From the NCBI RefSeq assembly GCF_016107395.1, contig NZ_JAAIKO010000007.1:124001-188000 (forward strand): DNA of 64,000 nucleotides. The letters run 5' to 3'. The translations under genes were made by a program, and so were the position numbers. A model generated the notes under the pieces. It did no database searches. It worked only from the letters and a program-made list of their open reading frames with translations, and was not told the DNA's origin. Origin of the DNA: Streptomyces fildesensis (lineage in GTDB: Bacteria > Actinomycetota > Actinomycetes > Streptomycetales > Streptomycetaceae). Shown one piece after another: positions 1-64,000 of the stretch; within the stretch, counting starts at the first letter, position 1, and each line of letters opens with the position of its first letter.

Positions 1-23
1 CCCGCGAGAACGACTGGCTGTAG
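1..23 (+). CDS. Possible 3' end of a plus-strand gene
   Basis: The first bases can be read in one plus-strand frame as Arg-Glu-Asn-Asp-Trp-Leu followed by TAG at 21-23. This could be the tail of a gene convergent with the dehydrogenase that ends at 52. Six codons are too few to identify anything, and an open frame of this length is expected by chance, so this is only a pointer for whoever holds the flanking sequence. Confidence 0.2.
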
Positions 24-51
24 CGGCCGGCGGAACGACGGACCCCCGTCC

Positions 52-1617
52 TCAGCCTTGCTCCCGCATCGTGTCGACGATGTCGCAGAAGCCCTGGGGC
101 AGGCTGCCGGAACCCGATGCCGGGCGGCTGCCGATCAGGAACTCCCCCACCGAGGACTCCGACGTCCAGTCCAGACCCAGGGCGCGCGCCGCCGCGTCGG
201 TGTCACCCGAACCGAGCCCGCACGGTGCCAGACCCATCGCCGTCGCCACCAGGTAGAGGGTCTGGTAGAGCACTCCCACGTGCTTGAGCGTCAGCGCGTA
301 CGCGATCTGGCTGTACTTCCACGACAGCCGGCCGAACCGCGAGGTCACCGTCAGCAGCACCTGCGGATCCACCGTGCAGTTGGTGGCCCGCCATGCCGCC
401 GTCAGCAGTTCCCTGAACGCCGCTTCGTCAGCCGCGCCGTGCCAACGGCGCGGCTGCAGTCGGTGTGCGGCGGCGTCGTAGCGGTAGACCCCGGTGGGCA
501 GCCCCTCGCAGGCGGCGACCGACAGATAGATCTCCAGCTCGCCCGTGGCGCCGCCGGCCGGGTAGGGGCGGTCGATCGCGTCGTACGAGTTCGGGGAGGA
601 CGGGTCGCGCGGGATCACCTGACGGACCCGGGCCGCCCGGTAGAGCAGTTCGGCGATCTGCTCCAGCGTCACCGGGGTCTCCGCGTAGGTGCGGATGGAC
701 CGGCGCCCCTCCAGCACCTCGGTCAGCCGCGGGTCCCGGGCCGTCACCTCGTCCCAGTCCGGCACCGGCAGGTCGATACCCGGCTCGTCCTCGTTGCTCC
801 CGGCGCCCGGCAGGGCCGGCGGGTGCGGTACGTCCTGGTGGGCGAAGACGCCGCCGCTGGTGTAGTCGTGCCGGCCGGCCCTGCTGCGGGAGTGGAAGAG
901 CAGGTCGTGGAAGTCCCACAGCGGCGGGTCCGCCGCCGGGAGCGCGGGGGCGGCGCCCACCGCGGCACCCGCGGCGGGCTCCATGAAGCCGGTCCCCGCC
1001 AGCAGGGCGGCCAGCGCGGCGCCCGACTGCTCCGGCAGCCCGGCCAGCGCGGCCGCCTCCGCCACGGTGCGCGGCGTGGTCAGCGCCGCGACGAACGCCG
1101 CCGCGGCCGACTGGTGCAGTGTCACCCGGTAGGGCGCCAGCGGGGATTCCATGACGCAGCCCTGGCCGATCGTTCCCCCGCCGCCGTCGGCGGGTCCGTC
1201 GGGCAGTCTGCGCAGATAGGCGAACCGGGACAGCACCACGGCCGTGGTGCCGAGGTCCGGCGCGCCGGGTGTGGCCGCCGAGCGGGCGATCGGCACGGCG
1301 GTGGCCAGCGGTCCGGTCAGCGGGTCGTCGAGGATGCTGGTCACCAGATAGGGGAACCGGCCCAGCAGGCTCAGCAGCCGGCCGGCCTCGCGGTCCCCGG
1401 CCAGCGCGTCGGCGTCGACCGGTCCGGCGCCCAGCGCCAGCAGCCGGCGCACGGTCGGCGCGCCGAGCGCGTGGACGCGCTGGCGGCCCCAGGGGTGGGT
1501 GAGTTCGACGTCGTCGCCCTCCGCCGCCACTTTTACGTCCTGGCGGAGCGTCAGCATCCGTCGTACCCGGGACAGTTCGGCGTCAGCGGTGGTCAGCGGC
1601 TGTTCTGTGATGGTCAT
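52..1617 (-). CDS. SagB/ThcOx-type azoline dehydrogenase
   Basis: A 521-residue protein of the nitroreductase-like SagB family, FMN enzymes that oxidise thiazolines and oxazolines to azoles in linear azole-containing peptides. The C-terminal half carries the nitroreductase start (RRSIRTYAETPVTLEQIAEL, near residue 305) and the conserved end block (LKHVGVLYQTLYLVATAMGL, then GEFLIG). The N-terminal 280 residues are the usual winged-helix-like extension. The ATG is preceded by GGAAGG about 9 nt upstream. It is the last gene of the precursor-to-dehydrogenase operon, 21 nt after the YcaO gene. Together they predict oxidised azoles. The family is firm; the substrate is inferred from context. Confidence 0.9.
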   Translation of the reverse strand: MTITEQPLTTADAELSRVRRMLTLRQDVKVAAEGDDVELTHPWGRQRVHALGAPTVRRLLALGAGPVDADALAGDREAGRLLSLLGRFPYLVTSILDDPLTGPLATAVPIARSAATPGAPDLGTTAVVLSRFAYLRRLPDGPADGGGGTIGQGCVMESPLAPYRVTLHQSAAAAFVAALTTPRTVAEAAALAGLPEQSGAALAALLAGTGFMEPAAGAAVGAAPALPAADPPLWDFHDLLFHSRSRAGRHDYTSGGVFAHQDVPHPPALPGAGSNEDEPGIDLPVPDWDEVTARDPRLTEVLEGRRSIRTYAETPVTLEQIAELLYRAARVRQVIPRDPSSPNSYDAIDRPYPAGGATGELEIYLSVAACEGLPTGVYRYDAAAHRLQPRRWHGAADEAAFRELLTAAWRATNCTVDPQVLLTVTSRFGRLSWKYSQIAYALTLKHVGVLYQTLYLVATAMGLAPCGLGSGDTDAAARALGLDWTSESSVGEFLIGSRPASGSGSLPQGFCDIVDTMREQG

Positions 1618-1638
1618 GGCGCGCCTTCCGTCCTGCGG

Positions 1639-3969
1639 TCAGATGAAGATGGCGGTCGGGTTGAGGTCGGCCTCCGCGGTGGGCGCGGCCTTCCAGCCCA
1701 GCCGCACGGGAACGTCGTAGAGCCGGCCGGGCGCGAACCGGGCCCAGAAGTGCCGCATCCCGGGGACGATCACCTTGGCGACGGGCAGGCCCACATCGGG
1801 GCGGGTCTGGTCCAGGACGAGCATCTCCATGCCGTGGTCCGCCACCAGGCGCTGCACCGTCTCGAGGTCCGTGCGCAGATCGTCGGCGGCCAGCGGGTCC
1901 CAGCGGCCGGCCGCGGCGGGGGCGTGGCCGTCGAGGGGCCTGAGGTACGGCTGGTTGGCCAGCGTCGCGCTCTTCCACCAGGCCTTCTGCTCGTGGTCGG
2001 CGCCCGAGTACGTCGTCTCGCCGGGACCGGCGTCGGCCACCGGTGACAGGAACTGGTTCATCTCGGTGAGGGCCCGGGTCAGCGCGATGTGCGGATCGAG
2101 GTGGGCGCCGAACGCGATCAGGATGTCCTCGGCCGGCTTGTCGGTCCGCCGGGAGAACGCGCCCACCACCGGGATCCCGAAGTCGGCCGTCAGGTCCAGG
2201 GCCCACATCTCACGGTTCAGGCCCGCGTAGACCTCGCGCATCCGGTCGATGTACGGGTCGCCGAAGGAGTCCAGGTCGACGGCCGGTCGCTGGACGCGGT
2301 TGTACCACCACAGGGCGACCGCGTCACGTTCCACGAGCTCCAGGAAGCCCTGCAGCGTCGCGTCCTCGAACGAGGTGCCCGCGGCGGCCCCGTTGGAGTC
2401 GCCCATGGCGAAGAACGGGCCGTTGTGCCGGTAGCCGTAGTACAGCGACATCGTCGGCAGCCAGCGGGTGCGCTCCGACGTCAGCGACCAGGCGGGCGAC
2501 CACTCGATGACCGCGTCCTCGCGGAACCGCTCGGGCACGGTGTTGAACATCGACTTCTTGGCGTTCCACAGCTCCCGCTCGCGGAACTGCCGGTCGCTGA
2601 AGAGCAGGCTGGTGGACGGGTGCACCGCCTGCTCGCCGAGCTCCTCGTAACGGGCGGTGCGGCGCGCCTCGTCGCCCTGGAACACCCCGGAGTAGCGCTC
2701 CATCGCCTCGCCCATCGCGCTCGCCCGCGCCTGCGAGTCCGTCCGCCCCTTGCCGCAGCTGATGCTGCGCAGACCGGTACGGAGCTGGCGCAGGTCGCCG
2801 ACCTGGCGGGCGAGGTTCTGGCCCGCGACGTAGACCCGCAGGCCGCCGGGCGTCCGTTCGGCGGGCACCAGGGTGGTCACCACACCGGTGACCGGGCTGA
2901 GCTGGGGCCGGTACTTCAGCAGCATGTCCTCGGGCGAGGCGGACCGGTGGCCGCCGTCCGCGGTGAACGCCTTGGCCCGGCTCTCGAAGCGCACCGGTGC
3001 CAGCTGGCGGCGCTCCATGGTCGCGGCGTCGCCGCAGGACGGGCACTGCGGCCGGCGGACCAGCTCATGGCGTTCCGCCTCGGCAAGCACGGTGTCGAAC
3101 GTCAGCACCTGGGCCTTCTCCGGGCGGACGCCCGCGGCCCACTTCGCCGCCTCCAGCGCGGCGAGCTGCACCCCGAGGGCGGCCGTGGGCGCCAGGTGCG
3201 CCCCGACGGTCGGTACCGGCTGGTCCCTGCCCAGCCGGTGCTGGAGGTAGCTGAGCGACTGCCGGTTGGCGGAGAGCCGGTGCGCGAGGCACTCCCAGCA
3301 GCCGGTTCCGGTGCCGGGCGCTCCGGCCGGGGTGTCCGCGGACGCCGGTGCGTCCGGGACGAAGACCGGTCCCGCCCAGACGATCGAACCGACCGGACGG
3401 GCGAGCATCCACGGGGTGCCGGAGGCGAGGGCGGCCGCGTTCCGGCCCGCAAGGCCGGGGTTGAGGTAGTCGTCGGTCAGCGCGACGACGAGGTCGGCAC
3501 CCTCGGTGTCGGCGGGCGGCGCGTCCGCCGGTGCGAGCGCCACGTGCGCGGCGCCGGCCGCGAGCAGCGCCGCGACGAACGGCTCCGGTGTCACCTTCCC
3601 GTAGACCTCCACCCGCACCCGGGCGTCCCGCAGCGCGGCGACGGCCGTGTCGCCGTCGCGGCCCGCCATCTCGAAGAATCCGGCGGCGGCCGGGTCGGTC
3701 CCCGGGTCGGAGGCGGCGGCCCAGCCACCGGCCACGAGTTGGTCCAGGGCCACCGCTACCCGGTCGGCGGGCACCGCGGGCGCCAGCTCAGCACCGATCT
3801 CGTGGGCGCTCCTGGTGCCGTCCAGGAGCGGCGCCAGCCGTTCGGCCAGTGAGCCGTTGACGACGCAGACGCCGCGTTCGGACACCAGGTAGACGGCCTC
3901 GCCGTCGACGACGTAGGGGGTGTAGTGCCGCTTGAAGCCGATGCCGGGCGTCGGCCGGGTACTGGTCAT
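1639..3969 (-). CDS. Fused TOMM leader-binding / YcaO cyclodehydratase
   Basis: A 776-residue fusion. Residues from about 1 to 350 form the TOMM leader-peptide-binding (E1-like, cyclodehydratase C/F) part, with two Cys pairs that likely hold structural zinc (GCWECLAHR and PQCPSCGD). The rest is a YcaO domain that activates backbone amides with ATP to form azolines from Ser and Cys. Typical ATP-site motifs are visible: SAMGEAMERYSG, LQGFLELVERDAVALWW and ALTRALTEMNQ. The protein ends in NPTAIFI rather than the proline-rich PxPxP tail of many azoline-forming YcaO enzymes. The ATG has GGAG about 8 nt upstream. It sits between the LanM and dehydrogenase genes. Family call is firm; which core residues it cyclises is unknown. 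Confidence 0.92.
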   Translation of the reverse strand: MTSTRPTPGIGFKRHYTPYVVDGEAVYLVSERGVCVVNGSLAERLAPLLDGTRSAHEIGAELAPAVPADRVAVALDQLVAGGWAAASDPGTDPAAAGFFEMAGRDGDTAVAALRDARVRVEVYGKVTPEPFVAALLAAGAAHVALAPADAPPADTEGADLVVALTDDYLNPGLAGRNAAALASGTPWMLARPVGSIVWAGPVFVPDAPASADTPAGAPGTGTGCWECLAHRLSANRQSLSYLQHRLGRDQPVPTVGAHLAPTAALGVQLAALEAAKWAAGVRPEKAQVLTFDTVLAEAERHELVRRPQCPSCGDAATMERRQLAPVRFESRAKAFTADGGHRSASPEDMLLKYRPQLSPVTGVVTTLVPAERTPGGLRVYVAGQNLARQVGDLRQLRTGLRSISCGKGRTDSQARASAMGEAMERYSGVFQGDEARRTARYEELGEQAVHPSTSLLFSDRQFRERELWNAKKSMFNTVPERFREDAVIEWSPAWSLTSERTRWLPTMSLYYGYRHNGPFFAMGDSNGAAAGTSFEDATLQGFLELVERDAVALWWYNRVQRPAVDLDSFGDPYIDRMREVYAGLNREMWALDLTADFGIPVVGAFSRRTDKPAEDILIAFGAHLDPHIALTRALTEMNQFLSPVADAGPGETTYSGADHEQKAWWKSATLANQPYLRPLDGHAPAAAGRWDPLAADDLRTDLETVQRLVADHGMEMLVLDQTRPDVGLPVAKVIVPGMRHFWARFAPGRLYDVPVRLGWKAAPTAEADLNPTAIFI

Positions 3970-4035
3970 GGTGACTCCGTAGTCCGAATTGGGGCGGGGC
4001 GGGCCGGGCTGCGACCCAGGGCGTTGGTGCCGGGC

Positions 4036-7000
4036 TCAGCGCAGGGTGGCGAGCGGGGCGGTGGCCGGGTCGATCAGCCGCAGCAGGAGGAGGCCGACGG
4101 CGGCGCCGCCGTCCAGCGCGCCGAGGTTGACGCGGTCGTCGGCGGCGCGGTCCCCGAACCAGCTGCCGGTGGCGTGGTGCCGGCGCAGCAGTTCGGCGAC
4201 GAGGACGCCGGCCGCTTCCCGGCCGTCGAAGAACGGTCCCGGCACCAGGGTCTCGGCGGTGCTGCCGGCGAGGTCGTCGTCCAGGGTGTGCAGCAGGCCG
4301 GCCTCGGCCGAGGTCAGTGCCTCGCCCGCTGCGGCGACCAGTTCGCGGGTGCCGAGCGCCGCGATCTCGGCGGCGGTGACGGGCGGGGTGAGCCAGGCGA
4401 GGTCGCCGGGGTGGACGGCGCCGGTGCCCAGCGAGACGGCGGTGTCCAGGCAGGCCAGCCGTCCGCCGCGGGCGGTCGTCGTGAACCGGTGCGCGCGCAG
4501 CAGCGCGCGGGCGGCGTCGGGATCGGCCAGCAGGCCGGGCGCCTCCGCGACGGTACGGGCGAGGGCCGCGGCAATGCTGTCGGCGCCGGTCGGCACCAGG
4601 TCGAGGAAGGTCGCCGGGGTGGTGAAGCGGCCGGCCGGGGCGTCGCCCGCCAGTTCCCGGCGAGCGGCCTCGGCGAGGTCGCGGATCGCCGCGTCGGCGT
4701 CGGTGGCGACGCCCGTCGTTCCGGCGCCTGTGGCGCGGCGCAGCCGCAGCAGGTTCAGCAGCAGCCCGGCCGCGCCCAACGGGCTGTCCTGGTACGGGAG
4801 CCGGTCGGCGTCGCGGGCCGAGGACCGGCCGGCGGGCGCCGCCGCGAGGGCCGCCGCTCCGGGGACCAGTGCCCGCGCCACGTCGAGGAAGGCGGGCTCG
4901 GCGAGGGTTTCGGCGCCGCGGGCCAGGGCGTGGATGAGGGAGCCGGGTCCGGCGAGACCGCCGGGCACCGGGACCCCCGAGGCCAGCCGGGTGTCGCGGG
5001 CGAAGCCGAAGGAGGCCGGGTGGCGCGGGTCGATGAGGGAAGCCGCGGCCCACAGCGTCTCGTGCGCCGCCTGCCGGAAGCGCGGCGACCCGGTCGCCGA
5101 CCACAGTTCGGCAAGGAACAGCGCCACGCCGACACCGCTGGTGACGAGGTCGACGCCGCTGAGCACCTCGACCTGGCGCAGCCCGGTGGCCGGGTACCAG
5201 CTCAGCCCGATCCAGCCGCCGCCCGCGGCGGTGCGCTGCCGGTCGGCGAGCATCCGGTCGCCCAGCCGCACGGCGTGGTCGAGGAGTTCACCGGACGTCG
5301 GTACGGAGAGCGAGGCCGGTCCCCGGGAGGCGGTGGTGGCCGGCGGGAGCTGCGTCCCGGACCGTGCCGCGTCGATGCAGCCGGAGAGGACCGCGGTGTG
5401 CAGATCCAGGTCGAAGCGGTCGAGTTCGGTGATGCGGGCGTGCAGCCGGTCCCAGGCGGTGCTCTGGAAGTGACCGGGGATCTCGTGGCCCTGGGCGGTG
5501 AACACCGAGGACGACGTGGTCAGCGAGCGGAAGAACGGGATGTCCAGGACGCGGTAGGAGTCGAGTTCGCTGAGCACCACCTCCAGCAGGTCGCCGCGTG
5601 CGCTGTCGCCGGCGCGGGCGGCCACGGCGCCGCGCAGGGCGCCGGCGATCACGGTCTCGCGGGTGGCGCCGTCGGAGAGCGCGAGCGGGCTGGTCGAGGT
5701 GCGCAGGATCTTGTAGCCGTCCCAGGTGTGCCGCCAGATGTAGCGCACCCAGACGCCCTTGAAGCCGGCCAGCGGGCCGTCGGGGGACGCCAGCCGGTCC
5801 CGCATCCCGGCGAGTGTGCGGTGCATGTCGCGGTAGCCCGCGACGACCTCGTCCGCGTACTCCCACGGGTCGGCCTTCTCGCCGCCGTGCACCGGCCGGT
5901 ACGGCGGCAGTGGCAGGGCGGGCTTGCCGGGTTCGATCTCCAGGTCATCGGCGCGGGAGAGGCAGCCGATGTCCACCACCGGGCGGTCCTTGGACGGCAC
6001 CCACGGCTGCACGGCCATGGCCGTGCGCACGACGGTCGACTCCAGTACGTCCAGCAGTCCACCCTGGCCCGCGGGCAGCGCCGGCGGGGTCTGGACCCGC
6101 GGGTAGAGCAGGCACTCCAGATCGGTGATGACCGGATACTCGCCGCTGGCCAGCAGGTTGTCGGACCACAGGTCGCGGCCTTCGAGCAGCTGCACCAGCC
6201 GGACGGTCATCCCGAGCCGGCGGTAGAAGCGGGCGAAGCCCTCCCGGTCGGTGCAGGGCAGCGCGGGAACGAGCTCCTCCCAGCCGTAGGCGTCGCCGTG
6301 GTCGGACTCGTGCTCGGTCGCCGGATCGGCGGCGGGGCCGGTCGCGGCGCCGTCGTCCGGTGCGCTGTGGTCGCTGCGCACCAGCACGGTGCGGACGTGG
6401 AGTTCGGGTGACAGGCCCGCGGCGTTGAGGTCACGGACCAGGTCCATGTAGGCCGTGGCGTGCCGCAGGTCCTTCGGCTTGTAGACGACGCCTTGGCCGT
6501 CCGCGAAGTGCAGCAGCGCGACGGACCGGCCGCCCGCGTGGCGGTCGCCCGCGTCACCGTGCACCGCGGCCAGCGCGCCCGGGTCGGCGCCGTCCCAGAG
6601 GCGGGTGCGCAGCAGTTCCCGGTCGGAGGCGAGCCGGGCGAACATCTCGGTGTAGACGTGCTGCCAGTGGCGGCAGGCGGTGCCGACGAGGAAGGCGAGC
6701 GCGGGCAGCCGTTCCAGCCGGGCCAGCCAGCCCTCCTGCGAGGCGTCGGGGCCGCCCTGCGCGTCCCAGTCACCACCGCCGGGGTGCGCGGACGACGACT
6801 GGACCTCGTAGCGCATCGGCAGGTCCAGCGCCTCGGTCAGCCGCCGCACCAGGGTCTCCGCCAGGTCGGCCCGCGCGGAGTCGAGCACCTGGACACCGAG
6901 CACGGACGCGGTGTCCGCGGCTCCCGTGAGGTCGTAGGGCAGCAGGGCTCCGGCGGCGGTGCGGAAGGACGCGGTGATCGCACCCGGTGCGACGGTCTCG

Positions 7001-7443
7001 GCGGTGGGGGCGGCGGGCTGGGCGCGCAGGAAGCCGATGAGGGCGTGCGCCCAGTCCGGGACGACGGACGGGTCGCGCAGCGCGACCGGCCGCAGCCCGT
7101 CGCCGAGTTCACGGCCGGTGGCCGCCAGGTGGTCGAGCAGCACCCCGGCCGACGCCGGGTCGCCCGCCGCCCGCCGCAGCCAGCCCGCGACGGCGGTGGA
7201 ACGGCTGTGCTGTTCGTCCTCGGCGGCGGCGAAGACGGGTGGTCCGGCCCCGTCCGGTGTCCCGTCGGCGGTGGTCGAGGCCGCGGCGCGCTCCGGGAAG
7301 GAGGCGGCCAGGGCGATCACGGCACGCAGCCGGTCGTCACCGCGGGGGACGCCGGGCAGGAGCGTGCCGTCGCCCGCCGGGGACCCGGCGGCCGTTCCCG
7401 GCACGGCGGGGGTGGTGAGCCAGGCCTGCAGGTCGAGCGTCAT
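4036..7443 (-). CDS. LanM-type lanthipeptide synthetase with degenerate cyclase
   Basis: A 1135-residue class II lanthipeptide synthetase homologue. The N-terminal dehydratase half (DUF4135) has GDRHAGGRSV and VVYKPKDLRH near residues 295-325, RDLWSDNLL near 426, ITDLECLL just after, and VRYIWRHT near 568, matching the phosphorylation and phosphate-elimination core of CylM. One expected His is Trp (DLW instead of DxHxEN). The C-terminal half keeps the LanC repeat rhythm (VDLVTSGVGVALFLAEL; VNLGALDGGAAVGLLLLRL), but it has one Cys (ACLDTAVS, about residue 998) and no WCxG or CHG zinc motifs, so cyclase activity looks lost. It probably dehydrates Ser to Dha only. The ATG at 7443 begins 1 nt after the upstream stop; a longer in-frame opening is out of context. 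Confidence 0.88.
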   Translation of the reverse strand: MTLDLQAWLTTPAVPGTAAGSPAGDGTLLPGVPRGDDRLRAVIALAASFPERAAASTTADGTPDGAGPPVFAAAEDEQHSRSTAVAGWLRRAAGDPASAGVLLDHLAATGRELGDGLRPVALRDPSVVPDWAHALIGFLRAQPAAPTAETVAPGAITASFRTAAGALLPYDLTGAADTASVLGVQVLDSARADLAETLVRRLTEALDLPMRYEVQSSSAHPGGGDWDAQGGPDASQEGWLARLERLPALAFLVGTACRHWQHVYTEMFARLASDRELLRTRLWDGADPGALAAVHGDAGDRHAGGRSVALLHFADGQGVVYKPKDLRHATAYMDLVRDLNAAGLSPELHVRTVLVRSDHSAPDDGAATGPAADPATEHESDHGDAYGWEELVPALPCTDREGFARFYRRLGMTVRLVQLLEGRDLWSDNLLASGEYPVITDLECLLYPRVQTPPALPAGQGGLLDVLESTVVRTAMAVQPWVPSKDRPVVDIGCLSRADDLEIEPGKPALPLPPYRPVHGGEKADPWEYADEVVAGYRDMHRTLAGMRDRLASPDGPLAGFKGVWVRYIWRHTWDGYKILRTSTSPLALSDGATRETVIAGALRGAVAARAGDSARGDLLEVVLSELDSYRVLDIPFFRSLTTSSSVFTAQGHEIPGHFQSTAWDRLHARITELDRFDLDLHTAVLSGCIDAARSGTQLPPATTASRGPASLSVPTSGELLDHAVRLGDRMLADRQRTAAGGGWIGLSWYPATGLRQVEVLSGVDLVTSGVGVALFLAELWSATGSPRFRQAAHETLWAAASLIDPRHPASFGFARDTRLASGVPVPGGLAGPGSLIHALARGAETLAEPAFLDVARALVPGAAALAAAPAGRSSARDADRLPYQDSPLGAAGLLLNLLRLRRATGAGTTGVATDADAAIRDLAEAARRELAGDAPAGRFTTPATFLDLVPTGADSIAAALARTVAEAPGLLADPDAARALLRAHRFTTTARGGRLACLDTAVSLGTGAVHPGDLAWLTPPVTAAEIAALGTRELVAAAGEALTSAEAGLLHTLDDDLAGSTAETLVPGPFFDGREAAGVLVAELLRRHHATGSWFGDRAADDRVNLGALDGGAAVGLLLLRLIDPATAPLATLR

Positions 7444-7444
7444 C

Positions 7445-9736
7445 TCAGATCTCCTGGGGTCGGACGAGGCGGGTGAACAGGGGGTCGTGGTCGAGCAGTT
7501 CGTCGTAGGTCCCCGAGGCGGTGACCCGCCCGGCGTCCATGACGTGGATGCGGTCGGCCCGGCGGATGGTGCTGAGCCGGTGGGCGATGACGATGCGGGT
7601 GCGGTCGAGGGCGGCCACGGCGTCGGCGACGTGGGCCTGGGTGGCGTTGTCGAGGGCGGATGTCGCCTCGTCGAGCAGCAGCACGGCGGGGCGTCTGACC
7701 AGCGCGCGGGCGAGCAGGATGCGCTGGATCTGACCACCCGAGAAACCCTGCGCGTCCTCACCGATGCGAGTGCCCAGGCCGAGCGGCAGGGCCCGGAGTT
7801 CGGCGGCGATGCCGGCTTGTTCCGCGGCGGCCCAGACGTCGTCCTCGGTGACGTCGGGGTCGGTGCCCGCCAGGTTCTCCAGCAGGTTGCCGCGCAGCGT
7901 CCGCCCGTTCTGCAGGACGGTGCCCAACTGTCCGCGCACCAGGCGCAGATCGAGGGCGGCGAGGTCCTGTCCGTCATGCCGCACGGTTCCGGACTCGGGG
8001 ATGTCGAACCCCAGGATCAGCCGGATCAGTGTGGACTTGCCGGCGCCGGACGCTCCGACGACGGCGACGAACTCGCCCTCCTCGGCCCGCAGGCTGACAC
8101 GGTCCAGAGCCGGCACCGCAGCGCCCGGGTAGCGGAAGGTCACCTCTTCGAGGGCGACCGCGCCGCCCAGCACCCCGGGGTCGCGGCGGTGCGGTCCCGA
8201 GGCGGGGACGGCGGGCGCCGCGAGCACCGGCCGCAGCCGGTCCAGCACCGGCGCGATGCCGTACGCGGTGGCCGCCGCGTGGGTGAGCTGGCCGAGTGCC
8301 AGCGCCACCTGTCCGGCCGCGATACCGGCTGCCATCAGATGCCCTGCGGAGACGCCCCCGGCGCCCCCGGCGGCTGTCGCCGCCAGCAGCACGGCGAGCA
8401 GCAGCGGTTGCAGAGCGGCGGTGACGGCGCCCGATGCGGCGTCGGTGCGCATCGCGGCGGCGTCGGCGCGCTTCTGCCGGGCGAAGGGCCCGGCCCAGCG
8501 GGCGAAGGCCTGGATCTCGCGCCCCGCCGTCTGGAGCTTGTCGATGCCCAGCAGCAGCCCGTACAGCACTCCGTGCAGCCGGCCGTGCAGCGCGTACACC
8601 TCGGATTCGTACCGTTGCCTGCGCCGTCCCAGCAGGAGCAGGACGGTGACGGCGGCGACGGCGGCGGCCAGCAGCACACCGCCGAGCCGCAGATCCACGG
8701 TGAGCAGCAGCAGAAGTCCCGACAGCGAGAAGAACGCTCCCAGTACCGCGGAGACCAGCACTTCCGACAGTGCCTGCCGGGCCTCGGCGACGGCGTTGGC
8801 CCGGTGCACGAGGTCGCCGGTGGAGAAGTCCCGGAAGAACCGGGCGTCATGGGTGAGCAGCCGGTCCCAGACGGCCGGTTCCAGCGCCGCCTGGATGCGT
8901 CCGGTGAGCCGCACGGCGGCGGTGTTGCGGACCAGCAGGAGCAGGAGTCCCGCCGCCGAGGCCGCGCCGAGCAGCAGCGCCAGCCAGCGCAGCGGGTGGC
9001 GGTCGGCGGCCAGCAGCCGCGGCACGAGCAGTCCGGCGCTCAGTGGCACGAGCAGCGTCAGAACGGCGGTGAGCAGACCGGCGCCCGCGAGGACCACCAG
9101 GTCGCGCCGGGTGCCGGGGGCGCCGAGCGCGAAGCGCAGCAATGAACCGGGGGTCGGGGTGCCGGGCGGCAGCGGCCGGTAGAGCAGCAGCGCCTGGCGT
9201 GAGCAGGCGGGTCCCGCCGGCCGGCGCCGGGCACCGCCGGTGTCCCGGGCCGCCGGATCGTGCACCAGATGGCCCCGGCCGCGCGGCACGAGGGCGAGCG
9301 GGCGGCCGTCGTCGGAGGCGAACGCGATCATCGCACCGGCGGTGCCACCGGGATCACCGTGAACGTCGTCGCCGTCCGGACTCTTTGCGCCCTTGGGCGC
9401 CTTGGCGGCCGGGAGGGTGACCTGCCGCCAGCGCACGCCCAGCCGCCGCAGCAGGGCGATCAGCGGGTCGCGGGCAGTGCGCACCGAGGCGGGCAGTTGG
9501 GCCGGCACCTCGATCCCCAGGGCGGGGCCGAGGGCCGCGAGCACGGCGAGTGCGTGGGCGGCGGCGTCCGGCGGTGGGACGGCCACCGCGCGGGCCTCCC
9601 CGCTCGGGCGGCGGGCCGCCGGGCCGAGCCCGTCGAGCGCGGCCGCGAGGGTCGCGCGGTTGGCCGCCGCCGTCGCGTTCAGTGCGGCCGTCGCGTCGGC
9701 GGCGCGGCTGCGCTCCGCCTGCTGAGTGGGCGTCAT
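7445..9736 (-). CDS. NHLM-type bacteriocin ABC transporter, ATP-binding/permease
   Basis: A 763-residue half-transporter of the kind paired with a peptidase-ABC protein in NHLM bacteriocin export systems. It has a long N-terminal soluble region (about 1-200), an ABC membrane domain with several helices (about 215-480), and a C-terminal ATPase with Walker A GASGAGKST, signature FSGGQIQR, Walker B VLLLDEATSAL and the H-loop IAHRLSTI. No C39 peptidase triad is present, unlike its partner. The start at 9736 forms an ATGA overlap with the upstream peptidase gene. It likely forms a heterodimer with that protein to export the modified peptide. Confidence 0.9.
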   Translation of the reverse strand: MTPTQQAERSRAADATAALNATAAANRATLAAALDGLGPAARRPSGEARAVAVPPPDAAAHALAVLAALGPALGIEVPAQLPASVRTARDPLIALLRRLGVRWRQVTLPAAKAPKGAKSPDGDDVHGDPGGTAGAMIAFASDDGRPLALVPRGRGHLVHDPAARDTGGARRRPAGPACSRQALLLYRPLPPGTPTPGSLLRFALGAPGTRRDLVVLAGAGLLTAVLTLLVPLSAGLLVPRLLAADRHPLRWLALLLGAASAAGLLLLLVRNTAAVRLTGRIQAALEPAVWDRLLTHDARFFRDFSTGDLVHRANAVAEARQALSEVLVSAVLGAFFSLSGLLLLLTVDLRLGGVLLAAAVAAVTVLLLLGRRRQRYESEVYALHGRLHGVLYGLLLGIDKLQTAGREIQAFARWAGPFARQKRADAAAMRTDAASGAVTAALQPLLLAVLLAATAAGGAGGVSAGHLMAAGIAAGQVALALGQLTHAAATAYGIAPVLDRLRPVLAAPAVPASGPHRRDPGVLGGAVALEEVTFRYPGAAVPALDRVSLRAEEGEFVAVVGASGAGKSTLIRLILGFDIPESGTVRHDGQDLAALDLRLVRGQLGTVLQNGRTLRGNLLENLAGTDPDVTEDDVWAAAEQAGIAAELRALPLGLGTRIGEDAQGFSGGQIQRILLARALVRRPAVLLLDEATSALDNATQAHVADAVAALDRTRIVIAHRLSTIRRADRIHVMDAGRVTASGTYDELLDHDPLFTRLVRPQEI

Positions 9737-12072
9737 GACTGCTCCTGAACAGGACGGTTCGGGGTCGATGCGACCGGGGCGGCGGCGGTGGCGTCCTGGC
9801 CACCGGCCTCGGACAGCAGCGTCCGGTAGCGGCCCGGCACCGCGGCCAGTTCCGCCGGGGTGCCCTGCTGGACGATGCGGCCGCCCTCCAGGACGACCAC
9901 CCGGTCGGCGGAGCGGACGGTGCTCAACCGGTGGGCGAGCACCAGGCAGCTGGTACCGCGCCGCCGGAGGTGCGTGTTGACCAAGGCCTCGGTGCGGGCG
10001 TCCAGCGCGGAGGTCGCCTCGTCCAGCACCAGCAGCGGCGGGTCGAGGGCCAGCGCACGGGCCAGCTCCAGTCGCTGCCGCTCTCCGCCGGAGAGGTTCC
10101 GTGCGTCCTCCTCGATCCGCCCGGCGTCCAGGCCACCACGGCCACGGACCAGGTCGGCGGCCTCGGCGTCGGCGAGCGCCCGGTGCAGGGCGGTCTCGTC
10201 GGCCGCCGGGTTCCACAGCGTGAGGTTGTCGCGCATGGTGCCCTCGAAGAGCCGCAACCGCTGCTCCACGTAAGCGACCTGGCTGGTCACCACGGCGCGC
10301 GGCAGTGATTCGCGCGGCACTCCGTCCAGCAGCACGTCGCCGGTCCAGGGCCGGAGCACTCCGGCGGCGAGCCGGGCCAGCGTGGACTTGCCGCTGCCGC
10401 TCGATCCGACGACCGCGACCCACTCCCCCGGCCGCACCGTCAGCGAGATGCCCTCCAGCGTCGCCGGCCGGTTGGGGTCGTAGCCGAAGGAGACGTCCCG
10501 CAGCTCCAGCAGGCCGCTGAGCGCGACGGGTCCGGCCGAGCCGTCCACCGGGTCCAGGACGGCCGTCAGATAGGGGTCGGGCTCGGAGAGTTCGACGTCG
10601 TCGAGGAGCGCGGACTGGGCTCGCGCCATCGTCAGCTCGGATCCCGTGCCGACGAGCTGGGTGACCGGCAGCAGGAACCCGTTGAGCAGCAGCAGGAAGG
10701 CGAGCAGCGTTCCTACGGTCACGCTGCCGCCGATCAGCAGCGCGGTCCCGGCCACCACGACGGCCGCGGTGCCCGCCGTAGTGAGCGCGGTCGGCAGTGA
10801 GAGCGGTACGAGGACGGCGGTGGCGACGTTCTGCGCGGTGTCCATGGCCCGCGCCTGCCAGCCCGACCAGGAGCGGAAGAACGAGTCCTCGGCCCCCTCC
10901 GCCTTCAGTGTCTCGATGGCGGAGATCCCGGCGAAGGCCACCCCGTCGCGCTTGTGCTGCTCGGAGTGGAGCTGGTGCAGCATGCCGCCGCGCCGCCGGT
11001 CGGCGAGTTTCAGGGCCGCGATGTCGATGACCGCCACCACCACCGGCACGATTGCCAGCCGGGGTTGCAGCCAGATCAGAGCCGCGAGATGCGCGGCGGC
11101 GGTGGCGGCCGAGGCGGCGGCGCCGGCGGCGCGGTACGAGAGCAGCGCCGAGAGCCCGTCGTTGATCTGGACCCTGGTCACCAGACCGCCGAGCTGCCTG
11201 CGGTGGAAGAACGAACCGGGCAGCCGCAGCATGCGCCACAGGAATCCGGTCGAGGTGCGGGCCGCCATGGAGGCCAGCACCCGGTTGACGACGCTCTGTT
11301 GCAGCCAGGTGCCGAGCAGCACCGCGGCGGCCGAACCGCCGGTGGCCAGGACCAGCGGGAGGGCCCAGGCGCCGGTTCCGCCGATCGTCACCGAGGTGAG
11401 GTAGGCCCGCAGCAGGAACGCCGCGGCCATCGCGGGAACGGTGAGCAGCACCGCGACCAGCACGGCGATCAGCAGCGCGAACCCGTACGGCCGGATCCTC
11501 GTCAACAGCCCCCGCAGGAACGGGAACCGGGCTCCGCCCCGTTCGAAGTCCGGCCCCGGTTCGAAGCCGACCGCGATGCCCGCGAAGGAGTCCCAGAACT
11601 CGGCCGGTGTCGCCGAATGGCTGCCCAGCGAGGGATCGTTGACGCGTACGCGGCCGCGCTTGATGCCTTCGAAGACCGCGAAGTGCGGACCGGTGACGAG
11701 CACCATCGACGGCACCGGCACGGCGTCCAGGCCCAGCAGCCGGTCCTCGCCGCGCACCACCCGGCGGCCCCGCGCCACCAGGCCGTAGCGGCCCGCGGCG
11801 CGGGCCACCGCGGCGGCGCTCACACCGTCGCGGGAGACACCGCAGGAGCGGGACGCCTCGTGCAGGGTCGTCCGGCGGCCGAACGCGCCGAGGACGATCG
11901 CGAGACAGGCGGCGCCGCAGTCCTGCTCCTCCATCTGCGGGACGACGGGCGTCCGCAGATAGCGGCGCCGGCGGCCCGCGCGGACAGCGCTGCTCTTCGG
12001 TGGCGGACCCGGGGCGGCCGCCGCCGGCTCCTGGCTCTTCCGCTCCTCGGCGGTCCGGGTGTCGAGGCTCAT
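9733..12072 (-). CDS. C39 peptidase / ABC exporter (NHLM type)
   Basis: A 779-residue peptidase-containing ABC transporter. The N-terminal C39 domain has the catalytic Cys in EEQDCGAACLAI (Cys52), a His in GPHFAVFEG near 130 and an Asp in VNDPSLG near 145. Such domains cut leaders after Gly-Gly, and the precursor at 14405-14566 ends its leader in SGG. A transmembrane domain and an ATPase follow (Walker A GSSGSGKST, signature LSGGERQR, DEATSALD). The start overlaps the upstream secretion-protein gene by 4 nt and the stop overlaps the next gene as ATGA. Leader removal and export are therefore both assigned here with good confidence. Confidence 0.93.
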   Translation of the reverse strand: MSLDTRTAEERKSQEPAAAAPGPPPKSSAVRAGRRRRYLRTPVVPQMEEQDCGAACLAIVLGAFGRRTTLHEASRSCGVSRDGVSAAAVARAAGRYGLVARGRRVVRGEDRLLGLDAVPVPSMVLVTGPHFAVFEGIKRGRVRVNDPSLGSHSATPAEFWDSFAGIAVGFEPGPDFERGGARFPFLRGLLTRIRPYGFALLIAVLVAVLLTVPAMAAAFLLRAYLTSVTIGGTGAWALPLVLATGGSAAAVLLGTWLQQSVVNRVLASMAARTSTGFLWRMLRLPGSFFHRRQLGGLVTRVQINDGLSALLSYRAAGAAASAATAAAHLAALIWLQPRLAIVPVVVAVIDIAALKLADRRRGGMLHQLHSEQHKRDGVAFAGISAIETLKAEGAEDSFFRSWSGWQARAMDTAQNVATAVLVPLSLPTALTTAGTAAVVVAGTALLIGGSVTVGTLLAFLLLLNGFLLPVTQLVGTGSELTMARAQSALLDDVELSEPDPYLTAVLDPVDGSAGPVALSGLLELRDVSFGYDPNRPATLEGISLTVRPGEWVAVVGSSGSGKSTLARLAAGVLRPWTGDVLLDGVPRESLPRAVVTSQVAYVEQRLRLFEGTMRDNLTLWNPAADETALHRALADAEAADLVRGRGGLDAGRIEEDARNLSGGERQRLELARALALDPPLLVLDEATSALDARTEALVNTHLRRRGTSCLVLAHRLSTVRSADRVVVLEGGRIVQQGTPAELAAVPGRYRTLLSEAGGQDATAAAPVASTPNRPVQEQS

Positions 12073-12938
12073 CGCCCGGCCCCCGTACCCAGGATGACCT
12101 GGTAGGGGCGGCGGGAGCCGAGGTCGACGGAGACGTCCACGGGCACCGGGCCGTACGTCGGGGGCAGCGCGCCGGACGCGGCATCCGGCACGGCGGTGAT
12201 CGTCCAGACCGGGTCGGCCCCCGACCCCAGGTCGCTTTCGCCGAGCGGCAGTGCGCCGTCGAGCGAGTCGGCGCGGGCGGGATACGGGTCCACGGCCGTG
12301 ATGCGGGCGCGCACCGTGCCGGACGGCAGGGGCAGCAGTACGGACTGGCCGGGTCGCAGGCGTGCCAGGTCCCGGGCGGAACCGGTGTAGAGCCGCAACG
12401 TGGCCGGTTCGCCGGCCGGGTCGAGCGCGAGCAGCGCGGCCCCGGCCGGCAGAGTGCCGCCGGGCGCGGTCAGCACACCGGCGACCGTGCCGTCCGCGGG
12501 AGAGCGGAGCTCGGCGGTGCCGCCCGGGCCGGGGGCCGTGGTGCGCAGCAGCGCGAGGAGCTGCCCGCGGGTGACCCGGTCCCCCGGGCGGACCCGCAGG
12601 TCGAGCACCGTACCGGCGACGTCGGCCCGGGCGAGGACCGGCGCGGGGCCGTGGGCCAGCACGCCGTGCAGGGACAGGGTGTTCGGGAGCGACCCCCAGC
12701 CCACCCAGGCACCGCCCGCCCCCAGGGCCAGGACCAGGGCGACGAGGGCGGAGCCGAGGCGGCTGCCGATGACACGGACCGGGCGGTCGAGGCCCGGTTC
12801 GAGCTGTGCGGCAGCCGCCGCGGCGGCGATCGTCACCGCTTGAGCGGACGGGCCCGTTCGCTCCGCTGACGCGGGCGGTTCTCCGTCGGGGACGGCCGGG
12901 ACGGTCTTCATCGGGATCGTTGTCGTCATCGCCGTCAC
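12069..12938 (-). CDS. HlyD-like NHLM bacteriocin secretion protein
   Basis: A 289-residue adaptor with a short cytoplasmic N-terminus, one membrane segment near residues 60-82 (SALVALVLALGAGGAWVGW) and a biotinyl-lipoyl-like barrel (VAGTVLDLRVRPGDRVTRGQ, then SPADGTVAGVL). This is the third member of the NHLM export trio. The GTG start is chosen because GTGA overlaps the stop of the P450 gene; an ATG three codons further in is the alternative. It likely links the two ABC proteins to the cell exterior. In a Gram-positive host its exact job is less clear than for classical HlyD. Confidence 0.82.
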   Translation of the reverse strand: MTAMTTTIPMKTVPAVPDGEPPASAERTGPSAQAVTIAAAAAAAQLEPGLDRPVRVIGSRLGSALVALVLALGAGGAWVGWGSLPNTLSLHGVLAHGPAPVLARADVAGTVLDLRVRPGDRVTRGQLLALLRTTAPGPGGTAELRSPADGTVAGVLTAPGGTLPAGAALLALDPAGEPATLRLYTGSARDLARLRPGQSVLLPLPSGTVRARITAVDPYPARADSLDGALPLGESDLGSGADPVWTITAVPDAASGALPPTYGPVPVDVSVDLGSRRPYQVILGTGAGR

Positions 12939-14170
12939 ATCCCCGCGCCGAGGGAGGTGAGCTGCCTGACCTCGACGGGCAGTTCCCGCAGCCCGCCGAA
13001 GACGAACTGCTCGCTCCAGCGGGCGGTGCTCTCGTCGAGCGGGGTGCTCAACTCCCGCTCGGCGCCTGCCGCCGCGAGCAGGGCCAGGACCGTTCCGCCG
13101 GCCATCAGCGACAGCGGAGCGCCCAGGCAGTGGTGCGGCCCGTGTCCGAAGGCCAGATGTCGGCGCTCCGCCCGGGCCGGGTCGAATCGGTCGGGATCGG
13201 GGAAGCGGCGCGGATCGCGGTTGGCGGCCGCGTACAGCAGCAGCACCACCCGTCCGGCGGGCAGCAGTGTGTCCCCGGCCTGTACGTCGCCGCCCAGCCC
13301 GCGGGCGCTGGCCCGTACCGGGCTGCCCAGCCGCTGGCATTCGTCGAAGACGGCCTCGGCGGTGTGCGGTTCCGCGCGGATTCCGGCGGCCAGCGCGGGG
13401 TTCCGCAGCAACTGCCAGGCGGCGACCGCGAGTCCGGAGGTGAGTGTTTCGAGCCCGTTGGCGAACAGCATGACGACGAAGGCGAGCAGGTCCTCGTCGT
13501 CCAGCTGTCCCGCGTCCCTGGCCAGGACGAGGCGGCTGATGAGATCGCCGCCGGGACGCGCCGCGCGGGCGGCGCACAGCTCTTCGACCCAGTCGCGGAA
13601 CCCCTCGAACTCGGCGTCCAGGGCGGCGGTCTGTTCGGCGCCGGCGAACGGGTCCAGGAGGGACCGGGCGACCAGTCCGGCCCAGCCGGTGACCCGCTCG
13701 CGCTCTTCGGGCGGCACGTCGAGGATCGCGCACGACACCGCCACCGGCAGCGGCACGGCGAGGTCGGCCACCAGGTCGAAGGAGCCGCCGGCCAGCAGGG
13801 GCGCGAGCAGTTCCTCGGTGGTGTTCTCGATCCTGGCGCGAATCTCGGCGAGCCGGCGGGCGCTGAACGCGGCGGTCGCGAGGCGCTTCAGCCGGGTGTG
13901 GTCGGCGCCGTCCCGCATCGGCAGCGTACGGGCGAGCACCTGGGCGAGTGCGGAGGAACCGGGGCGGTCGAGCCCGATCGCGGCGGGGTCCACCGCGGTT
14001 CCGGGGTGCATCAGGACGGTGACGATCTCCTCGTAGCCGGAGATGACGTGGACGCGTCCCAGGTCCAGTACCGGGGCCTCGGTCAGCAGCCGCCGGTAGA
14101 GCCCGGCGGGGTCGCGTCGCGCGGCCGGGTCCTGGATGAACCGCGTGAGCTGGTGGCGGAGGCTTTCCAT
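12935..14170 (-). CDS. Cytochrome P450 of the RiPP cluster
   Basis: A 411-residue bacterial P450. The haem-binding loop FGHGPHHCLG is intact, and the ERR-triad arginine region (ANRDPRRFPDPDRFD) is present. The I-helix reads FANGLETLTSG instead of the usual AGxxTT, so the oxygen-activating Thr is shifted. The start at 14170 has AAGGAG about 8 nt upstream and gives family-typical length; a longer in-frame opening to 14287 would run through hairpin sequence. It is the first enzyme gene after the precursor and overlaps the next gene by 4 nt. It probably hydroxylates or otherwise oxidises the peptide; the target residue is not predictable from sequence. Confidence 0.9.
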   Translation of the reverse strand: MESLRHQLTRFIQDPAARRDPAGLYRRLLTEAPVLDLGRVHVISGYEEIVTVLMHPGTAVDPAAIGLDRPGSSALAQVLARTLPMRDGADHTRLKRLATAAFSARRLAEIRARIENTTEELLAPLLAGGSFDLVADLAVPLPVAVSCAILDVPPEERERVTGWAGLVARSLLDPFAGAEQTAALDAEFEGFRDWVEELCAARAARPGGDLISRLVLARDAGQLDDEDLLAFVVMLFANGLETLTSGLAVAAWQLLRNPALAAGIRAEPHTAEAVFDECQRLGSPVRASARGLGGDVQAGDTLLPAGRVVLLLYAAANRDPRRFPDPDRFDPARAERRHLAFGHGPHHCLGAPLSLMAGGTVLALLAAAGAERELSTPLDESTARWSEQFVFGGLRELPVEVRQLTSLGAGM

Positions 14171-14258
14171 GCCCGGTTCTCCTTGTCGGTCCGTGAGTTG
14201 GTCGATGTATCGATGTGTCGTTGTGTCGTCAGGGATGGAGCCGGGTGCCGGACGAGGG

Positions 14259-14295
14259 GCGCCCCGGTGGGACCGTTCAGGTCCCACCGAGGCGC
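14259..14295 (-). terminator. Strong hairpin downstream of precursor gene (distal)
   Basis: The arms CGGTGGGACC (14265-14274) and GGTCCCACCG (14280-14289) pair perfectly around a 5-nt loop. The stem extends outward by about five more pairs (GCGCC / GGCGC) past one mismatch. No U-tract follows, which is normal in streptomycetes. Lying between the precursor and P450 genes, it most likely attenuates read-through so that more precursor than enzyme is made, or stabilises the precursor mRNA 3' end. Confidence 0.6.
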
Positions 14296-14313
14296 GGATT
14301 CCCGCGGCCGTGG

Positions 14314-14346
14314 CGGGCCGGCGGAGCGATGACGCCCGCCGGCCCG
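14314..14346 (-). terminator. Hairpin downstream of precursor gene (proximal)
   Basis: An 11-bp perfect stem: GGGCCGGCGG at 14315-14324 pairs with CCGCCGGCCC at 14336-14345, with one further C-G pair outside. The loop is 11 nt. It lies 58 nt past the precursor stop codon and precedes the second hairpin in transcription order. Likely a partial terminator or processing site. Confidence 0.55.
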
Positions 14347-14404
14347 GCCTCAGTCGGCCGCTACTGCGTCAGACTCGGAGGCCTTACCAACACGGACCGT
14401 GAGG

Positions 14405-14566
14405 TCAGTTGGAGACCGAGCTGAAGGACGAGACCGGGCAGGCCGCGGAGAGCAGCGAGCTGACGCTGATGCCGCCGGAGACGGTGTCCAGCTCCTCGAC
14501 CTCGATGTCGAACTGCTCGGTCTCGGCGACAGCGGCGGTCTCGGTGATGTCCTTGTTGTCAGCCAT
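14405..14566 (-). CDS. RiPP precursor peptide (Ser-rich core, GG leader)
   Basis: A 53-residue peptide. The ATG at 14566 has GAGAGGAG upstream at good spacing. The leader (residues 1-32) is acidic, has an FDIEVEELD motif resembling those of lanthipeptide and thiopeptide leaders, and ends in SGG, a C39 cleavage site. The core (33-53) is 21 residues with Ser at core positions 2, 4, 5, 8, 14, 15, 17, 18 and 20, one Cys at 11, no Thr, and C-terminal Asn. Such a Ser-rich, Cys-poor core suits azole formation plus Ser dehydration, not lanthionine rings. It is the first gene of the enzyme operon, diverges from an ABC exporter, and is followed by two hairpins. Confidence 0.9.
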   Translation of the reverse strand: MADNKDITETAAVAETEQFDIEVEELDTVSGGISVSSLLSAACPVSSFSSVSN

Positions 14567-14847
14567 GGCCGACTCCTCTCGTTTCACGGCGCCGGACCCT
14601 GGTGGGCCGGTCTGCCGATTCCCTCATCCCCTTCGGCTTCCGGTTTTCCCGGCCGCTTCCGGCGATGAGAGAAATATGCACCCGAGGGCCGTCCGCACAT
14701 CAGTGGGAAAAGTCAGAAACACCGCCTGCAAAATGTCATACCGCTTTCTTATGACGTTTTACATGTTCGACGAACTCGCAGCTCAGGAAGGTAAAATGAA
14801 TTCATTCCCTCTTGCAGACCCTCTCTGATACCGCGCACCATGTGCGC
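14567..14847. promoter_or_regulatory. Divergent control region of the RiPP cluster
   Basis: This 281-nt gap separates the precursor gene (minus) from the exporter genes (plus) and is clearly richer in A+T than its surroundings, especially 14670-14815, as expected for divergent promoters. It holds a dyad: 14731-14740 (AAATGTCATA) and 14750-14759 (TATGACGTTT) pair with one mismatch across 9 nt. This may be an operator for a regulator; no regulator gene lies in the RiPP cluster itself. Confidence 0.55.
14796..14828 (+). CDS. Possible short leader ORF before the ABC exporter
   Basis: An ATG at 14796 follows a strong ribosome-binding site (AGGAAGG, 14785-14791) and opens a 10-codon frame (Met-Asn-Ser-Phe-Pro-Leu-Ala-Asp-Pro-Leu) that stops at 14826. 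The exporter ATPase start lies 19 nt further on and has no clear ribosome-binding site of its own, so translation of this mini-ORF could couple to it. It may equally be a chance frame. Confidence 0.25.
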   Translation: MNSFPLADPL

Positions 14848-15819
14848 ATGAAAGAGATTCCCGAAGTCATAGAAGTAGTGGAATTGCGGCAGTCCTACGG
14901 GGACTACGAAGCAGTACGCGGAGCGTCTTTCACCGTCCGGCGCGGAGAGCTGTTCGCGCTGCTGGGAACGAACGGCGCCGGCAAGACCACCACCCTCGAG
15001 GTCGTCGAGGGCTACCGTCCGCCCACCGCGGGTACGGTGCGGGTGCTGGGACTGGATCCCTACGCGGACGGGCCCGCGCTCCGCCGCAGGACGGGGGTGA
15101 TGCTCCAGGAGGGCGGATTCTTCAAGGAGTTGACCGTCCGGGAGACGGTGGACGCCTGGCGCCGTTTCAGCGGGCGGGCCCGCGCCACCGCCGACGTCCT
15201 CGGCCAGGTACGGCTCGACACCAAGGCCGGCACCCGCGTCGGCCAGCTCTCCGGGGGTGAGCGCCGCCGGCTGGACCTCGCGCTCGCCGTGCTCAACGAC
15301 CCCGAGCTGCTCTTCCTCGACGAGCCCACCACAGGCATGGACCCCGAGGCCCGCCGCAACACCTGGCAGCTCGTCAGGGAACTGCGGGCGGCCGGCACCA
15401 CCGTGGTGCTGACCACGCACTACCTGGAAGAGGCCCAGCAACTCGCGGACCGGGTCGCCATCATGGACGCCGGCCGCATCACCGCCACCGGCACCGTCGC
15501 CGAGGTCCTCTCCGGGCAGCGCAGCCGGATCACCTTCCCGCTGCCGTTCGCCACCACCGCCTCGGACCTGCCGCGGCTTCCCGGCGCGGACCTGGCCGTA
15601 CAGGGTGACGCGGTGTCCTACGCCGTCGCCCGGACGGCGCCCGCGCTGGCCGTCCTGCACGACTGGGCCGGCGCGCGCGGTGTCGAACTCGACGGCATCG
15701 AAGTACGGCACGCCTCGCTGGAGGACGTGTTCCTCGCCCTCGCCGGCGACCAACGGACGGCGTCCGACGACCACGGCACCGTCCGCCCGGACCACCACAG
15801 CAAGGCGGCCGCCCGATGA
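14848..15819 (+). CDS. ABC transporter ATP-binding protein (DrrA-like)
   Basis: A 323-residue ABC ATPase of the drug/bacteriocin exporter class with Walker A GTNGAGKTT, signature LSGGERRR, Walker B LLFLDEPTTGMD and H-loop TTHYLEEA, plus a C-terminal accessory domain. It overlaps the permease gene as ATGA. The ATG at 14848 matches the family N-terminus; a TTG 36 nt upstream is the alternative. Divergent from the precursor gene, the pair probably provides self-protection or extra export of the peptide. That role is inferred from position. Confidence 0.85.
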   Translation: MKEIPEVIEVVELRQSYGDYEAVRGASFTVRRGELFALLGTNGAGKTTTLEVVEGYRPPTAGTVRVLGLDPYADGPALRRRTGVMLQEGGFFKELTVRETVDAWRRFSGRARATADVLGQVRLDTKAGTRVGQLSGGERRRLDLALAVLNDPELLFLDEPTTGMDPEARRNTWQLVRELRAAGTTVVLTTHYLEEAQQLADRVAIMDAGRITATGTVAEVLSGQRSRITFPLPFATTASDLPRLPGADLAVQGDAVSYAVARTAPALAVLHDWAGARGVELDGIEVRHASLEDVFLALAGDQRTASDDHGTVRPDHHSKAAAR

Positions 15820-16625
15820 CCTGGACCCGCTACGCCCACGGCCAACTCCTGCTGTCCTGGAAGGTCTTCTGGCGCAACCGCCGCTCCACCTTCATCGGGT
15901 TCCTGCTCCCCGTCCTGCTGGATCTGTTCGTCGCGGCGCCCTTGCGCGACAAGGAGATCGGCGGGGTGAGCGCGGCCGGCTATGTCACCGTCGGCTTCAT
16001 CGGGCTGGCGCTCGTCACGTCCTTCGTCAATCTCCTCAACGCGGTCGTCGCCCGCCGCGACGATCTGGTGCTCAAGCGGCTGCGCGGTACGGAGGTGCCC
16101 CCCAGCGCCGTGTTCGCCGGCCAGATCGGCGCGAGCGGCATCGTCGTCCTGCTGCAGGCCGTGGTGCTGGGCACCCTCTCGGTGGGTCTGTTCCACGCGC
16201 CGCTGCCCGCCGACCCGGCGCTGCTGCTGCTCACCCTGGTCGCGGGCTATCTGCTGTTCGCCCTGCTCGCCGTGGCGCTGTCCGGGCTGACGCCGAGCGC
16301 CGAGACATCCCCGCTGGTCGCCACTCCGGTCCTCATGCTCTGCATGTTCGGCGCGGGCGTCGCGACGCCTCTGTCGTCGCTCCCCTCCTGGCTGCAGGGT
16401 CCGGCGCACGCCCTGCCCCTCACCCCGGTCGTGCAGGCCCTCCGAACCGCGTGGTTCGGCAAGAGCTTCGGCCAGGAGAGCTGGAACGGCGGCCCGTTGG
16501 CCGATCTCTCCTTCCTGCACACCTGGCAGTCCGCCGGCCCCGCCCTGCTGATCACCGCTCTGTGGACGGCCGGCGTGCTGCTGGCCGCCCGGCGCCTCTT
16601 CCGCTGGGAGCCCCGGCGCGCCTGA
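15816..16625 (+). CDS. ABC transporter permease (ABC-2 type)
   Basis: A 269-residue integral membrane protein with about six hydrophobic segments (for example residues 22-40, 50-75, 105-130, 138-160, 168-190 and a last one near 240-258), typical of ABC-2/DrrB permeases. The start overlaps the ATPase stop. It is the membrane partner of the preceding ATPase, and the two form a compact exporter operon that ends at a hairpin shared with the convergent esterase gene. Confidence 0.85.
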   Translation: MTWTRYAHGQLLLSWKVFWRNRRSTFIGFLLPVLLDLFVAAPLRDKEIGGVSAAGYVTVGFIGLALVTSFVNLLNAVVARRDDLVLKRLRGTEVPPSAVFAGQIGASGIVVLLQAVVLGTLSVGLFHAPLPADPALLLLTLVAGYLLFALLAVALSGLTPSAETSPLVATPVLMLCMFGAGVATPLSSLPSWLQGPAHALPLTPVVQALRTAWFGKSFGQESWNGGPLADLSFLHTWQSAGPALLITALWTAGVLLAARRLFRWEPRRA

Positions 16626-16646
16626 CCGGGGTCACAGCGCGCCGGG
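16612..16646. terminator. Bidirectional hairpin between convergent genes
   Basis: CCCGGCGCGC (16612-16621) and GCGCGCCGGG (16637-16646) form a perfect 10-bp stem with a 15-nt loop. It straddles the end of the permease gene and the 31-nt gap before the esterase stop codon, so it can serve both directions. Confidence 0.5.
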
Positions 16647-16656
16647 CGTCAGTCGG

Positions 16657-17670
16657 TCACAGCCCCAGGGCCTGCGAGAGGAGCGGCCAGGACGTCTTGT
16701 ACTCGTTGCGCCAGTAGGTCCAGCTGTGGGTGCCGCCGAGGTAGAAGTGGGTCTGGACGGGGATGCCGAGCTGCTGCAGCCGGGCGGCGAAGCTCTGGGA
16801 CGCGGGCCACAGGGTGGTCTCCAGGGCCTCGGCGCTCAGCTCCCCGTTCCCGCCGACGACACCGGTGCCGGAGGACAGGTAGAGGCTGGTGCCGGTCAGC
16901 TTCGATGCCAGGGCGTAGGGGTTCTGGGCGTTCCACAGCGGGCTCTGGAAGATCGGGGAGCCCCACAGCGCCCAGGGCAGAAGGCCTTCACGGCCCACGA
17001 TCGCCTCGACGATGATCGGCATACCGGGCATCGTCGTGTGGAGGACACCGCTGTACGAGGCCGCCGCCTTGAACGTTCCGGGGTGCCGGGCGGCGAACGC
17101 GATCGCGCCCCAACCGCCGGTGGACACCCCGCCGATGGCCCGCGTCGTCCCGGCCCGGTAGTTCTGCTGCAGCAGCTGCATCAACTCCGTGACCTGGAAG
17201 GTCTCGTAGTCCGGGGCGCCCGAGCCGAAGTTCCACCAGGTGCTGGGGATGCCGGTGGGCCCCGACGACGGCATGGCGACGATGACTTCCTTGTCCGCGG
17301 TGAACTGCTCGATATCCGTCTCGCGGGTCCACGAGGTGTAGTCGTCGTGCGCGCCCTGGAGCAGATAGAGCACCGGCCAGGTGCGGGTGGCCTGGGCCGA
17401 CCAGTCGGCCGGCAGCAGCAGCCTGGTCCCGACGGTGCCGCGGATCGCCGGGGAGTTGATCTGCAGATCGACGGTACGGCTGTCGAGCCAGGTCTCGGAG
17501 ACGATGCCGGCCCCGTCCAGGGCGGTACGCGCCGGGGCGGCCGCCGCCGTGGAGGCAGCGGCGGCGGGGGCGAGAGCGGTGGGGCCGAGGGTCAGCGCGG
17601 CGGTCGCCGCGAGCATGGCCGCTCCGGTGACGGCGGCGCGGGACGTACGGCGGCGGCGCTGTGTGTGCAT
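16657..17670 (-). CDS. Secreted Ag85/esterase-D-like acyltransferase or esterase
   Basis: A 337-residue alpha/beta-hydrolase. The N-terminus has twin Arg-rich residues then a hydrophobic Ala-rich stretch (residues about 13-45), a Sec or Tat signal. The mature part resembles the esterase-D/antigen-85 fold: WPVLYLLQGAHDDYTSW, a nucleophile elbow GVSTGGWGA, and a late His in GGTHSWTYW. Antigen 85 proteins move mycolyl chains onto trehalose outside the cell. The start overlaps the synthase stop (ATGA), so it is the last gene of the Pks13-like operon, where a secreted acyltransferase for the finished lipid would fit. Plain esterase activity is the alternative. Confidence 0.75.
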   Translation of the reverse strand: MHTQRRRRTSRAAVTGAAMLAATAALTLGPTALAPAAAASTAAAAPARTALDGAGIVSETWLDSRTVDLQINSPAIRGTVGTRLLLPADWSAQATRTWPVLYLLQGAHDDYTSWTRETDIEQFTADKEVIVAMPSSGPTGIPSTWWNFGSGAPDYETFQVTELMQLLQQNYRAGTTRAIGGVSTGGWGAIAFAARHPGTFKAAASYSGVLHTTMPGMPIIVEAIVGREGLLPWALWGSPIFQSPLWNAQNPYALASKLTGTSLYLSSGTGVVGGNGELSAEALETTLWPASQSFAARLQQLGIPVQTHFYLGGTHSWTYWRNEYKTSWPLLSQALGL

Positions 17671-20600
17671 CAGATCCCTCTTGTCGTGGGTGGGTTGAGA
17701 TCGCGGGTGAGCAGCGCGGCGAGGTCGTCGACCGCGGGCGGATCGAGAAGGGAGAGGTGATCTCCCTCGATCGGCGCGACGGAGAGGTCGGTGCAGGACC
17801 CGTCCCAGCCGAGCGCCTCGTCGGTACGGGTGTAGCGCGCGTCCTGGACGGTGTGCGGCGCGCTCCGCGTGGCGCGGTAGAGCAGCGTGCGGCCGGTGTA
17901 CGGGCGCGGGGTGTGCCGTTCCCCGCTACGCAGGTCCAGGTACGAGGTGCGCTGGTGTTCCAGCACGGCCGCGGGCAGATCCGCCGCCTGCTCCAGCGCC
18001 TTGACCACCAGCTCGATCTGCCCGGCGTCGTCGAGCGTCGCGAGTTCGTCGTAGGGCAGCGGCAGCGGACTGCCGTAGGTGCGCTCCACGTACGCGGCGA
18101 ACTCCGCGAAGCGGCGGCGGGCTTCCTCGGCAGGCGACAACTCGGGGACGGGGAGCGGCAGCACGCTGTCGATCAGGATCAGCGCGGGCACGGTTCCGTC
18201 GCCGGCCAGCAGCCGTGCCGTCTCCTGCGCCACCACCCCGCCGTAGGACCAGCCACCGAGCAGCCACGGCCCGAGCGGGCGGGTCTCACGGACGATCCGC
18301 GCGTACGCCGCCGCCCGCTCGTGCACCGCGTCGGGGCCGGGCAGCCGTTCCAGTCCGTAGCAGGGCTGTTCGTCGCCGAGCCGCTGGACGAGGGCGCGGT
18401 AGACGGCGGTGGATCCGCCCGCGGGATGGATCAGGAACAGCGGCGGCCGGCTCCCGCCCGCCCGCAGGACGCGCAGTGGACCGCTGACGGGTGTCTCCAG
18501 GCGCGGGCGCAGCAGACCGGCGACGGCGGCGACGGTGGAGGGGCCGGTCAGCAGGTCATCGGCCGGTACCTCGCATCCGGCCCGCTCCGACAGTTCCCGG
18601 GCCAGCTCCGCCAGCCGCTCCCGGGGCAGTTCCCGCAGACCGAGGTCGTCCTCGGCGCCGGGCGGCCGGCCGCCGGCGACGCTCTGCCAGGCCCGGGAGA
18701 CCAGCCGCTCGGCGGCGTCCCGGGGAAGCACACCCGTCAACGTATCCTCGGCCGCCTGCTCCGTACCGTCCCCCGCGCCCGACGGCTCCAGCCACGCGGC
18801 GAGCGCGGCGACGGTGCCGTTACGCAGCAGCACGCGCGGTTCGACGACGGTGCCGAAGTCCCGCTGGACGGCGGCCAGGATGCGGGTGGCCATGAGGGAG
18901 TCGAGCCCGAGTTCCGTGAGCGGCGTCCCGGGGTCGATATGTTCCGGCGCGTACCCCATGACCTGGGCGACATGCTCGCGCAGCCGGTCGATGACGGTCC
19001 TGGGCCGGTCCGCCGGTTCGGAGGCTCCGGGGACCGGCAGCGGTACGGGATCGGGTTCCTGCCGTTGCGCCGCCAGCCGGCCCTTCACCCAGTAGGGACG
19101 GTGCCGCCAGCCGGCGCTCGGTACGTCGACGATCCGGCCGGTCCCGTGCAGCGCCCCGGGGTCGATCGCCACACCCCTGACCAGCTGCGCCGCCAGGCTG
19201 TGCCGGAACGAGAAGGCGTCGTCGGTGTTCCGGCGCAGGGTCGGGAACAGCGCGGCGTCCCCGGCTCCCGAAGCGGCTCCCGATGCGGCATCCGAAGCGC
19301 GCAGCGTCTCGGCGAGCGGATGCAGTTGTGTGGGGTGCGGGGAGACCTCGACGAACAGCCGGTGCCCGTCCGCCGCCGCGGCGGCGACCGCCTGCGCGAA
19401 GCGCACGGGTCGGCGCAGCGCGGCCACCCAGTACCCGGCGTCGAAGACCGGCAGGTCGCGGGGCGAGTCCCGGACGGTGCTGTAGAAGGGAACGCCGGAC
19501 GGCATGTGCGGCACCTCGCCGAGTTGTTCGGCCAGCGGGCCGAGCAGCGGGTCGACCTGCGGGGAGTGGCCCGCCGCGGTGACCCCCAGCGATCGGGCGA
19601 GCCCGCCCTCCCGCGCGACCTGCCGGATCAGTTCGCCGATGTCGTCCGCCGTGCCGGTGACGACGCTCTGGCCGGGCGAGGAGTGGACGGCGACCCGCAG
19701 ACTGGACCATGTTCCGGCGTGTGCCCGTACCTGCGCGGCGGAGAGTTCCACCACGGCCATCGCCCCGCCCGTCAGCCCGTCGAGCAGCCGGGAGCGGGTC
19801 GCGATGACACGGGCGCCGGTTTCGGCGTCGAGCGCACCGGCGACCACGGCCGCGGCGACCTCGCCCATCGAGTGGCCGATGACGGCCGCCGGTTCGATCC
19901 CGTACGCCCGCCAGAGTCCGGCCAGGGCGACCTGGAGGCCGTACAGCACGGGCTGGACGACCGAAGGGGACGACAACTCCGCGCCGGGTTCGAGTCCCGC
20001 GCGCAGCGAGAGGCCCGCGTGCTCGAGCAACAGGGGTTCCAGCCGGTCCACCGCCTCGGCGAACGCTGGTTCCGCCGTGAGCAGCCGGCGGGCCATGCCC
20101 GGCCACTGTGAGCCGTAGCCGGAGAACACCCAGACGGGGCGGGCGGTTTCGGTGACCGGGCCGCCGGTGACGACCGCCGGATGGGGCCGGCCTGCGGAGA
20201 GGCAGGAGAGGGCCGCCGCGGCGTCCTCGATGCTGCCCGCGACCACGGCCGCGCGGTACCGGCCGCGACCGGTGCGGCCGTGCAGCGTACGGGCGACGTC
20301 CTCGATCCTGACCCCTCGGGCCGCGGGCGACGACAGCCAGCGGCTCAGCCGCGCCGCGTCCTCGCGCAGCCGTGCGGTGGAGAGGGCGTCGAGAACGGTG
20401 ATCGCCGGCGCTCCCCCTGGCATGGGCGCCTTCCTCAGCGCGGGCCGGTACTCCTCCAGCACGACATGCGCGTTGGTGCCGCCGAACCCGAAGGCGGAGA
20501 CGCCCGCGGTGGCCCGGCCCGAGTAACGGGGCCAGGGCTCCGGGGAGTCGACGACCCGCAGGCCCAGCGCGTCGAAGTCGATGAGCGGGTTGGGGGTTCC

Positions 20601-22046
20601 GAAGTTGAGGTGCGGCGGCAGTTCGTCGTGGTGCAGCGCCAGCACCGTCTTGACCAGCCCGGTGATTCCGGCCGCGGCCTCCAGATGGCCGACGTTGGTC
20701 TTCGCCGAGCCGATGAGCAGCGGTTGGTCCGGTTCGCGGCCCTGGCCGAGTACCGCCCCCAGGGCGTGAGCCTCGATCGGGTCGCCGAGCGCGGTGCCGG
20801 TGCCGTGCGCCTCGACGTAGTCCAGTTCGGAGCCCGCACCGGCGTGGGCCTGTTCCAACAGGGCCCGCTGGGCCTCGGGGTTGGGGGCCAGCAGCCCGTT
20901 GGAGCGGCCGTCGGAGTTCACGGCGGTCGACCGGATGACGGCGAGGACGCGGTTCCCGTCCCGCTCGGCGTCGGCCAGTCGTTTGAGGACGACGACCGCG
21001 CAGCCCTCGCCGCGCACCATGCCGTCGGCCGCGGCGTCGAAGGTCTTGCAGCGTCCGTCGGGCGCGAGCGCGCCCGCGCGCTGGAAGGCCAGGGTCAGCG
21101 CGGGCGACAGCAGCAGGTTCACCCCGCCGGCGAGAGCCGTGTCGGTCTCGCCGGACACCAGACTGCGGACGGCGTGCTGCACGGCGACCAGCGACGAGGA
21201 GCAGGCGGTGTCCAGGGCGAGGCTGGGTCCGCGCAGGTCCAGCGCGTACGAGAGGCGGTTCGCGGCGATGCTCAGGGCGACGCCCGGCGGGGTCCACGCG
21301 TCGACCGCGTCCAGGTCGGCGGTGGTGAGCTGGGCGTACTCGTTGCCGCTGATCCCCACGAACACGCCGGTGCGGGTACCGGCCAGTCCTGGCGCGGGGA
21401 TCGCGGCGTGGTCCAGGCTCTCCCGTGCCACTTCCAGCAGCAGCCGCTGCTGCGGGTCCATGAGGGTGGCCTCGTGCGGCGAGATGCCGAAGAACTCGGC
21501 GTCGAACCCCGCGACATCGGACAGGAACGCGCCATGCCGGTTGATGCCCTCGGGCGGCACGCCGTCGGGAAGAAACGGAGCCCACCGCCCTTCGGGGAGC
21601 GTGCCCACCGCGTTGCCGCCGGCACTGAGCAGTTCCCAGAAGGCGGCCGGGGAGGTGATGCCGCCCGGGAGCCGGCAGCCGATACCGACGACGGCGACGG
21701 CACTCGACGCGCCGCCCGGTGGCTGTGCCGGGGCGGACCGGGGAGTCGGCGCCGGGAGGCCGGCCGTTTCCCCGACGCCGACCGCGGCCTCGACCACCGA
21801 CAGCAGCCGGCCCAGCGTCGGCGCCTCCCACAGCAGGGTCGCGGGGAGTTGGACCGAGGTGAGGGCGCGCAGATCGGCGGTGAGGGCGATGGCGTCCCGT
21901 GAGGTGATGCCGAGCTCCGCGAACGGCCGGTCGTCGTCGATCTCTGCCGGGTCGAGCCCGTACCACTGGGAGAGCCGCGAGACGATCGTGCGGCGGAGTT
22001 CCCCGGCGATGCCGGACTCCCCCGCGCCCCCGGCGCCGTCACTCAC
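17670..22046 (-). CDS. Pks13-like polyketide synthase (ACP-KS-AT-ACP-TE)
   Basis: A 1458-residue synthase with a GTG start. Order: N-terminal carrier domain (about 10-85, Ser in GITSRDA near 48); ketosynthase (about 115-535, Cys in DTACSSS near 280, His in EAHGTGTALGD and in NVGHLEAAAG); acyltransferase (about 637-925, GHSMGE; the specificity motif reads AAGH, neither HAFH nor YASH); carrier (GLDSLMA near 1048); a carrier-like segment lacking the Ser (about 1100-1175); thioesterase (about 1200-1455, GGWSYGG, late His in EGDHLSLL). No reducing domains. This is the Pks13 layout, which condenses a fatty acyl chain with a carboxyacyl extender into an alpha-alkyl beta-keto acid. It overlaps the ligase gene by 8 nt. 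Confidence 0.92.
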   Translation of the reverse strand: MSDGAGGAGESGIAGELRRTIVSRLSQWYGLDPAEIDDDRPFAELGITSRDAIALTADLRALTSVQLPATLLWEAPTLGRLLSVVEAAVGVGETAGLPAPTPRSAPAQPPGGASSAVAVVGIGCRLPGGITSPAAFWELLSAGGNAVGTLPEGRWAPFLPDGVPPEGINRHGAFLSDVAGFDAEFFGISPHEATLMDPQQRLLLEVARESLDHAAIPAPGLAGTRTGVFVGISGNEYAQLTTADLDAVDAWTPPGVALSIAANRLSYALDLRGPSLALDTACSSSLVAVQHAVRSLVSGETDTALAGGVNLLLSPALTLAFQRAGALAPDGRCKTFDAAADGMVRGEGCAVVVLKRLADAERDGNRVLAVIRSTAVNSDGRSNGLLAPNPEAQRALLEQAHAGAGSELDYVEAHGTGTALGDPIEAHALGAVLGQGREPDQPLLIGSAKTNVGHLEAAAGITGLVKTVLALHHDELPPHLNFGTPNPLIDFDALGLRVVDSPEPWPRYSGRATAGVSAFGFGGTNAHVVLEEYRPALRKAPMPGGAPAITVLDALSTARLREDAARLSRWLSSPAARGVRIEDVARTLHGRTGRGRYRAAVVAGSIEDAAAALSCLSAGRPHPAVVTGGPVTETARPVWVFSGYGSQWPGMARRLLTAEPAFAEAVDRLEPLLLEHAGLSLRAGLEPGAELSSPSVVQPVLYGLQVALAGLWRAYGIEPAAVIGHSMGEVAAAVVAGALDAETGARVIATRSRLLDGLTGGAMAVVELSAAQVRAHAGTWSSLRVAVHSSPGQSVVTGTADDIGELIRQVAREGGLARSLGVTAAGHSPQVDPLLGPLAEQLGEVPHMPSGVPFYSTVRDSPRDLPVFDAGYWVAALRRPVRFAQAVAAAAADGHRLFVEVSPHPTQLHPLAETLRASDAASGAASGAGDAALFPTLRRNTDDAFSFRHSLAAQLVRGVAIDPGALHGTGRIVDVPSAGWRHRPYWVKGRLAAQRQEPDPVPLPVPGASEPADRPRTVIDRLREHVAQVMGYAPEHIDPGTPLTELGLDSLMATRILAAVQRDFGTVVEPRVLLRNGTVAALAAWLEPSGAGDGTEQAAEDTLTGVLPRDAAERLVSRAWQSVAGGRPPGAEDDLGLRELPRERLAELARELSERAGCEVPADDLLTGPSTVAAVAGLLRPRLETPVSGPLRVLRAGGSRPPLFLIHPAGGSTAVYRALVQRLGDEQPCYGLERLPGPDAVHERAAAYARIVRETRPLGPWLLGGWSYGGVVAQETARLLAGDGTVPALILIDSVLPLPVPELSPAEEARRRFAEFAAYVERTYGSPLPLPYDELATLDDAGQIELVVKALEQAADLPAAVLEHQRTSYLDLRSGERHTPRPYTGRTLLYRATRSAPHTVQDARYTRTDEALGWDGSCTDLSVAPIEGDHLSLLDPPAVDDLAALLTRDLNPPTTRGI

Positions 22047-23814
22047 CTGCCGCCGCCTCCCTCTCGTACTCGCCCGCGAGATACCGCTCGCGGCAGGCGG
22101 AACGGGAGACCTTGCCGCTGGACGTGCGCGGCACCGCGCCGGGCGGTACGAGGAGCAGCCGGGCCAGCCGTACCCCGTGCCGGGCGGAGATCCGGGCGCG
22201 GGCGGCCCGCTCCGCCGCCGCGCACAGCTCGGCGGTGACGTCGAGGTCCCGGGCGTGCTCGGCGACGGCGACCACCTCGTCGGGCCCGCCGTCGCCGGTG
22301 ACGGTGAACAGGGCGAGCCGGCCGCGGCGTACGCAGTCCAGGGAGGACTGGACGGTCTCCTCCAGGTCCTGCGGGTAGTGGTTGCGGCCGTCCACGATCA
22401 GCAGGTCCTTCAGCCGTCCGGTGACCTGGAGCCGGCCCTCGTGCAGCGCCCCGAGATCGCCGGTGCGCAGCCAGTCGCCCAGCTCGCCGGGGATGCGGGA
22501 GGCGAAGGACGCCTGCGAACGGCCGGTCCGCTTCCAGTAGCCCAGGCCGATGTTGGGACCGCGCAGCCGGATCTCACCGATCCGGTCCTCGGGCAGCACC
22601 AGCCCCGTCACCGGGTCCGTGATGCGCAGCTCCTGCCCCACCGGGGTTCCGCAGCCGACGAGTACGGTCGCCAGGGCGTCGTCGTCCGCACACGGCCGGA
22701 TGTGCCCCGCCGCCAGTGCCTCGCGGTCGCAGACCAGCTTCCGGGGCAGGTCGGCGGGCGGTTCGGTGGTGACGAAGACGGTCGCCTCGGCCAGGCCGTA
22801 CGAGGGGCAGTGCGCCTCCGGCGGCAGTCCTGTGCGGGCGAAGGCCCGCTGGAAGCGTTCCACGGTGCCCTGCCGTACGGGTTCGCTGCCGTTGATCATG
22901 ACGCGGACGCGGTCGAGCCGCAGTGCCGCGGTCTGTTCCTCGTCGATGCGGGTGGCGCAGTAGTCGTAGGCGAAGTTGGGGGCGGCGCTGATGGTGCCCG
23001 GGTACGCGCCGAGCAACCGCAGCCAGCGCACGGGCCGTTCCAGGAAGGAGACCGGGTCCATCAGCACCGACGACATGCCGGCCAGTACGGGTGCGGCGAT
23101 GCTCAGCACCAGGCCCATGTCGTGGAAGAGCGGCAGCCAGCCGACGCTGGTGCTGCCGTCCGCCGTCACGCCGAACGCCCTGACGGCCTGCCGGGCGTTG
23201 GCGACGACGTTGCCGTGGCTGATCATCACCCCGGCGGGGACCCTGGTGGAGCCCGACGTGTACTGGAGGTAGGCGATGTCGTCCAGTTCGGGTACGGGTA
23301 ACGGCCGGTCCGGATCGGGGAGCGCGTCGGTCAGCGGGCCCGCGCCGGCCGGCCGGTCGATGGGGACGACCGGGAGGTGCGGGATCCCGTGCTCGGCGGC
23401 GAAGGCCGCGATGGCGGGGGCGGTCGGGGTGTCGGTCAGGATGCAGGACGGTTCGCAGTCGTCGAGCACGGCGGCGAGCCGGCCCGCGTGCCCCGGCAGG
23501 TCGGGGCTGAACAGCGGGACGGCTATCACCCCCGCGTAGAGGCAGCCGAGGAAGGCCGCCACGTAGCCCAGGCCCTGGGGCAGCATCAGCGCGGCCCGCT
23601 CGCCGGGGCCCACATCGGCCCGCAGCCGCCAGGCGATCGTGCGGGCCTGCTGGTCGAGCCGTTTCCAGGTCAGGCTGCGGTGCCGGCCCGGCGAGTCCGG
23701 GGTGGGGAAGTCGACGAAGGTGAAGGCCCGCTGGGCGCCGCGCTCGGTGGACCAGCGGCGCAGGGACTCGGTCAGCGGGAACTCGGTCGGCGGGAGAGGG
23801 CGCGCGGGGGGCAT
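22039..23814 (-). CDS. FadD32-like long-chain fatty acyl-AMP ligase
   Basis: A 591-residue adenylating enzyme of the FAAL group. Motifs include YLQYTSGSTRVPAGVMISHGN, SYGLAEATVFV, WLRTGDLGALHEG, GRLKDLLIVDGRNHYPQDLE and RTSSGKVSR. FAALs make acyl-adenylates and load them onto the carrier domain of a partner synthase; here the N-terminal carrier of the adjacent Pks13-like protein is the obvious acceptor. Codon 172 is TTA (complement of 23299-23301), implying dependence on the bldA tRNA. It overlaps the synthase gene, and a 119-nt gap with short repeats separates it from the carboxylase gene. Confidence 0.92.
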   Translation of the reverse strand: MPPARPLPPTEFPLTESLRRWSTERGAQRAFTFVDFPTPDSPGRHRSLTWKRLDQQARTIAWRLRADVGPGERAALMLPQGLGYVAAFLGCLYAGVIAVPLFSPDLPGHAGRLAAVLDDCEPSCILTDTPTAPAIAAFAAEHGIPHLPVVPIDRPAGAGPLTDALPDPDRPLPVPELDDIAYLQYTSGSTRVPAGVMISHGNVVANARQAVRAFGVTADGSTSVGWLPLFHDMGLVLSIAAPVLAGMSSVLMDPVSFLERPVRWLRLLGAYPGTISAAPNFAYDYCATRIDEEQTAALRLDRVRVMINGSEPVRQGTVERFQRAFARTGLPPEAHCPSYGLAEATVFVTTEPPADLPRKLVCDREALAAGHIRPCADDDALATVLVGCGTPVGQELRITDPVTGLVLPEDRIGEIRLRGPNIGLGYWKRTGRSQASFASRIPGELGDWLRTGDLGALHEGRLQVTGRLKDLLIVDGRNHYPQDLEETVQSSLDCVRRGRLALFTVTGDGGPDEVVAVAEHARDLDVTAELCAAAERAARARISARHGVRLARLLLVPPGAVPRTSSGKVSRSACRERYLAGEYEREAAAGE

Positions 23815-23910
23815 GGGACTCCAGAGGGGTGGGGGCGCGAGGGGGGCCGCTCTCGGAGGAGGTGGTTCCGTGGGACCGGTGGGGGGGATCCGTGGGACCG
23901 GGGGACGGGT

Positions 23911-23940
23911 GGTTCAGACGGGTTCAGAGGGGTTCAGAGG
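23911..23940. repeat. Tandem 10-bp repeat, three units
   Basis: Three adjacent units: GGTTCAGACG, then GGTTCAGAGG twice. The last unit contains the stop codon of the carboxylase gene and the others lie in the gap before the ligase gene. Nearby, GTGGGACCGG also recurs at about 23871 and 23892. Probably slippage-derived; no function is apparent. Confidence 0.6.
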
Positions 23941-25481
23941 GGGATGTTGCCGTGCTGGCGCTGCGGTGCGGGCCGGTGTTTTCCGTGCAGCGACCGCAGT
24001 CCACGGACGATCCGGCCGCGGGTCTCGTGCGGGAGGATGACGGCGTCGAGGTAGCCGCGCTCCGCGGCCAGGTACGGGGTGGCGTAATCGTTCTCGTACT
24101 CGGCGGTGAGCTGCTTGCGCAGCAGCTCCGGGTCCTCGGCGTCGCGCAGTTCCTTGCGGTGCAGGACGGCGACCGCGCCCTGTGCTCCCATGACGGCGAT
24201 CTGCGCGGTCGGCCACGCCAGGTTGAGATCGGCGCCGAGGTGCTTGGACCCCATGACGGCGTAGCCGCCGCCGTAGGCCTTGCGGACGACGACGGTGATG
24301 GCGGGCACGGTGGCCTCGGCGTACGCGTACAGCAGCTTGGCGCCCCGGCGGACGATGCCCTCGTGCTCCAGCCGGACGCCGGAGAGGTAGCCGGGCACGT
24401 CGACGAACGAGAGGATCGGGATGCCGAAGGCGTCGCAGAACCGCACGAACCGGGCGGCCTTCTCGGAGGCGTTGATGTCCAGGGCGCCGGCGGAGTGCAG
24501 CGGCTGGTTGGCGACGATGCCCACCGACGAGCCCTCGACCCGGCCGAAGGCGCAGATGATGTTCGGCGCGAACAGTTCCTGGATCTCCAGCAGTTCGCCG
24601 TCGTCCACGACGCGCCGCAGGATCTCCCGCATGTCGTAGGCGTGACCGAGGTTGGCGGGCACGATCTCGTCGAGTTCCCGGTCCGTCGCGGTGATGCCGG
24701 GGTCGGAGCGCTGCCGGTAGCGCGGTGGCGCCTCACGGTTGTTGGCGGGCAGGTAGGAGAGCAGCCCGCGCACGAAGTCGAAGGCGTCCGCCTCGTCGTG
24801 GGCGAGGTAGTGGGCGGTGCCGTTGACGGCGGAGCTGGTGCGGGCGCCGCCCAGTTCCTCGGCCGTGGTCTCCTCCCCCGTCACCGAGTGGATGACGTCG
24901 GGGCCGGTGACAAACATGTGGGAGATGTCCTTCACCATGACCGTGAAGTCGGTGAGCGCCGGCGAGTACGCGGCGCCGCCCGCGCACGGGCCGAGGATCA
25001 TGGACAGTTGGGGGATCACCCCGGAGACCATGACGTTGCGGTGGACGAGTTCCGCGTAGTGGGCGAGGGCGACGACCCCCTCCTGGATGCGCGCGCCGCC
25101 CGAGTCGTTGAGGCCGATCACGGGACAGCCGACCTTCAGCGCGTGGTCCATGACCTTGAGGACCTTCTCGCCGAACGCCTCCCCCATGCTTCCGCCGAAG
25201 ACGGTGGCGTCCTGCGCGAAGACCGCGACCGGGCGGTCGTCGACGGTGCCGTGACCGGTGACGACCCCGTCGCCGTCGGGGCGGGAGGCGTCCATGCCGT
25301 AGGCGGTGCAGCGGTGCCGTACGAAGGCGTCGGTCTCGGTGAAGGAGCCGGGGTCGAGCAGCAGGTCGATGCGCTCCCGCGCGGTGAGCCGGCCTCGGGA
25401 GTGCTGGCGCTCCACGGCCGCTGGTGAGCCTCCTCGCAGAACCTGGGCGCGACGGGACTCGAACTCGGCGAAACGGGTCAT
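23934..25481 (-). CDS. Acyl-CoA carboxylase carboxyltransferase subunit (AccD-type)
   Basis: A 515-residue biotin-dependent carboxyltransferase beta subunit (propionyl/long-chain acyl-CoA class). It carries the two carboxyltransferase halves: GGSMGEAFGEKVLKVMDHAL with NDSGGARIQEGV and GPCAGGAAYSPALTDF, then a C-terminal half with FVDVPGYLSG and KAYGGGYAVMGS. The start at 25481 has GGAAGGAGAG about 8 nt upstream; 28 further in-frame codons upstream lack a site. In mycobacteria AccD4 supplies the carboxylated extender to Pks13, and this gene opens the matching operon here. A biotin carboxylase subunit is not in the window and must come from elsewhere. Confidence 0.9.
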   Translation of the reverse strand: MTRFAEFESRRAQVLRGGSPAAVERQHSRGRLTARERIDLLLDPGSFTETDAFVRHRCTAYGMDASRPDGDGVVTGHGTVDDRPVAVFAQDATVFGGSMGEAFGEKVLKVMDHALKVGCPVIGLNDSGGARIQEGVVALAHYAELVHRNVMVSGVIPQLSMILGPCAGGAAYSPALTDFTVMVKDISHMFVTGPDVIHSVTGEETTAEELGGARTSSAVNGTAHYLAHDEADAFDFVRGLLSYLPANNREAPPRYRQRSDPGITATDRELDEIVPANLGHAYDMREILRRVVDDGELLEIQELFAPNIICAFGRVEGSSVGIVANQPLHSAGALDINASEKAARFVRFCDAFGIPILSFVDVPGYLSGVRLEHEGIVRRGAKLLYAYAEATVPAITVVVRKAYGGGYAVMGSKHLGADLNLAWPTAQIAVMGAQGAVAVLHRKELRDAEDPELLRKQLTAEYENDYATPYLAAERGYLDAVILPHETRGRIVRGLRSLHGKHRPAPQRQHGNIPL

Positions 25482-25708
25482 GCGCGGCTCTCCTTCCCGG
25501 AGGGGGGATCCGGAATTCTGGAGCGTCATGGGGGCAACAGGTTCCGCTTCCGGGTGCCGGGCCACTAGAGCGGGGCGTGACAGCCGCCCGTCCGCCTTCT
25601 GTCACTCCGATGACAAGCCGAACGGCGGGTGCGGTGGTTAAGGTCGGACGGCCCCGAGCACATGACCCGCCAGGACCAGGGGCTCCTGACCCGGGAGAGG
25701 AGCCGCCG
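25482..25708. promoter_or_regulatory. Divergent promoter region with operator-like dyad
   Basis: This is the gap between the lipid-synthase operon (minus) and the exporter gene (plus). At 25600-25616 it contains TGTCACTCCGATGACAA, an inverted repeat that recurs with only three central changes at 27132-27148, just upstream of the PucR-type regulator gene. That placement suggests one regulator controls both promoters. Confidence 0.5.
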
Positions 25709-27145
25709 GTGGACCGGGTCAGGACGCTGCCGATCATGCTGGGGATCGCGGTGACCGGGTTCATCACGACGCTGGACAACACCGTCGTCAACGTCGCGCT
25801 GCCCTCCGTGCAACGGGCGTTGGGTCTCGACCTGCCGGATCTGGAGTGGGTGGGCACCAGTTACGTCCTGAGCTTCGGCGCGCTGCTGCTGGCCGGCGGC
25901 CGGCTCGCCGACCTGCTGTCCTGCCGCCCGGTGCTGATCGCGGGGCTGACGGTCTTCACGGCCGCCTCCGTGGCGGGCGGTCTCGCGGCGAACAGCCCGA
26001 CGCTGATCGCGGCCAGGACCGTGCAGGGCGCTGGAGCCGCGCTGGTGATCCCCGCGACACTGGCGGTGATCACCGGCCAACTGCCCGCGGCGCGCCGCTC
26101 GCTCGCGGTCGGGCTGTGGACCGGGGCGCTGGCGGTCGCGCTGGCCCTGGGGCCGGTGCTCGGCGGTTTCATCACCGAGCGGTGGGGCTGGCGGTGGGTG
26201 TTCTTCCTGAACGTGCCCTTCGGCGTCCTCGGACTGCTGCTGGCCGGCGCGGTGCCCGCGGCGGTACGCCGCCCGGGTCTGTCCGCGCTGCGCCGACTCG
26301 ACGTGCCCGGGGTCGTGTTGTCGAGTGCGGCGCTATGGCTGCTGGCCTACGGACTGCTGGAGGGCGGGGCGCACGGCTTCACCCGCTGGCCGGTGCCCCA
26401 GTGTCTGTTCGCGGCGGCGCTGGCGGGCCGGTTGTTCGTGGCTCTGGAGATCCGCAGGGCGGCGCCGCTGCTCGAACTGGGCCTCTTCCGTGACCGCCTC
26501 CTCAGCGGCGGAACGGCCGCGCAGGTGCTCTGGGGCATCGGCGTCAACGGCGTGTTCTTCTTCACCACGCTGTATCTGCAGCAGGTGCTCGGATTCTCCG
26601 CGACCAAGGCCGGTCTCGCCTTCCTGCCGCTGGCGCTCGCGCTGCTGGCGCTGACGCCGTTCGCGGAGCGGCTCTGCGCGGCCTGGGGCGCGCACCGGGT
26701 GATCGCGGCCGGGCTGGTGCTGGTGGCGTGGGGGCTGGTGCAGGTGTCCGCGACCGGTCTGCGGACGAGCTATCTCGGTCTGCAGCCGGGGCTGTTGCTG
26801 ATCGGCGCGGGCTCCGCGCTCACCACGCCGCTGACGGTCCGTTCCCTCGCCTCGGTGCCGGCCTCCCGCAACGGCATGGCGTCCGGGGTGGTCAGCGCGG
26901 CCCGGGAGATCTCCGGGGTCTTCGGTATCGCCCTGGTCGGCGTCGTCCTGACGCACACCCGGAGCGCGGAACTCGCCGCCGGTTCCGATCCGCTTACCGC
27001 GTTCCTCGACGGCTATGCGGCCGGCCTGCGACTCGCGGCCGGTTGTGTCCTGTGCGGCGCCCTGGTGACGTTCCTCGCCCTCCGCCACCGGGCACCGGCT
27101 GTGCCGGAAGGCCGCACCGTCGGGGACTCGTTGTCACTCAAGTGA
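25709..27145 (+). CDS. MFS exporter (DHA2-like)
   Basis: A 478-residue major-facilitator protein with roughly 12-14 hydrophobic segments. Family motifs include GFITTLDNTVVNVALPSVQ in helix 1, GGRLADLLSCRP (motif A, with Cys where Gly is usual) and ALGPVLGGFITERWGWRWVF (antiporter motif C). The GTG at 25709 is preferred because AGAGGAG sits 7 nt upstream and the N-terminus then matches the family. Divergent from the lipid-synthase operon and followed by its probable regulator, it may export the lipid product, or it may be a general drug exporter. Confidence 0.85.
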   Translation: MDRVRTLPIMLGIAVTGFITTLDNTVVNVALPSVQRALGLDLPDLEWVGTSYVLSFGALLLAGGRLADLLSCRPVLIAGLTVFTAASVAGGLAANSPTLIAARTVQGAGAALVIPATLAVITGQLPAARRSLAVGLWTGALAVALALGPVLGGFITERWGWRWVFFLNVPFGVLGLLLAGAVPAAVRRPGLSALRRLDVPGVVLSSAALWLLAYGLLEGGAHGFTRWPVPQCLFAAALAGRLFVALEIRRAAPLLELGLFRDRLLSGGTAAQVLWGIGVNGVFFFTTLYLQQVLGFSATKAGLAFLPLALALLALTPFAERLCAAWGAHRVIAAGLVLVAWGLVQVSATGLRTSYLGLQPGLLLIGAGSALTTPLTVRSLASVPASRNGMASGVVSAAREISGVFGIALVGVVLTHTRSAELAAGSDPLTAFLDGYAAGLRLAAGCVLCGALVTFLALRHRAPAVPEGRTVGDSLSLK

Positions 27146-27150
27146 CAACG
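27129..27150. promoter_or_regulatory. Perfect palindrome, probable operator (second copy)
   Basis: Arms 27129-27138 (CGTTGTCACT) and 27141-27150 (AGTGACAACG) are perfectly complementary across 2 nt. The inner 17 nt, TGTCACTCAAGTGACAA, match the dyad in front of the exporter gene at 14 of 17 positions. The palindrome overlaps the exporter stop codon and lies about 100 nt before the regulator gene. A terminator role for the exporter is an alternative. Confidence 0.55.
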
Positions 27151-27175
27151 CATCCTCATCTGATGCTCCGTCAGG

Positions 27176-27254
27176 CACCGTGGCGGGCAGCTGCTTCCGG
27201 GGAGTACCGTCGCAAGCAATCGAACCAATAAGCGGAAGGAACTCCGCCACGGTG
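27176..27254 (+). promoter_or_regulatory. Inverted repeat that would mask the regulator start codon
   Basis: CACCGTGGCGG (27176-27186) is the exact complement of CCGCCACGGTG (27244-27254), 57 nt apart. The right arm contains the GTG start codon of the regulator, and its AAGGA ribosome-binding site lies in the loop. If the mRNA folds this way, initiation would be hindered, giving translational control. Confidence 0.35.
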
Positions 27255-28442
27255 CGACAGACCCAAGAACTGGCAGATGAGCCGTTCAGCCGGATCCCCC
27301 CGGAGCTCGCCCACCATCTCCGGCCCTTCCTCGACGCTATCCGGAAGGAGGTGGTCGCAGCCATCCAGGCCGAGATTCCCGAGTACGACCGCCCGACGAA
27401 CGACACCTACACGAAAACCATCCACACCGGCGTGGAATTAGGTCTGAACCTCCTGCTGGACCGCCTCTCCGCCCCGGGCATCAGCGCGCAGGAGGTCATC
27501 GGCATCTACCGCGGTATCGGCCGCGGCGAAGCCCGGGAGGGCCGCAGCCTCGACTCCTTCCAGGGCGCGCTCCGCATCGGCGCCCGGATCTCCTGGCGCC
27601 GCATCGTCTCCCTCGCCGACGCCGACGTCCTGCCGCGTGAGGTCCTCGGCCTGCTGGGCGAGGCCGCGCTGGTCCATATCGACGAGATCGCCACGGCCAC
27701 CTCCGCCGGGTACGCCGAGGCCCAGTTACATCTGGCGGGTGAGCTGCAACGCCGGCGGCTGCGGCTGTTCGACATGCTGATCGCCGAGCGGCCCCCCACC
27801 GAGGAGGCCATCCGCGATCTCGCCCACGCCGCCCACTGGCCGGTCCCCACCTCCCTCGCCGTGGTCGTCGTGGACCACCACTGGGAACGCGAGACCCTCT
27901 ACCCGATCCTGCCGCCCGGCTTCCTGGCCCGCTTCGACCAGCGGCCCGGGTGCATCGTCGTCCCCGACCCGGGCGGACCGGGCAGGACCCGCGCCGTCGA
28001 CTCGGCGCTGCAGGGCCACCGCGCCGCCCTCGGCCCCACCGTGCAACTGACCGAAGGCGCCCGGTCGCTGCGCTGGGCGATGGACGCGCTGACCCTCGCC
28101 CGGCGCGATGTGCTGCCGGGCGGCGAGGTCGTGCGCTGTTCCGAGAACCTCGCCACCATGCTGCTCTTCCAGGACGAGGCCCTGGTGGACGCCCTCGCCG
28201 AACGCCATCTCGGCCCGCTGGAACGGATGCGCCCGCCGTACCGGGCCCGCCTCGCCGACACGCTGCTCTGCTGGCTGCAGTGCAGCCGCAACGCCAACGA
28301 GGTGGCGGGCCGGCTCGGCATCCACCCGCAGACCGTCCGCTACCGGCTGCGCCAGCTCGACGAACTGTTCGGCGACCGGCTCCAGGACCCCGACGCCCGC
28401 TTCGAGATGGAACTGGCCCTGCGCGTCCAGCAGCTGCGCTGA
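27252..28442 (+). CDS. PucR/CdaR-type transcriptional regulator
   Basis: A 396-residue regulator. The C-terminus holds the PucR-type helix-turn-helix (LLCWLQCSRNANEVAGRLGIHPQTVRYRLRQLDELFG) after a GGDEF-like middle region; the N-terminal part is a sensory domain of unknown ligand. The GTG at 27252 follows AAGGA at a rather long spacing; the longer open frame lacks a site. It contains two in-frame TTA codons (27438-27440 and 27726-27728), so its translation should depend on bldA and be delayed to late growth. It probably binds the two TGTCACTC-N3-TGACAA dyads flanking the exporter gene; that is inference. Confidence 0.82.
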   Translation: MRQTQELADEPFSRIPPELAHHLRPFLDAIRKEVVAAIQAEIPEYDRPTNDTYTKTIHTGVELGLNLLLDRLSAPGISAQEVIGIYRGIGRGEAREGRSLDSFQGALRIGARISWRRIVSLADADVLPREVLGLLGEAALVHIDEIATATSAGYAEAQLHLAGELQRRRLRLFDMLIAERPPTEEAIRDLAHAAHWPVPTSLAVVVVDHHWERETLYPILPPGFLARFDQRPGCIVVPDPGGPGRTRAVDSALQGHRAALGPTVQLTEGARSLRWAMDALTLARRDVLPGGEVVRCSENLATMLLFQDEALVDALAERHLGPLERMRPPYRARLADTLLCWLQCSRNANEVAGRLGIHPQTVRYRLRQLDELFGDRLQDPDARFEMELALRVQQLR

Positions 28443-28601
28443 GCGCTCCCTGTCGTCGGTCCGGTGCGGAGCAGCACCTGCCGGCGGACCCCGCGGCCCT
28501 GACCGACCCGGCCGGTGGCAGTCCGCTGGAACCGCGGCCCGCGTTCCGCGCGTGAACGCACAGAGATCGTCGCGCCGCCGCACGCAGAGAGTCGGGTACC
28601 C

Positions 28602-29360
28602 ATGACCGCCATGCTGAATCGCCTGCCCCGCCACGCGGCTGTGATACTCGCCATCGCTGCCCTGAGCACCGGCGCCGTCGCGTGCCAGACCTCGGCGGAC
28701 GGCGCGCGATCCAGCGGACGCCCCAACCACGCCCCGAGCACCCCGGCCCCCGCCCCCACCACGGGCGTTCCGAAGGCGACACCCACCGCCGGCAGCGGCG
28801 GCGTGACCGACGGTGCCAAGAGCAGCGGAAACGATACGACCGGCGGATCCGCGTCGTCCGATGACGGCCCGTCGAACGCCGATACGTCCACCTCCGGCAC
28901 GTCCACAGTCGTCGATCTCGCGTCCATCGCCCGCTGCCACACCGGCGACCTCAAGGCGGGCTTCGCCGCCGGCGGCGGCGCGGCCCCGGACATGGCCTCG
29001 ACCGGCCAGACCCGGGCCTCCGTCTTCTTCACCAACATCAGCCGCCACACCTGTTCGCTCATCGGCTTCCCCGGCGTCGACATCGTCGGCAACCGCGCGA
29101 CGGACGGCACCTGGTCGCTGATCCGCGCCTCGACGACGCCCACCAAGATCCTGCTCAAGCCCTCGGACACCACGAACTTCTCCATCACTCTCCTCCCCAC
29201 CACCGCCCCCGCCGCCGAGGCCTTCGAGCCCGCCCTGGTCCGCATCACGCCGCCGGACGAGAAGACCCAGTTCGCGCTGAAGTGGCCCTGGGGCGGCTCG
29301 ATCGTCCGCCAGGACGGCGCCACCCACCCCGGCACCTTCGTGAACCCCGTGGGCTCCTGA
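28602..29360 (+). CDS. DUF4232-like lipoprotein
   Basis: A 252-residue secreted lipoprotein. Signal: a charged start (LNRLPRH), a hydrophobic stretch and a lipobox-like STGAVAC with Cys near residue 26. A Ser/Thr/Pro/Gly-rich linker (about 30-105) leads to a C-terminal domain of about 140 residues with CHTGDLKAGF, SVFFTNISRHTCSLIGFPGVDI and a late VRITPPDEKTQFALKWPWG, which fits DUF4232 domains of streptomycete surface proteins. The two Cys likely form a disulfide. Function is unknown. It is convergent with the next gene, only 25 nt apart. Confidence 0.75.
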   Translation: MTAMLNRLPRHAAVILAIAALSTGAVACQTSADGARSSGRPNHAPSTPAPAPTTGVPKATPTAGSGGVTDGAKSSGNDTTGGSASSDDGPSNADTSTSGTSTVVDLASIARCHTGDLKAGFAAGGGAAPDMASTGQTRASVFFTNISRHTCSLIGFPGVDIVGNRATDGTWSLIRASTTPTKILLKPSDTTNFSITLLPTTAPAAEAFEPALVRITPPDEKTQFALKWPWGGSIVRQDGATHPGTFVNPVGS

Positions 29361-29385
29361 CCGACCCATGGCCGACGGCGGCGTC

Positions 29386-30339
29386 TCAGTGGATGTCCGC
29401 GCTGACGATCATGCCGTCACGGACCGTGTAGGTCCCGGAGAAGACGCGGTGGCTGCCGTCCGTCTGTGTGGCGTCGAGAACGACGCTCACGGTGTCGCCC
29501 TGGACATCCGTCACCGTCACCGTGTCGTGGGCGGTACCGGCGAAGCCGGCCACGAAGCCCTGCATGGACCCGTTGAGGTTCTTGCCGCCCAGGTTCCATG
29601 CCGTGAGATAGGCGTGGGCGTTGATGGCGGCGTAGTAGTTCTCGACGACCTGGCGGGGACTCGTCGCCCCGGCGGCGGACGTGGGCGCGGGTGCCGTGGA
29701 GACGGTCGGCTGGGGCACCGGGGCGGTGCCCGTGGACGGCGAGCCCTTCTCCACGCCCTGCACGGTCCATTGGCCGGTGTTGGCGGCGAAGCCGGAATTC
29801 AGGGTGAACTGCACTTTGGCGATCACGGAGGCCTTCGGCACTTCGAACGTGATGAAGCCCAGCGCCGTGTCCCCCGGGGTGATCCGGACACTGCCGGGGA
29901 AGCTGGGCCCCGCATTCGTGTCGGCGATCGTGGAGTTGAAGGCCTGGCCCTGGGTGTCGATCACCTGCGCCCCGTTGGAGGGGGAATCCGCGTACACGGC
30001 CGTCCCGGTGTCCCGCAGCCGGAACTGCACGGCCACGAAGCGGTTTCCCGCGTCCGGACCGAAGACGCCGGCGCCCGCGGGATCCACGACCCGCGTGACC
30101 GTGACGGCCATGCGCTCACCGTCACCGGTACCCACCAGATCCAGGGTGTCGCCGATCTGCGCCTCCTGCTGCCCCGCACCGGTCGGTGACGCGGTGGGAC
30201 CCGGGACGGACGATCCGGACGTGGAAGGCTGCACGGACGCGGGGGACGTGGTGACCGTCGGGGAGGAGCAGCCGACGGCGACGGTGGCGAGCACCACGGC
30301 GAAGAGGGACGACGCACACAGCCATTGAGCGCGATGCAT
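29386..30339 (-). CDS. Lipoprotein with DUF4352-like and NTF2-like domains
   Basis: A 317-residue lipoprotein. The lipobox VAVGC near residue 24 follows a hydrophobic signal. A Ser/Thr/Pro linker precedes a DUF4352-like immunoglobulin-type domain (about 58-185: MAVTVTRVVDP, NRFVAVQFRLRDTGTAVYAD, GFITFEVPK). A second linker leads to a C-terminal NTF2-like domain (PRQVVENYYAAINAHAYLTAWNLGG ... FSGTYTVRDGMIVSADIH). The ATG at 30339 is chosen because AGGAGG lies 8 nt upstream; the ATG at 30345 would be only 2 nt away. Both domains are common in secreted actinobacterial proteins of unknown role. Confidence 0.75.
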   Translation of the reverse strand: MHRAQWLCASSLFAVVLATVAVGCSSPTVTTSPASVQPSTSGSSVPGPTASPTGAGQQEAQIGDTLDLVGTGDGERMAVTVTRVVDPAGAGVFGPDAGNRFVAVQFRLRDTGTAVYADSPSNGAQVIDTQGQAFNSTIADTNAGPSFPGSVRITPGDTALGFITFEVPKASVIAKVQFTLNSGFAANTGQWTVQGVEKGSPSTGTAPVPQPTVSTAPAPTSAAGATSPRQVVENYYAAINAHAYLTAWNLGGKNLNGSMQGFVAGFAGTAHDTVTVTDVQGDTVSVVLDATQTDGSHRVFSGTYTVRDGMIVSADIH

Positions 30340-30437
30340 GGTCATCGCCTCCTGGGAAGCGTCTGCACATCGTCCGCTTTTGGTTCCCTATCCCACCATA
30401 GGTTCCTCGCCGTACCCCCGCGCGTCGGTGCTCCCGG

Positions 30438-30596
30438 TCAGCGGGCCAGGCGGCCCAGGAGGGACGAGGCCGCCGCGATGCCCAGGGCCGCGATGACGAT
30501 CACCACGACCGCCTGGATCAGCGCCTTCGCCCCGGCCGCGAACGCCTTGCCGGTGATCAGGGCCGGCCGACGCGGTTCGAAGAAGTCCTGTGGCAT
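30438..30596 (-). CDS. Small membrane protein, unknown
   Basis: A 52-residue frame: a polar N-terminus (MPQDFFEPRRPALITGK) followed by one hydrophobic helix (residues about 25-46, ending ASSLLGRLAR). Codon third positions are GC-rich as in real genes here. No clear ribosome-binding site is seen before the ATG at 30596, and longer in-frame starts exist. Family unknown; it might be a membrane peptide or a chance frame. Confidence 0.4.
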   Translation of the reverse strand: MPQDFFEPRRPALITGKAFAAGAKALIQAVVVIVIAALGIAAASSLLGRLAR

Positions 30597-30983
30597 GGCA
30601 CTCGTTTGAGGGAGGGCGGCCGGGTTGGCTGCCGCAGAGCTGATCCGACGGCTGTTCCGTTGGGGGCGCCGTACGTGCGCCGCCCGTTCGCCCCGGCGTG
30701 TTCGTGAGGGCACCTGCTGTCACTGCCAGCAGGTTCGGATATCAGCACAGTTGGCCGTTGCTGGCAAGGGTTGTCGCCTACCTCTCGGTCACCGGACGGC
30801 CACGCTGCGCCGACCTGCGCACGGGAGCGGGAACTGATCAGGGACGATCAGGTGCGAGCCGCCCGCGGGCCCCATGGCGAAGCGCGCCTCCCGCCTCCCG
30901 CCGGCCGGAACGGGGCGGGCGGGAGACGGAAGGCGCGAGGCGGAAAGCGTGAGGCGGAAAGCGTGAGGCGGCAGGGACGGGTA
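30597..30983. other. Intergenic stretch with hairpins, no gene seen
   Basis: No convincing gene is present. Features seen: a stem-loop with perfect arms ACCTGCTG (30712-30719) and CAGCAGGT (30727-30734); a GC-rich 8-bp stem CTCCCGCC (30895-30902) with GGCGGGAG (30918-30925), which may terminate the transporter operon whose last gene stops at 30984; and the tandem repeat listed separately. Confidence 0.5.
30933..30974. repeat. Tandem 14-bp repeat, three units
   Basis: Units GCGCGAGGCGGAAA, GCGTGAGGCGGAAA and GCGTGAGGCGGCAG follow one another directly, ending about 10 nt after the stop codon of the substrate-binding protein gene (which reads leftward). Likely slippage; it may contribute to transcript ending. 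Confidence 0.6.
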
Positions 30984-32528
30984 CTACTTCGGTGCGGTGG
31001 CCCAGGCGAGGTCGGGAAGGTAACTGGGTGCCACCGCGAACCCCTTCAGCTTGCGGCTGTTGAAGGCGTAGATCCCGTCGGTCCGCAGCACCGAGACGAA
31101 CCACGCCTGGTCGACGACCCGGCGCATGACGTTCTGGTAGAGCGCCGGCTGCTGCTCCTGGGGGGCGGCCGCGGCGGTGGCCAGCATGGCGGTCAGTGCG
31201 GGGTCCTGCGAGGCGAACGGGTTGAACGCGGTCGGGTGCGGCAGCATCCAGTCCAGCGACAGCGTGTAGGTGGAGGCGCCGCCGTAGCCGAACCCGAGCG
31301 CGGGGAACTTCTTCGACGTGGCGTTGCCCAGCCACTGGCCGATGCTGGTGTCCGTGGTGACGGTGGTGGTGACGCCGATCTGCTTCCACTGCTGGACGAC
31401 GGCCTGGGTGACCAGGTCGATGCCGAAGAAGTTCTGGGTCTCCATGTGCAGCGCGAACCCGTTCGGGTATCCCGCCGCGGCGAGCAACTGCTTGGCCTTC
31501 GCCGGATCGTAGGAGTAGTGGTTGTCGTAGTCGGCGGCGAAACCGTCCAGGCCGGGGAGGGATATCTGGTCGGTGGCGTGGCCGTACTGCTGGAAGAGAG
31601 CCTTGGTGATGCTCTCGCGGTCGACGCCGTAGTTGAGGGCTTGGCGGACCCGGACGTCCTTGAGGGGCTTGGACAGGACCCCGTCCCGGTCGACGAGGTC
31701 GATGCCGAGGAAGGCGTTGGGCGAGCGGATCACGCTCAGGCCGCCCGAGGTGGCGGTGTCGACCTGGTTGGCGGTGATGCCCAGGATGTCGGCCTGCCCG
31801 GTCTTCACGGCCTGGAGGGCCGAGTTGGGGTTGGCGACGATCTTGATGATCACCTTCTTCCAGTGGATCTTCGTCTTGTCCCAGTAGTTGGGGTTGGGGG
31901 TGTAGGTGTAGTGGTCGCCGGTGGCCGTGTGCGCCGTGTCCAGGACGTACGGGCCCGCGCCGAAGGACTGGGTGCCCATCTTCTTGGCGTCGGCCAGGCC
32001 CGCCGGGCTGATCACCGAGCCGACGAGCAGGATCTGGTTGAGCAGCTGCGGCACGTTGGGGTGCGGGCTGGAGCAGTGGATCCGCACGGTGAGCGGACCG
32101 GTGGCGGTGACGGAGTCGATCGCCGAGGTCCAGGAGACGTTGAGCCCGTTCTTGCGGGTGTAGTTCAGTGACGCCGCGACAGTCTGGGCGGTCATGGCCG
32201 TGCCGTCGGCGAACTTCACCCCGTCGCGCAGGGTGAACTCGAACTCCCGGTTGCCGGTGCCGACGTACCCCCACTTGGTGGCGAGCGCGGGACCGGTCTT
32301 CCCGTCCTGCCCCTGCCGCAGAACGGTGTCGTAGGCCAGGTTGACGAACCAGTTGTCGGAACCGACGTTGGCCTTCGCCGGGTCGAGGCTCGCCGGGGCG
32401 CTCGGGGAGATGACGGTCAGGGTGTCGCCCTGGCCGCCGGATTCCTTCGACGACCCGCCGCACGCGGTGGCCGCGGCGGCGAGCACCACCAAGGTCGCCA
32501 GCCCGCTGATCATTCGTTGCCTGAACAC
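30984..32528 (-). CDS. Peptide/nickel-type ABC substrate-binding lipoprotein
   Basis: A 514-residue extracellular solute-binding protein of family 5 (DppA/OppA type). It has a lipobox ATACGG near residue 23 and conserved stretches such as FEFTLRDGVKFADGT, RVRQALNYGVDRESI and AKAKQLLAAAGYPNG. The GTG at 32528 is chosen over the ATG at 32513 because it supplies the Arg residues of the signal n-region and has AGGAAG about 6 nt upstream; it overlaps the ATPase gene by 19 nt. Last gene of the importer operon. The ligand is unknown; the neighbouring salicylate genes suggest it need not be a peptide. Confidence 0.88.
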   Translation of the reverse strand: MFRQRMISGLATLVVLAAAATACGGSSKESGGQGDTLTVISPSAPASLDPAKANVGSDNWFVNLAYDTVLRQGQDGKTGPALATKWGYVGTGNREFEFTLRDGVKFADGTAMTAQTVAASLNYTRKNGLNVSWTSAIDSVTATGPLTVRIHCSSPHPNVPQLLNQILLVGSVISPAGLADAKKMGTQSFGAGPYVLDTAHTATGDHYTYTPNPNYWDKTKIHWKKVIIKIVANPNSALQAVKTGQADILGITANQVDTATSGGLSVIRSPNAFLGIDLVDRDGVLSKPLKDVRVRQALNYGVDRESITKALFQQYGHATDQISLPGLDGFAADYDNHYSYDPAKAKQLLAAAGYPNGFALHMETQNFFGIDLVTQAVVQQWKQIGVTTTVTTDTSIGQWLGNATSKKFPALGFGYGGASTYTLSLDWMLPHPTAFNPFASQDPALTAMLATAAAAPQEQQPALYQNVMRRVVDQAWFVSVLRTDGIYAFNSRKLKGFAVAPSYLPDLAWATAPK

Positions 32529-33571
32529 GGCACTTCCTCTCCTGTGATTCCTGAATGTGCTGGAACGGTCAGCGGATGCAGGTCCGCGGCGCGATGGCAG
32601 GCGGCGGTCCGCCCGCCGCCCGACGCTTCGCCGCCGGGGACGGGCAGCAGCTCGGGGCGCAGGCTGTGGCAGATGTCGATCGCGTGCGGGCAGCGGTGCG
32701 CGAAGGCACAGCCGGTGGCCGCGGGCGGCTGGGTGGACAGGACCGTGGCGCCGGCCGCCTCCTTGTCGGCCCTGCGGGCCCGTTGCACCCGGGGATCGGG
32801 TTCGGGGACCGCGGCGAGCAGCGCCTGGGTGTAGGGGTGCACGGGATCGGCGTAGACGTCGTCGGCGGGCCCGGACTCCATGACCTGGCCGCGGTACAGG
32901 ACGACGATGCGGTGCGAGAGGTGCCGGACGACGGGGAGGTCGTGGGCGATGAACAGATAGCTGAGGGAGAGCTCGCTCTGCAGATCGGCCAGCAGGTTCA
33001 TCACCTGGGCCTGGATGGACAGGTCGAGTGCGCTGACCGGTTCGTCGCAGATCACCAGGCGTGGTGAGAGCATCAGCGCGCGGGCGATGGCGATCCGCTG
33101 CCGCTGCCCGCCGGAGAACTGCCCGGGGTACCGGTTCGCGGTGTCGGCGGGCATCCCGACCCGCGCCAGCATCTCCGTGACCCGCTCGGCGGTCTCCGCC
33201 GCACCGATCTTCCGGTGCACCAGCAGCGGTTCGGCGAGCGTCCGGCCGATGGTGCGGGCCGGATTGAGCGATGAGTACGGGTCCTGGAAGACCACTTGCA
33301 GCCGGGCGCTGAGCTCCCGCCGGACACCCGGCCGGGCGCTGGTGATGTCGGCGCCCTCGAAGTGGATCCGGCCGGAGCGGACGGGGTTGAGACCGAGCAC
33401 GGCCCGGCCGATGGTCGACTTGCCCGAGCCGGACTCGCCGACCAGGCCGACGGTCTCCCCCGCCGCGATGGTCAGGGACACCGAGTCCACGGCACGGAAC
33501 GGCGCGGTACGCCGGCCCTGGCGGAACTCGACGGTCAGGTCCTGGATGTCGAGGATGGTCTGCGGAGTCAT
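32510..33571 (-). CDS. ABC importer ATP-binding protein (DppF/OppF-like)
   Basis: A 353-residue ATPase. Walker [11 protein letters not shown]-loop [17 protein letters not shown], signature FSGGQRQR, Walker [14 protein letters not shown] and H-loop IAHDLPVV are present. The C-terminal oligopeptide-transporter extension contains the Cys cluster [15 protein letters not shown], which in this family binds an iron-sulfur cluster. The start overlaps the upstream fusion gene as ATGA. It pairs with the ATPase half of the fusion protein. Confidence 0.9.
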
Positions 33572-35493
33572 CTGGGGGTGCCCTCCACGAGGAGCTGCTG
33601 GGAATGGACGCACCGCGTGAGGCGGTCGGGTACGGGCCGGGTGAGGGCGACCGGTGCCGCCGCGCACGCGTCGGTGACGCGCGAGCACCGGGCGGCGAAC
33701 CGGCAGCCCTGCGGCCAGTCGCGGGGGGCAGGCACCGTGCCGGGGATCGTCGGCAGCGGCTCTCCGCCGCCGGCCAGGTGCGGGTTGGCCGCCAGCAGGC
33801 CCGCGGTGTACGGATGCAGCGGCAGGGTGAACATCGACTCGACGTCCGCCTGCTCCACGACCTGCCCCGCGTACATCACGACCGACCGGTGGCAGAGGTC
33901 CGCCACCACCCCCCAGTCGTGGGTGACGATGAGCACGGCCATCCCCGTCTCTGCCTGCAGCCCGCGCAGCAGCGTCAGGATCTCGGCCTGGACGGTCACG
34001 TCCAGCGCGGTGGTCGGCTCGTCGGCGATCAGCAGCTTCGGGTCGCCCGCCAGGGCCAGCGCGATGGCGACACGCTGGGCCATCCCGCCGGACAGCTGGT
34101 GCGGGTAGCGGCCGGCCACCGCCTCCGGGTCGGGGATGTTCACCATGGTCAGCAGCTCGATCACCCGGCGGTGGGCCGCGGCGCGGGTCGTCCGCCGGTC
34201 GGCGCGGCTGTGCCGCCGTACGGCCTCGGCGAGTTGGCGGCCGACCGGGAAGGTCGGGTCGAGGGCCACCATCGGTTCCTGGGACACATAGGCGATCCCG
34301 GAGCCACGGACCCGGGCCAGCTCGGCCGGGGAGCCGGCCAGGTCGACCCCGTCGAACACCACCTGGCCGCCGGCGACCCGGCCGCCGCCGGGCACAAGGC
34401 CCAGGACGCCCAGCGCCGTCACCGACTTGCCGCACCCGGACTCACCGACGACGCCGAGTGTTTCGCCCGCCATGACGTCGAAGGACACTCCCTGGACGAC
34501 GGGGATGCCGCCGATCTCGACCGACAGGTTCCGCACCGACAGCAGCGCCCGCGCGTCCGGTTCAATCGAGCCCTCCACAGGGGCCACGGCGTCCTCGGCG
34601 GACCTCGGCGCCGGCACCGTGCGGCCCGGCGGTGCCGCCATCTTGGAGACCGACCAGCCCTCGATGGCCGCGTCGCGGATCGCGTCGCCCAGCAGACCCA
34701 GCGCGATCACGGTGATGACCAGCGGAATGCCCGCGGGGACCAGCATCCAGGGATCACGGTCGATGTTCTGGGACGCGTCCGCGACCAGACCGCCCCACGA
34801 CGGGTCGGGCGGCTGCGCCCCGAGGCCAAGAAACCCCAGCCCCGCCTGGATGGTGACGACGATCGCGGAGAACAGCGCCGCCTGGACGATGACCATGCTG
34901 GTCATCCGCGGCAGCACGTGCCGGCGCAGGATCTGGGAGCGCGTCAGCCCCGCGACCTTCGCCGCGGCGACGTACAACTCCTCGCGGATGCCGAGGGTCT
35001 GTGACCGCAGGATCCGGATCAGGCCCGGACTGCCGAGCACCCCGAAGGTGATCATCGCGGCGTGCAGATTGCCGGGGAACACCGACAGGACGACGAGCAC
35101 GATGATGATGCCCGGGAGCGCGAACATCAGGTCCGCGGTACGGGTGACCAGCCAGTCCACCCAGCCGCCGAGATACCCCGAGGCCAGCCCCAGGACGGTG
35201 CCGATCACCAGGTAGACCAGCAGCGACTCGGCCACCGCCAGCAGCGTGGAGCGGCCGCCGAACAGCAGCCGGCTCAGCAGGTCCCGGCCCAGGTTGTCGG
35301 TGCCGAGCAGATGGCCGCCCGAGGGGCCGGCCAGCACGTGTCCGAGGTCCTGCTCCAGCGGCCCGCGCGGGGCGGTGAACGAGGCTCCGGCGGTGGCCGC
35401 GGTCAGCAGCACCAGCCAGCCGATGGCGGCCGCGCCCGACGGGCGGCGCACGACCCGGGCGAGCAGACCCGGTCTCTTCGCGGCGGTGCTCAT
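33568..35493 (-). CDS. Permease-ATPase fusion of a Dpp-type importer (DppC-DppD)
   Basis: A 641-residue fusion of two normally separate subunits. Residues about 1-285 are a DppC-like permease ([31 protein letters not shown], the EAA-loop region). After a short Pro/Glu linker, residues about 315-641 form a DppD-like ATPase ([53 protein letters not shown]) with the C-terminal Cys cluster [15 protein letters not shown]. Both halves look complete and no stop interrupts the join. Overlaps with both neighbours (ATGA) place it in the importer operon. Confidence 0.9.
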
Positions 35494-36437
35494 GCGGCAC
35501 GCACCCGCGGGTCGAGACGGCCGTACGCCAGGTCCACCAGCAGGTTGACCAGGACCACCAGCACCGTGATGTACAAGACGGCTCCTTGGATGAGGGGGAT
35601 GTCGTGCTGGATGGTGGCCTGTTGCGTCAGGCTGCCGAGGCCGGGCATGGCGAACACCGTCTCGACGAAGACAGCGGCGGAGAGCAGGCTGACCAGCACC
35701 ACGCCCAGGACGGTCACCACCGGCAGCGCCGCGTTGCGCAGCACGTGCCGGTAGAGGATCGAGCGCGGTGAGAAGCCGTTGGCCTGCATCACCCGGATGA
35801 AGTCGCGGGTGGAGGTGTCCAGCACCGAGTCACGGGTCTGCTTGGCGATGATCGCCACCGCGCCCACCGACAGCGACATGACCGGCAGCACCAGCGAACG
35901 CGCCCACTGCGCCGGGTCGTCGGCGAACGGTACGTAGCCCGTCACCGGGAACCAGCGCAACTGCACCGCCAGCACCGCGATCAGGACCAGCGCGAGCCAG
36001 AACGCCGGGACGGCCAGGCCGATCAGCGACAGCCCGTCCACGATCCTGACGAGGAAACCGCCGCGCCGCGCGCTCAGCAGGCCCAGCGCCACGCCCAGGA
36101 TCCCGGACACCACGGTGCCCGCGACGATCAGCGATATCGATACCGGCAGCCGGTTGTTCAGCACCGACGTGACCGGCTCACCGCTGAACAGCGAGGAGGC
36201 GAGGTCGCCGTGGAACACCCGCACCAGCCAGTGCCAGTACTGCACCGGCAGCGGTTCGTCCAGGCCCAGTTGGCCGCGGACGGTCCGGTACTGCTCCTCG
36301 GTCGCGTGCTGCCCGACGATCGTCCGGGCCGGGTCCCCCGGCACCAGTGACACCAGCACGAACGTCAGGGCCGAGACCATGAACAGCAGCGGAGTCGACG
36401 ACAGCAGCCGCCGGATCACCAGCCGGAATATTGCCAT
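35490..36437 (-). CDS. ABC importer permease (DppB-like)
   Basis: A 315-residue permease with six hydrophobic segments and the DppB/OppB signatures: an N-terminal LLFMVSALTFVLVSLVPGDP, GEPVTSVLNNRLPVSISL, and the EAA-loop region RDFIRVMQANGFSPRSILYRHVLRNA. The ATG at 36437 is preferred (AGG about 7 nt upstream); a GTG two codons earlier is possible. It is the first gene of the importer operon, preceded by the control region at 36438-36784. Confidence 0.9.
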   Translation of the reverse strand: MAIFRLVIRRLLSSTPLLFMVSALTFVLVSLVPGDPARTIVGQHATEEQYRTVRGQLGLDEPLPVQYWHWLVRVFHGDLASSLFSGEPVTSVLNNRLPVSISLIVAGTVVSGILGVALGLLSARRGGFLVRIVDGLSLIGLAVPAFWLALVLIAVLAVQLRWFPVTGYVPFADDPAQWARSLVLPVMSLSVGAVAIIAKQTRDSVLDTSTRDFIRVMQANGFSPRSILYRHVLRNAALPVVTVLGVVLVSLLSAAVFVETVFAMPGLGSLTQQATIQHDIPLIQGAVLYITVLVVLVNLLVDLAYGRLDPRVRAA

Positions 36438-36784
36438 GCTCACCTCATCGGAAGTTGTACGAAGGGAGGATCTGGGGAGCGCTGAGGGCGCCTCGGCGGC
36501 GATGGCGAGAGAGATCCTGGATGCCGGGTCGCGGAACGGAGGGCGGTGGCGGGTTACGCCGAATCCCCCGGCCGGGCCACCGCCACAGGCGGTGCGACTA
36601 CGCGGCGGGCATGGCCGCTTGCGCGGCTCCAGCGAAGATTATCGAGCTGATTTAGCTACAGCCAGAAGAAGAACATACGAAATTTACACGTGTCAATAGA
36701 CTGCACCGCACTACTCAAGATGGCGGGTTACACGTGATACCTGAGGGTGGATTGACGGGGATTTCACCCCGGGGGAAGCCCGGT
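36438..36784. promoter_or_regulatory. Control region of the importer operon
   Basis: This 347-nt gap between the PaaX-like gene and the importer operon holds no gene. The part from 36640 to 36740 is A+T-rich. Two direct copies of TTACACGTG occur at 36684-36692 and 36728-36736, exactly 44 nt apart, and the first sits in the palindrome ACACGTGT. On the minus strand TTGACA (complement of 36691-36696) overlaps the first box and may be a -35 element, though no good -10 hexamer is seen at standard spacing. The same core forms a perfect 16-bp palindrome at 47442-47457. Confidence 0.5.
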
Positions 36785-37612
36785 CTACGGAGCTTCGGAG
36801 CCCGTCACCTTGCGCACATGGCGAAGGCTCGGCTCGGCGAGCAGCTCGTGCAGCTGCTGGAAGACCCGGCGGGCCTCCACCGCGTTCCAGTCACCGGGAA
36901 GCAGCTCGGCGGGCAGGCCGGGGTCGAGGTACGGCAGCCGGCGCCACTGCGTCAGCATCGGCACATAGGCGCGGAAGGCCTCGGTGGGATCGATGGCGGA
37001 CTGCTCCGCCAGCCGGGCCGCGATGGGCGCGTACATCCCGGTGAACGCCTCGTACTGCGCCTCGATGGCCGGGAAGTCCCACCAGGAGCTGACGGCGGTC
37101 CGCAGATCGCTGAACGCGGCGTAGTCGGCCGTGAAGAGATGGACGTAGTCGCTCAGCCCGAGGCGTTCGAGCGTGTTGCGCGCGTCCTCCAGCAGCCGGC
37201 CGGGCGCCAGCCACACGCCGGCCGCGGTGTTCCCGAAGCCCAGCCAGGTCAGCCGGGTGCGCAGCTGGTAACGGTGGGCGCGCTCGGACTCGGGCACGGA
37301 GAAGACGGCCATCACCCAGCCGTCGCTGAGGTTCGCCGGTTCCAGGCTGCCGAAGATCCGCCGGTCGCCCTCGTCGAAGATCGCGTGCACGGCGGGGCTG
37401 AGCCGGTACCCGGTCGCCCCCTGCCGCTCGGGTTCGAGAATGCCCCGCTTCTTGAGCCGGGAGATCGCCGACCGCACCGCGGGGCCGTCCACGTCCAGTT
37501 CCGCCATCAGGACGATCAGGTCGGCGATGGAGATCCATCCGCCGAGATGCCGGACGAAGGCCCCGTAGACCGTGTTGATCAGGGAGCTGGGCCGGGTCGA
37601 GCTGTCCGACAT
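36785..37612 (-). CDS. PaaX-like transcriptional regulator
   Basis: A 275-residue protein resembling PaaX, the repressor of phenylacetyl-CoA genes. An N-terminal winged helix (LINTVYGAFVRHLGGWISIADLIVLMAELD ... VRSAISRLKKRGILEPER) is followed by the typical central domain (DGWVMAVFSVPESERAHRYQLRTRLTWLGFG) and a helical C-terminus. PaaX proteins sense aryl-CoA thioesters, and the neighbouring genes make salicylyl-CoA, so it may respond to that compound and control the catabolic and importer genes. The ATG has GGAAGG about 7 nt upstream. Confidence 0.85.
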   Translation of the reverse strand: MSDSSTRPSSLINTVYGAFVRHLGGWISIADLIVLMAELDVDGPAVRSAISRLKKRGILEPERQGATGYRLSPAVHAIFDEGDRRIFGSLEPANLSDGWVMAVFSVPESERAHRYQLRTRLTWLGFGNTAAGVWLAPGRLLEDARNTLERLGLSDYVHLFTADYAAFSDLRTAVSSWWDFPAIEAQYEAFTGMYAPIAARLAEQSAIDPTEAFRAYVPMLTQWRRLPYLDPGLPAELLPGDWNAVEARRVFQQLHELLAEPSLRHVRKVTGSEAP

Positions 37613-37743
37613 GATCGCCTTCCGTCGTGTGCGGAGGCGATCCTACCGAGACGTACGCCCTCGGCCCGTCCCCAGGGCACGTCGGGCCGGCCCGGCCGGT
37701 CCGGGAAGCGGGCCGGCGGGCACCCGGCGGTATCCCCCGGTGG

Positions 37744-38538
37744 TCACCCGGCGGCCACCTCCTGCCCGAGGATGGGCACCTCGGCGTAGCCGCCGGACAG
37801 CAGATGTCCCGCTCCGGGCGCGACCGCCGGCAGGTCCAGCGCGCGGAGCAGCTGGTGGGCGGTGCACACCGCCGCGGACACCACGGGCTTGCCGAGCAGC
37901 TGCTCGGCCTGGTCGATGGCGCCCAGCGAGGGCATCTGCACGCACGCGGAGAGCACGACGGCGTCGGCCTCCTCGTAGTCCAGCGCCCGCGCGATGTCCG
38001 GCAGCAGGGCCGGGTCGTGGGCCGCGACGTCGAGGTTGTCGGGGATCTCCAGCGCCTCGTAGTCGAGCACCTCGAAACCCTCATGGGTGAGGTAGTCGAC
38101 GACGGTCTGCGTGAGCGGGCGCATATAGGGGGCGACGAGCGCGATCTTCTTGGCGCCGAGGGTGCGCAGCCCGTGCACGAGGGCGCCGGCGCTGGTGACC
38201 ACCGGGGCCGCTCCGCCGTTCTCGGCGGTGCGCGCGTGCAGCCGGCTCTCGGAAACGCGGTGGTAGCCCAGACCCATGCTCATGATCGCCACCAGGCAGG
38301 CGTAACCGAGCACGTCCACCCGGGCGTCGGAGAGCTCCAGGGCGCACCGGTCGGAGTCGGCGTCCATGGCCCTGAGCTGTTCCGGCGTGACGTGGGTCAT
38401 CCGCATCCGGCTGGAGTGGAAGGTGAACCGTTCCGGTGCGATGGTCTCCCGGGCGCGCAGGATGGCGGGCACTTCGGTTTCCATCGTGACGTTCGAACTC
38501 GGCACGATCTGGCCGATCCGGTAGCTGCGGTGGGACAA
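37744..38538 (-). CDS. Maleate cis-trans isomerase
   Basis: A 264-residue member of the Asp/Glu racemase superfamily, maleate isomerase branch. The two catalytic Cys lie in GYACLVAIMSMG (near residue 80) and VLSACVQMPSLGA (near 198). N-terminal RIGQIVPSSNVTMETEVP is also typical. The start is TTG with GAAGGAG about 9 nt upstream. It converts maleate to fumarate without a cofactor, which fits as the last step of a gentisate route that cleaves maleylpyruvate directly. Arylmalonate decarboxylase, a related fold, is less likely. Confidence 0.85.
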   Translation of the reverse strand: MSHRSYRIGQIVPSSNVTMETEVPAILRARETIAPERFTFHSSRMRMTHVTPEQLRAMDADSDRCALELSDARVDVLGYACLVAIMSMGLGYHRVSESRLHARTAENGGAAPVVTSAGALVHGLRTLGAKKIALVAPYMRPLTQTVVDYLTHEGFEVLDYEALEIPDNLDVAAHDPALLPDIARALDYEEADAVVLSACVQMPSLGAIDQAEQLLGKPVVSAAVCTAHQLLRALDLPAVAPGAGHLLSGGYAEVPILGQEVAAG

Positions 38539-38582
38539 GGCGGTGCGCTCCTTCGGTGCGGGGGTTGGCTGATGACGGTGGG

Positions 38583-39488
38583 TCAGCGGGCGTCGATCAC
38601 CGGGTTCGACAGCGTGCCGATGCCCTCGATCGTGGCTTCGACCAGGTCGCCGGGCTGCAGGAACTCCGGCGGGACCATGCCGGCGCCGACGCCCGACGGG
38701 GAGCCGGTCGCGATGACGTCACCGGGTTCCAGGGTCATGCCCGAGGTGATGTCCGCGATGAGCCGGGCGATCGGGAAGAGCATGTGCCGGGTGTTCGACT
38801 TCTGCTTGATCACGTCGTTGACCCGCAGCGACAGGTCCAGCGCCATCGGGTCCCCCACCGCGTCGGCGGTGACCACGGCCGGGCCGAACGGCGCGTAGGA
38901 GTCCTGGCCCTTGGAGAAGAACCACTGGCCGGAGCGGCGCTGGTCGCGGGCGCTGATGTCGTTGATGATGCTGTAGCCGAAGATGTGGTCCCAGGCGTCC
39001 GCCTCCGAGACACGGAAGGCCGTGCGGCCGATGACGACGGCGAGTTCGCACTCCCAGTCCAGCTGTGTCGTCAGATCCGCGTTGTGCAGGATCGGCCGGC
39101 CGGGGCCGGTGATCGCGGTGGCGGGCTTTCCGAACAGCACGGGCCGGTCGGGCAGTTCCTTCGCGGTGTCCAGCGTGCGGCTGGACTCCGCGACGTGCTC
39201 GACGTAGTTCAGACCGACGCCGACGACCTTGCCCGGCCGCAGCGGTGCGCGGAGTTCGACATCGGCGAGGCGGTGCACGACGCCGGCCGGCCAGCCGGCC
39301 GGGTCGCCGCTCAGCAGCTCGCGGGCCGCGTCCAGGGCGGCGGATCCCGACCGGATGAAGGAGAGCAGGTCGGCCGGAAGCTCGGTCCCGGCGTGCCCGG
39401 CCAGTGCAGCGAGGTCGACCACCCGGTCGTCGAGCTGGGCGCCCAGGCGGTCGGGCGCGTCGTTGTGGGTGTACGTGATCAGGCGCAT
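38583..39488 (-). CDS. FAH-family hydrolase, probable maleylpyruvate hydrolase
   Basis: A 301-residue fumarylacetoacetate-hydrolase family protein. Conserved stretches: VVGVGLNYVEHVAE, PVLFGKPATAITGPG, LDWECELAVVIGR (metal-binding acidic residues), GYSIINDISARD and a late GDVIATGSPSGVG. The ATG at 39488 has AAGGAG 8 nt upstream; a further 25 codons in frame lack a site. Family members split acylpyruvates. Between the gentisate dioxygenase and maleate isomerase genes, hydrolysis of maleylpyruvate to maleate and pyruvate is the logical role. Confidence 0.85.
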   Translation of the reverse strand: MRLITYTHNDAPDRLGAQLDDRVVDLAALAGHAGTELPADLLSFIRSGSAALDAARELLSGDPAGWPAGVVHRLADVELRAPLRPGKVVGVGLNYVEHVAESSRTLDTAKELPDRPVLFGKPATAITGPGRPILHNADLTTQLDWECELAVVIGRTAFRVSEADAWDHIFGYSIINDISARDQRRSGQWFFSKGQDSYAPFGPAVVTADAVGDPMALDLSLRVNDVIKQKSNTRHMLFPIARLIADITSGMTLEPGDVIATGSPSGVGAGMVPPEFLQPGDLVEATIEGIGTLSNPVIDAR

Positions 39489-39546
39489 GGCTGCTCCTTG
39501 CGAGGGTGGGACGGGGTACGTCGGGGTCGGGAGGGCCGGGGGGTGA

Positions 39547-39581
39547 ACCGGCGGTGTCCCCATCAGGAGGACACCGCCGGT
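39547..39581 (-). terminator. Hairpin downstream of dioxygenase gene (distal)
   Basis: ACCGGCGGTGTCC (39547-39559) and GGACACCGCCGGT (39569-39581) form a perfect 13-bp stem with a 9-nt loop. It lies in the 245-nt gap between the dioxygenase stop and the hydrolase start, so the hydrolase, isomerase and PaaX genes may be expressed at a lower level or from their own promoter. Confidence 0.65.
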
Positions 39582-39686
39582 CCTGGCCGGGGACGGTGTC
39601 GGCGCGACAGGAGTGTCCCCGGAGACTCCGGCGCCGGAGCCGGTGTCAGGGCCGGCGGATCCGGCGGCGCGGGACGTCTTGGGTGG

Positions 39687-39710
39687 CGGGCCCGTCGGGT
39701 GACGGGCCCG
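39687..39710 (-). terminator. Hairpin downstream of dioxygenase gene (proximal)
   Basis: CGGGCCCGTC (39687-39696) pairs perfectly with GACGGGCCCG (39701-39710) around a GGGT loop, 23 nt past the dioxygenase stop. Two consecutive hairpins here make transcript termination or processing likely. Confidence 0.6.
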
Positions 39711-39733
39711 ACAAGCGACGGGTCGGTGCTCGC

Positions 39734-40846
39734 CTAGGTGACGGGCTGGTGCCCGTCGTTCGCGGTGTACGCCTCTTCACGGAAGAAGCCGAGCGAGCGC
39801 ATCACCGGGAAGTCGTTGAACGAGAACAGGCAGGCGTCCTCGGACCGGTCGAGGTTCTCGTGCTCGTGCCAGGCCCAGGACGGCACGCAGAAGATGTCGC
39901 CCTGCTTCCACGCGAACCGCTGCCCGGCGATCACCGAGACACCGTGGCCCTTGGCGGCCGTGTAGATGACGGATCCGGTGTGCCGGTGGGCGCGGGTCGC
40001 CTGGCCGGGGCGCAGCAGCTGCATATGGGCGCTCATCGTGGGCATCACGGATCCGCCGGTGAGCGGGTTGGTGTACTCCATGATCACGCCGTCGTACGGG
40101 GAGCCGTCCGTGGTTTTCGCCAGGTCGCGCAGCGCCGCGTAGGTCGGCTCCCAGGGATAGGCCAGCAGCGGAGAGTACGGCCTCGTCCACTTCTCCACGC
40201 CGTACGGCAGGAGGTTGCCGCCGTAGGTGAGAACGGAGGAGTTGATCACCTTTCCGGGCGTCTGGTAGAGGTCGGGGTGGACCTCGTAGAAGCCCGCGTC
40301 CAGGGAGTTGACCAGGGGGATGTCCAGGCCGTCCTGCCAGATGACGGGGGCGTCGTCGGAGTCGTTGCCGTGCTCGTGCCAGGTGCCGTTGGGGGTGATG
40401 GCGAAGTCGCGGGCGCCGACCTTCAGCTTCTGCCCGTCCACGATCGTCCAGGCACCGGTGCCCTCCTGGACGAAGCGCAGTGCGGCGGCCTGGTGCCGGT
40501 GGGCGGTCATCGCCTCGCCGGGGCCCATGATCTGCAGTCCGGTGTAGAGCAGTCCCGCGGCGGCGCTGACGTCCTTGCGGCCGGGGTTGACGAGCATGAC
40601 GACCCGCCTGCCGGCGTCGTCGGCCTTGACGAGGTCGAGCGCCTTGTGGACCAGCGGCCGCAGTTCCTCGTAACGCCACAGGACGGGCACGGACTTCGGC
40701 TGCGGGAACCAGGGTTCGATCTCGTTGGCGACGGTCCACAGGGCGCCGGCCTCGAGGCCGGCGAGCTCGCCGTAGTACGCCGTCAGCTCGGGGGTGTCGG
40801 ACACGCGGGCGCGTCCCAGCATGGTGTCGTCGTTCTCGGCGGTCAT
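39734..40846 (-). CDS. Gentisate 1,2-dioxygenase-like cupin
   Basis: A 370-residue double-cupin protein. The first cupin holds MTAHRHQAAALRFVQEGTGAWTIVDG and the second ATRAHRHTGSVIYTAAKGHG with SWAWHEHENL, giving the His ligands for iron. Length and motifs fit gentisate 1,2-dioxygenase (SdgD in the streptomycete salicylate pathway), which opens the gentisate ring to maleylpyruvate. The ATG follows an excellent AAGGAGGAG site and overlaps the nitrilase stop as ATGA. 1-Hydroxy-2-naphthoate or salicylate dioxygenase are related alternatives; the adjacent salicylyl-CoA hydroxylase favours gentisate. Confidence 0.85.
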   Translation of the reverse strand: MTAENDDTMLGRARVSDTPELTAYYGELAGLEAGALWTVANEIEPWFPQPKSVPVLWRYEELRPLVHKALDLVKADDAGRRVVMLVNPGRKDVSAAAGLLYTGLQIMGPGEAMTAHRHQAAALRFVQEGTGAWTIVDGQKLKVGARDFAITPNGTWHEHGNDSDDAPVIWQDGLDIPLVNSLDAGFYEVHPDLYQTPGKVINSSVLTYGGNLLPYGVEKWTRPYSPLLAYPWEPTYAALRDLAKTTDGSPYDGVIMEYTNPLTGGSVMPTMSAHMQLLRPGQATRAHRHTGSVIYTAAKGHGVSVIAGQRFAWKQGDIFCVPSWAWHEHENLDRSEDACLFSFNDFPVMRSLGFFREEAYTANDGHQPVT

Positions 40847-41895
40847 ATCTCCTCCTTGAGGTCCTTGAGGCCGTTGCGGTCCTGCAGTTCGGTGCTGTCC
40901 TTGGCGTCCGGGGCGGGAGCCGCCGGCGCGGGGTCGGTCGCGAAGGTCACCGGTTGGCGTGGACGGTTGTCGACGTGGAGCTGGAAGACGTCGAAGCGGT
41001 TGTAGTGGCCGGTGATGTCGTGCATCTGCTTGGGCTGGATGCACTTGCCGAGGTCGATCTCGGCGTAGACGATGCCCTCGTCGTCGATCAGCGGCTCGGT
41101 GACCGGGCGTCCGTCCGGGCCGAAGATCCCGGACAGCGCGCTGCGGGGGCGGGCGAGCATCCGGCGCACCTCCTGGTCGTCGCCGGCGATGGTGTCCACG
41201 ATCTCCGGGGAGATCGTGGAGCAGGCCACGACCGAGAAGACCTTGCCCTCGAAGGAGTGCGCGGCGGTGCGGACCGCGATGGCGTCCGCCATGTCGTAGT
41301 CCTCGGGGGCCACCGGCAGGGCGATGTAGCTGGAGGCGTGGACGAGTTCGCCCTGTGCCAGCAGCGTGAAGCGGGCCAGCGTGTTGGTGTTCTCGCCGCA
41401 GGCCAGGACGCCGAGCGGGCCGATCGGGGTCCGGTGCACCTGCAGGGAGCTGCCGTCGCCGCCGGTCCAGGTCAGCTTCTCTGCCCACGTCGGCACCAAT
41501 TTGCGGTGCACGCCCAGCAGTTCGCCCTCGGTACCGATCGTCAGCATCGTGTTGTAGAGGACGCCGAGGCTGTGCGCGCCGCGCTCGTTGACGCCGATGA
41601 CGAGGACGACGCCGTACTGGCGGGCGGCGGCGCGCAGCGCGTCCACCTCCGGTCCCGGGATGTCGACCGACGAGCGGTAGAGGCGCTCGAACCACGGGGA
41701 GCCCTGGACCGGGTTCATCGTCCAGTTCCAGTACGGGTATCCGGGGATGAAGACCTCGGGGAAGACGATCAGCGAGGCGCCGTTGCCGGCCGCCTCCCCG
41801 ATGAGGGCGATCGCTTTGTCGACGGTCGCGCCGGCGTCCAGGTACACCGGTGACGCCTGGACCGCGGCGGCGGTGAAGCGGGGCAGGTTCAGCAT
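40843..41895 (-). CDS. Nitrilase
   Basis: A 350-residue carbon-nitrogen hydrolase with the nitrilase triad: Glu in FPEVFIPGYPYWNW (near residue 48), Lys in HRKLVPTWAEK (near 131) and Cys in LACGENTNTL (near 165), plus a conserved Glu in PTWAEKLTW. The Cys context CGENTN is that of true nitrilases rather than amidases. The ATG has AAGGAGG 7 nt upstream. Sitting between the salicylyl-CoA hydroxylase and gentisate dioxygenase genes, it may turn a hydroxybenzonitrile or similar nitrile into the acid that enters the pathway. The C-terminus past about 310 is variable, low-complexity sequence. Confidence 0.88.
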   Translation of the reverse strand: MLNLPRFTAAAVQASPVYLDAGATVDKAIALIGEAAGNGASLIVFPEVFIPGYPYWNWTMNPVQGSPWFERLYRSSVDIPGPEVDALRAAARQYGVVLVIGVNERGAHSLGVLYNTMLTIGTEGELLGVHRKLVPTWAEKLTWTGGDGSSLQVHRTPIGPLGVLACGENTNTLARFTLLAQGELVHASSYIALPVAPEDYDMADAIAVRTAAHSFEGKVFSVVACSTISPEIVDTIAGDDQEVRRMLARPRSALSGIFGPDGRPVTEPLIDDEGIVYAEIDLGKCIQPKQMHDITGHYNRFDVFQLHVDNRPRQPVTFATDPAPAAPAPDAKDSTELQDRNGLKDLKEEI

Positions 41896-41959
41896 CCGGT
41901 CCTCCTTGCTTCTGCGGTGGTGAGCGCGGTCAACGGCGCCCGGTCGGTGGTCGGCACGA

Positions 41960-44380
41960 TCAGCGGCCGCTCGTCGCGCCGGACAGGTCCGCGTCCGGCA
42001 GCCCGGCCGCCGGGTGCGGAAGCCAGCGCTGGTGCACGGGCACGGGCGGTTCGCGCAGCAGCTGGAGCCGGGGCGGCACCCGGTCGGTGCGGGCGCCGGG
42101 CGGCTTGCCGCTGCCCGCCTTCCACGAGTGCGGCCAGGTCGCTCCCGGCCCGGTGTAGTCCTGGGCCGCGGCGGCGTGCAGGGTCCACAGCGGGTCGTGG
42201 AGCTGGGCCCGGCCGACGGCGCACAGGTCGGCGCGGCCCGCCAGGATGATCGAGTTGACGTCGTCGTAGGTGGAGATGGCGCCCACGGCGATGGTCGGGA
42301 TCCCGGTGGCGTTGCGCACCAGGTCGGCGAACGGCGTCTGGTAGCTGCGCCCGTAGCGCGGCCGCTCATGGGCGACGACCTCACCGGTGGAGACGTCGAG
42401 CGCGTCCGCCCCGGCGTCCGCGAGGGCGCGGCAGATCTCCACCACGTCGGCTTCGCTGGTGCCGCCCTCGGCCCAGTCCGCCGCGGAGATCCGGATGACC
42501 AGTGCCTTCCCCGCCGGCCATACGGCGCGCACCGCCCGCAGCACCTCCAGGGGGAAGCGCAGCCGTCCTTCCAGCGTGCCGCCGTAGGCGTCGGTGCGGA
42601 GGTTGGTCAGCGGGGAGAGGAAGCCGGACATCAGATGGCCGTGGCCGTACTGCAGCTCCAGGACGTCGAATCCGGCCCGGTGGGCGCGTTCCGCGGCGGC
42701 GGTGAAGTCCCGGGCGATCTCGTCCATGTCCGTGCGGGTGGCCTCGCGCGGCACCGGGTCCGCCTCGTTCCAGGGCAGGGCCGAGGCGGCGATGGTCGGC
42801 CAGCCGTCGTCGCCGAGCGGGCCGGAACTGCCGTCGGAGCGGGGCATGGTGGTCGCGGCGCGGCGTCCGGCGTGGGTGAGCTGAATGCCCAGGCAGGTGT
42901 CCGACTGCTGGTGGACGAAGTCGGTGATCCGCCGCCAGGCGGCCTCCTGCCCGTCGGTGTACAGCCCCGGGCAGCCGGGGGTGGCCCGCCCCTGCGGGCT
43001 GACGGCCGTCATCCCCGCGAAGACCAGCGCCGAGCCGCCGAGCGCCCGGGTGCTCAGGTGCACGAGGTCGAAGTCCCCCGGCACACCGTCGCGTGCGGTG
43101 TACAGCGCCGTGGGCGGCACGACCACCCGGTTGCGCAGGTGCAGGCCGCCGAGCCGGAACGGCCGGAACATCGGCGGCACGGACACCGCCGCCGGCCGCA
43201 CCGCCGCGGTCAGCGGTTCCTCCGCCTCGGCGAGCCAGGAGTCGACCGCCGCGGTGAACTCCCCGTCCCGCACCCGGAGGTTGTCGTAGGTGACGCGGCG
43301 GCTGCGGGTGAGCAGGTTGAACGCGAACTGGTGCGGGTCCTGGCCGGTGTACCGGCCGACGTTCTCGAACCACTCCAGGCTGGCCTGGGCCGCGCGCTGG
43401 GTGGATTCGACCACCGGCCGGCGCTCCGCCTCGTAGGCGCTCAGCGCCGCGGGAACGTCCGGGTGCTCCTGCAGACAGGCGGCGAGGGCGAGCGCGTCCT
43501 CCATCGCCAGCTTGGTGCCGGAGCCGATCGAGAAGTGCGCGGTGTGCGCCGCGTCCCCCAGCAGCACGACGTTGCCGTGCTGCCAGGACCGGTTGCGCAC
43601 GGTCGTGAACCGCAGCCACTTGGAGTTGTTGGGTATGAGCCGGTGCCCGTCGAGGTGGTCCGCGAGGAGTTCCTCGCAGAGCCGGATGCTCTCCTCGTCG
43701 CTGGTGCCGGGCGGCAGGTCACGGGCCGCGAACGTGTCGAAGCCCGCGCGCCGCCAGGCCGCCTCGTCGATCTCGACGATGAAGGTGCTGCGCTTCCCGT
43801 CGAAGGGATAGGCATGGACCTGCAGGGTGCCGAAGTCCGCCTCGGCGACGATGAAGGTGAACGCCTCGAAGACCCGGTCGGTGCCCAGCCACATGTAGCG
43901 GGACCCGCGCTCGTCGAGATCCGGCCCGAAGCGGTCGGCGAAGTGCTCCCGGGTCGCCGACCGCACCCCGTCGGAGGCCACCACGAGGTCGTACTCCGCG
44001 GCGAGTTCCGCCGCCGGCGGCGCCTGGGTGCTGTACCGGACGTCGACCCCCAGGGCGGCGCAGCGCTGCTGCAGGATCTGCAGCAGCCGCTTGCGTCCCA
44101 GGGCGGCGAAGCCGTGGCCGCCGGAGGTGAGGACCTGGCCGCCGTAACAGACGTCGATGTCGCTCCAGCGGGCGAACTCCTCCGACATGGCGGCGTAGAC
44201 CTCGGGGTCGGCCTGCGCGATGCCGTCGAGCGTCTCGTCCGAGAACACGACCCCGAAGCCGAACGTGTCCTCAGCGGCGTTGCGCTCCCAGACGGTGACG
44301 TCCCATCGCGGTGAGAGCTGCTTGGCCAGGGCTGCGAAGTACAGCCCGCCGGGCCCTCCTCCGATGACTGCTACGCGCAC
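41960..44380 (-). CDS. sdgC: Salicylyl-CoA 5-hydroxylase (SdgC-like FAD monooxygenase/OYE fusion)
   Basis: An 806-residue two-domain enzyme with a GTG start and GAGGAGG upstream. Residues 1-380 are a class A flavin monooxygenase (VIGGGPGGLYFAALAK, late FAD motif GDAAHTAHFSIGSGTKLAMEDA). Residues about 405-760 are an old-yellow-enzyme-like reductase domain (FRLGGLHLRNRVVVPPTALY, IQLTHAGRRA, LQYGHGHLMSGFLSPLTN, AVGRAQLHDPLW). This fusion is found in SdgC, which hydroxylates salicylyl-CoA to gentisyl-CoA, and in 2-aminobenzoyl-CoA monooxygenase/reductase. The gentisate-type dioxygenase next door favours the former. It is driven by its own promoter at 44407-44436. Confidence 0.86.
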   Translation of the reverse strand: MRVAVIGGGPGGLYFAALAKQLSPRWDVTVWERNAAEDTFGFGVVFSDETLDGIAQADPEVYAAMSEEFARWSDIDVCYGGQVLTSGGHGFAALGRKRLLQILQQRCAALGVDVRYSTQAPPAAELAAEYDLVVASDGVRSATREHFADRFGPDLDERGSRYMWLGTDRVFEAFTFIVAEADFGTLQVHAYPFDGKRSTFIVEIDEAAWRRAGFDTFAARDLPPGTSDEESIRLCEELLADHLDGHRLIPNNSKWLRFTTVRNRSWQHGNVVLLGDAAHTAHFSIGSGTKLAMEDALALAACLQEHPDVPAALSAYEAERRPVVESTQRAAQASLEWFENVGRYTGQDPHQFAFNLLTRSRRVTYDNLRVRDGEFTAAVDSWLAEAEEPLTAAVRPAAVSVPPMFRPFRLGGLHLRNRVVVPPTALYTARDGVPGDFDLVHLSTRALGGSALVFAGMTAVSPQGRATPGCPGLYTDGQEAAWRRITDFVHQQSDTCLGIQLTHAGRRAATTMPRSDGSSGPLGDDGWPTIAASALPWNEADPVPREATRTDMDEIARDFTAAAERAHRAGFDVLELQYGHGHLMSGFLSPLTNLRTDAYGGTLEGRLRFPLEVLRAVRAVWPAGKALVIRISAADWAEGGTSEADVVEICRALADAGADALDVSTGEVVAHERPRYGRSYQTPFADLVRNATGIPTIAVGAISTYDDVNSIILAGRADLCAVGRAQLHDPLWTLHAAAAQDYTGPGATWPHSWKAGSGKPPGARTDRVPPRLQLLREPPVPVHQRWLPHPAAGLPDADLSGATSGR

Positions 44381-44406
44381 GGGTCCTCCTCGTGGTTCTG
44401 CGACAT

Positions 44407-44436
44407 AAGATATGCCGCATTTTCTGCGATCGTCAA
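44407..44436 (-). promoter_or_regulatory. Sigma-70-like promoter of the salicylate operon
   Basis: On the minus strand, TTGACG (complement of 44431-44436) is followed after 18 nt by TATCTT (complement of 44407-44412), about 27 nt before the hydroxylase GTG. The region is A+T-rich against its surroundings. TTCTGCGA occurs twice in direct orientation, at 44396-44403 and 44422-44429, and the palindrome CAATATTG lies at 44434-44441; either could be a regulator site. Confidence 0.5.
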
Positions 44437-44451
44437 TATTGCAACATGGCG

Positions 44452-44477
44452 GGGCGGGACCGCGTGCGGTCCCGCCC
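44452..44477 (-). terminator. Terminator hairpin after the CoA-ligase gene
   Basis: GGGCGGGACCGC (44452-44463) and GCGGTCCCGCCC (44466-44477) are exact complements separated by only GT, so the real loop is four or more nt. It begins 12 nt beyond the ligase stop codon and separates that transcript from the hydroxylase promoter. Confidence 0.7.
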
Positions 44478-44489
44478 GGCTCGCGCCGG

Positions 44490-46562
44490 TCAGGCGAACA
44501 GCTCGGGAGCCTGTGCGCCCGCCGTCGACAGCAGCCGGCGGACGTCGTCGGGCCAGGGCTCGGAGCCCTTGGCGCGCGCGGCGGAGTGGACGATCGTCAT
44601 ACGCCCGGTGGCGGCGACCCCGTCCCCGTCCGCCGCCCCGTCCTCGCTCTCACCGCGCACGGTGAAGGCGTAATGCAGCGAACTGGTGCCCACCTTGGTG
44701 ATCCGCAGCTCGGTGCGGACGGCCTGCCCGAACCACAGCCGCTCCCGGTAGTCCGCCTCGAAGTGGACCCGGGGGATGCTGCCGAAGAGATGGCCGAGGC
44801 CGAGCCTGCGCAGCAGGACCGCTTCGGCCGCCTCGACCCAGCGCACCACCGTGGAGTGGTGGTAGTGCCCGGCCGCGTCCGTGTCCGGCCACTCGACCCG
44901 CCGTTCGACGGTCACGCTGGGCAGCGACGCCTCGCCGCCCGTCGCACCGTCCACCGCCATCCTGCGCAGTTCACCGCGGCGCAGCTTCCCGTTGCTGGTG
45001 CGCGGCAGCGCGGTGACGAACTCGATGGCGCGGGGGTACTTGTAGGGCGCGATGGTCCGCTTGACGTGGTCCTGCAGCGCCTTGACGGTGTCCGCGCCGG
45101 CCTCGACCCCGGCCCGCAGGACGACATAGGCCGTGACGACCATGCCGCGCCTGCCGTCCGGGGCTCCCACCACACCGCACTCCTCGACGTCGGGATGGAC
45201 GACGAGCGCCTTCTCCACCTCGGGACCCGCGATGTTGTAGCCGGACGAGACGATCATGTCGTCGCTGCGGGCCACGTACCAGAAGTAGCCGTCGGCGTCC
45301 CGGACGTAGGTGTCGCCGGTGATGTTCCAGCCGTCCCTGACGTACTCCGACTGCCGTGGGTCCGACAGGTACCGGCAGCCGGTGGGGCCCTTGACGGCGA
45401 GCAGGCCCGGCTGCCCGTCGGGGACGGCCGCCCCCGTCTCGTCGACGACGGCCGCCCGGTAGCCCGGGACCGGCTTGCCCGTCGCGCCGGGGCGTATGTC
45501 GCCGTCGGCGGCGGAGATGAACACGTGCAGCATCTCGGTCGCACCGATGCCGTCGATGATGTGCAGTCCGGTGGTGGCGCGGAACTCCTCCCACACGCTC
45601 GCCGGCAGCGCCTCGCCGGCGGAGACGCACCGGCGGACGCCCGCCAGCCGGTCCGCGACACCGGCGGCCATGATCGCGCGATAGGCGGTGGGTGCGGTGA
45701 AGAGCACCGTGACACCGTGCTCGGCCACCAGGTCGGCGAGTTGGGTCGGTGTCGCCTGCTCGATCAGCAGGGTCGCCGCGCCGACGTGCAGCGGGAACAC
45801 CACCAGCCCGCCCAGCCCGAAGGTGAACGCCAGCGGAGGCGTTCCGGTGAACACGTCGTCCTGCCGGGGCTGGAGGACATGCCGGGAGAACGTGTCGGCG
45901 TTGGCGAGCACGTCCCGGTGGAAGTGCATGGTCGCCTTGGGACGTCCCGTCGTGCCGGAGGTGAAGGCGATCAGCGCCACATCGTCCGCGGCGGTGTCGA
46001 CGTTCACGAACGAGCCGCTCTTCGTCCCGCTGCGGGCCGCCAGGTCGTCCGGTCCGGTGCCGCCGTAGGGGACGACGGTCAGGCCGGCGGCACCGGCCGC
46101 GTCGAGCTCTTCGAGATAGCGGTGATCGCACAGGGCGGCGACCGGGCGGCTGATGTCGTGCAGTTCGGCGAGTTCCGCGGCGCGCAGCAGCGGCATGGTG
46201 GTGACGGCGACGCCGCCGGCCTTCAGGACGCCGAACCAGGACGCGACCAGCCACGGATTGTTCGGGCCGCGCAGCAGCACACGGTTGCCGGGCTGGAGGC
46301 CGAGGTCCTCGGTGAGCACCTGCGCCACCTGGTTGGCGCGCCGCAGGAGGTCCCCGTACGTCCATCGCCCGGTCGGGGTGAGCAGGCACGGCCGGTCGGG
46401 ACCCCAGCGGGCGACGGCGTCGTCGAGCAGCGACTGCGCGCAGTTGAGCCGGGTCGGATACGCCAACTCCGGTAGATCGAAGCTGAGTTCGGGCCACTGG
46501 GCGAACGGTGGCAGCCGGTCGCGACAGAAGGTATCGGCATGCGCGGACGGAGAGAGCTCCAT
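44490..46562 (-). CDS. Aryl-CoA ligase fused to a hotdog thioesterase
   Basis: A 690-residue fusion. Residues about 1-530 are an adenylate-forming ligase of the benzoate/2-aminobenzoate-CoA type (ALIAFTSGTTGRPKATMHFH, DGIGATEMLHVF, GDTYVRDADGYFWYVARSDDMI, PRTSNGKLRRGELR). Residues about 545-690 are a 4HBT hotdog thioesterase (VEWPDTDAAGHYHHSTVVRWVEAAE). The ligase would make salicylyl-CoA and the thioesterase would release gentisate from gentisyl-CoA after ring hydroxylation, so one protein could open and close the CoA-bound stage. The ATG at 46562 has GAGGTG 8 nt upstream. The substrate is inferred from the neighbouring SdgC-like gene. Confidence 0.85.
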   Translation of the reverse strand: MELSPSAHADTFCRDRLPPFAQWPELSFDLPELAYPTRLNCAQSLLDDAVARWGPDRPCLLTPTGRWTYGDLLRRANQVAQVLTEDLGLQPGNRVLLRGPNNPWLVASWFGVLKAGGVAVTTMPLLRAAELAELHDISRPVAALCDHRYLEELDAAGAAGLTVVPYGGTGPDDLAARSGTKSGSFVNVDTAADDVALIAFTSGTTGRPKATMHFHRDVLANADTFSRHVLQPRQDDVFTGTPPLAFTFGLGGLVVFPLHVGAATLLIEQATPTQLADLVAEHGVTVLFTAPTAYRAIMAAGVADRLAGVRRCVSAGEALPASVWEEFRATTGLHIIDGIGATEMLHVFISAADGDIRPGATGKPVPGYRAAVVDETGAAVPDGQPGLLAVKGPTGCRYLSDPRQSEYVRDGWNITGDTYVRDADGYFWYVARSDDMIVSSGYNIAGPEVEKALVVHPDVEECGVVGAPDGRRGMVVTAYVVLRAGVEAGADTVKALQDHVKRTIAPYKYPRAIEFVTALPRTSNGKLRRGELRRMAVDGATGGEASLPSVTVERRVEWPDTDAAGHYHHSTVVRWVEAAEAVLLRRLGLGHLFGSIPRVHFEADYRERLWFGQAVRTELRITKVGTSSLHYAFTVRGESEDGAADGDGVAATGRMTIVHSAARAKGSEPWPDDVRRLLSTAGAQAPELFA

Positions 46563-46604
46563 GGGGCGGCACCTCAATCTCGGGGCAGCGGGGAGAGTGG
46601 AGCC

Positions 46605-46632
46605 AGTATCTCGCCAAAATGACGGCAGTCAA
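46605..46632 (-). promoter_or_regulatory. Promoter of the CoA-ligase gene
   Basis: On the minus strand TTGACT (complement of 46627-46632) and GATACT (complement of 46605-46610) are 16 nt apart, placing a start site about 35 nt before the ATG at 46562. Upstream lie two dyads: GTTCT/AGAAC at 46648-46662 and CGTCAC/GTGACG at 46669-46685. They could be activator or repressor sites. Confidence 0.45.
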
Positions 46633-46740
46633 TGATTCGCTATAAAGGTTCTCGTTAAGAACAGGTTTCGTCACGGAAAGTGACGGAAGCGGAGGTCCGC
46701 AACGGGCCGGGGCGGTCACCTGGCGCCGCCGGGACGCCCG

Positions 46741-47304
46741 TCAGCGCGCGACGGGCACCCGCACCCGGATGGTTTTCCCGGCACCACCGCCCGCACCCCT
46801 ACCGCCGTACGGGAGGACCTCCACCGAGCCGCACGCCTCGTCGACCAACAGGTTCACCATCAGCAGACCGCGCCCGCACTCCGCATCCGGATCGACGTCC
46901 GCCCCGGCCCGGGGCGGGCACGGGTCCCCGTCGCTCACGTCCAGCCACAGCTGACCGCCGCCGACGGCCGCGGTGACGCGCAGCTGCTCAGTGGCCGGCC
47001 CGGCGTGCTGCACGGAGTTGGCGGCCAGTTCGGTGACGACCAGCAGGAGGGTGTCGATGACGTCGGCATGGATGTGCCAGTCCAGCAGGACGCGGTGCAG
47101 CCGCCGGCGGATCCGCGGGACGGCCGCCACCTCGGGCGACAGCACCCAGTGGACGAGCGCGCGGCCCGGAGGAGGCGGCGCGGACGGGCGGGACCGCGCC
47201 CGCCCGGCGCCGGCGGGCGCCGGCAGGACCGGCGGGGCCGACGACGTGGACGGCATCGGCGGGGTGGACGGAGCGGAGACGGTGAACGCGGTGACGGTGA
47301 GCAT
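46741..47304 (-). CDS. ATP-binding anti-sigma-factor-like protein
   Basis: A 187-residue protein with a Pro/Ala-rich N-terminus followed by a histidine-kinase-like ATPase of the RsbW/SpoIIAB type that streptomycetes carry in many copies. The N-box is LLLVVTELAANSVQHAG and the G1 region WLDVSDGDPCPPR, followed by ECGRGLLMVNLLVDE. The ATG at 47304 has GGGAG about 9 nt upstream; an upstream ATG at 47367 would add 21 residues. Likely phosphorylates or sequesters a partner protein; none is encoded nearby. Confidence 0.78.
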   Translation of the reverse strand: MLTVTAFTVSAPSTPPMPSTSSAPPVLPAPAGAGRARSRPSAPPPPGRALVHWVLSPEVAAVPRIRRRLHRVLLDWHIHADVIDTLLLVVTELAANSVQHAGPATEQLRVTAAVGGGQLWLDVSDGDPCPPRAGADVDPDAECGRGLLMVNLLVDEACGSVEVLPYGGRGAGGGAGKTIRVRVPVAR

Positions 47305-47694
47305 CGCGGGACTCCCGGGGCGGGACGGCGAGGCGAGGGGGGACGGACGCCTGTGTCGCTCGTGCAACCTCCGCCGGCTCCTGCGCCACCTCTCGGATCA
47401 ACTGGACCGAAATTCTGGGGTCAGTGCCGGTACGGATCGTTGTTACACGTGTAACATGCTAGGCAGCCCTCCGCGCCAAGCGCAAGGCATTTCGGGCAAA
47501 AGTTGCAGGATGTCGGATTTCACCGACGCCGTGAACCGCCGCGCACTCCCGTGCGCCTCATAAAGCTCGTGGACCTCGTGGACCTCGTGGACCTCCACTG
47601 ACGTGCGCGGCCGTCCGCGGTGGTCTCCGCCGAGCACACGGCCCGTGCGCCGCCGCGGACACACGTCGATCGACCTGGATGGAAAGGGACCGGA
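47305..47694. promoter_or_regulatory. Control region with perfect 16-bp palindrome
   Basis: The 390-nt gap between the anti-sigma gene (minus) and the hydrolase gene (plus) holds no convincing gene. TGTTACACGTGTAACA at 47442-47457 is a perfect CG-centred palindrome of the type bound by LacI-family and some TetR-family repressors; its core also occurs twice before the importer operon. Two tiny frames are visible downstream: ATG at 47513 (17 codons, ending ALPCAS) and GTG at 47551 (16 codons, containing three Leu-Val-Asp repeats). Neither has a good ribosome-binding site. Confidence 0.55.
47566..47592. repeat. Tandem 9-bp repeat, three units
   Basis: CTCGTGGAC is repeated three times without interruption. 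In the frame opened by GTG at 47551 it encodes Leu-Val-Asp repeats. It lies about 100 nt before the hydrolase start. Confidence 0.7.
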
Positions 47695-48645
47695 ATGACG
47701 CAGTCACCGCCAGCCCAACTCGACCTGGGGTGGCCTCCGCCGCCCTTCCTGGCCCCCGTGCCGCCCGTGGTGGGCGACGACGGCGTGACCCGGTTCGAGG
47801 GCGTCACCTACGCGACCTCGCCGGGGTACCGGCCGCGGTTGCTCGACGTCCAGGTGCCCGCCAGCGCGACGCCCCCGCCGGTCGTCCTCTGGATCCACGG
47901 CGGAGGCTGGATGGAGGGCGACCGGCGCTACCCGCCGCCCACCGTGCCCGTCGAGCTGCTGCACGGCTCGGTCCTCGGCGCCGGCTTCGCCCTCGTCTCC
48001 ATCGACTACCGGCACAGCCTGGAGGCGCCGTTCCCGGCGCAGCTGCACGACGTCAAGGCGGCGATCCGCTACATCCGCCGCTTCGCCGGCAGTTTCGGCA
48101 TCGACACCGACCGGATCGCCGTGTGGGGCGAGTCGGCCGGCGGTCATCTGGCGGCACTGGCCGGGCTCACCACGGCCGACGGCCCCGGCGGCGGCGCGAT
48201 GGAGGGCACCGAGGGCGTCCTCGGCGAGCCGACCGCGGTACAGGCCGTCGTCGACTGGTACGGGGTCCACGAGATCGCCTCGCTGCTCGCCCACCCGATG
48301 CCGCCGTCACCGCCCGGCGCGCCCGAGTACCCCAACCCGTTCGCGGCGCTGCTCGGCGGCACCGAGGACGAGCGGACCGACCTGGCACGGGCCGCCAGCC
48401 CCGTCACCTATGTCGGCGCGGGCGCCCCGCCCTTCCTGCTGATCCACGGGACCAAGGACGGTCTGGTGCCCTACAGCCAGAGCGAGCTCCTCGCCGCGGA
48501 GCTGCGCACCGCGGGCGGCGAGGTCACCCTCACGCCGGTGGACGGCGCCGACCACATCTTCCTCGGCTCCCCGGACATCGTCTCGATCGTCGGCGACAGC
48601 GTCGCCTTCATCGCCGGCCGGTTGAACGGCCCGTCCCAGCCCTGA
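47695..48645 (+). CDS. Alpha/beta hydrolase (acetyl-esterase/HSL-like)
   Basis: A 316-residue alpha/beta hydrolase with the hormone-sensitive-lipase type oxyanion motif WIHGGGW (near residue 65), nucleophile GESAGG (near 147), and late Asp and His in [14 protein letters not shown] and [15 protein letters not shown]-type carboxylesterases have this layout. The ATG at 47695 follows GGAAAGGGAC. A strong hairpin follows the stop. No operon partner; the 16-bp palindrome upstream suggests repressor control. Substrate unknown. Confidence 0.82.
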
Positions 48646-48664
48646 CCCGGGCGGTTGCTTCCGC

Positions 48665-48694
48665 GAGCGGCGGCCGGACCTCCGGCCGCCGCTC
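48665..48694 (+). terminator. Terminator hairpin after the hydrolase gene
   Basis: GAGCGGCGGCCGGA (48665-48678) and TCCGGCCGCCGCTC (48681-48694) are exact complements with a 2-nt gap, a very stable stem 19 nt past the hydrolase stop. Confidence 0.7.
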
Positions 48695-48798
48695 TCTGCA
48701 CGCCGCCCCCGTCCCTCGTCCAACTCTTCCGTATCCGTATCCGTTCATCCGTTTCCCCGTCCGTCCGCCCCCGCGGACCGGGCCGCGAGAGGCACCAC

Positions 48799-49494
48799 GT
48801 GACCGACACATCGACCGCCGTTCCCGAGCTCCCGACCGCCGCCGGGAACCACCGGCTGCCCGCCGCTCCCTCGCGACCACGCGTGCTCCCCCTCGCGCTG
48901 GTCTGCCTGCTGGCCACCGCGCTGATCGGGATCGCCACGCGTGCCGACGTCCGGCACCCCTTCTTCCAGGGGCTGGACGAGCGGTGGCTCGGCTGGATGG
49001 GAGGACCGCACCGAGGTGTCTACGAGGGGGTCGCCACGGTCCTGAACTGGTTCGGCGGACCGCTCGGCGTGGTGGTCCCGCTGGCGCTCCTGGTGGCGCT
49101 GCTCGTCCTGAGGCGCTGGTGGTCGGTGCTGTATCTGCTCACCACCTACCTCTCGGCGAACATGCTCGTCGTCCAGGTCCTCAAGCAGGTGGTGGACCGG
49201 CCGCGGCCCGCCCACCCGCTGGTCAGGGTGGACCACGGCTCGTTCCCGTCCGGCCACGCCGCCGGTGCGGCGACCCTCGTGGTGATCGTCGGCGTCCTGC
49301 TGATCCCGCTCGCCCGGCGCCGGGCCTGGTGGCTGGGCGGCGGGTTGTTCGTCGCGCTGATGATGTGGAGCCGGACGTGGCTGCACGCGCACTGGCTCAG
49401 CGACACGGTCGCGGGAGCCCTTGCCGGTGCGGGTACCTCGCTGCTGCTCTGGTGGGCCTTCGCCCCGCTGCTCGCCCGGGAGCGCGCCGGCTGA
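48799..49494 (+). CDS. PAP2-family membrane phosphatase
   Basis: A 231-residue type 2 phosphatidic acid phosphatase with about five to six helices. The three catalytic motifs are intact: KQVVDRPRP, PSGH in FPSGHAAGA, and SRTWLHAHWLSD. The GTG at 48799 has GAGAGG about 8 nt upstream and is preferred to an upstream ATG whose extension is low-complexity. Such enzymes dephosphorylate lipid phosphates, including undecaprenyl diphosphate, which would be useful for the polysaccharide operon nearby; that link is inferred. Confidence 0.85.
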   Translation: MTDTSTAVPELPTAAGNHRLPAAPSRPRVLPLALVCLLATALIGIATRADVRHPFFQGLDERWLGWMGGPHRGVYEGVATVLNWFGGPLGVVVPLALLVALLVLRRWWSVLYLLTTYLSANMLVVQVLKQVVDRPRPAHPLVRVDHGSFPSGHAAGAATLVVIVGVLLIPLARRRAWWLGGGLFVALMMWSRTWLHAHWLSDTVAGALAGAGTSLLLWWAFAPLLARERAG

Positions 49495-49529
49495 GCCGGA
49501 AGTGAACTGACGCTACGAGGACGCCCGGT

Positions 49530-49800
49530 GGATGAGGGTGACGTCCACCGGGGCGGGCGCTGCAGCGAGGCCAGCACCAGATCGTCGGCGCCGACCACGG
49601 CCACGTCGTCCGGGACGTTGCTGCCCGCGTCCTGGAAGGCGTGCATCAGCAGCGCCGCGTACTCGTCGTTGTACGCGAAGACCGCGTCCAGACCCAGCCC
49701 CGGCCAGCGTTCCGCCAGTTGGGCCACCGAGTCCTGGGTGTACGCCACCTCGACGGCGGTCACCGTCGCCGTCTCCGCGAGGTCACCGGTGGCCGTGATC
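49530..49800 (-). pseudogene. Remnant of a LacI-family regulator (C-terminal part)
   Basis: Minus-strand translation gives VEVAYTQDSVAQLAERWPGL, then DAVFAYNDEYAALLMHAFQDAG and NVPDDVAVVGADDLVLASLQ, the second half of a LacI/GalR ligand-binding domain (usual FDDIPLA-like segment altered). There is no helix-turn-helix and no first half upstream; the open frame continues into unrelated sequence on both sides and overlaps the preceding PAP2 gene. It is best read as a decayed fragment. Confidence 0.6.
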
Positions 49801-50329
49801 ACGAAGTCGAAACGCATGGTGGTACGGGACTGCTCGTTGTAACGCTCCCAGACCGGCAGCGCCGCATGGTTCGGATCGTTAGGATGAGACGTAAAGGGGT
49901 CGTACAGGCCAGGAGCGGTTCTTCGCGGGATGGTCATGGTCGCTGGAGGATGAGTCGGACACGACGGGGGCTCGCGTTGGATCGCCTGGCCGGAGCGGAC
50001 CTGGAAGTCGGCCAAGACCAGTTCATCCTGCACGGGTTTGTCATCCTCCTCGGTCCAGCCGAGCAACCCGTACAGGCTGACGATCCCGGCCATGTCGGCG
50101 GGCGGCAGCGGGCGGTAAGCCGTGGCGTGCCCGGACTTCCGGGCACCGGAGTCGTTCGGAAACCACGCCCCGCCGGCGTGGGGCGCGGTCACCGGCTCCG
50201 CCAACGCGGTCAGCGTCTTGATGCGGTCCCGCGGCGCCGGCACGGCTGCGACGCAATCCCGCAACGCCCGACGCTGCGCACGGCAGAAAAGATGGTCACT
50301 ACCGCAGGTCGACCGGACGCGGTGGGCGG
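49801..50329. other. Degenerate stretch, no intact gene
   Basis: Between the LacI remnant and the second PAP2 gene there is no convincing complete gene. A minus-strand frame reads fragments such as DMAGIVSLYGLLGWTEEDDKPVQDELVLADFQVRSG that look protein-like but have no clear start, end or family. Together with the LacI remnant this suggests a zone of gene decay. Confidence 0.45.
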
Positions 50330-51013
50330 GTGACCGGCCGGGCGGCGCCCGCGATGCTGCCCCCATCGCTGCGCGTGTGGCTCGGGCTGATTGCGGCCCT
50401 CGCCGCGCTGGCGGTCACGGTACTCGGGGTCCTGTATGCCGGCCACAGCCAGCCCGGCAGGGTGGACGGGTGGATCCAGCCGGCGGTGGAGGGTGTGCGG
50501 CCGCCGTGGCGGAACGTCGCTCTGACCATGGACTTCTTGGGGGAGCCCGTGGGAGCGGTGATGCTGGTCGTGGCCATCGTGACGGGGTGCCTGCTGCTTC
50601 GGAGTCCTCGCGCAGCGGTGCTCGTCGTTGCCGGTGTCGGCATGACCGTGGGAACGGCGACGCTGCTCAAGCATCTGGTGGGGCGCACCATCCACGGCGA
50701 CGGCAACCTGTCCTACCCGAGCGGGCACACCGCCTTCGCCACCGCGCTCGCCCTCATGGTGGCGCTGCTCGCGACCGGCCGGCTCGGCCTCGGCCGGACG
50801 GGCCGCACGTTACTCGTGCTCGCCGCGGCGCTGGTTGCCGGCGCAGCCATGGGCTGGGCGCAGGTCGCTCTGGGCGCGCACTACCCGACCGACGCCCTCG
50901 GCGGCTGGTGCACCGCGCTGGCGGTGATCCCGGCGACCGCGTGGCTGGTCGACCGGATGGCCGACTGGCTGGTTGATCGGACGGCCGCGGCCGGTTGGCG
51001 GGAGCGTCGCTGA
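50330..51013 (+). CDS. PAP2-family membrane phosphatase (TTA-containing)
   Basis: A 227-residue second PAP2 phosphatase, with helices throughout and motifs LLKHLVGRTIHG (altered first motif), YPSGHTAFATA and VALGAHYPTDALGG (the SR dipeptide of motif 3 is replaced). The frame opens at GTG 50330; ATG at 50354 is an alternative. It contains an in-frame TTA at 50810-50812, so expression may depend on bldA. It converges on the polysaccharide operon with 7 nt between stops. A role in recycling the lipid carrier of that polymer is plausible. Confidence 0.8.
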   Translation: MTGRAAPAMLPPSLRVWLGLIAALAALAVTVLGVLYAGHSQPGRVDGWIQPAVEGVRPPWRNVALTMDFLGEPVGAVMLVVAIVTGCLLLRSPRAAVLVVAGVGMTVGTATLLKHLVGRTIHGDGNLSYPSGHTAFATALALMVALLATGRLGLGRTGRTLLVLAAALVAGAAMGWAQVALGAHYPTDALGGWCTALAVIPATAWLVDRMADWLVDRTAAAGWRERR

Positions 51014-51020
51014 CGTCACG

Positions 51021-52382
51021 TCACACCAAGCGGCGGAACACGGGCTTCACCGGCCGCCCGGCCAGCCAGGGGGTGGGGTCAGCGGCGTCCAGTGCCTTCC
51101 GGTACACCGCGCATGCCTGGGCCACCACGTCGATGGTTCGGTCGATGTCTGCGTCGTCAAGCGCGCTGCTCACCACGAACGACTGGGCCAGCACTCCGCC
51201 CGCGAGGAGCCGGCGCAGGAACAGGGTGCGGTACTGCTGCGACGGCTGCCCGTTCTCGTCCAGGGTGGCGAAGACCAGGTTGCTGGCCCGGCCTCGTACG
51301 ACGACGTGGTCGCCGACGCCCATGCCGGCCGCGGCGGCGCGGACACCGGTGGCCAACCGCTCGCCGAGGGCGTGCAGTTGTGCGGTGATGCCCTCCTCGA
51401 CATAGGTGGTCTGCACGGCCATCGCGGCGGCCAGGGAGTGCGTTTCCGCACCGTGCGTGGTGGACAGCAGGAACACCCGGTCGCCGGAGTGACGCAGCCC
51501 GCCCCACTCCATCAGGTCGCGGCGCCCGGCCAGCGCGGAGACGGCGAACCCGTTGCCCAGCGCCTTGCCGAACGTGGAGAGGTCGGGCACCACGCCGTAC
51601 AGGCCCTGGGCGCCCGCCTCGGACCAGCGGAAGCCGGTGATCATCTCATCGAAGATCAGTACGCAGCCGTGCTGGTCGGCCAGCTCGCGCAGGCCGGCGA
51701 GGTATCCGGGCGGGGGCTCGGTGTGGCCGGCCGGTTCGAGGATCAGGCAGGCGACCTCATCCTGGTACCGGGTGAGCAATTCCTCCGTGGCGGCCAGGTC
51801 CCCGTAAGGGAACGCCACGGTGAGCCCGGTGGTCGCCGCCGGAATGCCTGCGGACATCGACGTGATGCCGATGAACCAGTCGTCGACGGAGAAGAACGGA
51901 TGGTCGCCGCAGATGGCCACCCGCGGGCGCCCGGTAACGGCGCGGGCGAGGCGCACCGCGGCGGTGGTGACGTCGGAGCCGTTCTTCGCGAACTTCACCA
52001 TCTCCGCGGTCGGCACCGTGGCCAGGAAGCGCTCCGCGGCCTCGACCTCCACGATGGACGGCCGGACGAAGTTGCTGCCGCGGTCGAGTTCCCGCCGCAC
52101 CGCCTCGAGCACGCGTGGGTGGGCGTGGCCGAGGCTGACCGACCGCAGGCCGGAGCCGTACTCGATATAGCGGTTGCCGTCGATGTCCCACACGTGGGCA
52201 CCGCGGCCGTGGCTGATGACCGGCGCCACGTTCTCGGGGTACTGGTCGTCGCCCTTGGCGTAGGTGTGCGCGCCCCCGGGGATCATGGCGTGCAACCGCT
52301 CGTTCGCCATCCGCGACCGGGGCAGGAGGAACTCTTCGGTGTCCACGGTGACTTCAGTCTCTTCGGTGTGTTGGGTGTCCAC
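51021..52382 (-). CDS. Class III aminotransferase (glutamate-1-semialdehyde aminomutase-like)
   Basis: A 453-residue PLP enzyme of the HemL branch: GGAHTYAKGDDQYPENVAPV, DIDGNRYIEYGSGLRSVSLGH, LIFDEMITGFRW and PLP Lys in STFGKALGNGFAVSAL. HemL-like proteins in polysaccharide and natural-product loci are aminotransferases or aminomutases for special substrates rather than for haem synthesis. The GTG start is 7 nt after the preceding stop with GAGG upstream. It is the last gene of the polysaccharide operon seen here; an amino-sugar or amino-acid substituent is the likely product. Confidence 0.82.
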   Translation of the reverse strand: MDTQHTEETEVTVDTEEFLLPRSRMANERLHAMIPGGAHTYAKGDDQYPENVAPVISHGRGAHVWDIDGNRYIEYGSGLRSVSLGHAHPRVLEAVRRELDRGSNFVRPSIVEVEAAERFLATVPTAEMVKFAKNGSDVTTAAVRLARAVTGRPRVAICGDHPFFSVDDWFIGITSMSAGIPAATTGLTVAFPYGDLAATEELLTRYQDEVACLILEPAGHTEPPPGYLAGLRELADQHGCVLIFDEMITGFRWSEAGAQGLYGVVPDLSTFGKALGNGFAVSALAGRRDLMEWGGLRHSGDRVFLLSTTHGAETHSLAAAMAVQTTYVEEGITAQLHALGERLATGVRAAAAGMGVGDHVVVRGRASNLVFATLDENGQPSQQYRTLFLRRLLAGGVLAQSFVVSSALDDADIDRTIDVVAQACAVYRKALDAADPTPWLAGRPVKPVFRRLV

Positions 52383-52389
52383 GCCGACC

Positions 52390-52941
52390 TCACTTCTCGC
52401 TGTGCTTCAGGACTTCGGCGAGGCTGGGCGCCTCCCGGTCCCGCTGGGACATCGATGTGGCCGGCAGCGGCCAGGGAATGGCGAGCTCCGGGTCGTCGAA
52501 GGCGATCGTCACGTCCTCGGCCGGATCGTGCGGGCGGTCGATCCGGTACGAGGTGTCAGCGGTTTCGGTCAGCGCCTGGAAGCCGTGCGCGCACCCCGCC
52601 GGGATGTACAGGGTCGTCTGCGTCTCGCCGGACAGCTCGAAGAAGGCTCGGTTGCGATAGGTCGGCGAGTCCGTCCGCAGGTCCACGACGACGTCGAAGA
52701 TCCTCCCGTACGAGCACCGCACCAGCTTCGCCTCGCCGGCTCCGGAGCGCAGGTGCAGGCCGCGCAGCACGCCCCGGACCGAGCGGGACACGCTGTCCTG
52801 GACGAAGGCGTCCGGGTCGAGGCCCACCGAGCGGACCACGTCGGCGTCGAAGGTACGGCAGAAGAAGCCGCGCTCGTCGGCGTACCGCGTCGGCTCGAAG
52901 AGGTACGCGCCGGTGATCTCCGGGACTTCGGTCGCCTTCAT
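52390..52941 (-). CDS. RmlC-like NDP-4-keto-6-deoxysugar epimerase
   Basis: A 183-residue RmlC cupin. Conserved features are FEPTRYADERGFFCRTF near the start, VLRGLHLRSGAGEAKLVRCSYGRIFDVVVDLR (with the catalytic His) and YIPAGCAHGFQALTETADTSYRID. It epimerises C3 and/or C5 of a 4-keto-6-deoxyhexose nucleotide. ATGA overlap with the preceding pyruvyltransferase gene. With a cytidylyltransferase in the same operon the substrate may be CDP- rather than dTDP-linked. Confidence 0.88.
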   Translation of the reverse strand: MKATEVPEITGAYLFEPTRYADERGFFCRTFDADVVRSVGLDPDAFVQDSVSRSVRGVLRGLHLRSGAGEAKLVRCSYGRIFDVVVDLRTDSPTYRNRAFFELSGETQTTLYIPAGCAHGFQALTETADTSYRIDRPHDPAEDVTIAFDDPELAIPWPLPATSMSQRDREAPSLAEVLKHSEK

Positions 52942-54179
52942 GGAGCCTTCCTCGAGGTGTGGACGTGGTCGGCCGCAGGAAACAGGGCCGCGGTCAAGGA
53001 GTTGAACTGGTGCTCGAGTTGCCGGGCGGCGGCCAGGTTCCGCTCGGTGAGGGTCTGCCGCAGCTCGGCCGATCGCTTCTCCAGCGCCCAGAACTGCTCG
53101 AGCAGCCGGTCGGCGTCGACCTCGCGCGCCGGGTGGCAGTACGCGCCGAGACCCATCTCCGTCATGAGCGCGTCACTCTTCGCCGCATAGCAGAGGGCGA
53201 GCACCGGCGTGCTGGTCTTCAGCGCGCAGATCAGGTTGTGGTACCTGATCGCCACCACGGTGTCGGCAGCCGCCATCTCCTTCATCAGGTCGGCCAGTGA
53301 GGACGGCTCGGCAGCGGTGACCAGCGGCGAGTCCACCGCGTCGAGGATCGCGGCGACCACCGACGCATCGCACTCGTCGCCGGTGAGCAGCCGGACCGAC
53401 CTGCCCTCCTGGACCAGCGCGCCGACGAACCGGATCGTCCCGTCGAGGTAGCGCCGGTATATCTCCTCGGCCTGGGCGCGGTCGTCGTTGCCGCCGTGGA
53501 AGTCCATGACACCGACGCAGACCGGTCCCGGCGGTGCCGACGGGTCCGAGGGCGCGCCGGCCCGCGGCGTCGGCAGGGCGAACGCGAGGTCCGGGTAGAC
53601 CTCGTCGCGCGCGGTGTCCACGCCCATCGCCCGCATCGCGTCGCGGGACTGCGCGTCCCGGTACGACCGGTATGCGGCCAGCCGCGCCGACCAGCGGACC
53701 AGGAGCCGGGTCGGCCGGTTGCCGATCGTCGCGGCGCCGACGCTGACCAGCGCGACCCGGGTGCCGAACAGTCGGCCGCTCGCGCAGAGCAGGAACAGCG
53801 AGTACGGGAAGCCCCACGGCCGCAGCGGCAGCGTGGCCTCCAGGACGCCCATGCCCGGCACGATCACCACGTCGTGCCGGCGCACCCAGGCAGCGGTGCG
53901 GAAGACGTCGACGAGTTTGCCCAGACCCTTCGCCGCGACCGCGCCCGCGCGCGACGCGGTCCGGTACTCCCCGCGATACCAGTGCAGCCGCGTCGCGGGG
54001 ATCCCGAACCGGGTCGTCACGGCCTCGGGTCCGCCGCACAGCGCGTCCACGACCGCCTCCGGGTGTTCGGTGCGGAGGTACCCGAGCACGGCTTCGAGCG
54101 ATCCGTCGTTGCCGAGGTTGCCGGATCCGAGCAGGCCGAACACGCCGACACGCACCGGAGTTTCATCCGTGGACGTCAT
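52938..54179 (-). CDS. Polysaccharide pyruvyltransferase family protein
   Basis: A 413-residue protein of the CsaB/WcaK-like family. The N-terminal GVFGLLGSGNLGNDGSLEAVLGYL and the later IAIRYHNLICALKTSTPVLALCYAAKSDALM are characteristic. Members transfer pyruvate ketals from phosphoenolpyruvate onto sugars of exopolysaccharides or wall polymers, giving the polymer negative charge. It overlaps both neighbours as ATGA, so it is translated with the operon. Confidence 0.85.
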   Translation of the reverse strand: MTSTDETPVRVGVFGLLGSGNLGNDGSLEAVLGYLRTEHPEAVVDALCGGPEAVTTRFGIPATRLHWYRGEYRTASRAGAVAAKGLGKLVDVFRTAAWVRRHDVVIVPGMGVLEATLPLRPWGFPYSLFLLCASGRLFGTRVALVSVGAATIGNRPTRLLVRWSARLAAYRSYRDAQSRDAMRAMGVDTARDEVYPDLAFALPTPRAGAPSDPSAPPGPVCVGVMDFHGGNDDRAQAEEIYRRYLDGTIRFVGALVQEGRSVRLLTGDECDASVVAAILDAVDSPLVTAAEPSSLADLMKEMAAADTVVAIRYHNLICALKTSTPVLALCYAAKSDALMTEMGLGAYCHPAREVDADRLLEQFWALEKRSAELRQTLTERNLAAARQLEHQFNSLTAALFPAADHVHTSRKAP

Positions 54180-55123
54180 CTCTGCCTCCCCTCACGGCCG
54201 GCGACGACGGCGTCGACGGAGACCGTGAGCAGGGCCGGATCGACCGGAGCGCGGTCCTCGACCCGCTCGCCGGCGCCCGGCCGGACCCGGCTGGTCATCC
54301 ATGCGGCCAGGTGGCGGTAGCACGAGCGCCGGTCGGCCGCGGACAACGGCGCCCGCCGGATCGCTGAGGCGAAGCCCCAGACGTACTCGGCGAGCAGCCG
54401 GGGCGTCGGGTGCAGCAGGCCCGCCCGGCGCGGGTCGAGATTGACGCACCGGGAGCGCTTGGACGGGTTCGCCCGCTCGGCGCGGGTGGGGTGGTCGCGG
54501 CGGAAGTACAGGAGTTCCGGCACCTGGTGGAAGCGCCCGTGCAGGGCGATCTCGGCGACGTACGTGCGGTCCGCGTGGTGGTAGCTGTCCATCGGCTTCA
54601 CCCGGCGCAGCGCGTCGGCCCGGATCACCCCGTAGAAGTCGTCACCGCCGGGCTCGAACAGCATGCTGCGGAAGCGCTCCGGCGCGTGCGGCGAGTCAGT
54701 GGCGAGCGTGTACTCGTACGGGACTGTCACCTGACCGTCGCCGTCGATGACCGCCTGGCCGGTGTGCGCGAGGATCACGTCCGGCCGCTCGTCCAGCGCC
54801 TGGACGCAGCGCCGCAGCAGGTCGCGGGCGTAAAGGTCGTCGTGCGAGGCCCACTTGAACAGCTCGCCGCGGGACTCGGCGAGCACATGGTTGTGGTTCG
54901 GCGTGGCGCCGATGTTCCGCGGCAGCCGGAGGTACCGGATGCGCGAGTCCTGCTCGGTGTACTTGCGGCAGATGTCCTGAGTCCCGTCGGTCGAGGCGTT
55001 GTCGCAGATGACCAGCTCGAAGTCCTCGTAGGTCTGGCCGAGCAGGGCGTCGAGCGACTCGGCCAGGTACTCCTCGCCATTGTAGACGGGCAGGCCGATG
55101 CTCAGCCTGGGTTGGGCGGTCAT
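54176..55123 (-). CDS. Family 2 glycosyltransferase
   Basis: A 315-residue GT-A glycosyltransferase: SIGLPVYNGEEYLAESLDALLGQTYEDFELVICDNASTDGT at the start and the metal-binding SHDD motif (WASHDDLYARDLL). No membrane segments, so it acts at the cytoplasmic face. The ATG at 55123 overlaps the flippase stop as ATGA; a longer frame lacks a coupled start. The C-terminal 100 residues are variable. Donor and acceptor are unknown. Confidence 0.88.
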   Translation of the reverse strand: MTAQPRLSIGLPVYNGEEYLAESLDALLGQTYEDFELVICDNASTDGTQDICRKYTEQDSRIRYLRLPRNIGATPNHNHVLAESRGELFKWASHDDLYARDLLRRCVQALDERPDVILAHTGQAVIDGDGQVTVPYEYTLATDSPHAPERFRSMLFEPGGDDFYGVIRADALRRVKPMDSYHHADRTYVAEIALHGRFHQVPELLYFRRDHPTRAERANPSKRSRCVNLDPRRAGLLHPTPRLLAEYVWGFASAIRRAPLSAADRRSCYRHLAAWMTSRVRPGAGERVEDRAPVDPALLTVSVDAVVAGREGRQR

Positions 55124-56436
55124 GAGGTCCTCACTTCGGGGAGGGGGTGGTTGTGCTCGCGCAGGGCGGACCGCAGTTGCAGCCACCACACGGCCGAGCC
55201 GCTGACGGTCGCGGCGGCGACGCCCCAGGCCGAGCCGACCGTGCCGGCCACAGCCGCCCCGCCGAGTCCGCCGCTGACATAGCAGGCGGAGGCGAACAGT
55301 TGGCAGCGCAGGCTGCGCCGAGCCGCGCCGAACGCGCGCAGCCCGGCCGCCGCGCCGGTGCCGAGTCCCGCGCCCGCGACGCCGAGGGTGATGGGCACGA
55401 TGAGCTGCGAGGCGGAGTGCCAGACGTCGCCGAGCACCAGCTCGCCGAACCGGCCAGGCATCAGCAGCAGCGCCGAGCCCCAGATCAGCGCGCCGGCGGC
55501 CTGCCCGCCGCCAAGGAGGAGGCAGAATCTGCCCAGTTGATGCGGGGCCCGCCGCAGCACCCGTGCCGCCTCCGGGACGGTGACCAGCGAAAGTCCCATG
55601 AGCACTGCCAGGAACGGGCCGAGCAGGAGCTCGGCGCCCCGCACCGCGCCCACCGCGCCGACCCCGACGATCGCGCCGAGCCCGTAGGCCCGCAACTGGC
55701 TCGCGCCACTGAGGCTGACGTTCTCGACCAGGTACCGGTAGCCGAGATCACGCTGCTCGCGAAGCCACCCGCGTGCCTCGGTCATCCGGGGCCCGATGCC
55801 GGACTGGATGCAGCCGTACCCCGCCGCCACCGTGGCGGACGCGCCCCAGGCGAACACGAAGGCGGCCACACTGCCCACCCGGGCCGCCACCACCAGGGCC
55901 GGGACGAGCGCGACACCCCACACGACGTCGTTGACGAACGCCTTCCGCCCGGCGCCGGCGGCGAAGAACGAGAACCGCCAGGCGTCCTGGAGCAGCAGCC
56001 CGGGCAACATGACACCAAGGGCGGCGAACGCGGGCCCCAGGCGGCCGCCGAGGCCGAGCCCGGCCACCAGACACACCGCGCCGATGGCCGTACCGACGCC
56101 GAGTGCGGTACCCGTCGACCGGGCCACCGCCCCGCGCCAGGACGTGTCCGGCGCGCCGCTGAAGCGCACCACCAGAGGGTCGGTGGCAAGGCCGCGGGAG
56201 ACGTTGAGCACCACACCGTAGGTCACCCAGGCCAGGCTGAACACGCCGAACGCGGTCACCCCCAGCGAGCGGGCCACGTAGATGCCCACCGCGAAGTTGC
56301 TCACGCTGGAGGCCGCCTGGTCGGCCAGTCCCCAGGACAGCCGGCCGACCATGGCCCGCTTGGCGGTCTGCCGGGCGGGTCCGGCCGGGGCCGCCGGTGC
56401 CGTCGTCTTCTCCCCCTCGGTGGTCATCGGCTTCAT
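55120..56436 (-). CDS. Wzx-like polysaccharide flippase (MATE/MVF fold)
   Basis: A 438-residue integral membrane protein with about 12-14 hydrophobic helices and the flippase-type start (AMVGRLSWGLADQAASSVSNFAVGIYVARSLGVTAFGVFSL). It probably moves the lipid-linked repeat unit across the membrane. ATG at 56436 overlaps the upstream stop as ATGA; the long open frame beyond is a shadow. With the Wzy-like polymerase at 62686 it implies a Wzx/Wzy-dependent route. Confidence 0.85.
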   Translation of the reverse strand: MKPMTTEGEKTTAPAAPAGPARQTAKRAMVGRLSWGLADQAASSVSNFAVGIYVARSLGVTAFGVFSLAWVTYGVVLNVSRGLATDPLVVRFSGAPDTSWRGAVARSTGTALGVGTAIGAVCLVAGLGLGGRLGPAFAALGVMLPGLLLQDAWRFSFFAAGAGRKAFVNDVVWGVALVPALVVAARVGSVAAFVFAWGASATVAAGYGCIQSGIGPRMTEARGWLREQRDLGYRYLVENVSLSGASQLRAYGLGAIVGVGAVGAVRGAELLLGPFLAVLMGLSLVTVPEAARVLRRAPHQLGRFCLLLGGGQAAGALIWGSALLLMPGRFGELVLGDVWHSASQLIVPITLGVAGAGLGTGAAAGLRAFGAARRSLRCQLFASACYVSGGLGGAAVAGTVGSAWGVAAATVSGSAVWWLQLRSALREHNHPLPEVRTS

Positions 56437-57707
56437 GCCTTGATCAGTTCGGCGCCGCGCAGGGCGTCGGCGGCGGCGGCCACGGTGTCGAACGGAAGCC
56501 CGGACCGCTCGGCGACGTCCAGCAGACTGTGCTCGCCGTCGGAGAGGTTGAGCACCCAGAGCATGGCCATCTGGGCCTGCTTGGTGTCGCTGCGGCCGCC
56601 GAGCGCGTCGTACAACCCGCGTCGGCCCAGCTGTGGTTCGCCGTAGGGGCTGAGGTTGAGGTACCGCCGGTTGCGGTCGAGGACGGCGAATGCCTCGCGG
56701 CAGACCGCGAGGGTGTCCGCCATCGCGTCCGGGGAGACGAAGTCCAGGTTGTCCGCCGAGGTGTGGTACTCGGGGTAGCCGGCGTACGGGGTGCGGGTGA
56801 GCGAGCCAACGCCCAGGTTGAAACCGGGCGAGCAGTACTGCCGCTCGTCGTAGCCGTACGGGGTGAACTCGTTGACGTGGTGCGGGCGTTCGGATGCGGC
56901 CAGCACGTGCCGCATCACGCGGTCGATCTCCGCGTCGCCGCGCCTGCTCTGCTTGTACGTCAACTGTCCCGGGTCCCCGGCGCAGGCCAGCACTAGGCCG
57001 TGCTTGACCCGTTCCACCCGCTCCGCGTTGCGGGCCAGCCAGGTGATCGCCCCGACGGTGCCGGGCGCGTAGATGAACCGGTAGGTGTAGTACGGCGTCT
57101 CCTGCGCCAGCGCGCGGGCCAGGAACGTCGCCACGGCGATACCGGCGAGGTTGTCGTTGGCCAGCGACGGGTGACAGGTGTGGCAGGAGACGATGACCTC
57201 GTCGGCGACCTGTCCGGGGACCACGTGCTCGGCGTAGGTGAGGTGGCCGTCCGCGAGTGTGGAGTCGATGCGCACCTCGTAATCGCCGTCCGGCAGCGCG
57301 TCCAGGGTCTCCTGGGCCAGGCAGAACCCCCATTCCGGCTTGTAGTAGCTGGTGCGGTACGGCACCCAGGACGGTTGGTCCGGCAGGGTGTGCAGGTGTT
57401 CGCGCAGCTCGGCCAACGGCATGGTCGCCGACACCGGCACGCTGTAGCCGAGCACGTGCAGGCTGGACGCGGCGAAGTCGACGACACGGTTGCCGGCGGC
57501 GTCGGCGACGTACGCGTCCCGGATGTTCCACTCCTGCGGCACCGTCCAGTCGAGCACCTGCGTCCCGGTCGGCACCTCATGCACCTGCAAGGGGATGTAC
57601 TCCCCGACGATGTCCAGGGTGGCGCGCACACCGTCGCCGGTGATGCTCCGGCACAGCGGGTACAGCCGCTCCACCAGCGTGTACATCTCTTCGGCGGTGT
57701 CGGTCAT
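56433..57707 (-). CDS. DUF4910-type aminopeptidase-like zinc protein
   Basis: A 424-residue protein of the DUF4910 group, an M28-like peptidase fold common in polysaccharide loci. The putative zinc site is VSCHTCHPSLANDNLAGIA, with later PEYHTSADNLDFV; the N-terminus MYTLVERLYPLCRSITGDGVRATL is also typical. A C-terminal winged-helix-like tail (LLDVAERSGLPFDTVAAAADAL) follows. Its role in sugar modification is not established; deacylation or hydrolysis of an N-acyl group is a guess. Coupled to both neighbours by ATGA overlaps. Confidence 0.82.
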   Translation of the reverse strand: MTDTAEEMYTLVERLYPLCRSITGDGVRATLDIVGEYIPLQVHEVPTGTQVLDWTVPQEWNIRDAYVADAAGNRVVDFAASSLHVLGYSVPVSATMPLAELREHLHTLPDQPSWVPYRTSYYKPEWGFCLAQETLDALPDGDYEVRIDSTLADGHLTYAEHVVPGQVADEVIVSCHTCHPSLANDNLAGIAVATFLARALAQETPYYTYRFIYAPGTVGAITWLARNAERVERVKHGLVLACAGDPGQLTYKQSRRGDAEIDRVMRHVLAASERPHHVNEFTPYGYDERQYCSPGFNLGVGSLTRTPYAGYPEYHTSADNLDFVSPDAMADTLAVCREAFAVLDRNRRYLNLSPYGEPQLGRRGLYDALGGRSDTKQAQMAMLWVLNLSDGEHSLLDVAERSGLPFDTVAAAADALRGAELIKA

Positions 57708-58729
57708 CGGCGCCACCGCAGGGTGTCGTCGACGGTGCCCGCGTCGGACGCCGCGCGCAGCACGGCAAGCCGGGTGAAACGCTGCTCGAAGTCCTCCCGG
57801 GTCAGGTCGAACTTCCGGTAGGCCGCGGCGAGTTCGAGTGCACCCCGCTTCACCGTCCACTCGCAGTCGAAGCCGGGTATCGCGGCGCGGAACCGGGAGA
57901 AGTCCACCCGGTACGACCGCGGATCGGCACCGTTCTCCCCGGTGATCACCACCTTCGCGCCGGACACCGCCTCGGCGACCTGGTCGGCGATCTCGGCGAC
58001 CGTGACGTTGTTGATCTCGCTGCCGATGTTGAAGGCCCGGTCGTGCACGGCTTCGCGCGGCGCGGTCAGCGCGGCCGTGAAGGCGCGCGCGATGTCGGCG
58101 GCGTGCACCAGCGGGCGCCACGGGGTGCCGTCGGAGAGCACCAACACCTCGCCGGACAGGAGCGCGTGGCCCACCAGGTTGTTCAGCACGATGTCGGCGC
58201 GCAGCCGGGGCGAGTAGCCGAAGGCGGTGGCGTTGCGCATGAACACCGGGGTGAAGTCGCCGTCCGCCAGCGCGTGCAGGTCGTCCTCCACCCGCACCTT
58301 CGACTCCGCGTACGGCGTCACCGGGCGCAGCGGGGCGTCCTCGGCGACCAGGTCGTCGCCGCCGGAGGCGCCGTAGACCGAGCAGGTCGACGCGTACAGG
58401 AAGCGTCGCACTCCGGCGTCGCGGGCCAGCCGCGCGAGGCGGACGGACGCGTGGTGGTTGATGTCGTAGGTGAGTTCCGGCGCCAGCGATCCCAGCGGGT
58501 CGTTGGAGAGCGCGGCCAGGTGGATCACGGCGTCCACCCCGGCCACGTGGTCGGCCGTGACGTCGCGCAGGTCCACCCGGTGCCCCGGCGGGTCCGCGGG
58601 CGGCGGGCCGAGCACGCAGTCCGCGAACAGACCGGCGTCAAGCCCGACGACCTCGTGTCCGGCGGCGCTGAGGACCGGGGCCATCACGGTGCCCAGGTAG
58701 CCCTGGTGGCCGGTCAGTAGTACGCGCAA
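57704..58729 (-). CDS. NAD-dependent sugar epimerase/dehydratase
   Basis: A 341-residue extended short-chain dehydrogenase: LLTGHQGYLGTVMAPVL (nucleotide-binding GxxGxxG), HLAALSNDPLG, the catalytic YAESK preceded by a YASTCSVYG block, and AFNIGSEINNVTV. The TTG start is supported by GGAGGGA 6 nt upstream, at the end of the PIG-L gene. It could be a 4,6-dehydratase, epimerase or 4-ketoreductase for the nucleotide sugar. No separate CDP-glucose 4,6-dehydratase is visible in the window. Confidence 0.85.
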   Translation of the reverse strand: MRVLLTGHQGYLGTVMAPVLSAAGHEVVGLDAGLFADCVLGPPPADPPGHRVDLRDVTADHVAGVDAVIHLAALSNDPLGSLAPELTYDINHHASVRLARLARDAGVRRFLYASTCSVYGASGGDDLVAEDAPLRPVTPYAESKVRVEDDLHALADGDFTPVFMRNATAFGYSPRLRADIVLNNLVGHALLSGEVLVLSDGTPWRPLVHAADIARAFTAALTAPREAVHDRAFNIGSEINNVTVAEIADQVAEAVSGAKVVITGENGADPRSYRVDFSRFRAAIPGFDCEWTVKRGALELAAAYRKFDLTREDFEQRFTRLAVLRAASDAGTVDDTLRWRR

Positions 58730-58732
58730 GGT

Positions 58733-59380
58733 TCATCCCTCCAGATTGAGCGTGAGTTTGGTGACGGCGAACGCCTCGGCGTAGCGCGCATGGCATTCGA
58801 TGCCGCGGATCCGCGCAAGACCGATGAAGGCCTCCCGGTCGAACCAGGGCCGGTGCCGTTGCGAGGGGTAGTGCTCCTGCAACAGCCGCACCTTCTGTTC
58901 GGCGGTCTCCGGCGACAGCGGCTGGTACGCCGACGGACGGCCGAGATCGCCGTCCCATTTGACGATCTCGTAGCCGAGCACGAGGTGGTCGCGGAATGCG
59001 GTGGGTATCAGCTTCGCCAGGCCGCGGTGATCCTGGTGCGCGTCATCGGTACGCGGCGCGAGCACCAGATCCGGCTCGGTCCCCGCGCGCAGCTCCTCGA
59101 CCGCGGCCTTGGCCTCGTCCCAGTGCACGGGCATTCGGCCGTCCGGCAGCTTGAGCACCGTCAGCCGCAGATCGGCGCCCGGGCAGAAGGCGGCGAGCGC
59201 GGCCCGCTCCTCCCGCTCCCGCGCGCCGCCACCGCCGGAGAGCACCAGCGCGTCGACGCGGATACCCGGCCGCGCGAGGCACAGCGTCAGCAGCGTGCCG
59301 CCGGCGCCGATGGCGATGTCGTCGCAGTGCGCGCCCACCGCGGCGATCCGGTCCAGGCGCCCGGCCCCGAGCCGGATCAC
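58733..59380 (-). CDS. PIG-L family deacetylase
   Basis: A 215-residue LmbE/PIG-L protein with the zinc motif AVGAHCDDIAIGAGGTL (AHxDD) and the later RTDDAHQDHRGLAKL. Such enzymes remove N-acetyl groups from sugars. The GTG start overlaps the cytidylyltransferase stop (GTGA). With the aminotransferase in the same operon it suggests a free amino group on a sugar of the polymer. Confidence 0.88.
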   Translation of the reverse strand: MIRLGAGRLDRIAAVGAHCDDIAIGAGGTLLTLCLARPGIRVDALVLSGGGGAREREERAALAAFCPGADLRLTVLKLPDGRMPVHWDEAKAAVEELRAGTEPDLVLAPRTDDAHQDHRGLAKLIPTAFRDHLVLGYEIVKWDGDLGRPSAYQPLSPETAEQKVRLLQEHYPSQRHRPWFDREAFIGLARIRGIECHARYAEAFAVTKLTLNLEG

Positions 59381-60204
59381 GCCTTCGCTCCGGCGCCGTG
59401 CCTGCTGCCGGTCGTGCTCGCCCCGGCGCCGTCCCGTTCCCACACGGCCCACGGGCGGTCGCCCCGGGTGTAGGCGTCGTCGAGCGCAGCCCGCTCCTTC
59501 ACGGTGTCGGTCGGCTTCCAGAAGCCGCGGTGCTGATGCGCCACCAACCGTCCGCGCTTGGCCAGTTGTCCACATCCGTCGGCGACCAGGTCCCCGTTCT
59601 CCGGTATGTGGTCGAAGACCTCCTGGCGGAGTACGAAGTAGCCACCGTTCTCCCACAGCGGCATGTCGCTCACCGCGGTGATGCCCCCCACCAGGCCGTC
59701 CTCGCCCAGTTCCACGCAGTGGAACGAGGACTGCGGCGGCACCACCATCATCGACGCACCGGCGTCGCGCCGGGCGAACTGGTCGATCATCTCCGGCAGC
59801 GGGGCGTCGGTGAGCACGTCGGCGTAGTTGGCGAGGAACATCTCGTCGCCGTCCAGGTGGCGCCGCACCCGGCGCAGCCGCTCCCCGATCGGCGACTCGA
59901 TGCCGGTCTGCGCGAACGTGATCGTCCAGTCCGAGATGTCGGTGGACAGCAGCTCGGTCCGCCCGCCCCGCAGCACGAAGTCGTTGGACGTCGTCTCCTC
60001 GTAGTTGAGGAAGAAGTCCTTGATGTGGTGCGCCCCGTACCCGAGGCACAGAATGAACTCCGTGTGCCCGAAGTGCGCGTAGTAGCGCATGACGTGCCAG
60101 ATCAGCGGTCGCGGTCCGACCATCGCCATCGGCTTGGGGACGTCGTCGGAGGTTCCGTTGCGCATGCGCATCCCGTAACCGCCACAGAACAGCACGACCT
60201 TCAT
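59377..60204 (-). CDS. rfbF: Glucose-1-phosphate cytidylyltransferase
   Basis: A 275-residue nucleotidyltransferase of the RfbF type: VLFCGGYGMRMR at the start, KPMAMVGPRPLIWHVMRYYAHFGHTEF, and later FLANYADVLTD and ENGGYFVLRQEVFDHIP. It makes CDP-glucose, the entry to CDP-3,6-dideoxyhexoses and branched sugars. ATGA overlap with the methyltransferase gene. The C-terminal 15 residues are a variable tail. Confidence 0.9.
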   Translation of the reverse strand: MKVVLFCGGYGMRMRNGTSDDVPKPMAMVGPRPLIWHVMRYYAHFGHTEFILCLGYGAHHIKDFFLNYEETTSNDFVLRGGRTELLSTDISDWTITFAQTGIESPIGERLRRVRRHLDGDEMFLANYADVLTDAPLPEMIDQFARRDAGASMMVVPPQSSFHCVELGEDGLVGGITAVSDMPLWENGGYFVLRQEVFDHIPENGDLVADGCGQLAKRGRLVAHQHRGFWKPTDTVKERAALDDAYTRGDRPWAVWERDGAGASTTGSRHGAGAKA

Positions 60205-61445
60205 GACTTGGCCTCGACAATGCTCAGTTCCGGGATGGGAAAGACCAGCCGGCCGCCCCAGTCGTGCACGAAGGAGAGCTGCTCGACCAGCTCGGCCCGC
60301 AGGTTCCACGGGAGGACGAGGACGTAGTCCGGTCTGTCGGCGGCTATCTGCTCGGGCGGCAGGATCGGGATGCGGGTGCCCGGGGTGAACCTGCCGTGCT
60401 TGTAGGGGTTGCGGTCGACCGTGTACGCGAGCAGGTCGGGCCGGATGCCGCAGTGGTTGAGCAGGGTGTTGCCCTTGCCCGGGGCGCCGTAGCCGACGAC
60501 CGTCTCGCCGCGCTCGGCCGCCTCGATGAGGAACCGCAGAAGGTCCCGGCGCACCTTGGCCACCCGGGCGGAGAACTCGGCGTACCCGGACAGCTCCTGA
60601 AGCCCGGCGGCCTTCTCCCGGTCCAGTACATCGGCCACCTGCTGTGTCGGCTCGCCGGCCACCTCGATGGGCCGGGCCCACAGCCGGATGGAGCCGCCGT
60701 GCGTGGGCAGCAACTCGACGTCCACGAGCGCGAGTCCGCCACTCGCAAGGGCCCGGATCGCGGACGCGACCGTGTAGTACTGGAAGTGCTCGTGGTAGAT
60801 CGTGTCGTACTGGTTGTCCTCGATCAGGGTCAACAGGTGCTGCACCTCGATGGAGACCCAGCCGTCGTCGGCGACCAGGGCGCGCAGCCCCTGGGTGAAC
60901 CCGACCACGTCGGGTATGTGCGCGTACACGTTGTTGGCCACGACCAGGTCCGCCGGACCGTGTTCGGCGCGGACGGCGGCGCCGGTGTCCGGGCTCAGGA
61001 ACTCCGTGAGCGTGGGCACACCCGCGTCCCGCGCCGCAGCCCCGACGTTGACCGACGGCTCGATGCCGAGGCAGCGGATCCCCCGGTCCACCACATGCCG
61101 CAGCAGGTACCCGTCGTTGCTCGCGACCTCGACCACGAAGGCTTCCTCTTCCGAGGACCCGATACCCACCCGCTGCACGGCATCCGCGACGAACGTGCGC
61201 GCGTGCTCCACCCAGGAGGTCGAGTACGAGGAGAAGTACGCGTACTCCTTGAACGTCTCCTCCGGCGTGATCAGCGGAGGGATCTGCGCGAGCCAGCAGT
61301 CGGTGCAGACCCGCAAATGCAGCGGGTACGCGGGCTCCGGCAGGTCCAGTTGGTCCGCGGCGAGAAAGCTCTCGCACGGCGGGGTCGCCCCCAGATCGAC
61401 GACGCTCGCCAGCGACGCCGAGCCGCACAGTCGGCAACGTGTCAT
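60201..61445 (-). CDS. Sugar C-methyltransferase (TylCIII-like)
   Basis: A 414-residue three-domain methyltransferase. The N-terminal zinc-binding part has CRLCGSASL and CTDC (four Cys), followed by the SAM-binding core (FVVEVASNDGYLLRHV, LVVANNVYAHIPDV), and a C-terminal domain (ETVVGYGAPGKGNTLLNHCG). This is the layout of enzymes that add a methyl to a ketosugar carbon (C3 in TylCIII) to make branched deoxysugars. With the cytidylyltransferase it predicts a CDP-linked branched sugar. Coupled by ATGA to the upstream glycosyltransferase. Confidence 0.88.
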   Translation of the reverse strand: MTRCRLCGSASLASVVDLGATPPCESFLAADQLDLPEPAYPLHLRVCTDCWLAQIPPLITPEETFKEYAYFSSYSTSWVEHARTFVADAVQRVGIGSSEEEAFVVEVASNDGYLLRHVVDRGIRCLGIEPSVNVGAAARDAGVPTLTEFLSPDTGAAVRAEHGPADLVVANNVYAHIPDVVGFTQGLRALVADDGWVSIEVQHLLTLIEDNQYDTIYHEHFQYYTVASAIRALASGGLALVDVELLPTHGGSIRLWARPIEVAGEPTQQVADVLDREKAAGLQELSGYAEFSARVAKVRRDLLRFLIEAAERGETVVGYGAPGKGNTLLNHCGIRPDLLAYTVDRNPYKHGRFTPGTRIPILPPEQIAADRPDYVLVLPWNLRAELVEQLSFVHDWGGRLVFPIPELSIVEAKS

Positions 61446-62683
61446 TTACTGCCCCCCATTGATTCCATCCCTATCGGCGGCGCGCTGTCCCCGCCGCCGG
61501 ACCGCACCGCGATCGCGGTGCGGTACCCCTCCACCAGGCGCTCCAGGCCGACGGCCGGGCTGAAGCCCTGCTCGTAACGGCGCCGGGCCGCCTGGCCCAT
61601 CTCCTGGTTGCGGGCCGGCTCGGCCGCGATCCGGCGTATGCAGGACGCGAGCGAGGCGGGCTCGCCCGGCCGGTGCAGCAGCCCGGTCACCCCGTCCTCG
61701 ACGAGTTCGACGAAGGCGCCGTGACCGGCGGCGACGGCCGGGACCCCGGCCGCCATCGCCTCCACGACCACCAGGCCGAACGCTTCCAACCACGTCGAGG
61801 GAGCCACCACGGCGACCGAACGCGCGATGGCCTGCCGGCACTCCTCCGCGTCATACAGGCCGACGTACCGCACGTCGTCCCGGCCCGCCGCCCAGGCGGT
61901 CACCTCTGGCTCCAGCGGCCCCGTGCCGGCGACCACGAGCGGCACGCCCACACCGCCGCCGGCGGCGATCTCGTCCCACGCAGCCATGAGCAACCGCACG
62001 CCCTTGGCCTCCGCGAGCCGCCCGAGATAGAGCAGATGCTCGCCGTCGCCCGCTCGGCGGGCGTCCGGGTCCGGCACGAAGTTGTGCTTCACCGCCAGCC
62101 GTTCGGCCGGCATGCCGGCCCGCACCAGGACATCGCGCTGCGCAGCGGAGATGCAGAAGAACCGCTCCACGCCGGACCACCACCGCCGCCGGTTGACCGA
62201 GAGGCTGACCGCGAGCGGCACCGTCGCAAGCCGGGAGTTCCGGTAGCAGCCGTGCCGTACGGCGGGCAGCGGCGCCGACCCGACGCACTCGGTGCACGGC
62301 CGGCCGTCCCGCTGCAGCGTGCCGGGCGGGCAGACCTGGGTGTAGTTGTGCAGCGTGGCGACGACGGGCACACCGGCGTCGGCGCAGGCGGCAAGCACCG
62401 CGGGCGACAGGAGCGGGAAGACGTTGTGGACGTGCACCACGTCAGGGCGTGAGGTGCGAAGCCGGGCGGCGAGCTCCGAGCGGACCGCCGGGTTCCACGG
62501 CACGAGCAGCGGCAGCGCGACCTTGGCGAGCAGGGACAGGGTGGCGATGTCGTCGCTGCGCCGCTCGAACACCTCGACCCGGTGGCCGGCCTCGCGCAGC
62601 AGAGCCACCTCCTGGTCGACGACCTTGTTCTCCCCGCTCGGCTGCGCCGAGGCGTAGCGGTTGTGCAACACGAGGACATGCAT
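61442..62683 (-). CDS. Family 4-type glycosyltransferase
   Basis: A 413-residue GT-B glycosyltransferase: HVLVLHNRYASAQPSGENKVVDQEVALLREAGHRV at the start, a four-Cys segment (CPPGTLQRDGRPCTEC ... GCYRNSR) typical of this subgroup, LLYLGRLAEAKGVRLLMAAW, and the donor-binding PSTWLEAFGLVVVEAMAAGVPAVA. GGAGGTGATC lies 8 nt before the ATG. It is 2 nt downstream of the polymerase gene. Donor unknown. Confidence 0.9.
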   Translation of the reverse strand: MHVLVLHNRYASAQPSGENKVVDQEVALLREAGHRVEVFERRSDDIATLSLLAKVALPLLVPWNPAVRSELAARLRTSRPDVVHVHNVFPLLSPAVLAACADAGVPVVATLHNYTQVCPPGTLQRDGRPCTECVGSAPLPAVRHGCYRNSRLATVPLAVSLSVNRRRWWSGVERFFCISAAQRDVLVRAGMPAERLAVKHNFVPDPDARRAGDGEHLLYLGRLAEAKGVRLLMAAWDEIAAGGGVGVPLVVAGTGPLEPEVTAWAAGRDDVRYVGLYDAEECRQAIARSVAVVAPSTWLEAFGLVVVEAMAAGVPAVAAGHGAFVELVEDGVTGLLHRPGEPASLASCIRRIAAEPARNQEMGQAARRRYEQGFSPAVGLERLVEGYRTAIAVRSGGGDSAPPIGMESMGGSK

Positions 62684-62685
62684 GC

Positions 62686-63927
62686 TCAGATCACCTCCGA
62701 TCTCTGGGCCCATCGCGGTATGTGCCGTCGAGGGACTTGGGGCGTGGAGCGGGGAGTGACCGCGGCAGGTGCCGCAAGCAGCGAGGCGGCCACGGCCAGA
62801 TGCAGCAGATACGGCGAGGCGTCGCCAAGCCCGGCCTCGGTGTACGACGCGATCGCGCAGTAGCTGATCAGGAAGATCGCGCAGGCCCTCGACAGCGACG
62901 GTGGCCGCAGCAACGCGACGCCGCCGAGCACGATGATGATCGCCGCTACCAGGGTGACGCCGGTCAGACCCTGCTCGTTGTAAACGGCCAGCCAGCTGTT
63001 GTCGATCGGCAGGCCGCCGAACGACTTGTCGCCCAGGCCCATGCCGAACCACTGCTCCGAGCTCGTCCGGGGGGCTGCCAGCAGGGCGTCCCAGACCTTG
63101 GCCCGACCGGTGAGGTTGGAGAAGTTCTCCTTGTCCTGTCCGCGCAGGAACCACGCCTGCAGCGCGGAGCTGAACCCCACCGCGGTCACCGTGGCGATCA
63201 CCACCGTCCAGCCGAAGAACCGGCGGGCGGCGGCGCTGGTCAGGACGAGCGAGCCGATCGCCAGCACCAGCCCGATGAGCAGGCCGAGCGTGGCCGTCCG
63301 GGTATGGGTCAGCGCGAGCAGGATGAGTGACGGCACGATGACTACCGCCGCGCTGCCCCTGTCGATCCGGTGCCCCAGTACGAGCAGCACGGTGAGCCCG
63401 ATGATCACTGCGGCGTACTGTCCGATCTGCGGCGGGGTGAGCGGCCACAACGCGCCGACAAGCCGCCCGCCGTAGAGCCCGGGCATGGCCGCTCCCGGTG
63501 AGGCGACCAGGCCGACGGCCACCGACCCGAGCACCGCGAAGTAGATCCGGATGTGGTGCCGTACGAACGTCAGGCCGCCGTCCCACCAGCGGCTGAGCAG
63601 CCACAGCGTGCCGATGAACAGAGCAAGCCGGGCGCAGCGGAACAGCGCACCCGACCCGGACTCCAGGCTCGCGCTGGAGATCATGCTCGGCACAAGGAGC
63701 AGGGTGAGCAGGAACACGAAGGCGCTGGGCCGGATGCGCAGCTGGAGATTACCTGCGAGCGCCAGCGCGAACGCGGCGACCAGCGCGCCCATGGTGACCA
63801 TCTGGATGAGGGAGCGGGGCAGCGGGATGATGGTCTTCGCTCCGGTGGAGCCGAGCGTGTTGAGGATCAGCAGCCCCCAGACCGTCCCGACGATCTTCGA
63901 CGTGTGCTCTGTGTGGTCCGGGCTCAT
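62686..63927 (-). CDS. Wzy/O-antigen-ligase-like polymerase
   Basis: A 413-residue membrane protein with about ten to twelve hydrophobic segments and a large extracytoplasmic loop typical of the Wzy_C family (near residues 260-320, FSNLTGRAKVWDALLAA ... WFGMGLGDKSFGGLPIDNSWLAVYNEQGLTG). It most likely polymerises repeat units outside the membrane. The ATG at 63927 begins 1 nt after the stop of the gene entering from the right; a GTG at 63936 would overlap it. Confidence 0.82.
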   Translation of the reverse strand: MSPDHTEHTSKIVGTVWGLLILNTLGSTGAKTIIPLPRSLIQMVTMGALVAAFALALAGNLQLRIRPSAFVFLLTLLLVPSMISSASLESGSGALFRCARLALFIGTLWLLSRWWDGGLTFVRHHIRIYFAVLGSVAVGLVASPGAAMPGLYGGRLVGALWPLTPPQIGQYAAVIIGLTVLLVLGHRIDRGSAAVVIVPSLILLALTHTRTATLGLLIGLVLAIGSLVLTSAAARRFFGWTVVIATVTAVGFSSALQAWFLRGQDKENFSNLTGRAKVWDALLAAPRTSSEQWFGMGLGDKSFGGLPIDNSWLAVYNEQGLTGVTLVAAIIIVLGGVALLRPPSLSRACAIFLISYCAIASYTEAGLGDASPYLLHLAVAASLLAAPAAVTPRSTPQVPRRHIPRWAQRSEVI

Positions 63928-63928
63928 C

Positions 63929-64000
63929 TCAACCACCGCCCTGTGCGCGGAGGGTGCTGCCCGTGTCCTGCTGGTACGGCGTGCCCTGCCACTGCCCGAA
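63929..64000 (-). CDS. C-terminal end of an upstream polysaccharide-operon gene
   Basis: The last 72 bases read on the minus strand in one frame as 23 residues (FGQWQGTPYQQDTGSTLRAQGGG) ending in TGA at 63929-63931, immediately before the polymerase ATG. The frame has normal codon use, so it is probably the 3' end of the preceding gene of the operon, possibly a chain-length or assembly protein. Too short to identify. Confidence 0.5.
   Translation of the reverse strand, partial: FGQWQGTPYQQDTGSTLRAQGGG

Follow-up and report, generated by a model that had tools for sequence, protein, structure and literature searches.

Genes for a predicted azole- and Dha-containing peptide form one operon

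The window, that is, the whole 64,000-nt stretch of DNA analysed here, spans positions 124,001 to 188,000 (forward strand) of contig NZ_JAAIKO010000007.1 from Streptomyces fildesensis (assembly GCF_016107395.1). It carries an eight-gene operon on the minus strand, running from the precursor gene (14566) to the SagB gene (52). An earlier note, made from the letters of this DNA, had named a precursor, a YcaO protein, a SagB protein, a LanM, a P450 and an exporter, and all of them were found where it had placed them. The operon and the divergent genes beside it are as follows:

52..1617, minus strand: SagB-type flavin azoline dehydrogenase, 521 aa
1639..3969, minus strand: fused leader-binding/YcaO azoline cyclodehydratase, 776 aa
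4036..7443, minus strand: zinc-less LanM (LanMbC-like dehydratase), 1135 aa, with a DxW active-site motif
7445..9736, minus strand: second NHLM-type ABC permease/ATPase, 763 aa, without a DCGAA-type C39 motif
9733..12072, minus strand: ABC exporter carrying a C39 leader peptidase, with its Cys/His/Asp motifs, at the N terminus
12069..12929, minus strand: HlyD-like membrane fusion protein, 286 aa (PF13437; TIGR03794 at 39.6 bits, below cut-off)
12935..14170, minus strand: cytochrome P450, 411 aa, containing FGHGPHHCLG
14171..14404, minus strand: 234-nt spacer with strong hairpins between the precursor and P450 genes
14405..14566, minus strand: 53-aa precursor peptide, made up of a 32-aa leader with a terminal GG and the 21-aa core ISVSSLLSAACPVSSFSSVSN
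14812..15819, plus strand: divergent DrrA-like ABC ATPase; its frame starts on a TTG (14812), the first ATG following at 14848
15816..16625, plus strand: ABC-2 permease, partner of the divergent ATPase

The intergenic gaps in the operon range from -4 to +66 bp, the sole exception being the 234 bp behind the precursor gene. This spacer folds with a z-score of -6.06, and none of 200 shuffled versions was equally stable; its hairpins could possibly act as an attenuator, perhaps yielding more precursor than enzymes.

The YcaO protein matched TIGR03604 (276.8 bits) and TIGR03882 (121.8 bits), and SagB matched TIGR03605 (164.4 bits), in each case above the cut-off. The LanM scored 303.1 bits against TIGR03897, just below the cut-off of 304, with a longer ORF as the scored sequence; that ORF, starting at 7977, was rejected as a false extension, and we place the LanM start at 7443. 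Two further matches lay under their cut-offs, namely a weak one of the precursor to the thiocillin-family model NF033482 (20.7 bits, cut-off 25) and that of the divergent ATPase to TIGR01188 (219.3 bits, cut-off 312.45). The FGHGPHHCLG stretch of the P450 agrees with the heme-binding consensus FxxGxxxCxG, and the closest solved chains, among the best 60 of 454 matches, are P450s for other substrates. We take the Cys/His/Asp motifs of the exporter encoded at 9733..12072 to be those of a C39 peptidase, which is predicted to cleave the precursor after GG. The exporter had been described as an NHLM trio; its three genes are indeed present, but the three NHLM models score 682.9, 612.9 and 39.6 bits, each below its cut-off, so that the name gives the best match and no formal assignment.

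Beside the cluster, the minus strand at 17670-25565 encodes a one-module PKS (KS-AT-two carrier domains-TE), an AMP-binding enzyme and an acyl-CoA carboxyltransferase subunit. This neighbourhood is retained in one compared locus (L086), the others being too short there to show it. Two regulators are seen past SagB, outside the window, in L085.

The cluster is conserved in Kitasatospora and related actinobacteria

Querying genome contigs with the S. fildesensis YcaO returned 46 loci. In 13 of them, the genes for the P450, HlyD, both ABC proteins, LanM, YcaO and SagB stand in identical order, and a 14th (L020) has the ordered set interrupted by a contig end. Thus, the grouping of these genes is not due to chance, and the cluster is conserved in Kitasatospora and related actinobacteria. 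The window LanM matched 14 of the 46 loci by tblastn, every one of them actinobacterial. Of 27 genomes, 16 had PF13575 matches, among them the two actinobacterial ones L022 and L011; the roughly 1.5-kb flanks of these matches are uninformative on YcaO, since they contain none even at L105 and L107, which adjoin a YcaO gene. Of the LanM genes in 13 loci, 12 encode a full-length protein of 1053-1135 aa.

Two genes in these loci read short, each either disabled or the result of a draft error: the LanM gene of Kitasatospora cheerisanensis (L019:6717-9113, just 798 aa) and the SagB gene of Streptomyces sp. SPB162 (L010:12338-13480, just 380 aa). A metagenomic LanM-YcaO fusion (P0057), consisting of the N-terminal half of a DxW LanM and the C-terminal half of a YcaO, joins the two in mid-domain and was set aside as probably an assembly error of neighbouring genes.

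The precursor was found upstream of the P450 gene in 13 of the 14 genomes examined (of 16), the exception being Phytohabitans (L022/L068). In Phytohabitans maris (L022:301-576) the gene order is the same, but the short ORF ahead of the P450 gene has a Cys/Pro-rich end (ELCFCAGTFCWPPVPP). A family-wide sample of 394 genomes contained the precursor in 30, eight from the genus of S. fildesensis and 22 from one other genus. In a phylum-wide sample (396 genomes) it was found in the S. fildesensis genome itself, together with one doubtful match (E 6.8e-4) within an 890-aa open frame. In all 30 family loci the precursor gene lies between the P450 gene and the divergent DrrA-like ABC ATPase gene, and the ABC-2 permease is visible in 28, at the edge of the short flanks. 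We therefore count the ABC pair, which is predicted to serve in self-protection or export, as a member of the cluster.

The precursor core is nearly invariant

A protein search yielded 27 relatives of the precursor, including one from a Kineosporiaceae MAG (P0151), outside Streptomycetaceae. Together with that of S. fildesensis, these 28 sequences, some being one peptide read from different starts, comprise 27 distinct leaders and 15 distinct 21-residue cores. The core is nearly invariant: S4, S5, L6, A10, C11, P12, V13, S14, S15, F16, S17, S18 and N21 are the same in all 28, so that three Ser-Ser dyads are fixed. Position 8 is Ser in 13 sequences and Cys in 15, an exchange that would fit an azole site, and Ala replaces S2 in two and S20 in three. 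In the 30 loci, Ser at core positions 2, 4, 8, 15 and 17 is encoded in some cases by AGC and in others by TCN, so that it is the peptide and not the DNA that is kept. Among the listed titles and abstracts of open-licence papers, none describes this core or precursor family.

The YcaO is related to that of goadsporin, and the cores show a modest resemblance

One of the 46 YcaO loci, from Streptomyces monashensis (L026), encodes the exact GodA, with the core ATVSTILCSGGTLSSAGCV as printed in the excerpt of PMC7231064. It also encodes a C39 ABC protein, a second ABC protein, YcaO, SagB, a lantibiotic dehydratase N-domain protein (PF04738, 34.4 bits), a GNAT protein and an Ffh-type protein; the L026 genome gave no DUF4135 match. 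The region as a whole (S. monashensis MUSC 1, L026:723-17857) resembles the goadsporin cluster, with a DDE transposase gene (3391-4794) separating the Ffh-type gene from godA.

In a YcaO tree of the window sequence and 44 of the 46 loci (two were removed by a length filter), the goadsporin YcaO groups with its counterpart from Streptomyces bambusae (L021; 100/99). This group is sister to the LanM-linked clade, and both lie inside one actinobacterial clade (100/100). Support for the LanM-linked clade is 92/75 with Phytohabitans and 100/100 without it. L022 and L026 have long branches and the tree holds the scan returns only, so closer YcaO kin may be missing. The S. bambusae locus (L021:5240-8000) has several short peptides encoded one after another ahead of its YcaO gene; they differ from each other, resemble precursors with leaders of the VEVEDLE type, and may represent a multi-product azole peptide cluster within the limits of the contig.

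The two cores match best, ungapped, at register 0 (score 21, next 11), with p 0.006 for the fixed register and 0.049 over nine offsets; whole precursors gave p 0.004. The likeness is modest, with six identities in 19. Goadsporin carries Dha4-azole5 and Dha14-azole15 (PMC5303826, excerpt), positions that coincide with Ser-Ser dyads of the S. fildesensis core. Both systems share a short leader, a C39-peptidase ABC exporter, a fused YcaO (47% identical), SagB (40%) and a core of 19-21 residues with Ser-azole dyads, predicted for S. fildesensis, at 4-5 and 14-15. In contrast, goadsporin biosynthesis uses the tRNA-dependent pair GodF/GodG, a split LanB, together with an acetyltransferase of the GNAT type (PMC5303826, excerpt), whereas S. 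fildesensis has the LanM, the P450 and the DrrA-like ABC pair; its operon proteins showed neither a lantibiotic dehydratase domain nor an acetyltransferase domain. Given the YcaO kinship, which includes the true goadsporin cluster, and the shared register of the cores, the LanM apparently occupies the place of the goadsporin LanB.

The L026 cluster has a full SRP54 (Ffh) gene beside it, which is not a feature of the S. fildesensis operon. An extra copy of Ffh confers immunity to goadsporin. SRP54 matches strongly at two places in the S. fildesensis genome, separated by about 8 kb on a different contig and presumed to be the standard Ffh and FtsY. A further, partial match barely exceeds the cut-off (23.5 versus 22.7 bits); no third strong match, as a GodI-like gene would give, was found in this genome. 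With no acetyltransferase in the operon and no extra strong Ffh, the end of the product and its target may differ from those of goadsporin.

Predicted product and order of modification

We consider it likely that the operon makes a linear goadsporin-like peptide on which YcaO and SagB would form azoles first and the zinc-less LanM would then introduce Dha before the dyad azoles. As we best read the genes, the short leader would be followed by a core with about six azoles, three Dha and a further P450 oxidation. YcaO would bind the FDIEVEEL region of the leader and, with SagB, install oxazoles and the thiazole at S2, S5, S8, C11, S15 and S18. The LanM would then phosphorylate and eliminate S4, S14 and S17 to give Dha just before each dyad azole, its LanC-fold domain forming no lanthionine. 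The P450 would oxidise a position on the peptide, the C39 ABC exporter would cleave after GG and export it, and the divergent ABC pair would protect the producer. Azoles and Dha were also the chemistry that the earlier note had predicted from the genes, and we share that expectation.

The same enzymes could instead follow strict X-(Ser/Cys)-X triads, with azoles at 2, 5, 8, 11, 14, 17 and 20 and a single LanM-made Dha at S4. The periodicity of the core fits this register better, which counts against the preferred reading: Ser or Cys is central in all seven triads (shuffle p 0.003), compared with p 0.05 for three Ser-Ser-hydrophobic triads, and the goadsporin YcaO/dehydrogenase reads X1-(S/T/C)-X2 motifs (PMC5303826, excerpt). 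Which Ser residues vary speaks the other way, and we regard the strict register as rather unlikely. It leaves the invariant S15 and S18 unmodified and modifies S2 and S20, the two positions that change to Ala; in goadsporin, moreover, S14-S15 at the same positions is Dha-oxazole (excerpts of PMC5303826 and PMC7231064).

By intact mass the two patterns would be indistinguishable once the P450 had added one oxygen. The core with six azoles and three Dha has a computed [M+H]+ of 1867.822. An azole (-H4O) equals two Dha and one oxygen, so by computed masses seven azoles and one Dha are isobaric with six azoles, three Dha and O, both at 1883.817; with a P450 in the operon, the intact-mass test proposed in the earlier note is ambiguous.

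The LanM retains its predicted catalytic residues without a zinc site

By alignment, the LanM retains kinase and lyase residues and has no zinc site. Both zinc Cys columns are Thr (Thr988/Thr1032), and neither WCxG nor CHG occurs in the protein, which is therefore not expected to form lanthionine. Compared with the class II synthetases CylM and LicM2, it also has DxW in place of DxH, Trp426 replacing the catalytic His. Among the matches listed, DxW occurs in 147 of 167 sequences lacking the zinc motif and in 0 of 54 bearing it. This Trp rule rests on homologues other than CcaM, the dehydratase of the published dehydrazole system. Two organisms of the dehydrazole paper, Cystobacter fuscus and Ca. 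Thioglobus, have zinc-less DxW LanMs (P0088 and P0201, respectively), which may be the proteins of that paper; both lie on the non-His side of one LanM-tree branch, P0201 on a long branch.

The lost His and zinc site might suggest a degenerate LanM that is merely carried along in the cluster, with an azole-only linear peptide as the product. We consider this improbable, since D300, H302, K322, D424, N429 and D441 are invariant across 101 chosen homologues, the gene stays full length, zinc-less homologues as a rule have the Trp, and CylM H349A remains slowly active (PMC4550811). Least probable of all is an ordinary class II lanthipeptide synthetase that dehydrates Ser and closes a lanthionine ring with the one Cys of the core while YcaO acts elsewhere: the near-cut-off score, a LanM fold spanning the whole protein (modelled from the 101 sequences; a model built on ten close relatives was discarded for its pLDDT of 44.0) and precomputed LANC_like (PF05147) matches in some close homologues favour it, but it is at odds with the Thr-for-Cys columns, the absent motifs, Cys11 as the best thiazole site and the azoline-type YcaO and SagB sharing the operon in the 13 loci.

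Relation to published LanM/YcaO systems

Excerpts of the 2023 dehydrazole paper (PMC10676384) describe zinc-less LanMs beside YcaO, about 50 clusters with long nitrile-hydratase-like leaders, and mention one cluster, from Streptomyces sp. SN-593, that includes a P450. There, CcaM dehydrates only Ser preceding an azole and needs no leader, which fits the kinase-type LanM dehydratase proposed for this operon in the earlier note. The view that the combination had no characterised product is outdated: carnazolamide (PMC10676384) and nostatin A (PMC11583998) both have it in the excerpts, so the enzyme combination is not new.

Carnazolamide (cca, Chryseobacterium) shares YcaO, a dehydrogenase, a DUF4135 LanM without zinc ligands in its cyclase domain, and Dha-azole dyads, the latter expected for S. 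fildesensis from its genes. Going by the excerpt, S. fildesensis differs in its 32-aa leader, GG site and C39 exporter, where cca has the long leader, in a goadsporin-like core, and in an operon without a radical SAM epimerase or methyltransferase. Nostatin A (nst, cyanobacterial) likewise has a LanM-like NstG, YcaO and an oxidase, with Dha/Dhb-azole-X triads; its nitrile-hydratase-like (proteusin) leader and PoyD-like epimerase set it apart (PMC11583998, excerpt). The cluster is real and well conserved; by its genes it belongs with the dehydrazoles, but acting on a peptide of the goadsporin type. The SN-593 cluster mentioned in the paper may be of this family. With the pairing already published, what is probably new is the peptide, together with the dehydratase swap. 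The missing zinc ligands, the goadsporin kinship, the extreme core conservation and the divergent ABC exporter had gone unremarked in the earlier note.

Discussion

Tentatively, we hypothesize that a goadsporin-type lineage exchanged its split LanB for a zinc-less LanM in which Trp426 of DxW reads the azole beside Ser, and that the core has one conserved target or serves as a signal. If Trp426 reads the neighbouring azole, dehydration would await the ring and need no leader, and a near-frozen core would point to one such target or signal and not to an arms race.

The two systems would then form an apparent natural experiment, with seemingly the same Dha-azole scaffold reached by two unrelated dehydrations, through glutamyl-tRNA in goadsporin and, as predicted here, through ATP-dependent phosphorylation. 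With two chemistries on one scaffold, one can ask whether it is the peptide or the enzyme that makes azoles come first and Dha second. DxW offers a one-residue genome marker for zinc-less, probably azole-reading LanMs, and the core, frozen across 30 of the 394 sampled family genomes, is a concrete compound to seek.
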